From positions 1 through 46,761 of the forward strand of contig JAAYPF010000010.1 in the NCBI GenBank assembly GCA_012519925.1: 46,761 nucleotides of DNA, read 5' to 3'. The position numbers and the translations under genes were made by a program. The DNA is from Clostridiaceae bacterium. GTDB lineage: Bacteria; Bacillota; Clostridia; Acetivibrionales; Acetivibrionaceae. Positions 1 to 46,761 of the stretch are shown piece after piece; the stretch's first letter is position 1; every line of letters starts with the position of its first letter. The notes under the pieces were generated by a model. It did not search any database. It was not told the origin of the DNA and saw only the letters and a list, made by a program, of their open reading frames with translations.

Positions 1-90
1 CCTTTCAATGTGCTTTAGTGGTTTGAGTCACCATCTATTTTACATTGAGAGATTAGATCTTTCATTACATAAGTATAACTTCTCGATTCT

Positions 91-107
91 CACACGCATA
101 GCGTGTG
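91..107. repeat. Short perfect inverted repeat
   Basis: CACACGC and GCGTGTG are separated by ATA, giving a 7-bp hairpin. It lies in a stretch (1 to 246) where I see no gene. A short open plus-strand frame (about 2 to 117) enters from outside the window and could be the end of a gene, but it resembles nothing I know. No T-tract follows, so this is not a convincing terminator. It could be the end hairpin of a mobile element, but no transposase is visible. Confidence 0.4.
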
Positions 108-246
108 GTTTAATGAATTAATTAACAATACAAGTTTTTTGTACATATATACCCTTTTCATTATTCGAAGATTTCTACACATTTTGCTTAATACAATAAA
201 TACATATAATAAGCTTCAAACTCGTCAGCATTTTTAATCAATTCTG

Positions 247-330
247 ACCTATTCTCTCATATCTTTTGCAGCATCAAACATCTTTAACGAAGCAATAGCT
301 ATTTGGCTATCATAATATTCCTTTGATTTA
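247..330 (-). pseudogene. Truncated copy of the TPR protein tail
   Basis: Read on the minus strand, this stretch encodes a C-terminus nearly identical to that of the TPR protein at 1118 to 1606. It ends SLKMFDAAKDMRE and then stop (249 to 251). Eight codons (24 nt) present in the intact gene are missing between KSKEYY and DSQIAI. Upstream of about 330 the similarity ends abruptly and the sequence runs into the barstar-like gene. The homology extends only a few bases past the stop codon. This is best read as the remnant of a duplicated gene module, with the barstar gene caught between the two copies. Confidence 0.75.
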
Positions 331-372
331 CCGCTTTTGCAAAAGTCTATTGAAGAACTCAAGCTTACTCTT

Positions 373-888
373 CTATAACCCTCTGCTTTGCTTTAGCCAC
401 TCTTTACTATTCCACATTACAGGACATGCTCCAACAGAATTTAATGAAATTGCTGGATCATCAGATTGCACTAATGTAATTAATCTACGTCCAGTCAACA
501 AAAGTCTCCGTGAATTTGTTTCAATAATATCCAAAATATCATGGGTTATGTCTGGAAACCTTTTATAAAACAAATCATATCTTTGGAATATTATTATTGC
601 TCCACCTTCATAAGGTACATCTAATCCCCGCAAACAATCGTTAAATGCGCTTAAGTTTTCACCGTAATAGTCTGGAAAGTTTAAACCCTCCTTAATTTCT
701 TTATGAAAATCTTCTTCTAGTAGCCACTTACTACAATTGAATGCGAACATGATATATTTGTTTTGTAAAAACCAATATATTGATTCATTCAATATTTCTT
801 GTCTAAAATAAAGATTAATTGAACCATTAACTAATATACGCCAATCTAGCCTTTGCCATTCTTCTGGATTATCCTCAAATGCTGCCAT
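373..888 (-). CDS. Barstar-like ribonuclease inhibitor (immunity protein)
   Basis: 171 residues. The central part carries the barstar signature, with FHKEIKEGLNFPDYYGENLS and then a segment rich in Asp and Leu (NDCLRGLD). This matches the helix and loop by which barstar-family proteins block barnase-type RNases. The N-terminal 55 residues and the C-terminal tail extend beyond the roughly 90-residue barstar core. The start is supported by AAGGAGG about 10 nt upstream, inside the end of the preceding small gene, so the two are probably translationally coupled. No RNase or other toxin gene is visible nearby, so it looks like an orphan immunity gene. Family membership is likely; the target is unknown. 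Confidence 0.75.
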   Translation of the reverse strand: MAAFEDNPEEWQRLDWRILVNGSINLYFRQEILNESIYWFLQNKYIMFAFNCSKWLLEEDFHKEIKEGLNFPDYYGENLSAFNDCLRGLDVPYEGGAIIIFQRYDLFYKRFPDITHDILDIIETNSRRLLLTGRRLITLVQSDDPAISLNSVGACPVMWNSKEWLKQSRGL

Positions 889-1078
889 TAAACTTATACC
901 TCCTTATGTAATTAAGTGCTACATAAAAGAGTTCGATTCCTTTATTCAACCGCAAGGAGTTGAAGTCTCTTTTTACAATTTTAAGTCTACTTAAACCCAA
1001 CAACGGAAGTTCTTCTGTTTTCTCAATCATCGTATCACCTGTATAAACATGTATAAAGGTGTACTTATCATCAGACAT
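875..1078 (-). CDS. Small hypothetical protein upstream of the barstar gene
   Basis: 67 residues, mixed hydrophobic and basic, with no signal peptide or clear membrane segment. It overlaps the barstar-like gene by 14 nt in another frame, and the strong ribosome binding site of that gene lies within its last codons. This arrangement fits a two-gene unit. Its own ribosome binding site is weak (an A-rich GAAAAAAG run). I do not recognise the family. It may be a helper of the immunity protein, or the detached N-terminal part of a once longer protein. Confidence 0.45.
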   Translation of the reverse strand: MSDDKYTFIHVYTGDTMIEKTEELPLLGLSRLKIVKRDFNSLRLNKGIELFYVALNYIRRYKFNGSI

Positions 1079-1117
1079 TTATAACTTTTTTCCGAATTTT
1101 AATAATTTACAGATCAC

Positions 1118-1606
1118 CTATTCTCTCATATCTTTTGCAGCATCAAACATCTTTAACGAAACAATAGCTATTTGGCTGTCAGGAAACTCTTTAAGTATCC
1201 TTTCATAGTATTCCTTTGATTTAGCACCTTCCCCAAGCTGTCCATAACAAAAAGCTATATTAGCTAATGCCATTTCCGTATATGAGATTCGGCTTGATGA
1301 TAACAATACTACAAATCTATATTTATCAATCCAATTATATCTCTTAAAAAATTCATAGCTTAACTTAAACTCATCTAAAGCTTTTTGATATTGTTTTTTC
1401 TTTAAATATACAATACCCTTTCTTTGGTTTATAGGGCTCATTCTTCTTAGAAAAAATGATAGCAATAAATATGTTCCTGCACCGAAAAAAATAAAACCAC
1501 TTACACCCAAGTAATAATATATGCCACAAATCACCACAAGCACTAAAACTTGCGGAAATACAGAAAACCAATTTCTTTGCCTAACTATAGGCTGTGATGA
1601 AGACAT
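1118..1606 (-). CDS. Membrane-anchored TPR-like protein
   Basis: 162 residues. The N-terminal third has two closely spaced hydrophobic segments (about residues 14 to 33 and 35 to 52). A cytosolic helical part follows with tetratricopeptide-like spacing (KGIVYLKKKQYQKALDEFKL; then ALANIAFCYGQLGEGAKSKE). AGGAGG precedes the start. Small membrane TPR proteins of this kind are, from general experience, frequent in immunity-gene arrays of polymorphic toxin loci in Firmicutes; the neighbouring barstar gene fits that, but the role here is inferred. A second, truncated copy of its C-terminus lies at 247 to 330. Confidence 0.65.
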   Translation of the reverse strand: MSSSQPIVRQRNWFSVFPQVLVLVVICGIYYYLGVSGFIFFGAGTYLLLSFFLRRMSPINQRKGIVYLKKKQYQKALDEFKLSYEFFKRYNWIDKYRFVVLLSSSRISYTEMALANIAFCYGQLGEGAKSKEYYERILKEFPDSQIAIVSLKMFDAAKDMRE

Positions 1607-1636
1607 TTTTTATCCTCCTCATAAAAGTAGCATAGT

Positions 1637-1813
1637 TCATTGTACTATACCAATAAAATCTTTAAATATAGTTATGGGAGTTGTATCCTTTGCTAATACA
1701 CTATTCCAATTTGGCATAACTTTATTTACACATAAAATGGCTAGCTCTGCTCTTACTAATAATCCTTGGATTAATACAGCATGCTTCAAAATATTGGATA
1801 TTACTGTGCATAC
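1637..1813 (-). pseudogene. Possible SLH-domain remnant
   Basis: Between the ferredoxin-like gene and the TPR gene, one minus-strand frame stays open from the ferredoxin stop codon to a TGA at 1637 to 1639. It reads about 57 residues with LLVRAELAILCVN and, 20 residues on, IFKDF. This resembles the core of an S-layer homology repeat (VTRAEMAVII ... FKD in the SLH protein at 22583 to 24754). There is no start codon with a ribosome binding site and no complete repeat, so if real it is a decayed gene fragment. The evidence is thin. Confidence 0.3.
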
Positions 1814-2329
1814 TTATTCTTCGTACGACTGGTTATTAATCAATCCTTTAATATACCCCTTCTCTTTTTGCTTATTTTTAAAGCTACAAACTGATAAACA
1901 CTTATAACATCTGATACACAATAAAGCATTCACCACTGGATACAGAAATCCTTCCTCATCTGGTTCCATGGTAATACAAGATGAGCTATAATCTAGTTCA
2001 ACCTTATCATCATTAGAACGGTTAGAGCCAGAAAATGGGCATATTGCATAGCAAGCAGTACATCCACAACAATTCTCACGATTCTCATAAAGTTGTGGTA
2101 ACGCTTTCTCAGCATCTATAGCTTGTCCGTTGATAAGCATCTGTGCTAAACCATTACTACCTATGATTACTTTTTTATATCTTGTAGATTTGTGTGGAGT
2201 ATAGAGTTTTGGATTTGCTGGTTCTGGCTGGGAACTATCTGGCAGGTATCTCCCATCTGCATATTGATATATTAATTCTTTTGTTCTTATATTATACTTT
2301 TTTTTATTTCTTTTTAATATGTTAAGCAT
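1814..2329 (-). CDS. Ferredoxin-like Fe-S protein of the polysaccharide locus
   Basis: 171 residues from the ATG at 2329, chosen because GGAAGGA lies 9 nt upstream. An in-frame ATG at 2347 has no such site. The second half has two cysteine clusters, CCGCTACYAICP and CIRCYKCLSVCS, typical of a protein with two [4Fe-4S] centres. In F420-dehydrogenase-beta-like proteins such a module is usually the N-terminal part of one chain. Here it is a separate gene 37 nt downstream of such a protein (2367 to 3341) and is the last gene of the operon. It probably passes electrons to or from that partner. The N-terminal 80 residues are unrecognised. Confidence 0.7.
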   Translation of the reverse strand: MLNILKRNKKKYNIRTKELIYQYADGRYLPDSSQPEPANPKLYTPHKSTRYKKVIIGSNGLAQMLINGQAIDAEKALPQLYENRENCCGCTACYAICPFSGSNRSNDDKVELDYSSSCITMEPDEEGFLYPVVNALLCIRCYKCLSVCSFKNKQKEKGYIKGLINNQSYEE

Positions 2330-2366
2330 ATGAGATTTTCCTTCCATTGATTCTAAAAAATAACGT

Positions 2367-3341
2367 TTAATTCTTATTCTTTTTTAATACAATTTTAACC
2401 TTTTTCTTTATCTTAGACACAATATTGTTATTACCATATTTATTTGTAATTGTAGAAAACTTCGATTTACGGTACAACTCCCAAAACTGTTTTCTATCAA
2501 TTGGTTCTGGAAACGGACCTATTAGCGGTTCTTGTAAACACATGTTTGCATCACAACACACACTAGATAAATGCAACTTAATTTTGCTGTAAAACCCTTC
2601 TCCAACAGAAGTATTTATAAGTACTAATGAAACCCCTTTATTATCATCAAAGCCAGGCACTGCATTTTCAACACCCCAAAAATCTGCAATTGTAATATCA
2701 CTTGAATGTGTAAGAGATTTATATGGACATTTGAAACATGATGGTCTTAAAATTTGATGTCTATAAAATATTGTTGTAAATATTCTGCTATCAACCAACT
2801 TATTTTCTATTCCAATAGTTTCAACATGATCACGCCACCCATACTTTTTTTTATTTCTAAAATCTACACAAGTAATCTTTCCTTTATATTTTTTACTTGT
2901 CCACTTAAGATAATCTTTCCAAACCTTGGGACTCGGGACCCCATGGCATATAATATCGACACAAAGTAACTTTGATGTGTCCACTTCACTAAGATACATT
3001 TGCAATCCATCGACTTGGCATGAAGTACCTGAAAATAATACCTGCTTTCCCTCACATAAATCTGCTTTCACATATTTGAATATATCTCTTAATTCACTTT
3101 GAATATACTTCGATCCTCTAAAACCATCTCTCTCACTTTTTGTTACTGCCCTTGTATGAATTGCCATATAATTTTCATCCAAAGAACACCCATATATCAC
3201 ACCATTATTATGAAGAATATAATCTGAAAGTGCTGTAAAAACTCCTCCTGAACGTGAAGCCATACGAACGTCTATATCCTTATGCTTTACAGCATAAGCC
3301 TGTGGGTATTTAGTCAAATTATTACTGGCAGATTTAGTCAT
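2367..3341 (-). CDS. F420 hydrogenase/dehydrogenase beta-subunit-like protein
   Basis: 324 residues, start backed by AAGGAG 9 nt upstream. It carries the marks of the FrhB/FdhB C-terminal family: FSGTSCQVDGL, VDIICHGVPSP, CFKCPYK and ITIADFWGVE. These cysteines and the FWG motif bind flavin and Fe-S in characterised members. Such proteins recur in clostridial polysaccharide clusters beside pyruvyl transferases, but their substrate there is not established. F420 itself is not expected in this lineage. It lies between the flippase and the ferredoxin-like gene. A second member of the family is at 10799 to 11812. Confidence 0.75.
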   Translation of the reverse strand: MTKSASNNLTKYPQAYAVKHKDIDVRMASRSGGVFTALSDYILHNNGVIYGCSLDENYMAIHTRAVTKSERDGFRGSKYIQSELRDIFKYVKADLCEGKQVLFSGTSCQVDGLQMYLSEVDTSKLLCVDIICHGVPSPKVWKDYLKWTSKKYKGKITCVDFRNKKKYGWRDHVETIGIENKLVDSRIFTTIFYRHQILRPSCFKCPYKSLTHSSDITIADFWGVENAVPGFDDNKGVSLVLINTSVGEGFYSKIKLHLSSVCCDANMCLQEPLIGPFPEPIDRKQFWELYRKSKFSTITNKYGNNNIVSKIKKKVKIVLKKNKN

Positions 3342-3388
3342 TCCGCCAAACTCCTTTCAAGTAATTTTACAAATTTTACATTCCCCAT

Positions 3389-4915
3389 TTATAACCTTTT
3401 AAATTTAGCATTTATCATATTTTTAAATCTGCCTAGAACAGAAACCAACTGTTTTCTATCTGATACAAATGATACTGCGATCCAAACTACTATTGAATAA
3501 ATCAATACAGCAATTGCATACAAGATCCATTCAATATATCCGCTCATCACCATATTGAAAATAAAACCTGCTGGAATTACTGTAATAACCATTGTTATTA
3601 CCGATCTGACTATTCTTAAGAAAGTCTCCATAACAGGTAATTTTGTTACTTTTTTAGGTATATAAAACAACAGATCAATATCCCTATATATATTTGATAT
3701 TATCAAAGCAATTAAAATACCTGCAATTCCTATTTGAGGCACTAAAATTATTCCTGGTATAATTATACAAAGGACCTGTATTGTGCTTTGTTTCTGAGTT
3801 TCTTTAAAGTGACCTGCTGATATCACTAACATTCCCTGTGGTGTTTTAATATTATATAAATAAGCATTTAAAATAAATAATATACCAACAATAGGTTGAT
3901 TATAATTTGCATCAACGATATCAGATGTATATATTCGTACAAATGGCATAATTAAAATTAAGGCAACTGAATATACTATAGTAATAAGACCATAATATGA
4001 GAATTCAAAATCTCTGTACGCTTTATGAAGAACTTTCATATCTTTACGAGAAAGAATATCCCCAAACGAAGCTGACAATCCACTCATAAAAATATCTAGT
4101 AAACTTGATAGTCCTGTTATTACCATATTAAATATTGAATAAATACTAACATTTTGAAGAGTTGAAAAAAATGTTATAAGTATTGTAGGAGTACCTTTTT
4201 GTACAATTTGTAATAATTGCAAGTAAAAAGCATTCCACCTTTTAGACAATGCTGAAACATTTGGTTTAGCCTTCAAATTAACATAAGAATATTTTTTCAT
4301 ACTATAAAAATACAAATAACATGATCGAAAAATCACCGACAAAATTGCCACTGTTTTTAATAATACAATATTAATACCATATTTAGCTAATACAACAATT
4401 ATAATAAGATTAATTACCGTGCTAATAATTGATCCAATAGAAATAATATAAGAACGCTGATCTGCAGTTAAAATCGCCCTATATTTAGCCAACAGAAAAA
4501 AATCTATAATTTTATTAAATCCAAGAACAAAAACCAATATAGCAATTAATGCAGGACTAAGCATATCTGTTTTAACAAATATAGGATAAACAGCTGCTAA
4601 TAAAACTAACATTCCAATAAAAACAAAACCTGATTTATAGTAAAAATCTCTAGTAGCAGTTACAATACTACTTATCCCGTCATGGTCTTTATCCGCTAAA
4701 GGTTTGTAAAGTGAATAAACAGCTGCGCCAGATAATCCCGCCTCAACTATTACAAAATATGAAACAAATTGCGTAATCGATGAAACTAAACCATTTATTT
4801 CTGATCCGTATGCTACTAACATAATTCTAGGCGTTATTAAACCTACTATCATCACAACCATCTGATATGCAGCAGATGCAATTGTATTACTCATAAATTT
4901 CTCGGTTCTTGTCAT
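3389..4915 (-). CDS. wzx: Polysaccharide flippase, Wzx type
   Basis: 508 residues from the ATG at 4915, which follows AAAGGGAG; a TTG 18 nt further up is less likely. The protein is almost entirely membrane segments, about 12 to 14, with the N-terminal pattern of the oligosaccharide flippase/MATE-like superfamily (PRIMLVAYGSEINGLVSSIT). It should move lipid-linked repeat units across the membrane. It sits directly downstream of the Wzy-like polymerase, the usual pairing for Wzx/Wzy-dependent export. Confidence 0.85.
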   Translation of the reverse strand: MTRTEKFMSNTIASAAYQMVVMIVGLITPRIMLVAYGSEINGLVSSITQFVSYFVIVEAGLSGAAVYSLYKPLADKDHDGISSIVTATRDFYYKSGFVFIGMLVLLAAVYPIFVKTDMLSPALIAILVFVLGFNKIIDFFLLAKYRAILTADQRSYIISIGSIISTVINLIIIVVLAKYGINIVLLKTVAILSVIFRSCYLYFYSMKKYSYVNLKAKPNVSALSKRWNAFYLQLLQIVQKGTPTILITFFSTLQNVSIYSIFNMVITGLSSLLDIFMSGLSASFGDILSRKDMKVLHKAYRDFEFSYYGLITIVYSVALILIMPFVRIYTSDIVDANYNQPIVGILFILNAYLYNIKTPQGMLVISAGHFKETQKQSTIQVLCIIIPGIILVPQIGIAGILIALIISNIYRDIDLLFYIPKKVTKLPVMETFLRIVRSVITMVITVIPAGFIFNMVMSGYIEWILYAIAVLIYSIVVWIAVSFVSDRKQLVSVLGRFKNMINAKFKRL

Positions 4916-4957
4916 TAAACGACTCCCTTTCAAACAAACTAATTAAACGTTTAGCCT

Positions 4958-6319
4958 TTATGTTTTGTTAATGATTTTATCAGACTTTTCATAGACATTA
5001 ACAGCAATAAGTATCGCTGGAAAAAACCACAGAAAAAACATATAATATAAATCTAAAGAATAAGCCATAATACTCCATGCTATCATAGCCGCTACAATAT
5101 ATATGGAATCACCTTTGCCCATTCTTAACAGCTTAATTATATAATTCTTTACTAACATAATAATATAAAATACATAAGATATTAAACTAACAACCCCTCC
5201 TGATAACAATAAGTATATATATGTATTCATGGTATCAGTTGTATCTCCTAAGATTGCTCTTAAATTACTCAAACCACTTCCCCATCCTAAGCCAAAGATC
5301 GGATTCTGATACCAAAGAGACAATGATGTTCCAACAACATAATTTCTGAAATTTGTACTTTCTACAAATGAGTTTGAAATCATGTTATCAAATATTGAAA
5401 AAATATTCGGTAATAAGAATAATAATATAGGAAATAGAATTAGTATAATAGGCTTATATTCAAGTGCAATAATAAAAACAAACACTAACGCTAATGTAAT
5501 CAATGCAGTGCGCGATGTAGTTAAAACAATCATTAGTATCATTAACATTGATACTAATCTAATCCTCTTTTTGCCTATAATATCTTTAAAAGCTCGTGTT
5601 TGGAACAAACATAATGATACAACCAATAACGTGGCTAGAAAATTTGGATCTGCAACAGTACTTCCAACTCTTAAAATATTGTATCTGTATCTAGATTCAC
5701 TAATCCATCTAGAGTAAAAAAATGTTTGACCAATTATTAATTCTATATAAGCAATTACACACATAATTAAAATCGAATAATAAAATACCTTTACTACCTC
5801 TGCACTCTTTTCAGATGCAACTCCTTGCATAGCATATGATAAAATCATAATAAAAAGTATAGTAATAAAAGTAGTTATTGGAGACCTAAAATACAAACAA
5901 CTACCAATATAATATAATAATACAACAAAATAGTACTTAATTGACACTAATGATGTACTCGTTTTTACTTTACTTCGAAGATATTTCATAAGGATTATCA
6001 TGCTCGAAATACTATGTATTATTAAAGTAAGGCTAGCTCCTAAAAAAGTATCTAGGGCAGTAACTTTAGAATTAATTAATAAAACACAAATAAATAACAA
6101 CATTGAATCATAGTTGTATTTTAACAACATCATAGATATTAAACATACTAAAAAAACACCCAGCATTATTATTCCGTTAGTACAAAAAAGAGATATTAAA
6201 ATATATAATAATGCGAAAACTACCGGCATCATATTTTTAGGTATAGTTATTTTGTTCACACCTTCTCTTCGGCAATTTGCATCATAGCTCGAATATCTTG
6301 TATAAATGTCATTTCTCAC
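4958..6319 (-). CDS. wzy: O-antigen polymerase-like protein, Wzy type
   Basis: 453 residues with about 11 hydrophobic segments and one large external loop near the C-terminus containing NPIFGLGWGSG, the kind of motif found in the Wzy/O-antigen ligase family. It probably polymerises the lipid-linked repeat units outside the membrane. Assignment rests on topology, that motif and position beside the flippase; sequence conservation in this family is low. The alternative, an O-antigen ligase, is unlikely in a Gram-positive. Confidence 0.75.
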   Translation of the reverse strand: MRNDIYTRYSSYDANCRREGVNKITIPKNMMPVVFALLYILISLFCTNGIIMLGVFLVCLISMMLLKYNYDSMLLFICVLLINSKVTALDTFLGASLTLIIHSISSMIILMKYLRSKVKTSTSLVSIKYYFVVLLYYIGSCLYFRSPITTFITILFIMILSYAMQGVASEKSAEVVKVFYYSILIMCVIAYIELIIGQTFFYSRWISESRYRYNILRVGSTVADPNFLATLLVVSLCLFQTRAFKDIIGKKRIRLVSMLMILMIVLTTSRTALITLALVFVFIIALEYKPIILILFPILLFLLPNIFSIFDNMISNSFVESTNFRNYVVGTSLSLWYQNPIFGLGWGSGLSNLRAILGDTTDTMNTYIYLLLSGGVVSLISYVFYIIMLVKNYIIKLLRMGKGDSIYIVAAMIAWSIMAYSLDLYYMFFLWFFPAILIAVNVYEKSDKIINKT

Positions 6320-6355
6320 AATATCCTCCTTTAAACCAATAACAAAAACATATTT

Positions 6356-7402
6356 TTAATTTTTTAATATATTATCAAGAAATAGTTGTGATTTCAACAA
6401 CAATTTTGTATATTTTTTTGAGTCAAGTAAGGAGTTTTCACACATATAACAGCCATTAGGAAGCATATCATATTCTATTCCAAATGATTCCAGCATACTT
6501 ATAACTCTATTTGACTTTTTATCAATAACAGTGAATCTTATATCCTTTTCATAAATTAATGAAAAGGCTGTGGCATGAAATGAATTTGTCACCACATATC
6601 TGGCATTCATAATAGCATATAAAAACTCACGTGGTCCAACATTAATTAGTAGCTTCCCTGACCTCGCAAGTTTCCTACATGTAGGGTGAATTATATATAC
6701 AGGCAATCCTGTCGAATTCTCTAGATCCTTACACTCCATATCAAGTATAGAATCCCCTTTTAATGCGTAATATAAAATATATTGATTAGGTTTTATAAAA
6801 TTGATTTTATTGGCTAACTTACTCCAAAATTGCTTTGAATGCAAAAACACTGGATCTACAACTAATTCAGAAGTAATACCTAAATCCGATTTCAAATATT
6901 CTTGTGCAGATGTTTCTCTTACTGATATCAAACTAAATTTTGATAGCATTTCAACTATATCTCTTACATTACTTTGTTCAAATCCCTCAGTTCCAATACT
7001 CGCTGCATAAGATACTTTTTTAAGTTTACTATTGTCATTGTTTATGAAATAGGTATAATCATTAAATGTAATATTTGTATTCCAAACCTGATCACTTCCA
7101 ACAATCACTATATCATATTTATCAAAATCTATCTTTTGAAAAAATGCTCCTTCTATTTCTATATAGTCTTTTAAAAACTTTACGAATTTATTATATTGAA
7201 GTATTTTAATAGGCACTTTCATAATACTCTTAACTGATTTTACTGGAACAAGTGAATATGCATTCTTTAGTCTTCTATTTGCATAATTTATTATTTCAAC
7301 GTGACTATTAAGCTTCTCTTCCAAATATTTTTTTAATGAATAAGCTTGCAATAAAGCTCCATAATTATGAGCAAATTGAAAAGTTAGTATACCTAGTTTC
7401 AT
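6356..7402 (-). CDS. Polysaccharide pyruvyl transferase family protein (copy 1)
   Basis: 348 residues. It has the family's N-terminus (GILTFQFAHNYGALLQAYSL), the central VGSDQVWN segment and the C-terminal NSFHATAFSLI motif. Family members transfer a pyruvyl group from phosphoenolpyruvate to a sugar as a ketal, adding negative charge to the polymer. It is only 2 nt downstream of the preceding glycosyltransferase. The acceptor sugar cannot be read from sequence. A second copy is at 9684 to 10790. Confidence 0.85.
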   Translation of the reverse strand: MKLGILTFQFAHNYGALLQAYSLKKYLEEKLNSHVEIINYANRRLKNAYSLVPVKSVKSIMKVPIKILQYNKFVKFLKDYIEIEGAFFQKIDFDKYDIVIVGSDQVWNTNITFNDYTYFINNDNSKLKKVSYAASIGTEGFEQSNVRDIVEMLSKFSLISVRETSAQEYLKSDLGITSELVVDPVFLHSKQFWSKLANKINFIKPNQYILYYALKGDSILDMECKDLENSTGLPVYIIHPTCRKLARSGKLLINVGPREFLYAIMNARYVVTNSFHATAFSLIYEKDIRFTVIDKKSNRVISMLESFGIEYDMLPNGCYMCENSLLDSKKYTKLLLKSQLFLDNILKN

Positions 7403-7404
7403 TT

Positions 7405-8685
7405 CTATTTTCCTTTTCTTAATTTAAATTTGATTAAATATATTAATGTTAATACTATATTTCTATATCCTATACAAACGCTATTTTTTTCATTATGAGC
7501 TTCTAATAGAGGTTCATAAAAAGCCGAAATATCAGTGTTAGGATATGACTTTTCAGGTGAGTATGTCGGATTTTCTTGGTATTTTTGTATAATATTTCTT
7601 AGAGTACTTTCATCTTTAACTGTATTGAATAAAGCTGTTTCACCATCTAAAATTATACCATTATTATAAAAACTAGTTTCCTCATATATATTACCACTTT
7701 GTTTATTAGTAATTATGAAACATCCGGCCTGACAAGCCTCATAATAAACATAGGAGTACGTTTCTAACCATGGATTCCACAATAACAATATATCTATTTC
7801 CTTCTCTCTTAAAGCTTCAACCATTGAATTTGAACCTTTTAATACATTCACAGATATATTATTTACATTATCTAATTTTTCGCTTCCTGTCCCAAAATAA
7901 AACAAATCATACGGTGATCCATTCTTCAATATAGTCTCACACAATCTTTTCCATGTATCGTAGCCCTTTGTCTTAAGCTGTGCACCGGCAAATCCAATCC
8001 TTATATTTCTATTAATAATAGGACTTCGTTGATATACACCTTCTAAACACAAATGAGGTCTTACTATAATCTTTTCTATATATTGGGGATACAATTTTCC
8101 CCAATTTTTTTTAACATTTTCAGATGGAACGATTACTCTTTTAATTTTAATAAGTAAATTATCCATAAACTTTAACATGCTATTCAAAACCACTGATGCA
8201 GCTGGATAGTAACTACAATTACTACACTTTTTTTCGCATGGAAAACTAGCACCACAATTTTTTCCATTAGAATCTATTAAAGTAATACTTTTACACACAG
8301 TATAATAATCATGAACAAAAAAATATATAGGAACATTTACTTGTTTCAAAAATTCCTCAACCTTTTCTAGTTTATGATGTAATAAATGATGAATTTGAAT
8401 GCTGTTTAATTTAATATTTCTTTTTCGTTCAATATCATTAAGTACTCCTTGCAAGTTCTTCCATTCAACAATGCCATAAAATTGATCATCAATATTAATC
8501 CCTAAATATGTTGAAGTCTTTGAACTCAAGTAACTATTATAAAACGAAAAAACTTGGATGTAATGTATATTATTTTTTTGAAATTGAAATGCTATTTCTC
8601 TCATTGCTTTTTCTGTTCCGGTACACTTTAATAAATAGTTCGAATGCGAGAATGCTAGTATATATTCCGATTTATTTTGATGCAT
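7405..8685 (-). CDS. GT4-like glycosyltransferase with a cysteine cluster
   Basis: 426 residues from the ATG at 8685, which has GGAGG 5 nt upstream; an upstream TTG is less likely. The C-terminal half has the GT-B layout: IGFAGAQLKTKGYDTW, then a nucleotide-sugar region ending ETYSYVYYEACQAGCFIIT, where the Glu lies where GT4 enzymes bind the donor. In the middle is a cluster of Cys residues (CGASFPCEKKCSNCSYYP) seen in some clostridial GT4 proteins and possibly metal-binding. Donor and acceptor are unknown. Part of the polysaccharide operon. Confidence 0.75.
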   Translation of the reverse strand: MHQNKSEYILAFSHSNYLLKCTGTEKAMREIAFQFQKNNIHYIQVFSFYNSYLSSKTSTYLGINIDDQFYGIVEWKNLQGVLNDIERKRNIKLNSIQIHHLLHHKLEKVEEFLKQVNVPIYFFVHDYYTVCKSITLIDSNGKNCGASFPCEKKCSNCSYYPAASVVLNSMLKFMDNLLIKIKRVIVPSENVKKNWGKLYPQYIEKIIVRPHLCLEGVYQRSPIINRNIRIGFAGAQLKTKGYDTWKRLCETILKNGSPYDLFYFGTGSEKLDNVNNISVNVLKGSNSMVEALREKEIDILLLWNPWLETYSYVYYEACQAGCFIITNKQSGNIYEETSFYNNGIILDGETALFNTVKDESTLRNIIQKYQENPTYSPEKSYPNTDISAFYEPLLEAHNEKNSVCIGYRNIVLTLIYLIKFKLRKGK

Positions 8686-8714
8686 TATATCCTCCAAACA
8701 CTTTTATAACAAAG

Positions 8715-9638
8715 CTATTTTTTCCCTAGTAGTACACGTTCTACTAATAATAAATTTGTTCGTATACTATTGACATATATCTCATTCTGTCTTAGTAATT
8801 TCAGTTTATATTTAAGTTTAGAATCAGAATTTGCTACTATCTCAAGTTCCTTAATTTTCTCTACACTTAGTCTGTTTTTATATAAACTAAGACAATACCT
8901 AGCAAGCGTCGCAGCAGACTCATCTGAAGTTCGTCTCATTATCTTTTTTTGCTGTTTAATAATATGTTTTATACTTAAATGTTTTTTTTGTACGCCAACT
9001 GCATTATTTCCATGTATCCTGTAAGAAAACAAAATCTTTGGAACATGAATTATTTCTCCAAATAAACATGCCATCAAGAGTACGTATACATCATGCATAG
9101 GAACATTTTTAGGTGAATTCTCTTTTAACAATTTCATTAGCTCCCAGTTAAATACCATTATACACCCAGGTATATTATTTGCCATTAATATTTTAAGCAC
9201 TGAATAATCTAACGGTTGTTTATAATTTTTTTCAAAAGTCACATTAAGATTTTTATCTACAATATTGTAATTAGATATACAGACACAAGGTTTAAAATTA
9301 TAATCATTCATTTTGCTTATAATAGTTATAGCCTTATCATCTGCCCAAAAATCATCTTGGTCACAAAAAGCATAATAATCTGTTATTGGAGCTTTATCTA
9401 TTAGATCCAAAAAACTTTTTTGAACACCTACATTATGACCAGTAATTACCTTTACTTCAAGAGGTAATTTAGATGTCAATGAATTTATCTTTTGAATAGT
9501 TCCATCTGTAGAACCATCATCCCGAACTAAAACTTTTATATCTAAATCGTCACTCACATTATTTGCTACACTTTCCAACTGTTGCTCTATATATTTCTCT
9601 CCATTATATGTAGACATTAATACAGTTAATGTTTTCAT
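8715..9638 (-). CDS. Family 2 glycosyltransferase, rhamnosyltransferase-like
   Basis: 307 residues, a GT-A fold. MSTYNGEKYIEQQLES starts the nucleotide-binding part, VRDDGSTDGT follows, and CDQDDFWADDK holds the DxD metal-binding motif. This combination is common in rhamnosyltransferases of capsule loci, and the dTDP-rhamnose genes are in the same operon, so rhamnose transfer is a fair guess. No membrane segment is evident. It probably acts at the inner face of the membrane on a lipid-linked intermediate. Confidence 0.8.
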   Translation of the reverse strand: MKTLTVLMSTYNGEKYIEQQLESVANNVSDDLDIKVLVRDDGSTDGTIQKINSLTSKLPLEVKVITGHNVGVQKSFLDLIDKAPITDYYAFCDQDDFWADDKAITIISKMNDYNFKPCVCISNYNIVDKNLNVTFEKNYKQPLDYSVLKILMANNIPGCIMVFNWELMKLLKENSPKNVPMHDVYVLLMACLFGEIIHVPKILFSYRIHGNNAVGVQKKHLSIKHIIKQQKKIMRRTSDESAATLARYCLSLYKNRLSVEKIKELEIVANSDSKLKYKLKLLRQNEIYVNSIRTNLLLVERVLLGKK

Positions 9639-9683
9639 TAATCTCCCTCACAACACTCATTAAAATAATATTCAAATAAATAG

Positions 9684-10790
9684 TTAATCACTAAACGCTT
9701 TTCGTAAATACTGATCCGTAGATTTACGATATAAGTCTAATTTCTCGTTTACATTTTTAAAATTAATTTTATTTTTAATTTTCTCAAAATCATTATAATC
9801 TGAAATCATTTGGTCTGTTAAAGAGAAATTCTCTAGTATATCTATTAAACGATCAGAAAAATTTTTAGGTGAAAAACAAAGAAACTGTTTGTTGAAATTG
9901 ATTGAAAATGCTGTTCCATGAAAAGAATCCGTTAATACATATTCAGCATCATTAAACAACGTTAACCACTCACCAACAGATGGAAAGCAAAGAGTCTTTC
10001 CACAACGCAATACATGGTCGTATCTTGTTCCAATGCGAATAATAGGTAATCCGGTAATTCTTTGAACGTTCTTAGCATATTCATCCATCCTTTTATTGGT
10101 GTTTAATTGATAAATCAATATATATTTCCCTTTTACCGGATTAGTTTCAAATAGCTTTGACCAAAAATTCTTGTCAACCACCATTGTAGGATCGAGTACA
10201 AAATCTGCTTCATATCCCATTTCATTTAATAGCTTTATTCCATAATGTTCACGTAAGGAAAGATATTTGTACTTCTTAAAATATGGCTTCATCTCTTCCA
10301 ATTGTTTTGAAGTAAATTGAGTTGTACCAAAACTAGATGCGTAAGAAATACATCTTTTATTTTTAGGTACAAACTCCAAATAATATGCTGGCAGTATTCC
10401 TTTATTAGCATTAACATTCCACACCTGATCACTACCTGTACAATATATATCAGATTCTCTTATATTATTAGTAATATCATCAAAATGATAACAGACTTCC
10501 CCACTCAATTTAACTTTTTCTTTTAAAAATGAATCACATATCGTTGCGAACTTTTTAATAGACTTTGAAATTACAGCTGTATATGTCAACTTCTTAGCAA
10601 GATTTTTGCTATTACCTAAAGTCCTCTCTATCAACCATTTTGTAAAATTTTCATCATTACTATCTTCACGTACATAGTTAACTACTTCTGTTTCAGCTCC
10701 ATATTCTTTGAATTTCTCTTGTGTAGCATATGTTTGTAACACAGATCCATAATTTCTATATCCATGTACCGTAATTAATGATATTTTCAT
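9684..10790 (-). CDS. Polysaccharide pyruvyl transferase family protein (copy 2)
   Basis: 368 residues with the same landmarks as the copy at 6356 to 7402: an N-terminal GYRNYGSVLQTYAT segment, TGSDQVWNVN in the middle and TDSFHGTAFSINF near the C-terminus. The two copies are clearly diverged, so they may act on different sugars rather than being a recent duplication. It starts 8 nt after the end of the F420-dehydrogenase-like gene, a pairing seen in other clostridial polysaccharide loci. Confidence 0.85.
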   Translation of the reverse strand: MKISLITVHGYRNYGSVLQTYATQEKFKEYGAETEVVNYVREDSNDENFTKWLIERTLGNSKNLAKKLTYTAVISKSIKKFATICDSFLKEKVKLSGEVCYHFDDITNNIRESDIYCTGSDQVWNVNANKGILPAYYLEFVPKNKRCISYASSFGTTQFTSKQLEEMKPYFKKYKYLSLREHYGIKLLNEMGYEADFVLDPTMVVDKNFWSKLFETNPVKGKYILIYQLNTNKRMDEYAKNVQRITGLPIIRIGTRYDHVLRCGKTLCFPSVGEWLTLFNDAEYVLTDSFHGTAFSINFNKQFLCFSPKNFSDRLIDILENFSLTDQMISDYNDFEKIKNKINFKNVNEKLDLYRKSTDQYLRKAFSD

Positions 10791-10798
10791 AACCTACC

Positions 10799-11812
10799 TC
10801 ACCTATTTTTTAATTTTCTATAAGTATTGATTAATGGTGTTTTTCGTATATATTTTTTTATTGAAAAAATAATTTTATATTTTAATCCATATCCTAAATA
10901 TTTTTTGACTATATCATCAAAAGAAGCTGTTTTATAATCACTCCAAAAGGAATCATATCCATTAGGTTCTTCTGTTGGTCTTTGCAAATTGTGCTGATAG
11001 TTAATGAAATTACTACAATTTATTTTTTCAATAACTACTTCATTACTTTCACTATCCATTTCATTTATTAAATGTTTACCACTTTCTGTATTCACTAAAA
11101 CTAAAGTAACTCCTTTTTTTGAAGGGAAAGATGACCTTATATTTTCAATTCCCCAAAAATCTCCAATTGTTATATCTCCTTCGCGATTCATATTAGAATA
11201 TTTGCACGAAAAACATCCTTTTGATATACTATATCTCTTCAAAAACAGTCTAGAAAAAACAGAAGTATCACTAGTATTCTTTAAACTTTTTCCATTTTCA
11301 AAACAGGCTAATGCAGGATATGCCTTCCATCCCTCTCTCTTAAAACGAAAACAATATTTCCTCAATAGCGATCCATTTTTAGCTTCTAACCACTTTTTAT
11401 AATCCCTCCAAATTATAGGTTTAGGTGTGCCATGGCAAATAATGTCCACTAAAAACAATTTTTTTCGATCAACTTTACGTATATCAAGATACTTCTTCAA
11501 ACTACTAACCTGACACGGTGTACCAGAAAACAACACTGCTGCACCTTCTTTTATCTTTGTCTCAATATCTAGATAAACCCTTTTACAATTGCTTTTTACA
11601 TATTTTGATCCTTGGAAAGCTTCGCACTCCTTTAGTGTAGAAACTCCTTTATGTATGACATCTAAATTTTCATCAAAAGTTGCCCCATAAACGTAACCTT
11701 TTTCATTTTTACATTTATTGAAAAACACTTTACAAAAGCCTATAAAAGCTGCTCCTGATGAACTTTTCATGACTTCCTCATCTAATCCTTTATAAGCATA
11801 TATTTCTCTCAT
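10799..11812 (-). CDS. F420 hydrogenase/dehydrogenase beta-subunit-like protein (second copy)
   Basis: 337 residues. It has FSGTPCQVSSLK, VDIICHGTPKP, CFSCKYSN and ITIGDFWGIE, the same order of motifs as the protein at 2367 to 3341. It begins directly with the FrhB-like part and lacks the N-terminal ferredoxin module often fused in this family. Only one separate ferredoxin-like gene is present (1814 to 2329), so the two proteins may share it. Its immediate partner is the pyruvyl transferase 8 nt downstream. The reaction is unknown. Confidence 0.75.
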   Translation of the reverse strand: MREIYAYKGLDEEVMKSSSGAAFIGFCKVFFNKCKNEKGYVYGATFDENLDVIHKGVSTLKECEAFQGSKYVKSNCKRVYLDIETKIKEGAAVLFSGTPCQVSSLKKYLDIRKVDRKKLFLVDIICHGTPKPIIWRDYKKWLEAKNGSLLRKYCFRFKREGWKAYPALACFENGKSLKNTSDTSVFSRLFLKRYSISKGCFSCKYSNMNREGDITIGDFWGIENIRSSFPSKKGVTLVLVNTESGKHLINEMDSESNEVVIEKINCSNFINYQHNLQRPTEEPNGYDSFWSDYKTASFDDIVKKYLGYGLKYKIIFSIKKYIRKTPLINTYRKLKNR

Positions 11813-11839
11813 TAATAATCACCCATCTATTCATCAATA

Positions 11840-12925
11840 TTATTGCAAATAGATATTAACCAATTTTTTTCTCTCTAATTGGATGCTATATCCTCTTTTT
11901 TCTACTTCTATACTATTCTCTGTACTTAACTCTTTCCTATCGTGTTTATTATTTATTGTTAAGTCTACAACCTCAAACCAATCATCAACAGAATTCTTTA
12001 AGTCTATTCTATAGTAAGCACTTGTCATTTGAGCCTCTTCTGGCACTTTAGATGATACACAACACGGTAATCCTGTGGCTTGTGCCTCAATTAAAACTAT
12101 CCCTAAACCTTCCCATTTTGATGGAAAAACAAAACAATCCATACCACACATAATATTTTCTATATCATTCCTTTTACCTAGAAATATAACTGAATCTGTT
12201 AATTGCAGATCATTCACTTTAGTTCTAATTTCATTTTCTAAAACTCCACCACCTACTAAAAGAAGTTTAGAATGAGGATGTTTTTTATGAAATTGAGCAA
12301 ATATATTAACAAGAAAATTGTGATTTTTTTGTTCATTAAAATGTCCAACATGTCCAAGGACAATTTCGTTTTCCAATATATTTAACTCTTTCCTAATGTT
12401 ATATCTTTTGTTTTCATTAAAAGAAAATTTACCTAGATCAATTGCATTCGTCATAACTACAAAACTATTATTTCCATACATCCATTTACCAGAATCAATA
12501 GAACATGCTAATCTATCTGTACAGCTAAAAATAAATAATGGTCGTAATATTCGATTTAACATCATATGTTCACAAGTTGTATTATGACAATGTGCAATTC
12601 TTTTTTTTATTCCATGCAAACGTGCCAAAAATAATTCTATAGCCATCAATGAACTATTACCGTGAACATGCACAACATCATAATTATTCTTAAGTATTTT
12701 ATTTAGAGTTAAATAGTATTTATATGGAGATCTCTTTTTCCCCGGAATTTCATAATATGTCAATTTTAATTCATCTAATTCATTACGGAATTGATCATGA
12801 ATTTCAAAAGCAGCATATTCAATTATAAGATTGTTATCATTTACAGCATAACAATAATTCCTTATAAATGAGACAATTCCTGTATAATCATAATGATTAG
12901 TATTAATTACTAGAACTTTTTTCAA
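11840..12925 (-). CDS. GT4 family glycosyltransferase
   Basis: 361 residues, GT-B fold. The N-terminal half has VVHVHGNSSLM and the C-terminal half has GHVGHFNEQKNH, LLVGGGVLE and FVFPSKWEGLGIVLIEAQATG, with the conserved EX7E-type ending of GT4 enzymes. Closest in pattern to EpsF/CapM-like transferases. It is part of the polysaccharide operon, 31 nt after the Alg13-like gene. Specificity is unknown. Confidence 0.85.
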   Translation of the reverse strand: MKKVLVINTNHYDYTGIVSFIRNYCYAVNDNNLIIEYAAFEIHDQFRNELDELKLTYYEIPGKKRSPYKYYLTLNKILKNNYDVVHVHGNSSLMAIELFLARLHGIKKRIAHCHNTTCEHMMLNRILRPLFIFSCTDRLACSIDSGKWMYGNNSFVVMTNAIDLGKFSFNENKRYNIRKELNILENEIVLGHVGHFNEQKNHNFLVNIFAQFHKKHPHSKLLLVGGGVLENEIRTKVNDLQLTDSVIFLGKRNDIENIMCGMDCFVFPSKWEGLGIVLIEAQATGLPCCVSSKVPEEAQMTSAYYRIDLKNSVDDWFEVVDLTINNKHDRKELSTENSIEVEKRGYSIQLERKKLVNIYLQ

Positions 12926-12956
12926 CAGATAACCTCCAAAAAACCAAATTACTTGC

Positions 12957-13445
12957 TTATTTGTTATTAATTGTATCTAAATACTCCTCTATACTCTTAA
13001 TTATTGTATTTGTGTTAGAGACATATTTACATAATTCTACATTTTCAACTTGTCTTAAACACTCACCTAAGTTTTCTAGTTCGTAACATGCAGCAATAAT
13101 ACCCATACCGTCAAACTGATTAAGTATTTGTAATTGATGGTCATCAACATGCTCTCCATATTTTGCTAATCGAGGAACTGCTACTACTTTTTTTCCAGCT
13201 TTTACAGCACCAATTATTGCTCCTGTACCTCCATGGGTAATTACAATATCACTTTTTTTCATCCAATTAGCAAATTCATCTCTATCTAAAAAATTCTTGC
13301 CCTCATAATACTTAGGTCGATATTCGCTATACCCATACTGTGCGAAAACATCTTCACAAATAAGACTTTCTTCAACTAACTTATCAATTTTTTCTAAAAG
13401 TCTATCAAATTGAAATTTTTGTGAACCTAAAGTTATAAATATCAT
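12957..13445 (-). CDS. Alg13/PssE-like glycosyltransferase subunit
   Basis: 162 residues corresponding to the C-terminal, donor-binding half of a GT-B (GT28-type) enzyme. Landmarks are IFITLGSQKFQFDRL at the start and ITHGGTGAIIGAVKAGKK, then VPRLAKYGEHVDDHQ, at the UDP-sugar site. It is the partner of the Alg14-like gene just upstream (13455). In known pairs (Alg13/Alg14, PssE/PssD, Cps14G/F) the membrane-bound partner recruits this catalytic half. The sugar added is often the second residue of the repeat unit. Confidence 0.85.
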   Translation of the reverse strand: MIFITLGSQKFQFDRLLEKIDKLVEESLICEDVFAQYGYSEYRPKYYEGKNFLDRDEFANWMKKSDIVITHGGTGAIIGAVKAGKKVVAVPRLAKYGEHVDDHQLQILNQFDGMGIIAACYELENLGECLRQVENVELCKYVSNTNTIIKSIEEYLDTINNK

Positions 13446-13454
13446 TTTTTTCTC

Positions 13455-13943
13455 CTAGTATATACCACCCAAATATATTGCTTTGGGATAGATTTCTTTC
13501 ATGCTTTCCCATTGTACATAAAACTGGTCCGCATATTTATAAAGTAATTTCCCGCTTTGTGTTGCAGATGTAATTTTTGCAAATGACTCAATGTAAATCA
13601 ATTTCTTACCAAAAGCTTTTGCAACAAGGCAAATTGGAATCATAGCCAATACCCCAGTACAAATTATGACATCTGGTCGTTCCTTCAAATATATCGCTAA
13701 AGATTTTATTGAAATCGCAATTAACTTTAAATAGCAAAGTTTTTCCTTTCTATTAACCTGCATTACATAATATGTTTTTTTTCCTTCAAGTTTTGCCTTA
13801 TATTTTGTCTTTTCAGTCATTATGAAACTATCATATTTCCCCATTAGTGGTTTCAACATCATTAATTGCTCATAATGCCCACCGGAAGATGCAGCAAAAC
13901 ATATTTTCAATTTCGATTCCTTTTCGCTCATTTTGTCAGTCAA
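13455..13943 (-). CDS. Alg14/PssD-like glycosyltransferase subunit
   Basis: About 162 residues, the N-terminal acceptor-binding half of the split enzyme completed by the gene at 12957 to 13445. It has CFAASSGGHYEQLMML near the N-terminus, a long helix (KLIAISIKSLAIYL) and DVIICTGVLAMIPICLVAKA, which fits membrane association. The start is uncertain: a TTG at 13943 or an ATG at 13931 are both possible and neither has a strong ribosome binding site. It lies about 11 nt after the UDP-glucose dehydrogenase gene. Confidence 0.82.
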   Translation of the reverse strand: MTDKMSEKESKLKICFAASSGGHYEQLMMLKPLMGKYDSFIMTEKTKYKAKLEGKKTYYVMQVNRKEKLCYLKLIAISIKSLAIYLKERPDVIICTGVLAMIPICLVAKAFGKKLIYIESFAKITSATQSGKLLYKYADQFYVQWESMKEIYPKAIYLGGIY

Positions 13944-13954
13944 CTCAACTTTCG

Positions 13955-15196
13955 TTAGTCTCTTCTAAATAAATCTCTCGTGTACACTTTACTCTCAACA
14001 TCAGCCAATTCATCACTAAATCGATTTGCAATAATAGCATCACTCATATCCTTAAATTTTTGCAAATCATTGACTACTTTACTCCCAAAGAAGGTACTGC
14101 CATTTTCCAAATTAGGCTCATAAATTACTACTTCTGCCCCCTTTGCTTTAATTCGCTTCATCACTCCCTGAATTGAACTCTGGCGGAAGTTATCACTATC
14201 TGCTTTCATAGCTAAACGGTATACACCAATTACAACCTTCTTTTCACGACTCACATCATAGCCGGTGTTTTCATCATATGAGTAATAGCCCGCTTTCTCC
14301 AACACACGGCTTGCAATAAAGTCTTTTCTGGTACGATTTGCTTCAACAATAGCATTCATAATGCTTTGTGGAACATCATTATAATTAGCCAACAATTGTT
14401 TTGTATCTTTAGGCAGACAATATCCCCCATAACCAAAAGACGGGTTATTATAGTGAGTACCAATACGGGGATCTAATCCGATTCCTTCAATAATTTGTTG
14501 TGTATTAAGACCTCTCATTTCAGCGTATGTGTCCAGCTCATTAAAGTATGCTACACGTAATGCTAGATATGTATTTGCAAAAAGCTTTACTGCTTCTGCT
14601 TCAGTTAAATCAGTAAATAGTACCGGAATATCTTTTTTAATAGCTCCTTCTCTCAAAAGATCAGCAAACTCTTTTGCTTTTATCACTAAGCGTTCATCGT
14701 CCCAAGGTGCACCTACTATTATTCTACTCGGGTAGAGGTTGTCATACAAAGCACGTCCTTCTCTTAAAAATTCAGGGCTAAATAAAATATTATTTGATCC
14801 TAACTTTTCACGAATACTTTTTGTATACCCAACAGGTACTGTAGATTTAATAACCATTATTGCGTTTGGATTTAATTTCATTACCTGTTCAATAACACTT
14901 TCTACTGAAGATGTATCAAAATAGTTTTTTACTGGATCATAATTTGTTGGTGTTGAAATTATAACAAAATCCGCCTCTTTGTATGCGCTGTCACCATCTG
15001 TTGTTGCTTTAAGATTAAGTTTATAGTTTGCTAAATATTCTTCAATTTCTTTGTCAACAATTGGTGAGACTCTATTATTTATTTTATTAACTTTTTCTTG
15101 AATAATATCTACTGCTGTAACTTGATTATGCTGTGCTAGTAGTACCGAATTTGATAATCCTACATATCCGGCTCCTGCAACTACAATATTAGACAT
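13955..15196 (-). CDS. ugd: UDP-glucose 6-dehydrogenase
   Basis: 413 residues from the ATG at 15196, preceded by GAGGTGA; a longer reading to 15244 lacks a site. NAD-binding [12 protein letters not shown] is at the N-terminus, STVPVGYT in the middle, and [14 protein letters not shown] holds the catalytic cysteine. The enzyme oxidises UDP-glucose to UDP-glucuronate, so the polymer probably contains a uronic acid. It is the first gene after the LoaP-like regulator and starts the assembly part of the operon. Confidence 0.93.
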
Positions 15197-15288
15197 AATT
15201 ACTTCACCTCGCTTGTATAATGTTAATCTTCTGTATGTAGCCATTATAAACTATATGATAAAAATTGCTCTAAATAATTAACACAAAC

Positions 15289-15825
15289 TTAATAACTACT
15301 ACACGTTACTTTATCAACAACCTCCAATGACACAGTTACAAATCTTACATCGCCCATAATCTCTATCTCAATTAAAGCTTCTTTCTTATGCCTGTTAACT
15401 TTTCTTACAACACTTTCTAAGCCCTTTAGAGGTCCTTCAAATACACGTATTATATCACCCTCAATGACACCATAAGATGCCTCAATACAATGTTCGTTAT
15501 TGCACAGATTTATCATCATATTTTTTTCGGATTCCTTCATAGAAATTTCTGTGTCAGAATACTTTAATAACCCGATAATATCGCTATAGCTGTTGATTAC
15601 AGTATTAATTTCCTTTATAAACTCTTGAGATGGTAACATAGACTCGATAAATACATAACCGGGAAACAACAATTTTATCTCTCTTTTTAAAATTCCTGCT
15701 TTTCGAAATAGTATTTCTTGCAATGGAATAAAAGGCAAAGATATCTCTTCATCTAGCTGTTTACTTAAGAACTGCTCTATTTTTCTTTCTTTCCCCGATT
15801 TTACAAACATTACATACCAATACAT
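15289..15825 (-). CDS. loaP: NusG-family antitermination protein, LoaP type
   Basis: 178 residues from the ATG at 15825 (GAGGGG 9 nt upstream). The N-terminal NGN-like domain opens with WYVMFVKSGKERKIEQFL and contains LFPGYVFIES, both typical of NusG and its paralogues. The C-terminal part has VIEGDIIRVFEGPLKGLESV, the KOW motif. Position inside a long polysaccharide operon points to LoaP, the Firmicute NusG paralogue that promotes read-through of long biosynthetic operons. It sits between the rhamnose genes and ugd, and a structured leader precedes it. General NusG is excluded by context, since nusG lies by secE and ribosomal genes. Confidence 0.82.
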   Translation of the reverse strand: MYWYVMFVKSGKERKIEQFLSKQLDEEISLPFIPLQEILFRKAGILKREIKLLFPGYVFIESMLPSQEFIKEINTVINSYSDIIGLLKYSDTEISMKESEKNMMINLCNNEHCIEASYGVIEGDIIRVFEGPLKGLESVVRKVNRHKKEALIEIEIMGDVRFVTVSLEVVDKVTCSSY

Positions 15826-15983
15826 GAACAATTACCCCTCAATACATTTTTTCAATAGGCATAGCTTCGCCCCTTCACTTATCAAACTCAATAAGCTACA
15901 ATAACTCCCACTGTATATTCCCTATCTACTGATAACGTGACCCCCCAACGATTAACAGTCCATAAGTGCCTCACAAATACTCT
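15826..15983 (-). promoter_or_regulatory. Structured RNA leader upstream of loaP
   Basis: The gap between rfbA and loaP is unusually long for this tightly packed operon. On the minus strand it holds a long interrupted hairpin (15921 to 15966) followed by two short ones: CTTAT/ATAAG at 15878 to 15895 and GGC/GCC at 15858 to 15871. No T-tract follows any of them, so they are not ordinary terminators. I infer a loading or control site for the LoaP protein encoded next. No clear sigma-A promoter is seen. Confidence 0.5.
15921..15966 (-). ncRNA. Long interrupted hairpin with G-rich loop
   Basis: Reading the minus strand, CTTAT pairs with ATAGG (one wobble), then a GG/AG internal loop, ACTG with CAGT, a T/T mismatch, TAA with TTA, a bulged T, and CGT with ACG. 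This closes a 9-nt loop TGGGGGGTC. That gives 15 pairs in four blocks over 46 nt. Regular small internal loops and a G-run in the loop look like a protein-binding RNA rather than a terminator. LoaP is known to bind an RNA hairpin in leaders of its target operons; whether this matches that element is not something I can confirm. Confidence 0.55.
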
Positions 15984-16862
15984 CTATTTATCAAATACTT
16001 CCAATAAATTAGCTACATAATTTCCATATTCATTATTTAACTTATTATCTATAATATAATTCTTCAAATGATCTCTTGTAATAAAATTATTCTTTAACGC
16101 AATTTCTTCAAGACACGCTATATAAAGGCCTTGTCTTTCCTGAATGGTTTGAACAAAGTTTGAAGCCTTAAGTAGGTCTGTATGTGTTCCTGTATCAAGC
16201 CATGCCATACCTCTCCCAAATAACTCTACTTTTAACTTTCCCTCATTTAAATACGCCATGTTTAAATCGGTTATTTCCAGTTCTCCTCTTTGAGAAGGTT
16301 TTAAGTTTTTTGCAATATTCACTACTGTATTGTCGTAAAAATATAGACCCGGAACAGCATAGTTTGATTTTGGATTCTTTGGTTTTTCCTCTATGGATAT
16401 AACATTGTTATCCTTATCAAACTCGACAACACCATAGGCTGAAGGATTTTTTACATAATACCCGAAAATTGTTGCAGCTTCTTTTCTTTCTACAGCCTTT
16501 TCCAACATTTGATCAAAGGATTGACCATAAAATATATTGTCACCTAAAATCAGTGCAACGCTATCATCGCCAATAAACTCATCACCTATTATAAAGGCTT
16601 CTGCTAGTCCTTTTGGTTCAGGTTGTACAGCATAGGAAAAACGCACTCCTAAATTACTTCCATCTCCGAGAAGTCCTTCAAATAAGGGCAAATCCCTAGG
16701 AGTAGAAATTATCAGTATTTCGCGTATTCCTGACATCATAAGTACCGACAATGGATAATAAATCATCGGTTTGTCATATATTGGTAGGAGTTGCTTTGAA
16801 ATCCCTTTTGTTATGGGATGTAGACGCGTTCCTGCTCCCCCTGCTAGTACTATACCTTTCAT
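15984..16862 (-). CDS. rfbA: Glucose-1-phosphate thymidylyltransferase
   Basis: 292 residues, the usual length. The N-terminus has [20 protein letters not shown], the nucleotide-binding and catalytic signature of Rml[11 protein letters not shown] and [11 protein letters not shown] are further family landmarks. It makes dTDP-glucose from glucose-1-phosphate and dTTP, the first step to dTDP-L-rhamnose. It is last of the four rhamnose genes in transcription order. Confidence 0.96.
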
Positions 16863-16887
16863 ATGTTCATACTCCCTTATATATTAT

Positions 16888-17982
16888 TTAAAAAACCCCG
16901 CTATTACTTTTTCCATACATTTGTTTGTAATATTCTTGATACTGCCCTGATGTAACATTTTCAATCCATTTTGTATTGTGAATGTACCACTTTATAGTCT
17001 CTACAATTCCCTGTTCAAATGCAGTCTCCGGAAGCCATCCTATCTCTGATGAAATTTTTTTAGGATCTATAGCATATCTTCTGTCATGACCTTTCCTATC
17101 TTTAACAAACTTTATAAGGTCATCGGAAATATTATTCATTCTTGGATCACTTTCCTCTAAAGTTTCCTTCACAGTTTTTATAATTGTCTTAATTATATCT
17201 ATATTTTGCCTCTCATTATGTCCACCAATATTATACACTTCACCAAGTTTACCATTATTTATAACTTGATCAATTGCAATACAATGATCTTCAACATAGA
17301 GCCAATCCCTTATGTTTTTACCGTCTCCATAGACAGGAAGTTCCTTACCGCTTAATACATTGTTAATTACTAGCGGAATTAACTTTTCAGGAAACTGAAA
17401 TCTTCCATAATTATTGCTACATCTTGTTATATTCACCGGCATTTTATAGGTATCATAATATGCTTTTACAATCATATCAGCAGCAGCTTTACTTGCAGAA
17501 TAAGGACTATGTGGGTCAATAGGAGTACTTTCAGTGAAGTATCCTTCATGTTCTAGCGAACCATACACCTCATCAGTAGATACCTGCAAAAATTTCTTAC
17601 CTGGTAAAAATGTTTCATCATCCTTTTCCCAACAGTTCTTTGCAATATTTAACAAACACTGAGTTCCTAAAACATTTGTCCTTACAAAGACTTCTGGATC
17701 TTTTATGCTCCTGTCTACATGGCTCTCTGCTGCGAAATTTACTACATAGTCTATATCATTATTCTTAAATATTTCCTCTATTCTTTCCTTATCACATATA
17801 TCAGCTTTTACAAAAGTATAATTTTTTCTATCTTCAAGCCCCTTCAAGTTTTCGAGGTTTCCTGCATATGTAAGCAAATCTACATTAATAATTCTTATAC
17901 TATCACCATACTTGTTTAACATACAGTGAATAAAATTTGAACCAATAAAACCAGCCCCACCTGTAACTAAATAAGTTTTCAT
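16888..17982 (-). CDS. rfbB: dTDP-glucose 4,6-dehydratase
   Basis: 364 residues. It has the SDR NAD-binding TGGAGFIGSNF, the catalytic STDEVYGSL and YSASKAAAD (Tyr-x3-Lys), and SHVDRSI. These are the marks of RmlB, which converts dTDP-glucose to dTDP-4-keto-6-deoxyglucose. It begins 1 nt after the rfbD stop, so the two are probably translationally coupled. Confidence 0.96.
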   Translation of the reverse strand: MKTYLVTGGAGFIGSNFIHCMLNKYGDSIRIINVDLLTYAGNLENLKGLEDRKNYTFVKADICDKERIEEIFKNNDIDYVVNFAAESHVDRSIKDPEVFVRTNVLGTQCLLNIAKNCWEKDDETFLPGKKFLQVSTDEVYGSLEHEGYFTESTPIDPHSPYSASKAAADMIVKAYYDTYKMPVNITRCSNNYGRFQFPEKLIPLVINNVLSGKELPVYGDGKNIRDWLYVEDHCIAIDQVINNGKLGEVYNIGGHNERQNIDIIKTIIKTVKETLEESDPRMNNISDDLIKFVKDRKGHDRRYAIDPKKISSEIGWLPETAFEQGIVETIKWYIHNTKWIENVTSGQYQEYYKQMYGKSNSGVF

Positions 17983-17983
17983 A

Positions 17984-18841
17984 TTATACCTGCCTTTTTA
18001 AATATATTTCTAAAGCCTCTTGCCATTCTTTAAACATAAAGTTTGACGTCATCTTGAGCATATAGTTTTCCAAAACAGAATATTTCGGTCTGGGTGTTGG
18101 ACTTGGATACTCCTCAGTTGTGCAAGGAACTACCTTTGTTGATATTCCTTTCTGACGGAATATTTCTTTTGTAAACTCATACCATGTACACTGTCCCTCA
18201 CATGTTCCGTGAAAAAGTCCATAGTTTTCAGTTTCAATCAAATATCTTATCATCCCCGAAAGTTCTTCCGTACTTGTTGGCGTTCCTCTCTGATCCCCTA
18301 CCACTTTAATTTCATCTCTTGTTTCAGAAAGTGTCAACATAGTTCTGACAAAATTCTTACCTTCTCCATAAAGCCATGCAGTCCTTATAATATAATGCTT
18401 ATCGTTAAAAAGCTTGACAAACTTCTCACCTTCAAGCTTTGTTTTGCCGTAGGCAGTTTTTGGTATAGTATCATCAAACTCCAAATAAGGTCTTGCATTA
18501 CTATCTCTTAAAATACCTGCGCCATCAAACACATAGTCTGTTGAAATATGCACTATTTTTGCATTTACTTCCTTCGATGCAATAGAAAGATTTCTTGGAC
18601 CTATTGCATTTACAGCAAACGCACTGTCAAAATCCGTTTCACAAGCATCTACATTCGTATAAGCAGCACAATTGATAATAACATCAGGATTTAATCCCTT
18701 GACCATTGAGAGGACATCCTCGAGAATTGTGATATTTATTTCCTTTAAATCGACAGCAGTAATATCATATCTACTTTTATCAAGTTGACGTATAATTTCC
18801 TTTCCTAGCTGCCCTTCTGAGCCTGTCACTATTACCTTCAT
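17984..18841 (-). CDS. rfbD: dTDP-4-dehydrorhamnose reductase
   Basis: 285 residues. VTGSEGQLGKEI is the nucleotide-binding motif, HISTDYVFDG and AYGKTKLEGE hold the catalytic residues (Tyr-x3-Lys), and RTAWLYGEG follows. This is RmlD, the last step giving dTDP-L-rhamnose. It lies between rfbC and rfbB with gaps of 15 nt and 1 nt. Confidence 0.95.
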   Translation of the reverse strand: MKVIVTGSEGQLGKEIIRQLDKSRYDITAVDLKEINITILEDVLSMVKGLNPDVIINCAAYTNVDACETDFDSAFAVNAIGPRNLSIASKEVNAKIVHISTDYVFDGAGILRDSNARPYLEFDDTIPKTAYGKTKLEGEKFVKLFNDKHYIIRTAWLYGEGKNFVRTMLTLSETRDEIKVVGDQRGTPTSTEELSGMIRYLIETENYGLFHGTCEGQCTWYEFTKEIFRQKGISTKVVPCTTEEYPSPTPRPKYSVLENYMLKMTSNFMFKEWQEALEIYLKRQV

Positions 18842-18856
18842 AGTACCCTCCCCAAA

Positions 18857-19405
18857 TTATAAGCCTGCTTCTTTTATAGTAGGCAAAATCTTATCTTTCT
18901 CAGACAATATAAACTCACAATCCATATCTGGCCACTCAATTGCGATATCACTATCATTATATATTATTCCTGCATCATACTCAGGATGGTATAGGTTAGT
19001 TGTTTTATACAAAAACTCTGTATCCTCTTCCATAGTTAGAAAGGCATGTCCGAATCCTTCTGGAATATAAAACATTGTTTTATTCTCCTCCGACAGTTCA
19101 ACTCCATACCACTTACCAAAAGTATCGCTTCCTTTTCTAAGATCTACTGCTACATCATAGACTCTTCCTTTTATAACTCTTACCAATTTTCCCTGAGGAT
19201 ATTTAGTCTGGAAATGGATACCTCTAAGAACACCTTTTTTTGATTTTGAATGGTTATCCTGAACAAATTCCATATTAAGTCCTAGTTCTTTAAATGATTC
19301 TTTATTATACGATTCCAGAAAAAATCCCCGGTTATCCCCAAAAACTTTTGAATCAATAATAACTAAGTCTTTAATTCCTGTTTGCTTAATTGAAAAATTA
19401 TTCAT
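18857..19405 (-). CDS. rfbC: dTDP-4-dehydrorhamnose 3,5-epimerase
   Basis: 182 residues. DNHSKSKKGVLRGIHFQ includes the conserved catalytic His, and FYIPEGFGHAFLTMEED and YNDSDIAIEWP are typical RmlC cupin segments. It epimerises dTDP-4-keto-6-deoxyglucose. It is the first of the rhamnose genes in transcription order, 44 nt after the BY-kinase gene. Confidence 0.95.
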   Translation of the reverse strand: MNNFSIKQTGIKDLVIIDSKVFGDNRGFFLESYNKESFKELGLNMEFVQDNHSKSKKGVLRGIHFQTKYPQGKLVRVIKGRVYDVAVDLRKGSDTFGKWYGVELSEENKTMFYIPEGFGHAFLTMEEDTEFLYKTTNLYHPEYDAGIIYNDSDIAIEWPDMDCEFILSEKDKILPTIKEAGL

Positions 19406-19449
19406 TATGCTTAAAATACCCCCTAGAATATTTTTTTATAATTTAATCA

Positions 19450-20844
19450 CTACTTATATTCGTAATTATAGTAATTGCCTCTTCCTGTATCCATTTTTGT
19501 CAAAACAGTACCTATAATGTTGGAATTAACACTTGCAAGTGCTTTCTTTGCTCTCTTTGCCATATCAATTCTTGTTTGACTACAAGCAAATACCAATATA
19601 GCTCCGTCGGTTGTACCTGCAAGGATTGCCGCATCGGTTACTTGTCCTACTGGTGGAGTATCTATTATTATTGTATCGTAATCGTCTTTCAACTTTTCCA
19701 ACAACTGTTGCATTTTATTTGAACTTAGAATTTCTGCTGGATTAGGTGGAATAGGACCACTTGGTATAACAAATAGATTTTGTATTCCCCTAAGGGTCAT
19801 TGAATTTATTTCTTTATCGTCTATATCACCCTTAATGATATTAGTTAAGCCCTTTTCATTTGCTATTCCAAAATAGTGATGCACCTTTGGTTTTCTTAAG
19901 TCTGCGTCAATGACTAGAACTTTCTTGCCTGATTTGGCAAAAGCCACTGCCACATTTACAGCTGTTACTGTTTTACCATCTCCTAAGGTAGGACTGGTGA
20001 TTACTATAGACTTCAGTTCCTTATCTACGCTCATATAATGCAAATTTGTACGAATTTCTCTGAAGGCTTCTGAAGCCGGTGCTTTTGGATCATTTTTTGT
20101 AATAAGGTTTTTGAGGTAATCCTGCTCGAGTACTTTAGGATCTTTTGCTTTTCTTTTACCTCTCTTACCCCCTTCAAATTCCGGTACTGTACCGATGACA
20201 TTCAATTCCAACTGTCTTTCTACATCTTCTGGCTTCTTAAAGGTATAATCCAGCATTTCCAATAAATATATCAACCCAGCACCTAGTGCTAAACCCACAA
20301 TACCAGCCAATCCTACATTTTTCTTTTTGCTTGGACTTACAGGGAACGTAGGCGTCTTTGCAGTATCTATAACCTTTACGTTTTTTACTTGAATTATATC
20401 CGATGCCATTTGCTTTATTACAAGGGCAAGTTCATTTACAACATCTGCCGCAAGTTGGGGGTCTGTGTCTTCATAACTTATACTGAAAATTCTTGAATCC
20501 TTTACTGTCTGAACATTTACATTCCTTTTGAACCTACCTGCATTAACACCAAGTTTTTTTTCTATACTATCGGCAACAAGATTTGATTTGAGTAATTCTC
20601 TATAGTCGTTTACAAGCTGATTATTAATCTGTATATCAGCAATGCTCAAGCTTGCCACCTTATCTGATTCTTTACCTAAGAAAAGTGTGGTATGTGCCTT
20701 ATAAACAGGCTTCATATAAAATTGAGTCACTACAAAAGCTGAACTGGTCGCTAAAATAAAACAAATCGCAATAATATACCACTTTTTTAGAAGTGTTACG
20801 AATACTTCCCTTAAGTCAATCTCAATATAATCACTTTTCCCCAT
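19450..20844 (-). CDS. Fused Wzz chain-length regulator and BY-tyrosine kinase
   Basis: 464 residues. A Wzz domain with membrane segments near residues 21 to 41 and 177 to 198 is joined to a cytosolic kinase. The kinase shows a Walker A (SPTLGDGKT, about 284 to 292), Walker A' (VIDADLRKP, about 312 to 320) and Walker B (TIIIDTPP, about 391 to 398). The C-terminus has four tyrosines in the last seven residues (YYNYEYK), the autophosphorylation tail. Such kinases control polymer length and export. In many Firmicutes the membrane modulator and kinase are two proteins (CapA/CapB); here they are one, as in Proteobacteria. The opposing phosphatase is likely the PHP protein at 21558. Confidence 0.92.
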   Translation of the reverse strand: MGKSDYIEIDLREVFVTLLKKWYIIAICFILATSSAFVVTQFYMKPVYKAHTTLFLGKESDKVASLSIADIQINNQLVNDYRELLKSNLVADSIEKKLGVNAGRFKRNVNVQTVKDSRIFSISYEDTDPQLAADVVNELALVIKQMASDIIQVKNVKVIDTAKTPTFPVSPSKKKNVGLAGIVGLALGAGLIYLLEMLDYTFKKPEDVERQLELNVIGTVPEFEGGKRGKRKAKDPKVLEQDYLKNLITKNDPKAPASEAFREIRTNLHYMSVDKELKSIVITSPTLGDGKTVTAVNVAVAFAKSGKKVLVIDADLRKPKVHHYFGIANEKGLTNIIKGDIDDKEINSMTLRGIQNLFVIPSGPIPPNPAEILSSNKMQQLLEKLKDDYDTIIIDTPPVGQVTDAAILAGTTDGAILVFACSQTRIDMAKRAKKALASVNSNIIGTVLTKMDTGRGNYYNYEYK

Positions 20845-20872
20845 ACTTTAAAATCCCCTTTTCAAAAATTGA

Positions 20873-21481
20873 TTAAACTTCGGATAATAAATATGAATAC
20901 CTGTAGAAGAGCTCTTTTGCACGTTCATAGTCTCCCCCAAGTGTATTTCTTAAATATGATTTCAGCTCTGTCATTCCTTCGTCATCTAGACCTTCATCCA
21001 TTAGACCTTGTATATATGCTATATTGACCGATGAATATATCCTGCGAAAATCTGCAAGGTCCTCATCATCAATCTCATCTCTATGTTCTTTGATCTTTCT
21101 TTCTACCCAGCTCACTGATTCAGCATTCTTTGTTGCCTTTGGAGTGGGCTCCTTTTTGTCACCTTCAGACAATGTCGGTTTTGGTGTTGCTTTCCCCTCT
21201 TGAGTGACTTCTACATTTTGTGACTTATTAGTAGGACTTGGAGTCCTAAGAATAACATCGGATTTGTACTTCGAGGTTGGCGTAGCCAATGGTGTAGCAA
21301 TGTCCGAATTATGAGTCACAACAGTGTCAATCACTGCAACAGGTGTTATAATCCCGGGTGTTGAATTGCCAGCTGTACCTTTTGTAGCACCATCTTTATC
21401 TTGTTGAGTAAGAAGGGGTAATAAAACTCCTGCACCTACAGTCAGTAACATAGCTAAAAAAACAACAATCCCTTTTTTCAT
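20873..21481 (-). CDS. Secreted or membrane-anchored Thr/Pro-rich protein of the polysaccharide operon
   Basis: 202 residues from the ATG at 21481, which has AAGGAG upstream. The N-terminus is basic then hydrophobic (MKKGIVVFLAMLLTVGAGVL), a signal peptide or membrane anchor. It is followed by about 100 residues rich in Thr, Pro and Ser with repeated TP pairs. The C-terminal 70 residues are acidic and probably helical (EIDDEDLADFRRIY). I do not recognise the C-terminal domain. Its place between the phosphatase and the kinase suggests a role at the cell surface in polymer assembly or attachment, but that is a guess from context. Confidence 0.6.
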   Translation of the reverse strand: MKKGIVVFLAMLLTVGAGVLLPLLTQQDKDGATKGTAGNSTPGIITPVAVIDTVVTHNSDIATPLATPTSKYKSDVILRTPSPTNKSQNVEVTQEGKATPKPTLSEGDKKEPTPKATKNAESVSWVERKIKEHRDEIDDEDLADFRRIYSSVNIAYIQGLMDEGLDDEGMTELKSYLRNTLGGDYERAKELFYRYSYLLSEV

Positions 21482-21557
21482 ACTTGTACTCCTTCTTTTA
21501 TACAAAAACAATATTAATATATTTGCAAATTGTTGTCAATTAATATAATGCACTTTC

Positions 21558-22346
21558 TTACATCTTTAGACGTAATTTTCTTAGTATTCCTACCATTAGT
21601 AGTCGCTTTTTAGCCGAACACATACTTAGAACATCCTCGTTTTCCAGTACTCGCTGAGGATTGGTATACATAATTCTTTCAGCGTTTTCAAAACCACAAA
21701 GATCAGTGATTTTCTTTTCAATTTCCTGTTTATCTGACAGTATTCTGTTCAGGCTGTGGGAATCTGTGCCTACAATATGTACCATCCCAGCTTTCAATAA
21801 CTCGTAGGCTGCTCTTTTTGCTCTTTTCCCATGAGCACCTATAATACTCTCAGAATTAATCTGCAATAGAACTCCCTTGTCAACGAGCTCTTTTAACAGC
21901 TTACTTTTCCTATATTCTAAACAGTATCGCTCAGGATGTGCAATAATAGGAGTAAAACCTTCTAATTGCATGGAAAATAAAAGTTCTGACATATACTTAG
22001 GAATTGTCTCGAAAGGAAATTCAATTAGTATGTATTTAGAGTCGTTTAACGAAAGTATCTCATTGTTCTTTATTCTTTCAATGATATCATAAGAAGCATA
22101 AACTTCCATGCCCGAATAAATCTTAAGCTTTATTTCTTCTCTATCAATTTCTTGTTGAAGAAGTCTTACCTTTTCCCTTATTTCCTCAGGTGTCGGAACA
22201 TAGTCATCTCCGCTAATAAAATGAGGCGTAGCTATAATTTTCTCTATACCTTTCTTCTGAAGCTCCCTCACTAATACCATCGATTGCTCAAGACTCTTTG
22301 GACCGTCATCTATTCCATATAATATATGACAATGAATATCGACCAT
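21558..22346 (-). CDS. PHP-family protein-tyrosine phosphatase (CpsB/YwqE type)
   Basis: 262 residues from the ATG at 22346, preceded by GGGAAGG. Metal-binding motifs of the PHP fold are visible: MVDIHCHILYGIDDGPKS at the N-terminus, IATPHF, then IIAHPERY and GTDSHSLNR. This matches CpsB/Wzb-like phosphatases of Gram-positive capsule loci, which remove phosphate from the tyrosine tail of the BY-kinase. It is the first gene of the operon, right behind a good sigma-A promoter. Confidence 0.9.
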   Translation of the reverse strand: MVDIHCHILYGIDDGPKSLEQSMVLVRELQKKGIEKIIATPHFISGDDYVPTPEEIREKVRLLQQEIDREEIKLKIYSGMEVYASYDIIERIKNNEILSLNDSKYILIEFPFETIPKYMSELLFSMQLEGFTPIIAHPERYCLEYRKSKLLKELVDKGVLLQINSESIIGAHGKRAKRAAYELLKAGMVHIVGTDSHSLNRILSDKQEIEKKITDLCGFENAERIMYTNPQRVLENEDVLSMCSAKKRLLMVGILRKLRLKM

Positions 22347-22391
22347 TAAAATACCTTCCCCTGTCTGCCTAAAATATAGTGTATTAATCAT

Positions 22392-22420
22392 ATTATACAG
22401 CTTGGACACACAAAATGCAA
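22392..22420 (-). promoter_or_regulatory. Sigma-A-type promoter of the polysaccharide operon
   Basis: On the minus strand TTGCAT (22415 to 22420) and a perfect TATAAT (22392 to 22397) are 17 nt apart. The start codon of the phosphatase gene is about 45 nt downstream, leaving a short leader without obvious secondary structure. This probably drives the operon running to 1814. Confidence 0.7.
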
Positions 22421-22495
22421 AGTATAAATAACACTTAACAAACCTTTGACTTGAAAGAATAATACTTCTATACTAAATAGCAAGGAAATAAACTT

Positions 22496-22525
22496 TAGGC
22501 AACCGGTTTTATAACCAGTTGCCTA
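22496..22525 (-). terminator. Hairpin terminator after the SLH protein gene
   Basis: A 13-bp inverted repeat (TAGGCAACCGGTT against AACCAGTTGCCTA, one mismatch) with a TTAT loop. It sits about 57 nt past the stop codon of the gene at 22583 and just before the promoter of the polysaccharide operon. The T-tract on the minus strand is interrupted (AAGTTTATTT), so termination may be incomplete. Confidence 0.6.
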
Positions 22526-22582
22526 ATTTAAATAACACTTAAAACTCTTTCATACTAACTTTTAATATATGTACTTTAACAA

Positions 22583-24754
22583 TTATTTATCTGCCTTAGC
22601 TTCCGCTGCCTTTATGCAATTAACGATAACAGTAGAAGCTTCCGCTCTTGTTACATCCTTTTTAGGTTTAAATGTATTGTCTGGATAACCAACTACTATT
22701 TCCAACTCCACAGCCTTTGCTACGAATCCATAGGACCAGCTTCCGATATCGGCATTATCTGCAAATTTAAGCTCTGCCTTTTCAACAGCTTCATAGCCGA
22801 AGGCCTTCATTACCATTACAACCATTTCTTCTCTTGTCAATTTGTTGGAAGGTCTGAAGGTGTCATCTTCATAGCCAACAATTATATTCTTATCAACAGC
22901 CGCTTGAACATATCCTGCAGCCCAATCACCTATTTCATCTTTATCCTTAAACTTAAGGTCAGGTTTATCAACTGGTGAAAGTCCAATAGCTTTTGCTATA
23001 ATTACAGCCATTTCAGCTCTTGTTACTTGTAAATCCGGCTTTACTGAACCATCGGGATATCCTGTTAATACTTCCTTTGTAACAAGTTCAAGCATATTAT
23101 CTTTCGCCCAGTGAGTATCTGATAAATCCGTAAAAGGATTTGCTCCCGGCATAGCTGTAGGTGTAGGTTGTACTACTGCTGTGCTAGTAGGTCTTGGTGT
23201 GGATGTTGTGTTTGACGATCCTCCACCGCCGCCCCCACCAGATGAACCGCCACCACCGGATGAACCGCCGCCACCAGTAGGTCTTGGTGTTACTTCAGGT
23301 GTAGGTGTTACTGTTGGTTCTGGAGTTACATCGGCTGGATTTGGCAAACTACCTTTGTAACCAAAACGCTCTTCCCATAAGAATTTCTTAAAGTAGTAAA
23401 TCTGGTCATTTGGATGAGCATTAACTGTAGCTTCAAATTCTTCAATATAATCATCAAAAGAATTAATTCCTCTAGCTGTTAATGTATCCATCGCCCTTAT
23501 CATTACGTCTAATTTTGACTTAAAGGTGTTATATACTGCCAACCTTGAAACATTAATATCTATTTTGTATGGATCATCTTTTGCATCGTATATGAAATCA
23601 TCGGTTGATAACCCTCTCAATGTACCTAAGACCTTAACAAATAACATGAAGCCTTTTACATCATCATAGTCCCCTGTGAAAGCAAAATTGATTCTTTCAG
23701 TTATATCGTTAAATTTAGATGTATCAAAACCCTCATCTTCAACACTCATTCCAAAATATTTGATTGCCCATTTTATTGTAGCCTTATTGTCATCGGAGTA
23801 TGAAGCAAAAGCTTCTAAAGCTGCATTTATATCTTCACTTGGCATAGAACCGAGTATTTTTTCTGCTTCTTTTCTAATGTCTGCTAAATTACCGTCGCCT
23901 ATTGCATCTAATACATTAAACATAAATAGATCTCTTTCGGCCTTACTGAGGGAAATCAATTCGAGATAAAGCTTTTGGATAGGTGTAACACTTGGTCCAT
24001 CATCCGTAGGCTTTTCGAGTGCTCCACTATAACCTAAGCCTTCACTTTTTAAGAACCTCTTAAAATTATATATCTCGATATTAGCATGGGCATTGATTAC
24101 GCCTTCAACATAATCTATAAATTCATCAAAAGTATCAATACCTCTATTGTTAAGTGTCTCGATATTTGTTATAAGCTTATCCATTTCTGTCTTAAGAACA
24201 TTACTTCCTACTTTTATATCTAGTTTGTAGACATCGGAAGCTTTATCATAAAAAGCATCCTTTCCAGTAAGAAGTCTTAAATTGTCAAATATGCTGACAA
24301 ATAATCTTATACCCCTGTCATCATAATAATCACCAGTAACTTCAAAGTTAATCATCTTTTGAATACGTCTAAAACCAAACGTAGTATAGTCTTTCGCAGA
24401 AATTTTACTTAAATTGAATTGATCAATCATAAATAAAAGTCTGCTCTTATATGTACTAGGATAATTCCCATAAACCTTTAGTGCTGCAGCTATATCTTGA
24501 TCGGACAATGGTATAATATCGCTTACATCGTCAACATAATCTAGATAATTGCTGTCTGTGATCTCTTCAAGCAAATCAGAAAAAGCAAGCCTGTCTGACT
24601 TATCAAGATCAATTGCTTCTAGAATCATTTTCTGCACCGGATTTATGTCTGAGCCCATACCGTAGGATACGCTAAAGGTCATACCGAAAACCATTGCCGC
24701 ACCTAAACACAAACATATAATCTTTTTTGAGAGTTTTCTAAACACCCTACCCAT
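22583..24754 (-). CDS. S-layer homology surface protein with a duplicated domain
   Basis: 723 residues. A signal peptide occupies about residues 1 to 32. Two related units of about 225 residues follow, each starting with a helical PxQKxxLExI segment, containing an FTGDYDD-like or VTGDYYDD segment, and ending with a GIxxFDxxIxxxE ... YxFKxFL segment. Then come a TPEPTVTPTPEVTPRPT stretch and a Gly/Ser run. Three SLH repeats fill the C-terminal 180 residues (TRAEMAVIIAKAIG; TREEMVVMVMKAFG; TRAEASTVIVN). SLH repeats bind pyruvylated secondary cell-wall polymer, so the protein should sit on the cell surface. I do not recognise the duplicated domain. Confidence 0.88.
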   Translation of the reverse strand: MGRVFRKLSKKIICLCLGAAMVFGMTFSVSYGMGSDINPVQKMILEAIDLDKSDRLAFSDLLEEITDSNYLDYVDDVSDIIPLSDQDIAAALKVYGNYPSTYKSRLLFMIDQFNLSKISAKDYTTFGFRRIQKMINFEVTGDYYDDRGIRLFVSIFDNLRLLTGKDAFYDKASDVYKLDIKVGSNVLKTEMDKLITNIETLNNRGIDTFDEFIDYVEGVINAHANIEIYNFKRFLKSEGLGYSGALEKPTDDGPSVTPIQKLYLELISLSKAERDLFMFNVLDAIGDGNLADIRKEAEKILGSMPSEDINAALEAFASYSDDNKATIKWAIKYFGMSVEDEGFDTSKFNDITERINFAFTGDYDDVKGFMLFVKVLGTLRGLSTDDFIYDAKDDPYKIDINVSRLAVYNTFKSKLDVMIRAMDTLTARGINSFDDYIEEFEATVNAHPNDQIYYFKKFLWEERFGYKGSLPNPADVTPEPTVTPTPEVTPRPTGGGGSSGGGGSSGGGGGGGSSNTTSTPRPTSTAVVQPTPTAMPGANPFTDLSDTHWAKDNMLELVTKEVLTGYPDGSVKPDLQVTRAEMAVIIAKAIGLSPVDKPDLKFKDKDEIGDWAAGYVQAAVDKNIIVGYEDDTFRPSNKLTREEMVVMVMKAFGYEAVEKAELKFADNADIGSWSYGFVAKAVELEIVVGYPDNTFKPKKDVTRAEASTVIVNCIKAAEAKADK

Positions 24755-24987
24755 TATAATTCCCCCTTAAACCTACTAAAAATATAATAATACCCTGCAT
24801 CGTCCTTACTCTACATCGTCAAATACATAAACAGTGCATTAGAATCTTAAACAAGATTATGAAAGTTACTTAAGTAAACCAACAGAAGCAAACCTGATAA
24901 AGTAGCTAGAAAATGTCATTATAGTAGAAATGTTAAAAAGCTGTATTTTATCTGTATTGTAAATTTTCTACTAATTTAATCATAATA

Positions 24988-25016
24988 ATATTAGCACATT
25001 TCATAAACTATTTCAA
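24988..25016 (-). promoter_or_regulatory. Probable sigma-A promoter of the SLH protein gene
   Basis: TTGAAA (25011 to 25016) and TAATAT (24988 to 24993) on the minus strand are 17 nt apart, between the HIT gene and the SLH gene. It would leave a leader of about 225 nt before the ATG at 24754. Apart from this, the 280-nt gap shows nothing I can name. Confidence 0.45.
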
Positions 25017-25034
25017 TATAATTCAACATTTGTT

Positions 25035-25379
25035 TTATATTATTTTTGGCCCTAATTCTTTTCCGCCTATCAAATGATAATGGAGGTGAAATACCGTCTG
25101 CCCCGCTTCCTCTCCGCAATTTGTTATTAATCTAAAGCCCTTATCCCCAAGCCCTACCTTTAATGCGATCTGTTTTGCCGCCAAATGAATATCCTTTAAG
25201 ATATCTGCATTCTGATGGTCTATTTCCATAACATTTCTAACATGTACCTTTGGAATTATCAAAACATGTACTGGTGCAACAGGATTGATGTCCTTAAAGG
25301 CCAATATCTTTTCATCTTCATAAACAATTTCCGATGGAATTTCTCTTTTAATAATTTTACAAAATATACAATTATCCAT
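25035..25379 (-). CDS. HIT-family nucleotide-binding protein
   Basis: 114 residues, the usual size of HinT-like proteins. The histidine triad is seen as VFHLHYHLIGG near the C-terminus, and the N-terminus has CIFCKIIKREIPSEIVYEDE, with the CxxC pair common in the family. These are small purine nucleotide hydrolases acting on phosphoramidates, including aminoacyl-adenylates. It is 51 nt downstream of alaS and probably in the same transcript. Only the C-terminal tail after the triad is short. Confidence 0.93.
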   Translation of the reverse strand: MDNCIFCKIIKREIPSEIVYEDEKILAFKDINPVAPVHVLIIPKVHVRNVMEIDHQNADILKDIHLAAKQIALKVGLGDKGFRLITNCGEEAGQTVFHLHYHLIGGKELGPKII

Positions 25380-25430
25380 ATTACGTCATCCCTTCTTTGA
25401 TTGCTTGTATTTAAGTTTATTATATTAAAA

Positions 25431-28073
25431 TTATTTTACTTGTGTTTCAACTACTTTGAGTGAATAGTCTAGTGCCTCATCTATCTTTGAAACATCTTTT
25501 CCTCCGGCTTGAGCCATATCAGGCCTTCCGCCTCCGCCTCCGCCAGCAACCTTTGCAACTTCTTTAATTATATTACCCGAATGTATTCCCTTTGCGACTA
25601 CATCCTTTGTTGCCATTACTACAAAGCTTACTTTTCCTTCATAGCCGCTTCCAAGTACGACTAGCCCTGAACCTAATTTGTTTCTAATTGTGTCCCCTGT
25701 GTTTCTGAGTGCTTCCATGTTAAGCTGATCAAACCTTGCTTTAACCACCTTCACACCTTTTATATCTGTAGACTTTGATAACACTTCATCTAAAGAACCG
25801 CTTACCAGCTTGCCGCGGAGCTGTTCGATTTCCTTCTGAGCATTTTTTAGCTCTGTAATAATATTTTCTATTCTCCTTACACTCTCTTGAGGTGAAGTCT
25901 TTAGTGCAGTGGATACCTCGGATATAAGTTTTTCTCTTTCATGTAAATATGCTAAAGCCGCTTCTCCTGTCAAGCCTTCAATTCTTCTCACCCCAGCTGC
26001 AACTCCACTTTCGCTCAGTATCTTTATAAATCCGGCTTGTGAAGTTGACTTTAAGTGTGTTCCACCACAAAGTTCCATGCTGTAATCAGCTATTTTTACA
26101 ACCCTTACCGTACCCCCGTATTTCTCACCAAAAAGAGCGGTAGCTCCTAATTTTTTAGCCTCGTCTATGGGCATTTCTTTTGTATCAACTATAAGACTTG
26201 CTAGAATCTTCGCATTTACTTCCTTTTCAACTTTTGCAAGCTCTTCCGGTGTCATAGCGGAGAAATGTGAAAAGTCAAACCTGAATCGGTCAGGCTCCAC
26301 CAATGAACCAGCTTGATGTACATGAGTACCCAATACATTAATCAATGCCTTTTGAAGAAGGTGTGTTGTAGTGTGATTTCTTGCAATGGACATTCTTCTA
26401 TTCGCATCTATAGCTGCATTAACTGATGCTCCTGTCTCAATACTTCCCTTTTCAACTACACCAAGGTGTAGATATTTTCCGTCTTCGGTCTTTTGGCAGT
26501 CTTCAATTTTGATCTTTCCATCCTTTGAATCAATAACACCTTTATCACCAACCTGTCCACCACTTTCAGCATAAAAAGGTGTCTTGTCAAGTATAACAGT
26601 GACTTCATCGCCTTCTTTAGCACTGTTAACAACTTCATTATTTTTTATTATATATAATACTTTAGCCTGTATAGAATTTTCTGAATATCCTACGAATTCT
26701 GTCTTTAGACTCTTGTCCAAAGTTGAGTAAAGGTCCTCGGTCCATGCTGAGCTCTGTTTACTGAGATAATCGTCTTTCGCCATATCCCTGTGCTGCTGCA
26801 TTTTTTGTCTAAAGCCCTCCTCATCAACAGAAAGCCCATTTTCTTCTGCTATTTCCCGGGTAAGATCAATAGGAAACCCGTAAGTACCATGCAGTTCAAA
26901 TGCCATGTTCCCTGTGATTGTCCCCTCATTTTTCGCCTTAGTCTCTTCTATATATTTGTTTAATATCACTAATCCTTGGTCAATGGTTAAATCAAACTTT
27001 TCCTCTTCTATCCTGATTACTTTTTGTATGTATTCTCTATTCTCCTCTAGTTCAGGATATGCTTGTTTGGACTCGTTTATTACAATCATGGAAATATCGT
27101 GTAAAAAGGGCTTATTAATGCCTAAGAGCTTTCCATGCCTTGCAGCTCTTCTAAGAAGCCTTCTTAATACATATCCCCTTCCTTCATTTGAAGGAATTAC
27201 CCCATCGGAAACCATCATAGTGGTACTTCTAATATGGTCTGTTATCACTCGGATGGAAATATCCGTTTTGTCCGATTCATGATATTTGACTCCGGCTGTC
27301 TTACATACATATTCTAAGACATTTCTAATGGTGTCAACTTCAAAGAGGTTGTCTACATCCTGGGAAACACATGCCAATCTTTCAAGCCCCATCCCTGTAT
27401 CAATGTTCGGATTTGGAAGCTTTGTGTAATTACCTTGTTCATCTTTGTTAAACTGAGTGAAAACAAGATTCCAGAATTCAATAAAGCGGTCACACTCGCA
27501 ACCAACTTTACAATCTGGTTGCCCACAGCCTCTTTCCACACCTCTGTCAAAATAAATTTCTGAGCAGGGACCGCAAGGACCAGTACCGTGTTCCCAGAAG
27601 TTATCCGCCTTGCCCATCCTGACTATTCGCTCAACTGGAACACCTATGTCTTTATTCCATATTTCAAAAGCTTCATCGTCATCCTCGTATATTGATACCC
27701 AAAGCTTATCCACAGGCATTTTTAGATCTTCGGTAACAAATTCCCACGCCCATGAAATTGCCTCTTTTTTGAAATAATCACCAAAGGAGAAGTTCCCAAG
27801 CATTTCAAAAAATGTACCGTGCCTCGCCGTCTTACCTACATTTTCAATGTCCGGAGTCCTTATACATTTCTGGCAGGTAGCTATTCTTTTATTAGGCGGC
27901 TCTTCCTTTCCTGTAAAATATGGCTTTAGAGGTGCCATTCCTGAATTTATTAATAAAAGACTTGGATCCTTTTGCGGTACAAGCGGATAGCTTGGTAGCC
28001 TTAAGTGACCCTTACCTTCGAAAAATTTAAGATATCTTTCTCTGAGTTCGTTCAATCCTAATTTCTGCATCAT
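25431..28073 (-). CDS. alaS: Alanyl-tRNA synthetase
   Basis: 880 residues, full length. The class II core starts with LRERYLKFFEGKGH and includes SLLLINSGMAPLKPYF. The editing domain carries ARNHTTTHLLQKAL and MELCGGTHLKST, which provide the His/Cys zinc and catalytic ligands. The C-terminal DHHA1-like part ends near GGGGGGRPDMAQAGG. Two adjacent ATG codons make the exact start ambiguous by one residue. Essential for charging tRNA-Ala. Confidence 0.97.
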   Translation of the reverse strand: MMQKLGLNELRERYLKFFEGKGHLRLPSYPLVPQKDPSLLLINSGMAPLKPYFTGKEEPPNKRIATCQKCIRTPDIENVGKTARHGTFFEMLGNFSFGDYFKKEAISWAWEFVTEDLKMPVDKLWVSIYEDDDEAFEIWNKDIGVPVERIVRMGKADNFWEHGTGPCGPCSEIYFDRGVERGCGQPDCKVGCECDRFIEFWNLVFTQFNKDEQGNYTKLPNPNIDTGMGLERLACVSQDVDNLFEVDTIRNVLEYVCKTAGVKYHESDKTDISIRVITDHIRSTTMMVSDGVIPSNEGRGYVLRRLLRRAARHGKLLGINKPFLHDISMIVINESKQAYPELEENREYIQKVIRIEEEKFDLTIDQGLVILNKYIEETKAKNEGTITGNMAFELHGTYGFPIDLTREIAEENGLSVDEEGFRQKMQQHRDMAKDDYLSKQSSAWTEDLYSTLDKSLKTEFVGYSENSIQAKVLYIIKNNEVVNSAKEGDEVTVILDKTPFYAESGGQVGDKGVIDSKDGKIKIEDCQKTEDGKYLHLGVVEKGSIETGASVNAAIDANRRMSIARNHTTTHLLQKALINVLGTHVHQAGSLVEPDRFRFDFSHFSAMTPEELAKVEKEVNAKILASLIVDTKEMPIDEAKKLGATALFGEKYGGTVRVVKIADYSMELCGGTHLKSTSQAGFIKILSESGVAAGVRRIEGLTGEAALAYLHEREKLISEVSTALKTSPQESVRRIENIITELKNAQKEIEQLRGKLVSGSLDEVLSKSTDIKGVKVVKARFDQLNMEALRNTGDTIRNKLGSGLVVLGSGYEGKVSFVVMATKDVVAKGIHSGNIIKEVAKVAGGGGGGRPDMAQAGGKDVSKIDEALDYSLKVVETQVK

Positions 28074-28195
28074 CTTCTCCCTCTCCTATGACTATATAAA
28101 ATAAAAGCTCTCTCCCTAAATATAAAAGTTGGTCGAGAGTTTATCTTTTTGAACGGGCAATTAATCAGTTATTTTTTTGCAATTACCTTGTTAAA

Positions 28196-28224
28196 ATTAT
28201 ATAAGAGTTATTTTTTAGTGTCAA
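28196..28224 (-). promoter_or_regulatory. Consensus sigma-A promoter of alaS
   Basis: On the minus strand TTGACA (28219 to 28224) and TATAAT (28196 to 28201) are separated by exactly 17 nt, a perfect consensus match. The leader to the alaS start is about 115 nt. It holds one imperfect hairpin (CTCTC near 28132 with GAGAG near 28115). There is no room and no motif for a T-box. Confidence 0.85.
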
Positions 28225-28248
28225 GGATTTTGAGGTCTTTACATAACA

Positions 28249-29298
28249 CTAAACTATCTCCTCAATTGTCCGTTTTGCTATGACCTTAATTATCGCAGCT
28301 ATCGGCACTGAAATGAGCATGCCCAAAATACCGAAGAATTCACCCCCTATAAGAACAGCAAGTATTGTTGTAACTGGATGAAGCCCAAGCCTTCCCTCAA
28401 TTATCTTAGGCGAAATAAAGCCGTTGTCCAGCTGTTGAACTATGATAAAGGCAATAATAGTCCATAGGGCTTTCACAGGAGATTCAATAAGTGCAACAGC
28501 AACTGCAGGAATTGCACCTAAGAAGGGACCAAAATAGGGAATAATATTGGCAATTCCCCCGATCATTCCTAATATTAAAGGATACTTAACACCCACAATG
28601 AATAACGCAATGGTTTCAATAGCTCCAATTATCAACGCTGTGAGCAATTGACCTTGAATAAATCTTGATACAACACTGTTAACCTCCCTGAATGTGGTAA
28701 TTAGCCAATTTCTCCATTTTCTCGGGACTAAGGATAAGGAAAGACTTTTAAAGTATTCGGCGTCCTTTAAAATGTAGTAAGCGATTATCATTGCAAGAAC
28801 TAAGTCAAACAAAGTATTGACAGCCTTCATCATACCAGTTAGGCTGTTCTTTAATGCATTCAATATCATGTTTTCAGCAAGCTGCATACCATTGTTTATT
28901 TCTCTAAAAATAGCACTTTTTATATCTTCCGGCCATTTGCTTGAAGATATGACTTTTACCACTCCGTTAAAGTTATCCCTAAACTCTAGGGTAATACCAG
29001 GCAAAATATTTATTAGTTCGCGGGTATTATCAATTAATTGGGGTACTACAAACACAGTAAAAACAGCCAATGTACCTCCAAACACCAAATATATCAAAAT
29101 TATACCGGTAGGTCTTTTGATATTTTTTTCTTCGAGTTTTATTACCAACGGATGCAGAATATATGAAATTACACTAGCCATTATAAAGGGAATAAATACT
29201 TTACCGATTTTACCACGGTATAAATAGATAAATATAACAACAACTGCCAACAATGTTATGAACAACAAGTGAAATATTGTTTTCCTTCTTCCGGGCAT
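28249..29298 (-). CDS. AI-2E family permease
   Basis: 349 residues from the ATG at 29298, 8 nt after AAGGAG; longer starts reach 29325. It has about eight hydrophobic segments, a long central soluble loop (about 80 to 150), and the family motif NIIPYFGPFLGAIPA. The C-terminal VTTILAVLIGGEFFGILGMLISVP is also typical. The family includes the TqsA exporter and sodium/proton antiporters; the substrate here is unknown. It is downstream of the PRC-barrel and glycine-rich small genes. Confidence 0.88.
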   Translation of the reverse strand: MPGRRKTIFHLLFITLLAVVVIFIYLYRGKIGKVFIPFIMASVISYILHPLVIKLEEKNIKRPTGIILIYLVFGGTLAVFTVFVVPQLIDNTRELINILPGITLEFRDNFNGVVKVISSSKWPEDIKSAIFREINNGMQLAENMILNALKNSLTGMMKAVNTLFDLVLAMIIAYYILKDAEYFKSLSLSLVPRKWRNWLITTFREVNSVVSRFIQGQLLTALIIGAIETIALFIVGVKYPLILGMIGGIANIIPYFGPFLGAIPAVAVALIESPVKALWTIIAFIIVQQLDNGFISPKIIEGRLGLHPVTTILAVLIGGEFFGILGMLISVPIAAIIKVIAKRTIEEIV

Positions 29299-29334
29299 TT
29301 TCATTACTCCTTCTTGGTAGGGCATTATATAGCT

Positions 29335-29358
29335 AAAGACTGGATTTCTCCAGTCTTT
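29335..29358 (-). terminator. Perfect hairpin between two minus-strand genes
   Basis: AAAGACTGGA and TCCAGTCTTT form a 10-bp perfect stem with a 4-nt loop. It lies 55 nt after the small gene at 29414 and 37 nt before the permease start. The following minus-strand bases are not a T-run (AGCTATATAAT), so it may be a weak terminator, an RNA-stability element or an attenuator for the permease. Confidence 0.5.
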
Positions 29359-29413
29359 ATGAGGATTTGAAAGTGTTTACTTTTTCCCTTCGCGTATCGA
29401 AGAAATAAAAGTT

Positions 29414-29596
29414 TTATCTTAATAAGCTTATTACATCTCCAATAATAGTACCGGATTTTCTCATCAGATCCATACTTCTTTTTCTCATTCTTTTCTTTGA
29501 TCTGTTGCTCATAGCATCGGAGTTCATAACCATTCCAACTGAAGCTCCTATCATGCTTCCAATTATTATTCCTTTTGCAAAACCATTGTTTCTCAT
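29414..29596 (-). CDS. Small glycine-rich membrane-associated protein, YtxH-like
   Basis: 60 residues. The N-terminal third is a Gly/Ala-zipper-like hydrophobic segment (FAKGIIIGSMIGASVGMVM) and the rest is strongly basic (RSKKRMRKRSMDLMRKSG). This layout resembles YtxH-like small proteins of Firmicutes. A plausible AGGTGA ribosome binding site precedes it. Function unknown. Confidence 0.65.
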   Translation of the reverse strand: MRNNGFAKGIIIGSMIGASVGMVMNSDAMSNRSKKRMRKRSMDLMRKSGTIIGDVISLLR

Positions 29597-29638
29597 ACTA
29601 TCACCTCTTTTTAGTTTATTTTGTCTTATTTATGGTTC

Positions 29639-30187
29639 TCAATTATCATTGATAATATTTTTTAATCCTCCGCCTGTTTCCATTATTTCTTCAACAGCAT
29701 CTCTATCAACTAAGATTATATCTTCTCCAAACTCAACCTTTCCGATAAAAGGCAAGATATTTCTTCCCTTTACAATATCCTGAAGCAAACCGTCGGAAAG
29801 CTCAACCCCCTCAATACTATTGTTTTTATAGTCAAATAGCACATCCTTAACCACACCCATATACTCACCATTTTTTGAGTAAACCCTTAAGCCTAACATC
29901 TCTCCCTCATCGATAAACTCATCGCTATTTTTAACTTTTCTCAATGCTTTTAAGGTGTTTTCTTCATCTATAATAACAGCATCTTTTCCTATATTTATTA
30001 TGTCCTCTGTCAATATGATCTTTTTACTAAACTCATAGCTTTTACACTCTAGTAAAAATGCCAAAAGTTTTTTCTTTTTAGGACAAAAAATAATATTTTT
30101 CACAACACCCACTTTTTTACCGTTTTCTACACATATTACTGGTAATCCTAATACCTCACTATATTTTTCCAATAGACATCTCTCCAT
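29639..30187 (-). CDS. PRC-barrel domain protein, two domains
   Basis: 182 residues forming two PRC-barrel-like halves. The first has LGLPVICVENGKKVGVVKNI (about 13 to 32) and the second LGLRVYSKNGEYMGVVKDVL (about 98 to 117). Such barrels occur in RimM, in photosynthetic reaction centre H and in uncharacterised sporulation-associated proteins (YlmC/YmxH type). No enzyme motif is present. It is probably the first gene of the set continuing to the permease. Confidence 0.82.
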   Translation of the reverse strand: MERCLLEKYSEVLGLPVICVENGKKVGVVKNIIFCPKKKKLLAFLLECKSYEFSKKIILTEDIINIGKDAVIIDEENTLKALRKVKNSDEFIDEGEMLGLRVYSKNGEYMGVVKDVLFDYKNNSIEGVELSDGLLQDIVKGRNILPFIGKVEFGEDIILVDRDAVEEIMETGGGLKNIINDN

Positions 30188-30305
30188 TAAAATAAAGCTT
30201 TTAACCTTTTCTTAGATCTTTTTATAATAATGCAAATAACGCATATTAATTTATGTCTACAATTATTATCTCTCGTACAATGTAAAAAAATACACAACTT
30301 TCGGT

Positions 30306-30334
30306 TTGACTTAAATTTCATATTCATATAGAAT
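30306..30334 (+). promoter_or_regulatory. Sigma-A-type promoter of the DUF1015 gene
   Basis: TTGACT (30306 to 30311) and TAGAAT (30329 to 30334) are 17 nt apart on the plus strand, about 80 nt before the start codon. It lies in the divergent gap between the PRC-barrel gene and the DUF1015 gene. Confidence 0.6.
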
Positions 30335-30416
30335 TAAAAAGTTGTCGTTCATGCAAAATATTATTATTTTTAATAATCTTTTAATATTTAATGTAATATG
30401 TGAGGTAGGTGCTAAA

Positions 30417-31778
30417 ATGAATAATCTAAAATCTTCTTTTCAAAAACTTGGTGTGAATATACCAACCGTTTTACTTCCGCAAAAAGGCACGGATATGTCC
30501 AAATGGTCTGTTGTTGCGTGTGACCAGTATACTTCCGAGCCAGAATACTGGGCTGAAGTAGAAAAAAATGTTGGGGACAACCCTTCTACTCTTAAAATGA
30601 CTTTTCCAGAAGTATATCTTGAAAATGAAAACAGCGAGGACAGAATTGCACAAATTAACAGTACCATGGAAAAATACATTAACGAGAATATTCTTGAAGC
30701 TCAAGACCCTTGTTTTATCTACGTTGATAGGAAGACTTCCCACACCCCTTCAAGGAAAGGGCTAATAATGGCTGTAGACCTTGAAAAGTATGATTATGCA
30801 GTGGGTTCTCAGACTTTAATTCGTGCAACTGAAGGAACAGTAATCGAAAGACTTCCTCCAAGAATCAAAATCAGAGAAAACGCACCTTTAGAGCTTCCCC
30901 ATGTAATGCTTCTGATTGATGATCCCGAAAAATCTGTCATTGAGCCTCTAGCTGAGAAAGCTGAGACTTTAGAAAAAGTATATGACTTTGATTTGATGAT
31001 GAAAGGCGGACATATTAAAGGTTACAAAGTTGACAATAAAGAAATTATAGGCAATATATTGTCATCCCTTGAAAAGCTTGCTAATCCCGATACTTTCGCT
31101 AAAAAGTACTCGGTTGGTGATTACAAAGGCGTACTACTTTTTGCAGTTGGAGATGGCAACCATTCTTTAGCGTCGGCTAAAGGACATTGGGAGATAATAA
31201 AATGTGGCTGCCCTACTCAAGAAATTGAGAACCACCCTGCAAGATATGCACTAGTAGAAGTAGTTAATGTCCACGACTCAGGTCTTACTTTTGAACCTAT
31301 CCACAGAGTTGTATTCAACGTAAATCACGACGACCTTCTAAAAAGTATGGTCAGCTTCCTTGGAGATGAAAATTGCTCCTACAGAAAGATTAACTCCATG
31401 GAATCCATTTTTTATGAGCTTCAAAGTTTGCGTTCGAACAAGCACAGTCATGCAATGGGTTTTTGCACCTGTGAAGGTTTTGGAGTATTAGAAGTTGCCA
31501 ATCCGTCCCGTAATCTTGAAGTTGGGACTCTACAAGCCTTCTTAGATGATTATATAAAGAACAACAAGGATATCAAGATTGACTATATACATGGTGAAGA
31601 TGTAGTCCTAAAACTTGGTACTCAAAAAGGAAATATAGGCTTCTTCCTCCCTAAAATGAGTAAGCATGACCTATTCAAAACAGTAATTCTCGACGGAGCA
31701 CTCCCACGTAAGACTTTCTCGATGGGCGAAGCCGACGAAAAGAGATTTTATCTAGAATGCAGAAAGATTGTCAAGTAA
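30417..31778 (+). CDS. DUF1015 family protein
   Basis: 453 residues from the ATG at 30417, preceded by GAGGTAGGTG; an upstream start at 30342 has no site. Typical DUF1015 segments are VVACDQYTSEPEYW near the N-terminus, and FAVGDGNHSLASAKGHWE in the middle. Relatives are annotated as SerC-associated or kinase-like proteins, but the biochemical role is not settled. Here it stands alone with its own promoter and terminator. No serine-pathway gene is nearby. Confidence 0.88.
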   Translation: MNNLKSSFQKLGVNIPTVLLPQKGTDMSKWSVVACDQYTSEPEYWAEVEKNVGDNPSTLKMTFPEVYLENENSEDRIAQINSTMEKYINENILEAQDPCFIYVDRKTSHTPSRKGLIMAVDLEKYDYAVGSQTLIRATEGTVIERLPPRIKIRENAPLELPHVMLLIDDPEKSVIEPLAEKAETLEKVYDFDLMMKGGHIKGYKVDNKEIIGNILSSLEKLANPDTFAKKYSVGDYKGVLLFAVGDGNHSLASAKGHWEIIKCGCPTQEIENHPARYALVEVVNVHDSGLTFEPIHRVVFNVNHDDLLKSMVSFLGDENCSYRKINSMESIFYELQSLRSNKHSHAMGFCTCEGFGVLEVANPSRNLEVGTLQAFLDDYIKNNKDIKIDYIHGEDVVLKLGTQKGNIGFFLPKMSKHDLFKTVILDGALPRKTFSMGEADEKRFYLECRKIVK

Positions 31779-31818
31779 AAACTTCGTTCGAAAGAAACGT
31801 AAATTAAAAAAGTTATAT

Positions 31819-31866
31819 AAAAAATCCGGAAACAAAGAATGCAATCCATCGTTTCCGGATTTTTTC
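31819..31866. terminator. Bidirectional terminator between converging genes
   Basis: AAAATCCGGAAAC and GTTTCCGGATTTT form a 13-bp perfect stem flanked by A-runs on one side and T-runs on the other. It lies between the end of the DUF1015 gene (plus) and the end of the chemoreceptor gene (minus), so it can stop transcription from both sides. A near-palindromic TTCGTTCGAAAG precedes it at 31786. Confidence 0.85.
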
Positions 31867-31876
31867 TACTTATTTT

Positions 31877-34391
31877 CTAAAAATAGGCTTTATAGTTTTC
31901 CCTATCCATTTTGTTTAGTGAGGAATACTTTGAGTCATCCCTTAGCCTAAATCTTTCCACCAAGTCCATAAGCACATCTGCCTGACTGGATAATTCTTCG
32001 CTTGCCGAAGCAGTTTGCTGTGAAGTTGCCGAATTTGTGTGTACCACCTGCGAGGTTTGATTTATTGCTATGTTAATTTGATTAATTGAAGTCTCCTGCT
32101 CACTTGATATATAGGAAATCTCTTTTAGCAATTCAGCTGATTTAGCACTTTCTTCAACTATCTTAACTAAATCTGCTGCAGTTTCATTTGCTATTTCAGT
32201 TCCTGTTTCAACTTTTTTAATGGAACCTTCGATTAATGCAGCTGTTTCTTTTGCAGCTAATGCACTCTTTTCTGCTAAGTTTCGGACCTCATCAGCAACA
32301 ACTGCAAAACCGTTTCCGTATTGCCCTGCTCTAGCTGCTTCAACGGCTGCATTCAGTGCTAATATATTGGTCTGGAATGCAATATCGTCAATTACTTTGA
32401 TTATTTTTGATATATTATTTGATGACTCATTTATTTCGCTAATTGATCCTAACATCTCTTTCATACTTATATTGCCCTTTTTAGCTGCTTCACTTTGATC
32501 TGCTGTCAACCTTTCCGCTTCATTGGATTTAGTTGCATTCAGCTTGGTCTTTTCTGCGATTTCATTTATCGAAGCATTCAATTCCTCAATTGAACTAGCC
32601 TGCTGCGTCGCACCTGATGCGAGAATCTGACTTGAATCCGAAATTTGCTTTGAACCGGCTGCCACCTGCTGCGCTGCAATTTTAATACTTCCTAGCACCT
32701 CATTGAGTGAGTTTATTATTTTTAGAAGTGAATCCTTAATACCAACAAAATCTCCTACATATACTCCTTTAATATCTATATCGAGATTCCCCTCCGATAG
32801 TTGACTTAAAGTAAAGTTTATTTCTTTTATATATCCTGAAATCATTTCAATGCTCTCATTTAATGCGTTCTTAATTATTGCATGATCTCCTTTGTATTCC
32901 CCTACTACAGATACATTTAGATTGCCCTTTGCTACCTCCCTAAGTACTGATTGTTCTTCTAAAACCGGGGCAATAACAGCATCTAGAGTATTGTTTATTC
33001 CTTCAATTATTTCTTTGTAAATTCCACTAAAATCATCTGCTTTACCTCTCTGCTGTAAATTAATTACCCTCTAATGCCGCTACAGTTAATTCAGTAGTCT
33101 CTTTTTCAAGCTTATTTAGGGTATCGGTCATAAGCATCAAGCCCTTTGAAAGAATATCTTTGTCAGAACGCATTTTAACTTCAACATTGGAATCGCCCTT
33201 TGATATTTTCTCCACTGCATAAGCCTGTTCTCTAGTGCTATCAATGATTTGACTAAAGCTGTTCATTAACAATCCTATTTCATCACAGGAATCATTGTCT
33301 ATATTTACCTCGACATCGCCCACAGCTATTTTATCTGCTACATTTATTAGCTTCGAAATAGGATTTTTCACCAATCTTCTTACAATCTCCAAACTAAATA
33401 GAATTACACATATCAAAAATATCACAATTACCATTATTATATGGCGTTTCATATCTTCTACAGGAGCAAATAAGTAGGATTTTTCCGCTGTGAGCCCAAG
33501 GCTCCAATTGGTTCCGTTTATTGGAGCGTAAGCTGCATATTTTATAGCACCTTCATATTCGTATTCGCCATACCCCTTTGAGCCAGTTATCATTTCTTTG
33601 TGAAGTTCCACCAAACTTCTTAACGATGGGTCGGAATTTACTTGTTCAAAACTATTATAGGCGTTGGATATATGTTCTGAATTGGGATGGGCAATAGTTG
33701 TCCCATTTTTATTTATAACAAAAGCATATCCGTCATGTCCCATTTTTAGTTGTGCAACTAAATCACTCAACGTGTTATAGTCAACCGTTGCAGAAAGTAC
33801 TCCTACTATACTTCCGTCTTCGCCTTTTATGGGAACTGCTCCTGCCATAACTATCTTCCCGTCAAATTTACTCATTAGAGGATCACTTATATTGCCCTTT
33901 CCTGCAGCAGCATTCTTAAAATAATCTCTTTGAGACAGATCAGCAGTATTTCCATCAGTAGAACGGGCATTTCCTGTCAAATCAACTATATTTAATCTTA
34001 AGTAGCCAAGTCTATTAACTTCACTAAGCAGAACAGCCTCCTGCTTTTCCCATTCCATTGTCCGAACCTCTGGTCTTGCTGCTACCGCTTCGAGATTAGA
34101 AATATATTTCTGTAAATATCCTTCTACAATCTTTGCAGCATCCTCTGCATTATTTAGGGAAAAATCATGTATTGTATCTCTTAAGGCAGTTGATGATTCA
34201 TAGTAGGTAATAACTCCAAGGATGCTCGAACCTATAAGTAGGAGTATGGAAAATGCTGCAGCTATTTTTGATGCAATTCTCCAATCTTTGAAATGTTTTA
34301 TGTATTTAGTTCTAGTTGTGGTCTTTGTGTTAAAATTATTTATGTTATTATTAGTATTTTCAGGCTCTTTCATCTCCTTAATAAAGGCCAT
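31877..34391 (-). pseudogene. Methyl-accepting chemotaxis protein, broken by a frameshift
   Basis: The N-terminal part (33060 to 34391, 443 residues) has a membrane segment at about 42 to 64, a dCache-like sensor domain, a second membrane segment at about 316 to 338 and a HAMP domain. It ends [10 protein letters not shown] and stop. The next frame continues the same protein without a gap: [20 protein letters not shown], further HAMP-like segments, and the signalling domain with [17 protein letters not shown] (stop at 31877). The break is a tandem AATT duplication at 33058 to 33065. Removing 4 nt restores one frame of about 836 codons. AAGGAGG precedes the start. Confidence 0.88.
33058..33065 (-). 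repeat. Tandem AATT duplication that breaks the chemoreceptor
   Basis: The sequence AATTAATT is two copies of a 4-bp unit. With one copy the frame reads EGN-LQQRG without interruption; with two copies a TAA stop follows EGN directly. Slippage on this short repeat is the simplest explanation for the frameshift. Confidence 0.8.
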
Positions 34392-34430
34392 CGTATATTT
34401 CCTCCTTAAATTGTCGTCGTTGTATTTAGA

Positions 34431-34458
34431 ATATCGACTTGGGTTAGGGAAATATTTA
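34431..34458 (-). promoter_or_regulatory. Sigma-D (flagellar) type promoter of the chemoreceptor
   Basis: On the minus strand TAAA (34455 to 34458) and GTCGATAT (34431 to 34438) are 16 nt apart, close to the flagellar sigma consensus of TAAA and GCCGATAA. It is about 40 nt before the chemoreceptor start, consistent with control together with motility genes. Confidence 0.6.
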
Positions 34459-34561
34459 TAACATTTTTTATTATTTAGTTGATACGTTTGTAGTTGTTTT
34501 GATGAGGGAATAGAATACCTCTGTGGGGGAATGAAGGCTACATATCTGCACTCTCTTAGGC

Positions 34562-34608
34562 AAAAAAACGCCTTTGTAAATTCTCTTGGGGAGAAATTAC
34601 AAAGGCGT
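34562..34608 (-). terminator. Strong terminator of the sigI-rsgI operon
   Basis: ACGCCTTTGTAA and TTACAAAGGCGT, extended by TTCTC and GAGAA, form a long stem. On the minus strand seven T residues follow it. It lies 28 nt downstream of the rsgI stop codon. Confidence 0.9.
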
Positions 34609-34635
34609 GTTAAATCTTTTTTATTGTTTTATTTA

Positions 34636-36147
34636 TTAGTAGGGTTCTTTACCCCATACTAAATTGTCGGAGATGTACGCTGTTACTTTTTCTGTTAGTG
34701 TGTGTGTATTGTTATTTTCGATAAAGGAATAGTCGTTTTTCTGATTCATATTAGCATAGTTCTCGTTGAAAAACGCAACATTTAAAATTACATATTCGTC
34801 CTTTTTCAGTACACCGGAATTAAATGCTATCTCCATATACATATCTGAACCAGAAACATTATGGAAACTGGCTTTAACTTCATTAGTATTGACCTGATCA
34901 GTTCTTTTGCCTTTTGTACTTTCTTTTCTGTAGGTGTAAACATCAGCTTTCAGTTTTGCTTTATCTTCTCTAGTGAAGTAGTATCTTATCTTCACATCGT
35001 TCAGGTTGATATCCTTACCTGATTTGTTTATAATGTGCATATCAGAGTTGATAAACACACACTCATCTGTATTATCATTACTCAGTAACTTTATATTTAA
35101 CTTACCTTTATTTGTTGAGGAACTATCCTTGTTAGTATTTGTATTAGGTGTTGACGTTTTTTGTGTTTGACCTGTAGTAGTGTCCACAACTACCTTTTGT
35201 TCTTCATTTGGTTTTGTGGACGGTTTGGATGTAGGCTCAACTGTTGGTTCGGACTGATTTTCAGAAGTTGGTGTAGGTGTGGACTCTAAAACATTGTTTG
35301 TTGGCTCAGCTTTGTCCTCAGCAGAAAGGTTTGCAATATCCTCCTGTGAAATAGAGGTTATGATAGACCCTATATTATCAATAGCAGCTATTAAGTCAGA
35401 TACTTTTGTTTTGTCTATATCCTCAATGGACATATTCAAACCGCTGGCATTTGCTTTTGCCATAAGATAATATTTTCCCATGGATAGATTGTTCTTTAAT
35501 GCTGCTTTTCTGTCTTCTGGGGATACTTTTATGACTTTTCCTGACACAGCTTTATCCTTATCACTGTTTATTTCTTTATTTATATTTATTAAAAAATTTT
35601 CTAATTCGTTATCATCCTCAATACTTTTGAAAAATTTCATGCTTTTATCATGTATAGAAGCAGAAACAAGTACAACATTATCCTCTTCGTCAACTATATA
35701 TCCATAATCCTCACACTTATCCACAAAGTCATCTATGACACGATATATATCCTTGCCCTTAATCTCAAGGTCTTTTACAATCGCCTTTGCATCCTCATTA
35801 AGTGCCTTTGACTGTAATACTTCAAACTCTTTGTCAACTACAAATTCAACACTTGGATTTATGTCAACATTTATAAAGCCATAAACATTATCATAAAATG
35901 GTACCCGAAAATACAAAAATACCAAAACAAATATAGCTGCAACACTTGACGCTATTGAAGCGAATTTGTAAACAGGTTTCATTGTTTTCTTAACATCTTG
36001 TATGTGGAATTTTACCTGTTGACCTAATCGCATGTCCTTAGTTCTTTTTATTACTAAGAATTCACTGTCCGGTGTCAGTACAATAACTCTATTTCTGTGT
36101 ATTTCATACACTATCCCTAATCGAATCAAACTATATACCCCCTTCAT
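34636..36147 (-). CDS. rsgI: RsgI-type transmembrane anti-sigma factor with a C-terminal CBM3
   Basis: 503 residues. The N-terminal RsgI domain (1 to about 55, GIVYEIHRNRVIVLTPDSEF) should bind SigI. One membrane segment lies at about 61 to 81. The outer part begins with GFINVDINPSVEFVVD, including the Asn97-Pro98 pair where RsgI proteins undergo autoproteolysis. A Thr/Pro/Ser linker (about 290 to 350) leads to a CBM3-like domain (about 352 to 503) ending TAYISDNLVWGKEPY. In cellulosome producers such proteins sense polysaccharide outside and release SigI. Residues of the flat cellulose-binding face of CipA-type CBM3 appear changed. It overlaps sigI by 17 nt. Confidence 0.92.
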   Translation of the reverse strand: MKGVYSLIRLGIVYEIHRNRVIVLTPDSEFLVIKRTKDMRLGQQVKFHIQDVKKTMKPVYKFASIASSVAAIFVLVFLYFRVPFYDNVYGFINVDINPSVEFVVDKEFEVLQSKALNEDAKAIVKDLEIKGKDIYRVIDDFVDKCEDYGYIVDEEDNVVLVSASIHDKSMKFFKSIEDDNELENFLININKEINSDKDKAVSGKVIKVSPEDRKAALKNNLSMGKYYLMAKANASGLNMSIEDIDKTKVSDLIAAIDNIGSIITSISQEDIANLSAEDKAEPTNNVLESTPTPTSENQSEPTVEPTSKPSTKPNEEQKVVVDTTTGQTQKTSTPNTNTNKDSSSTNKGKLNIKLLSNDNTDECVFINSDMHIINKSGKDINLNDVKIRYYFTREDKAKLKADVYTYRKESTKGKRTDQVNTNEVKASFHNVSGSDMYMEIAFNSGVLKKDEYVILNVAFFNENYANMNQKNDYSFIENNNTHTLTEKVTAYISDNLVWGKEPY

Positions 36148-36931
36148 TGGTATACTGCAAGTATTTCTGCGAAAGCTGCAGATCTCCCCTGATAATTAAG
36201 CATATTGCTATTATATATTTTCTATTATTTCCTATTGTCTTATTATGCACTTGAATGCGTTTTTTAAGCTCATTTCTTGGAATGCTCTTATTTTTTATAA
36301 GTTTCTGATATAGCTTATCATCTTCTGCCAATTCCCTTGCTATCTTTATGCATAGCTTTCGGGAATCTTTGTGCTTAGGAATGCTTTTTGTCAAATCCAT
36401 AAGTGTTATATCATACTCTCTAAGCTTATTACAAAAATCCATTATTGACTCTCTCGATTCAATCTCTTCCATTTGAAAATATGAGGAGTTTAAATAGGGT
36501 TCTTCATTAAAATCATAATCCTCTTCAAAATACGAAAAAGGATATTCCTTTTGCTTGCTACTTTTTCTTGAATAATCAATAAGTCGTCGTTTTATAACCT
36601 GTTCTGAGAACAAAAAGAAGTTATAATTTTTATCAAAATTATAGCTGTTAATAGACTCATTAAACGCCGACAAAGCTATACTGTATTCATCACTGTTTTT
36701 GACATCAATATATTTTCCTACTGTTTTTGATGTTACCTTCAATATGAACGGAATATAGCTTGAAATAAATTCGTTTCTTAAAACTTCGTCTCCATCTTTT
36801 ATATTTTTTAAGGTTTCATTAAATATCTCCCCAGTCCGATCTTCAATGTTTTTCTTCGCAGGCCTAAATATATTCCGGACATTCAACCTAATCAAGCTCC
36901 CTTCAAAAATACTAATTCGACAATAAAACAT
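36131..36931 (-). CDS. sigI: Alternative sigma factor SigI
   Basis: Up to 266 residues. It has the SigI pattern: GDEVLRNEFISSYIPFILKV (region 2-like), SYNFDKNYNFFLFSEQVIKR RLIDYSRKS, and a C-terminal helix-turn-helix-like part (SIPRNELKKRIQVHNKTIGN). The start is uncertain: the ATG at 36931 has no ribosome binding site. GAAGGGAG lies further in, before TTG codons that would give a protein about 12 to 16 residues shorter. SigI factors of this group drive cellulosomal and polysaccharide-degradation genes and their own operon. Confidence 0.9.
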   Translation of the reverse strand: MFYCRISIFEGSLIRLNVRNIFRPAKKNIEDRTGEIFNETLKNIKDGDEVLRNEFISSYIPFILKVTSKTVGKYIDVKNSDEYSIALSAFNESINSYNFDKNYNFFLFSEQVIKRRLIDYSRKSSKQKEYPFSYFEEDYDFNEEPYLNSSYFQMEEIESRESIMDFCNKLREYDITLMDLTKSIPKHKDSRKLCIKIARELAEDDKLYQKLIKNKSIPRNELKKRIQVHNKTIGNNRKYIIAICLIIRGDLQLSQKYLQYTNEGGI

Positions 36932-37079
36932 TTTTTAATGCACATCTTTTTTTATTATAAACTTATATTTTATTTAATGGAACTAATAAAAACTACTTTT
37001 CTCTTCAAAACCAAACTGTCATCCTTTGATTGTCTTTTACTTCTTTAATTTTGAAATTATATTAAGAACTACTCAATAA

Positions 37080-37112
37080 AAAGGCTGTCGTAAATATTGA
37101 CAACCTTTTTTT
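37080..37112 (-). terminator. Terminator after the AraC-type regulator gene
   Basis: On the minus strand GGTTGTC and GACAGCC form a 7-bp stem (one wobble), followed by six T residues. It starts about 15 nt after the stop codon of the gene at 37123. The remaining gap to sigI (about 36932 to 37079) is very AT-rich. A CGAA near 36916 might be the -10 of a SigI-type promoter, but I cannot support it further. Confidence 0.8.
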
Positions 37113-37122
37113 ATTTCTAGCA

Positions 37123-39498
37123 TTATTTATTCTGTGCATATTGTCCCGGAGAAACGCCTTCATATTTCTTAAATATGCGTATAAAAGTATTAACACTATT
37201 ACATCCTACAAGCTTTGCCACTGTTCCTATCTTCATTTTTCCGTTTTGCATATACTCTTTTGCTTTTTTTACTCTGTAAAAGTTTAGATAGTCTTTAAAA
37301 TTTTCTCCGGTGTAATGCTTAAACATTGTACTCAAATAACAGGTGGACATATTAAAATATTCAGCTATATCGGTTAGGGAAATATCCCTGCTGTAATTTG
37401 TTTTTATGTAATTTATCAGTCTTTCTGCCATATCACTTTCCATGCTCGCACTAGTTTCGTCCATTGCAAAGTTTAGTGCTTCCTCAAAAGCCATTATATT
37501 TCCTTGGTTCCATGCAGCTTCATAGCTCTCTTTATTCATGCTTTCCTGAATTCTCCAGTGCCTCATTTGGAATTGTGAAAAATCATCTTTAGCAATAAGC
37601 TCTCCAGAACTTTCAAATAACTTGTCCGCAGCTCCTATAAGCTTAGCTGCTCTTGTATCCTCTTCCTGAAAATATGAAATCTCCGCAAGTGCTTCAAAAG
37701 CGACCATAACATATAACCAATTTGTCTGATTACTATCACAAAGTACTCGTAACCCTTTTACGTACATGTCTTTCGCCGTTGAATAATTACCTCTCCGTAA
37801 TTCCATCTCCCCCATACTGCGGTATAGCCACATAATCTCAGTATTATCTCCGTATTCCTCAAACACATCCAAACTCTCAAGAAACAGGACGTTGGCCTTA
37901 TCATAATCGCCTTCGTATTGTGCAATCTCGGCAAGGTCTTTGAGAGTACGTGCTATCAAATTTCTAAAGCCCGCTTCACGAAGCTGCTTCATGCTTTTCT
38001 CATAAAAACTCTGTACAATAGTATTGTTTTTATTTGATATAGCTATTTCACCCATATTTAAAAGGGCGATAGAAATACTATCCTTATCATCTAATTCATT
38101 AGACTTTTTAAGGTATTCATAAAACAATCTGATTGACTGAGCTATATCCCCTTTACTCTTAGTTACCATTCCCAATTTCATAAGGGTTCTAGAAGTGCCC
38201 TGTCCATCCTTAATCTTTCTAGATAATTCAAGACTTTCTACTAGATACATCTCAGCTTTATCATATTCTCCCTGATAGTAATACACCACCCCTAAATACT
38301 GGAGAACACGGATTATTCCATCCTTATCATTAATTGATCTATAGATTGTAAGGCTTTCTTGAAGCAGTACAGAAACTTTTCTAAGATCCCCCTGAGTGCT
38401 AATAGCTAGAGCCTTCAAATAAAATATCTCAGCTTCCCCTTCTCTGTCAGTGGTCTTTCTGAAAAGCTCCAAACCATCGTTTAACAAAATAGCTGCCTTT
38501 TCATAATCACCTTCTAAATTTGTCAACCTTCCAACCCATATATGTAATCTTGCATTCTCTAATTTTGCAACTGCTTCCTGCTTATTAATAATCTTCTTCA
38601 ATCTTACTAGGCTATCATTCCAATGTTGCCACGTGTTCCATATCTTGCCTATTCCGTCTATCAGCTTTAACTCATCTAAAAAACTTCCAGTGTGAATAGC
38701 AGCTAGCTTGGTATTAACAATCTCACTTTGCTCTATATTTTTGTTATCCGTATCTAAATCACTAAAACCGCCTACAATATTCCAATTGTTATCGGAATTA
38801 TAAATCAAAAAACCGTTCTTTAACAGATAGCTTATAGTTTTCTGTAAATGCTTAGGAAAGCCATTGGTCCCCCTGTATAGCCATTTTAGAAAAGATGTAG
38901 GTGCTTCATCCCAACCCAATGACCTTTCTATCCACCTCTGCACGCCTTTAGGTGATAAAGGATTTAAGATCACAGTATCATGCAAATCAATATCAAGGAA
39001 GTCTAAACTAAATACGGAATCTGGCTCGATTGAATATATCAAGCCTAATTTAACAGGAACTTTGCACTCAAAAAATCTGTTTACAAAATTCAAGTCTTCA
39101 TCACTGAGACTCAGTACATTATCTATTATTAAAACAAATCCCTTTTGCCCAGACTCCTCAAAATGTGTAACGATATAATTCTCAAAATTGCTTATATCAA
39201 CCTTTTCAGAATCTAAGACAATATGTCCATTAGCTTTTATATATATATTAGATTTTTGTTCAGCACTAATAAACCCTGCTTCAAATCCGTATTCACTGGC
39301 TTTTTTGGCAATTTCACTTAAGAAACGTGTCTTACCTGTGCCGTAATTACCAGCTACCCTAAGTATTCCACGATCCTTTTTTGTCAGTATATCAAAAAAG
39401 CTCTGAACTTTTAGTAGGGCATCTTCTCTTTCAATCAAACAGGAAAAATTATATTTTTGGGGTTTATTAACACCATGATTAATATAGGATTTATCCAT
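37123..39498 (-). CDS. P-loop ATPase-TPR-AraC family regulator
   Basis: 791 residues with AAAGGAG before the start. An N-terminal NTPase has a Walker A GNYGTGKT (about 50 to 57) and a Walker B-like GFVLIIDNV (about 120 to 128). A region with many TPR-like repeats follows (about 310 to 610; GDYEKAAILLNDGLELF, GEYDKAEMYLVESLEL, GDYDKANVLFLESLDV). The C-terminal 100 residues are an AraC-type double helix-turn-helix (DISLTDIAEYFNMSTCYLSTMF ends a first HTH; TVAKLVGCNSVNTFIRIFKK the second). The layout resembles MalT/STAND regulators, but with an AraC effector in place of LuxR. Ligand and targets are unknown; sigI-rsgI is the next downstream operon. Confidence 0.85.
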   Translation of the reverse strand: MDKSYINHGVNKPQKYNFSCLIEREDALLKVQSFFDILTKKDRGILRVAGNYGTGKTRFLSEIAKKASEYGFEAGFISAEQKSNIYIKANGHIVLDSEKVDISNFENYIVTHFEESGQKGFVLIIDNVLSLSDEDLNFVNRFFECKVPVKLGLIYSIEPDSVFSLDFLDIDLHDTVILNPLSPKGVQRWIERSLGWDEAPTSFLKWLYRGTNGFPKHLQKTISYLLKNGFLIYNSDNNWNIVGGFSDLDTDNKNIEQSEIVNTKLAAIHTGSFLDELKLIDGIGKIWNTWQHWNDSLVRLKKIINKQEAVAKLENARLHIWVGRLTNLEGDYEKAAILLNDGLELFRKTTDREGEAEIFYLKALAISTQGDLRKVSVLLQESLTIYRSINDKDGIIRVLQYLGVVYYYQGEYDKAEMYLVESLELSRKIKDGQGTSRTLMKLGMVTKSKGDIAQSIRLFYEYLKKSNELDDKDSISIALLNMGEIAISNKNNTIVQSFYEKSMKQLREAGFRNLIARTLKDLAEIAQYEGDYDKANVLFLESLDVFEEYGDNTEIMWLYRSMGEMELRRGNYSTAKDMYVKGLRVLCDSNQTNWLYVMVAFEALAEISYFQEEDTRAAKLIGAADKLFESSGELIAKDDFSQFQMRHWRIQESMNKESYEAAWNQGNIMAFEEALNFAMDETSASMESDMAERLINYIKTNYSRDISLTDIAEYFNMSTCYLSTMFKHYTGENFKDYLNFYRVKKAKEYMQNGKMKIGTVAKLVGCNSVNTFIRIFKKYEGVSPGQYAQNK

Positions 39499-39545
39499 TA
39501 GAGAACTACTCCTTTTGACTTTCTTATATTAACCTTTGCCCTCCT

Positions 39546-39554
39546 ATTATACCA
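39546..39554 (-). promoter_or_regulatory. Possible extended -10 promoter of the AraC-type regulator
   Basis: TGGTATAAT on the minus strand, about 48 nt before the start codon at 39498, matches an extended -10 element. No good -35 is seen at the right distance, as is common for extended -10 promoters. Confidence 0.4.
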
Positions 39555-39604
39555 TGAATTCCTCTATAATTCTATCTCGCCACGGCTAAAATTCGACAAA
39601 AAAG

Positions 39605-39703
39605 AATTCATTTCATTCGAAATAAGCGTAATAAAAACTCCGGGGCATCGAACCCCTTCGTTTTTGCTTCTTTCATTTCATTTGAAAGAATCGTAATAAA
39701 AAA
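39605..39703. repeat. Two copies of a TTCATT..GAAA..CGTAATAAAAA motif
   Basis: TTTCATTCGAAATAAGCGTAA (about 39611 to 39631) and TTTCATTTGAAAGAATCGTAA (about 39674 to 39694) are closely similar, about 63 nt apart, and both run into AATAAAAA. Each has a small internal inverted repeat around the GAAA. A related TTCGTTCGAAAGAAACGTAA is at 31786. They lie in non-coding DNA between the coat-like gene and the AraC regulator. Role unknown. Confidence 0.45.
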
Positions 39704-39758
39704 ATGACTTTTCTGCGCTAAAGGTAAGAAATGATGTGCACAAAAGTCATTTTTCATA
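39704..39758 (-). terminator. Terminator after the repeat-rich coat-like gene
   Basis: AAAAATGACTTTT and AAAAGTCATTTTT form a 12 to 13-bp stem with a loop of about 30 nt, followed on the minus strand by a run of T. It lies about 26 nt past the stop codon of the gene at 39784. Confidence 0.75.
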
Positions 39759-39783
39759 TTCTTTCTATACTATAAATTTCATA

Positions 39784-40524
39784 CTAAAAACCATAGTAGC
39801 CTGGAAAACCATAGCCGGGATATCCAAAAGGACGTCTTCTTCTAATCAATTCTCTAAGTAAAAGTATTCTTACAAGATCGCTTAAAACAAATCTTCCTCC
39901 AAATCCTAACTGTCTCTTATCTCCCTTAATTTCAGTATCAAAAACTTTCTCCACATCACCTTCAACATCCTTAAGTATATTCTCACACATTTCATCTATT
40001 TGTTCCTTTGAAATAGTACCCATAACACCTTTTTTCATTTCCATTTTGTTACACTGGTTTTCCACTGCAGGATTTATAATATCGTAAGTCTTAGGATACA
40101 TTTTCTCAAGCTCTTCCTCAGATTTTGTCATCATGGGGTAATATATCGGCTGCATGGGCATCATAGGATAGTTAGGCTGCATCATAGGAATATTAGTCTG
40201 TGGCACTGCTGACATTTGATTATATTGATAAGGCATTGCCATTGTGTTTTCATAGGGCATTTGATTGCTTTGATAGGGCATTTCCATTGTGTTTTCGTAG
40301 GGCATTTGGTTATTTTGATAAGGCATTGCCATTGTGTTTTCATAGGGCATTTGATTGTTTGGATAAGGCATTGCCATTGCATTTTCATAGGGCATTTGGT
40401 TGTTTGGATAAGGCATTGCCATTGCATTTTCACAGGGCATTTGGTTGTTTGAATAAGGCATTGCCATTGTGTTTTCACAAGGCATATTATTTGCATTATC
40501 TTTAATAGGCTTCTTATTTATCAT
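39784..40524 (-). CDS. Repeat-containing Tyr/Pro/Met-rich protein, possibly spore coat
   Basis: 246 residues. Residues 14 to 103 are six tandem copies of a 15-residue unit of the type MPYENTMAMPYQNNQ. A Met/Pro/Tyr-rich stretch follows, then a charged helical part (about 145 to 200), and a C-terminal basic and Tyr/Gly end (RRRRPFGYPGYGFPGYYGF). AGAGGTG precedes the ATG. Such Tyr-rich, repetitive, low-complexity composition is common in spore coat and exosporium proteins. A spore lipoprotein gene is next to it, facing away. The role is inferred from composition only. Confidence 0.65.
   Translation of the reverse strand: MINKKPIKDNANNMPCENTMAMPYSNNQMPCENAMAMPYPNNQMPYENAMAMPYPNNQMPYENTMAMPYQNNQMPYENTMEMPYQSNQMPYENTMAMPYQYNQMSAVPQTNIPMMQPNYPMMPMQPIYYPMMTKSEEELEKMYPKTYDIINPAVENQCNKMEMKKGVMGTISKEQIDEMCENILKDVEGDVEKVFDTEIKGDKRQLGFGGRFVLSDLVRILLLRELIRRRRPFGYPGYGFPGYYGF
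40216..40485 (-). repeat. Six tandem 45-bp coding repeats
   Basis: The unit is 45 bp and in frame, so copy-number changes would lengthen or shorten the protein by 15 residues without a frameshift. Copies differ at a few positions (Cys or Tyr at residue 3; Ser, Pro or Gln at residue 12). The end copies carry most changes, as expected of a repeat tract that expands by slippage or unequal crossing-over. Confidence 0.9.
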
Positions 40525-40717
40525 TTAATTCACCTCTTAATGGTTTTTTATTCATTATATGAATTTTATGTTAATTTTGACACTTTATTAGCATAAGACT
40601 CAAAACCTAAAATTCTATAAAATTTTCTAACAGCAATAATAGTTCACTTATTTATATTATTTTAACTCTAATAAAACAAGTCTTATTGAGAAGAATAATG
40701 ATGGAGGTGGTTTTATA

Positions 40718-41374
40718 ATGAATAAAAAATTCTTACAAACTGCTGCATTTACTATGGGTTTGGCAATTATGAGTGTTCCGTTTACTGCTTGTAATGTAAG
40801 GACAAATGATACTAACCCTCAAAAAACCGGAATTACGGATAGGCAAAACACCACACAATATGGTTCTCCTATACGGTATTCAAATAACGGTTATGAGAGA
40901 ATAGACGGCATGCGTCTTAACGGAATTACTCCAGCACCTCGTAACGGTAACGTAAGTGACAATGGTACCGGTAGAATTAACAATAATACTCCTCAACCTA
41001 GGACTATTTTGGACACTACACCGGGTGCTTATGTAAATGATATGAATACTATGCAAAGTAAATCACAAAATATTGAAAAGCAAATTAAAAACCTACCTAA
41101 TATTAAAGATGCAAATGTTATGGTAGTTGGTAATACTGCACTTGTTGCTTGCAGCCCGGATACAACTTCTGTGGATACCAATGCACTGAGAAACTCTATT
41201 ACTCAAAAGGTAAAAAGTGTTGATCCTTCAATAAATAATGTTGTTATAACAGAATCTGCCGATATGATGGCAAACGTAAGGCAGATGCTTAGTGACATGA
41301 ATAATAGATCAATGAATCAGATAACTAATGATTTTAATAATCTGATTAGACAAATCACACCTTCAATGTCTTAA
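40718..41374 (+). CDS. YhcN/YlaJ family spore lipoprotein
   Basis: 218 residues with ATGGAGGTGG upstream. A lipoprotein signal (LAIMSVPFTAC, modified Cys at about residue 25) is followed by a low-complexity Asn/Thr/Pro region. The C-terminal domain has IEKQIKNLPNIKDANVMVVG and VDTNALRNSITQKVKSVDPSINNVVIT, typical of the sporulation lipoprotein family YhcN/YlaJ. Known members are in the forespore or spore membrane and affect germination or outgrowth. It is a single gene with its own terminator. Confidence 0.85.
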   Translation: MNKKFLQTAAFTMGLAIMSVPFTACNVRTNDTNPQKTGITDRQNTTQYGSPIRYSNNGYERIDGMRLNGITPAPRNGNVSDNGTGRINNNTPQPRTILDTTPGAYVNDMNTMQSKSQNIEKQIKNLPNIKDANVMVVGNTALVACSPDTTSVDTNALRNSITQKVKSVDPSINNVVITESADMMANVRQMLSDMNNRSMNQITNDFNNLIRQITPSMS

Positions 41375-41402
41375 TAGGCTATAAGTTAAGACCTTCAACT
41401 AT

Positions 41403-41430
41403 AGGGCGGCATTTATGCCGTCCTATTTTG
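41403..41430 (+). terminator. Terminator of the spore lipoprotein gene
   Basis: AGGGCGGCA and TGCCGTCCT form a 9-bp stem with one wobble and a TTTA loop, followed by ATTTTG. It lies about 28 nt after the stop codon, and 24 nt before the end of the converging phospholipase-like gene. Confidence 0.8.
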
Positions 41431-41453
41431 CATCTTAAAATTATTTCTAAATA

Positions 41454-42179
41454 TTAATTCTGTTCTATTCGGTATCCTCCCTTGGCTATATCTTTGTAAA
41501 ACTTTAGAAAGCAACCAGCTGTAGTTTTTTGTGCAAGAGGCAATGTGAATTTTGTTATTGTATAATTTCTCTTATCTTCGTTTTTGATGTCTCGCAATTT
41601 GCTGTATATTCTTATGGCATTTCTAGCATTGCATCTAATAAAATCCCTAATATCGTCTAAATAATATCCACCTCTGTCAACGACAAATTTTGGCGTACTC
41701 AAATAAACACGTTTTATGTAATTTTCATATTGTCTATGCTTATCTAAAAGCCTTATATTTGCATGATGGGGCACTGTCATATCCTGAACAAGATGAACGG
41801 CAGCACCTAAATAGAACATGGATAAATTTGTGTTATGAAGGTTCCAGTGCTCCTTTGCATTTTTATAGTATTCCACTGCTAGGGATAAGGCGTTACTGTT
41901 ACCAAACAGCCCTTTATTTTTAGTGGGACTATAAAAATGGTTTGAACTCTTAAAATCCTGATCCGCCCATACCACCCCTGCATTCAAATCAATAATATGA
42001 TCACAAAACAAGTAATAAGCATCTATATATCTATCATTTTTTAGTATTTCCAATGCCTGTTCATTAATGAATTTGTGTATTTGACACTCGGTTTTGAGTA
42101 TCTTCTTTTTAAATGGATTTACTAAATATAAAGCATACTTGAAAGCTTTACCATAGGTTTTCTCAAATCTCCCTACCAT
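41454..42179 (-). CDS. Zinc-dependent phospholipase C-like protein without signal peptide
   Basis: 241 residues. Metal-ligand motifs of the bacterial zinc PLC/S1-P1 nuclease fold are present in order: a His in QIHKFINEQAL, WADQDFKSSNHFY (Asp and His), AAVHLVQDMTVPHHAN (His, Asp, His) and HRQYE (His-x3-Glu). The usual N-terminal Trp ligand, exposed by cleavage of a signal peptide in secreted PLCs, is absent and no signal peptide is seen. It may therefore act inside the cell or forespore, or have lost one metal site. Substrate unknown. Convergent with the spore lipoprotein gene. Confidence 0.8.
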   Translation of the reverse strand: MVGRFEKTYGKAFKYALYLVNPFKKKILKTECQIHKFINEQALEILKNDRYIDAYYLFCDHIIDLNAGVVWADQDFKSSNHFYSPTKNKGLFGNSNALSLAVEYYKNAKEHWNLHNTNLSMFYLGAAVHLVQDMTVPHHANIRLLDKHRQYENYIKRVYLSTPKFVVDRGGYYLDDIRDFIRCNARNAIRIYSKLRDIKNEDKRNYTITKFTLPLAQKTTAGCFLKFYKDIAKGGYRIEQN

Positions 42180-42281
42180 TTTTTTGCTCCTAAATTGTTT
42201 GTTTTTTTACCTTGCATAAATTATGTTTATCCATTTAAAATTTTTTATTATTTTATTTAATTCCAATTAGAAATTTAACTT

Positions 42282-42319
42282 AAAAAAAACAGCCTCACAC
42301 ATGGAGTGAAACTGTTTTA
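42282..42319 (-). terminator. Terminator of the Tad pilus operon
   Basis: On the minus strand AAAACAG ... CTGTTTT with inner CAC/GTG pairs forms a hairpin followed by eight T residues. It starts about 13 nt after the pilin stop codon. The 100 nt between it and the phospholipase-like gene show nothing further. Confidence 0.85.
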
Positions 42320-42331
42320 TTAGCATTGAAG

Positions 42332-42562
42332 TTACGTTTTTGCAGGTGCACTAAACGGAGTTGGTTTAGATTGATCATACGGGCTTGTAACTTCTCCTTT
42401 GTCAAATACAAGACTAAGAACATATTGAACAAAATCTATTATGTAGTTTCTAAACAATATAGCGAGACCTACAAGCACTGCAATAATTAAAACTATCTCT
42501 ACCGTACTCATACCGTCTTCCTCTCTAATAAAACCTCTAATTAAACCCAACATATTTTTCAC
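42332..42562 (-). CDS. Flp-type pilin
   Basis: 76 residues. A short basic leader (MKNMLGLIRGFIREEDG) is followed by MSTVEIVLIIAVLVGLAILF, a type IV pilin-like hydrophobic helix with Glu at position 5 after the predicted cleavage after Gly. The C-terminus is a short tail rich in Pro, Ser and Lys. It is the last gene of the Tad cluster, and probably the structural subunit. Its strong ribosome binding site (AGGAGGTG) fits high expression. The prepilin peptidase is not in the window. Confidence 0.8.
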   Translation of the reverse strand: MKNMLGLIRGFIREEDGMSTVEIVLIIAVLVGLAILFRNYIIDFVQYVLSLVFDKGEVTSPYDQSKPTPFSAPAKT

Positions 42563-42605
42563 CTCCTATCAGCTTTATTTTTATATTAACCCCTAATTTC
42601 TCTCT

Positions 42606-43487
42606 TCAATAGATCCCTTGCATCGCAAGTATTGCAGGTGTCGCCACAATTATTAGCACAGCCATAAACATTAACATCATCGGAAACAACAACTTTGTTG
42701 CTGACTCTTCTCCTAGTCGCATTGCTATCCGCTTTCGCATTTCCCAGCATTCGGACGCTTGAACTCTTAATATGGATACCATCTCGTTACTGCCCTTTTT
42801 CATATTTTGCAGTATCACTGATACGAATTTGTTTATCTCGGGTATTTTGCATCTTTTAGCAAAATCCTCATAGGCTTGAAGCTCTGATTTGCCGGCACGT
42901 ATATCCGCAATTGAAAGGCTCAATTCCTTATATAGTACACTGTCCTTTTTATTGTCTGTCACAATCTTTTCCCAGGCTCTTGTGACTGTCATTCCTGCAT
43001 TTATCAAAAGTGTGAGTTTATTTAGAAATTCAGGAAAGTCAAGCTGTATTGATGTGCGTCTTTTCTTGATTTTATCATTTAAATCACTGTCAGTAATGAA
43101 AACGGAAATCCCCAAAACTATTAGAGCAAACACTCCATAACCTATATCAGGAGCACTACTTAATGCAAAAAGACTCAAAAAGAAGAGTGCCATCAAGACA
43201 AAAACAATCTTATTCGCCCAATGAATTTGAAGGTAATATTGAGAGTATTTTATGCCATAAATCTCAATGATTTTTGACATAAGTTTTCTATCGTAGCTAG
43301 AGCTGTACCCGTATTTAATGGAATCAACGACAAATAAACCAATAGGTAAAAAGGCTTTAAGTTTAAATTCCTCTGCATCTAAAGGCTCAATAAATTCTTT
43401 ATATTTTCTAAAAGATAGTAAGTAGAGAATTAGAATAACTCCTGTCACGATAAGAAAAACCACTAACATTATAGGATTGATTTGCAT
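42606..43487 (-). CDS. tadC: Tad pilus membrane protein TadC-like
   Basis: 293 residues of the type II secretion F family. Membrane segments lie at about 6 to 26, two near 93 to 130, and one near 268 to 290. Between them is the soluble GspF-like part (LDFPEFLNKLTLLINAGMTV; MKKGSNEMVSILRVQASECW). With the preceding TadB-like protein it forms the inner-membrane platform of the pilus. It starts 12 nt after tadB; AGGAG precedes the ATG. Confidence 0.85.
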   Translation of the reverse strand: MQINPIMLVVFLIVTGVILILYLLSFRKYKEFIEPLDAEEFKLKAFLPIGLFVVDSIKYGYSSSYDRKLMSKIIEIYGIKYSQYYLQIHWANKIVFVLMALFFLSLFALSSAPDIGYGVFALIVLGISVFITDSDLNDKIKKRRTSIQLDFPEFLNKLTLLINAGMTVTRAWEKIVTDNKKDSVLYKELSLSIADIRAGKSELQAYEDFAKRCKIPEINKFVSVILQNMKKGSNEMVSILRVQASECWEMRKRIAMRLGEESATKLLFPMMLMFMAVLIIVATPAILAMQGIY

Positions 43488-43499
43488 AAATTCTACTCC

Positions 43500-44294
43500 T
43501 TAAACTTTTATATTCATTATTTTTCGGGATATAAAATATGCAATTATAATTAAGATAAGAGCTACAGACATTACCAGCCTACCAATTATAGAGTTAAATA
43601 TAGGGTTCATATAATCGCCCGAACTTACAGAAAGGAACAATATAAGTAATATCGGCACTAGGGTTAGCACTTTTTGTTCAAACTTCCTAGAGGATAAAAG
43701 TGTGTCAATTTCTTCTTTAACTTCTATCTTGTCGCTAATAATATTTGAAGTGTTCTTTATTATTTCAACAATGTTCCCACCAGCCCTTTTGCTTGTCTTA
43801 AAGACATCCACAAAATTTTCAATATCCTCAAGATGGGATCTATTTGCAAGATCCTCTAGAGCTACCTCTATGGTTTCATTCATTTCAATTTTTCGAACAA
43901 TGTATTCAACTTCTTTTGTTATGAAAGCGTTAGGATCGGGATATAAAATTAAAAGATCCTTTAGAACTTCTTTAAACGAAGACTCAACCGATTTTCCCGC
44001 TGAGAGGGAGGAAGACAATGAATAAAGCATATCTTTAAACTGAAGATTTAATTCATTCTTTCTTTTTTCTATTATTTCCTTATTTCTTATTTTAGGGTAT
44101 AGTAGAGCAACAAAGGCTACTGCTAAGGAAATGAAATAATTCTGATAAAATATAAATGCCACAATATACATTACAACCGCTGCTAATAAAATGTACATTA
44201 CCCGCTCTTTAAAGCTCATAACGTATTCATTATAGTCAGGAAGCTTACTGCTATTATCTATTACTACAGCTTGGGATTCTTGATTTTTAATCAT
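43500..44294 (-). CDS. tadB: Tad pilus membrane protein TadB-like
   Basis: 264 residues of the GspF family: two hydrophobic segments at about 31 to 65, a soluble part (FKDMLYSLSSSLSAGKSVES; FVDVFKTSKRAGGNIVEII), and two more segments at the C-terminus. It pairs with TadC-like as the platform on which the TadA ATPase acts. AGAGGT lies 9 nt before the ATG. It starts 16 nt after tadA. Confidence 0.85.
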   Translation of the reverse strand: MIKNQESQAVVIDNSSKLPDYNEYVMSFKERVMYILLAAVVMYIVAFIFYQNYFISLAVAFVALLYPKIRNKEIIEKRKNELNLQFKDMLYSLSSSLSAGKSVESSFKEVLKDLLILYPDPNAFITKEVEYIVRKIEMNETIEVALEDLANRSHLEDIENFVDVFKTSKRAGGNIVEIIKNTSNIISDKIEVKEEIDTLLSSRKFEQKVLTLVPILLILFLSVSSGDYMNPIFNSIIGRLVMSVALILIIIAYFISRKIMNIKV

Positions 44295-44310
44295 AAGGAC
44301 ATTACCTCTT

Positions 44311-45549
44311 TCACACTTTATCTGATACTCCTGCCATTTTGAACTTTAATGTGTTGACCATTTCGTTATCGGTTCTCCTTAACGATCCCATAACCTTCCC
44401 GTCTTTGGTCTCACCCTCTTCAATAAATTCATATAAAGTGTTCAATTGGATATTTCCTTCTTTATAGTCTAGAACTTCGGTTATCTCCAATACTTTTCTT
44501 GACTTGTCTCTAATTCTTCCTAAATGCACCATTATGTCAATTGCTGAGGCAATTTGCTGGCGTATTGCTTCTAAAGGCATTATAGCACCACTCAAAACCA
44601 TCGTTTCAAGCCTTGAAAGCATGTCTTTGCTTGAGTTGGCATGTCCCGTTGAGAGTGAACCATCATGTCCCGTATTCATTGCTTGTAGCATATCAAGTGC
44701 TTCCGCTCCCCTGACTTCACCCACAATTATACGCTCGGGGCGCATCCTCAAAGATGCCTTAATCAAGTCTCGTATTGTAATTTCGCCTTTACCTTCGGTA
44801 TTGGCATTTCTAGTTTCCATTTTTACAATATTTTTAATACCTGTTATTTGAAGTTCTGCAGAGTCTTCTATTGTAATGATCCTTTCATCTTTGGGAATAA
44901 AATTGGAAAGTGCATTTAAGAAGGTCGTTTTCCCAGAACCGGTACCACCACAAATAAATATATTGTATTTGGCTTGTACCATCTTCTCTAAAACTTTTGC
45001 CGTTTCCTCCGTCAACGAACCGAAGTTGATAAGCCTCTCTATTGTCATTGGTTTCTCAGGAAATTTTCTTATAGTCATTATCGGTCCGTTAAGGGCTATA
45101 GGAGGAAGAACCACATTTACCCTAGAACCGTCGCTTAACCTTGCATCAACTATAGGAGAAGCTTCATTAACAGTTCTGTTGACCTTTGAAACTATTGATT
45201 GGATGACGTCTTCAAGCTTTTGGCTACTTTCAAACTTTTCATTGAGCTGTTCGGTCCTTCCGTCCCTTTCAATGAATATGTCCTCGGCTCCGTTTATCAT
45301 AATTTCAGTTACCGATGGATCATCAATAATTGGTTGAAGTATGTCAAGACGTCTCATTGAGTTGAATACCGCCTCACAAATTTCCTTTTTTTCCGAAACG
45401 GTAAGATAGATCTGTTTGGATTTTTCAAAAACTATGTTGGTTATCAGTTCCCGTATTTCTTCATCAGATATGTCTTTCCCTAGGTCCACACTATCGCTGA
45501 CAGTTTTCTTCACTTCGGCTATAAGGTCTGCCTTATTAAAAGCACCCAT
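44311..45549 (-). CDS. tadA: Tad pilus assembly ATPase TadA/CpaF
   Basis: 412 residues from the ATG at 45549 (GAGG 7 nt upstream; a GTG at 45555 is also possible). The N-terminal part (DPSVTEIMINGAEDIFIERD) is typical of CpaF. Walker A is FICGGTGSGKTTFLNAL. The Walker B and His-box region reads ERIIVGEVRGAEALDMLQAM and NTGHDGSLSTGHANS. It powers pilus extension and probably retraction. Confidence 0.93.
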   Translation of the reverse strand: MGAFNKADLIAEVKKTVSDSVDLGKDISDEEIRELITNIVFEKSKQIYLTVSEKKEICEAVFNSMRRLDILQPIIDDPSVTEIMINGAEDIFIERDGRTEQLNEKFESSQKLEDVIQSIVSKVNRTVNEASPIVDARLSDGSRVNVVLPPIALNGPIMTIRKFPEKPMTIERLINFGSLTEETAKVLEKMVQAKYNIFICGGTGSGKTTFLNALSNFIPKDERIITIEDSAELQITGIKNIVKMETRNANTEGKGEITIRDLIKASLRMRPERIIVGEVRGAEALDMLQAMNTGHDGSLSTGHANSSKDMLSRLETMVLSGAIMPLEAIRQQIASAIDIMVHLGRIRDKSRKVLEITEVLDYKEGNIQLNTLYEFIEEGETKDGKVMGSLRRTDNEMVNTLKFKMAGVSDKV

Positions 45550-45565
45550 AAACACACCTCAGTCC

Positions 45566-46678
45566 CTAGATATCATATCTTTCAATAAGCTCCTCTATAC
45601 TTTCAGTAAATTCACCTTGAAGATCCATAAGACGGTTATTCCCTTTAACAGCCATCATACCGGGCACAACCGGAATATAATATTCTATAGATTTACCGCA
45701 TACTTCTGCAGTATCAACTTCTAATGCCATATAGGCATTGTATTTGTTTAAAACCATATTTATTTTATCGGCTAAATCTAAGCCTTTTCGCTCTTTTAGA
45801 ATGCTCATTTCCTTTGAAAACAGCTCAACTTTTATATCGGACACTGCATCTTGAGGCAGTACTAGAAGTATCTCATCACAAGCATTAAGAATTTCTATAT
45901 TTTTGTCATCAAAACTGCTGGACATATCAACAAAAACAATATCATATTGACTCATATTTCTAAACTCATCAAGAAGAGTCACTAGTTCTTCAGGTTTGGA
46001 TTCCTGCAAATCAAGAAGGCTCTCTGGAGGACAGAAATAATGCAGATTATAATCGGTATCAAAAAGTTTGGTCCCTTCAATTCTCAATTGCATGTTTTTA
46101 CTGTTATCCTTCAAATAGTATAAGATGTTTGAAAGATTACACTCTCCCTTACAGCTAAAAAACAAAGGTGTCGATTGGAAGTCCTCTAGATTAAGGTAAA
46201 AAACCTCTAATCCCTTTTGTGCACATTGGATTGCACAACTAGTCGCAATGGTTGTCTTACCGGCTCCACCTATAGGAGAATAAACAGCAACTAATTTAGT
46301 CTTTTTTTCTCCGGTAACATTTATGACTTTAGCATCCTCTTTTTCGGCATATATATTAAATATGTCACTTACAATTTTATCACCTTGTTGATACTTGCAT
46401 ATTGTATAGTAATCATCCTGTGTACTCGCTACTTTTTCTGCTGTAAGCAAAATAACATTTGAAATATTTTTTGTAGGTATTTCATCAGAATAAAGACTTT
46501 CTTCTATCAATAAAATATCAATGCTGTTACCTTCGCCAGAAAGATATTCAACTAGACATTGTTTGTCTGTAAATGAACTAACCTGAAATTTTTGAGAGTG
46601 ATTAAGCTGTAAATAACTTGCTATGCTCTCCACATATGTATCATCTAGGTCTGCAATAATAAGTTTTAACCTTGCCAT
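45566..46678 (-). CDS. tadZ: TadZ/CpaE-like ParA family ATPase
   Basis: 370 residues from the ATG at 46678 (GGGGGAAA upstream; longer starts lack a site). A receiver-like N-terminal domain (KLIIADLDDTYVESIASYL, about 3 to 110) is followed by a MinD/ParA ATPase with YSPIGGAGKTTIATSCAIQC (deviant Walker A) and DIVFVDMSSSFDD. TadZ-type proteins place the pilus machine in the cell. It is the first gene of the cluster seen here; other genes may lie beyond the window edge. Confidence 0.85.
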   Translation of the reverse strand: MARLKLIIADLDDTYVESIASYLQLNHSQKFQVSSFTDKQCLVEYLSGEGNSIDILLIEESLYSDEIPTKNISNVILLTAEKVASTQDDYYTICKYQQGDKIVSDIFNIYAEKEDAKVINVTGEKKTKLVAVYSPIGGAGKTTIATSCAIQCAQKGLEVFYLNLEDFQSTPLFFSCKGECNLSNILYYLKDNSKNMQLRIEGTKLFDTDYNLHYFCPPESLLDLQESKPEELVTLLDEFRNMSQYDIVFVDMSSSFDDKNIEILNACDEILLVLPQDAVSDIKVELFSKEMSILKERKGLDLADKINMVLNKYNAYMALEVDTAEVCGKSIEYYIPVVPGMMAVKGNNRLMDLQGEFTESIEELIERYDI

Positions 46679-46761
46679 AATATTTCCCCCGCAAAATAGT
46701 GATTTTAATTCTCTCACAATAGTCATATAATTATTCTATAATAATATTCTAATCATTATTC

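Follow-up and report, generated by a model that had tools for sequence, protein, structure and literature searches.

The window, the whole stretch of 46,761 nucleotides analysed here (Clostridiaceae bacterium, contig JAAYPF010000010.1), carries a polysaccharide operon on its minus strand. In the middle of the operon lies a gene that the initial annotation had assigned to a LoaP-type regulator, an assignment confirmed by a match of its product to NCBIfam NF033641 at 172.9 bits, above the cut-off of 125; the nearest solved relative of this product is 8f5g. Between the end of rfbA at 15984 and the ATG of loaP at 15825 there is a gap of 158 nucleotides, while all remaining gaps in the operon are below 50 nucleotides in the ORF table, and the loaP leader is thus indeed a long one among short ones. 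The operon is made up as follows.

16888..22409, minus strand: upstream part of the operon, with CpsB/CapC, an ORF without a Pfam match, Wzz/tyrosine kinase, rfbC, rfbD and rfbB
15984..16862, minus strand: rfbA, directly upstream of the gap (TIGR01207, 476 bits)
15289..15825, minus strand: loaP, a NusG-paralogue antiterminator (NF033641)
1814..15244, minus strand: downstream part, with ugd, pssD, pssE, GT4, FrhB, pyruvyl transferases, GT2, a Wzy-like gene and others, presumed to be under LoaP control

A search of 15850-16400 gave no terminator-like site, in agreement with the earlier description of leader hairpins without a following T-tract, and none was seen between the RNA element described below and the start of loaP. 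The 13 kb downstream of loaP likewise contained no clear intrinsic terminator (five sites on both strands, versus 3.9 expected). A promoter search just upstream gave a single weak minus-strand match, 9/12, at 16082-16053. At the far end of the operon, a strong 14-pair terminator-like hairpin (22526-22495, minus strand) separates an S-layer gene from the polysaccharide genes.

When folded as a single sequence, the leader had a minimum free energy of -28.2 kcal/mol with a z-score of +0.63, and 149 of 200 shuffled sequences folded equally well. Rfam scans of the window matched no family. Because the energy of the single sequence is unremarkable and Rfam gave no match, proof of structure had to be comparative. 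Within the genus, the family and the order, loaP leaders proved to share an element of ~115-120 nucleotides. We aligned 22 such sequences, taken from the regions upstream of loaP genes in these three ranks; 92.2% of cells were paired, and both-sided changes were present in 11 of the 24 pairs. The covariation score was reached by none of 500 shuffles, and pairing fell to 29-49% when partners were slid by 1-3 columns. The compensating changes that the initial annotation had proposed to look for in relatives are therefore present. A covariance model of the same structure, R2, was constructed from 15 sequences belonging to other families only. R2 found the window at 15971-15851 on the minus strand (109.1 bits, E = 6.7e-31) and nothing above 18.7 bits in the rest of the genome; with a single strong copy in this genome, the element probably serves this operon alone. 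When every pair of columns was scanned in the alignment of 53 elements, the same pairs ranked highest, a result that is supporting rather than independent since the alignment was fitted to the model. The view that the leader is an ordinary gap with chance hairpins, to which the z-score of +0.63 lends itself, has next to no probability in the face of the covariation, and is refuted by the match of a model built from other families. At the level of sequence comparison, these data confirm that the gap encodes a real, conserved two-hairpin RNA associated with LoaP, with the following parts.

15851..15971, minus strand: whole LoaP-associated RNA element of ~120 nucleotides (R2 match at exactly these positions, 109.1 bits)
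15921..15966, minus strand: 5′ hairpin P1/P2, likely LoaP-binding, from covariation and from a core shared by L115, L155 and L161, whose loops are of UNCG type
15911..15921, minus strand: conserved linker GGAAUAUACAG (alignments A3 and A6)
15877..15896, minus strand: second hairpin P3, GCUUAU...AUAAGU, with covariation from C-G to U-A and from A-U to G-C
15860..15871, minus strand: conserved 12-mer GGCGAAGCTATG, a candidate consensus pause, with T11 at 15861 and G12 at 15860 (53-element alignment)

The P1/P2 core reads UAAUCG-U-UG[GGGGGU]CA-CG-UUA, with a C and a U bulged. The consensus helix has 18 pairs, of which 15 form in the window, consistent with the interrupted 15-pair hairpin reported earlier at 15921-15966. 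Two smaller hairpins had also been described; one, at 15896-15877, corresponds to P3 and is supported by covariation, while the other, a candidate around GGGGCGAAGCUAUGCC, lacks such support. Pairing of UAGC, before P3, with GCUA in the 12-mer would be compatible with the structure, but double-sided covariation was absent and we do not claim it. The hairpin first described in the leader is present, but the element is longer, and adds the second hairpin and the conserved 12-mer.

To relate the element to LoaP, 80 related genomes were compared. It occurs in 29 of the 46 genomes with a LoaP or LoaP-like gene and in none of the 34 without one (Fisher p = 4e-10, a value that overstates independence, as the sampled genomes are mutually related). 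A total of 56 copies were found. Forty adjoin loaP, with 32 directly before it (22 of which had served to train R1, a model built from loaP leaders), four directly after it and four divergent from it; the other 16 lie elsewhere. This adjacency and co-occurrence bear out the original suggestion of a structured RNA tied to LoaP. Among the solo copies inspected, L100-L103 are followed by NRPS genes, L098 and L099 by genes for biotin-dependent carboxylases, and L096, L104 and L105 by polysaccharide genes; product functions for L098-L103 were read off translated sequences and not from a family search, and the genomes concerned carry loaP elsewhere. At one locus (L072:1501-1703) the element is in tandem before loaP, a full copy being followed by a shortened one that comprises the 3′ half only. 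Broken loaP genes with several stops (G037:C132, G044:C101 and G029:C42) retain elements in their vicinity. Viral contigs contained no exact match to the pattern.

The place of the element in the operon is also retained in relatives. The polysaccharide region of G001 has two elements (L104 and L015), one before loaP in the conserved order rfbA-element-loaP and a second at a distance of 17 kb, before ugd. G002 has the element directly after rfbA, and assembly genes come next, with no loaP at that place. Retention of the element after rfbA in both genomes supports a conserved control boundary there, as judged from gene order. The initial annotation had envisaged a split of the operon into a precursor part and an assembly part; synteny in G001 and G002 upholds the boundary after rfbA, but the division by gene role is imperfect, with CpsB and Wzz/tyrosine kinase upstream and ugd, a precursor gene, as the first gene after loaP. 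These arrangements also bear on two other explanations. Regulation of loaP expression only, through translation control, a riboswitch or an autoregulatory leader, would suit the majority of copies, which directly precede loaP. We consider it very unlikely, given the copies that lie after loaP, divergently from it, or far off before NRPS, polysaccharide and carboxylase genes, and given the element after rfbA in G002 with no loaP there. A structure for mRNA processing or 3′-end stabilization, dividing the rfb and loaP transcripts, would fit a site between genes of differing role, but would need neither conserved loops and a conserved 12-mer nor leaders outside the rfb context, and we regard this reading as highly improbable.

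We compared the element with the site described for LoaP in B. velezensis, where LoaP is bound by a UNCG-type hairpin present in both the dfn and the mln leader and, in a dfn reporter, required for antitermination; a pause between hairpin and terminator in the dfn leader strengthens LoaP action (PMC12691694). The 158-nucleotide leader contains no TNCG, so the window lacks a UNCG tetraloop, and a search of the minus strand over the initial 26 kb of the window found no UNCG hairpin. The core UAAUCG-N-NG[loop]CN-CG-UUA nevertheless recurs with other loops, the loop being UUGCGA in G013 and in G002, which belongs to the same genus, and UUUCGG in L161, a leader that faces a PKS-type cluster beside an annotated loaP (CP079755). 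The shared core suggests that the window hairpin, with its GGGGGU loop, is a loop-swapped form of the known LoaP hairpin type. L115, L155 and L161 have the window core with UUCG or UGCG loops, and divergently placed copies have UACG, UUCG or UGCG. The sequence of L161 (CP079755.1, 102341-114844) is labelled as a Klebsiella grimontii plasmid, while its loaP and PKS-type genes look Bacillota-like, and the label may be wrong. UNCG-type elements keep a hairpin of unrelated sequence at the place of P3. R1 scores several of them, and the GGGGGU and UNCG types are therefore most simply taken as one class. The link drawn earlier to LoaP-loading hairpins thus holds for the hairpin class, through the shared core, but not for the loop, which is not UNCG. 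Like the dfn and mln hairpins, the element lies in the leader of a long biosynthetic operon and has LoaP as its partner, and dfn also has a pause after the hairpin. In contrast to them (dfn being compared by description), it has GGGGGU in place of UNCG, sits mid-operon before loaP itself, includes an extra conserved hairpin and the 12-mer, and has no adjoining terminator.

It is also conceivable that the RNA acts on polymerase alone, in the manner of EAR or phage put RNAs, with LoaP a mere neighbour. EAR (epsC RNA, RF01735) is likewise a mid-operon RNA of polysaccharide operons, acting in antitermination within the eps operons of Bacillus, and it is not known to need LoaP. This precedent, together with the length of the RNA and its conserved unpaired parts, favours such action. 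The element is, however, absent from all 34 genomes that lack a LoaP-like gene, the RF01735 model had no match in the Rfam scans of the window, and intermediates connect the element to the published LoaP hairpin type; we therefore judge action on polymerase alone to be very unlikely.

Searches with the Rfam family RAGATH-28 (RF03052) in the 80 relatives and 391 class genomes gave six loci (L063, L064, L065, L156, L157 and L158). At all six, a same-strand LoaP-like gene ends 3-79 nucleotides upstream, and the simplest reading is accordingly that RAGATH-28 is a LoaP-associated RNA related to the window element. The layout is the same, with a UUCG-loop hairpin, a GGAACAUA-like linker, a second hairpin and a 3′ GGCGAAGC, whereas the loop and stems of the window differ, and the RF03052 model matched neither the window nor its genome. 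We found no function assigned to RAGATH-28, and no mention of it in the paper text searched. More distant LoaP genes in the sample are followed, within ~90-360 nucleotides, by a hairpin with a UUCG or UCCG loop, a GGxxCAUA linker, another hairpin and GGCGAAGC.

The 3′ 12-mer is strongly conserved among the 53 elements (G1 in 50, G2 in 52, T9 in 53 and T11 in 51); position 12 is G in 39 elements and A in a further 13. The window sequence GGCGAAGCTATG fits the ops-like pattern G-11 G-10 ... Y-1 G+1, of which all four positions are kept in 35/53 elements; a GCGNAGC pattern is kept in 43/53. At E. coli ops (GGCGGTAGCGTG), U11 is the pause position of polymerase, and a small hairpin in the non-template DNA serves to recruit RfaH (PMC5995543). 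The 12-mer resembles this system in its length of 12 nucleotides, its G1G2...T11G12, the proposed recruitment of a NusG paralogue and a possible small non-template DNA hairpin. It differs from ops in its central bases (CGAAGCTA versus CGGTAGCG) and in the additional use of an RNA hairpin by LoaP, and the pause here is a candidate. The very high stability of GCGNAGC as a DNA mini-hairpin is taken from published work (PMC4686876); folding of the 12-mer as DNA with nearest-neighbour parameters gave no hairpin. In the PKS-type leader L161, GG(N5)ACTATG (GGTAGAACTATG) is retained and the GNA loop is absent; this points to pausing rather than a DNA hairpin as the conserved function. By analogy with ops, then, the 12-mer is possibly a pause and loading site.

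Taken together, a LoaP-related function of the element is well supported by association, that is, by its conserved structure, its linkage to LoaP, its homology to the UNCG class and its place after rfbA, from which we infer binding by this LoaP, pausing, antitermination and regulation. We think it highly probable that the leader is a nascent-RNA loading site at which LoaP would join polymerase in mid-operon. Two findings count against this, namely the loop, which differs from the UNCG of characterised LoaP sites, and the failure to find a strong intrinsic terminator in the downstream part of the operon. As polymerase crosses the rfbA-loaP gap, LoaP would recognize the 5′ hairpin; the second hairpin would then form, and polymerase would probably pause at GGCGAAGCTATG, ~60 nucleotides past the first hairpin, giving LoaP time to engage. 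LoaP would remain on polymerase for processive transcription of loaP and of the ~13 kb of polysaccharide genes behind it, making the element a positive feedback site in cis. A broader proposal, which we advance tentatively and with more doubt than confidence, is that LoaP loading sites in Clostridia are bipartite, combining an RNA hairpin recognized by LoaP with an ops-like pause ~60 nucleotides downstream whose non-template strand would fold a GCGNAGC mini-hairpin. RfaH-type and LoaP-type recruitment would then share a DNA signal, and RAGATH-28 would be one branch of these sites.

The element provides a signature of sequence and structure for finding LoaP-controlled operons in Clostridia, and the Rfam family RAGATH-28 gains a protein partner by association. 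It further indicates that evolution can replace the UNCG loop at LoaP sites, and the 12-mer suggests where polymerase may pause for loading. The operon itself is proposed to be a naturally occurring example of transcription with a processivity switch inside an operon.
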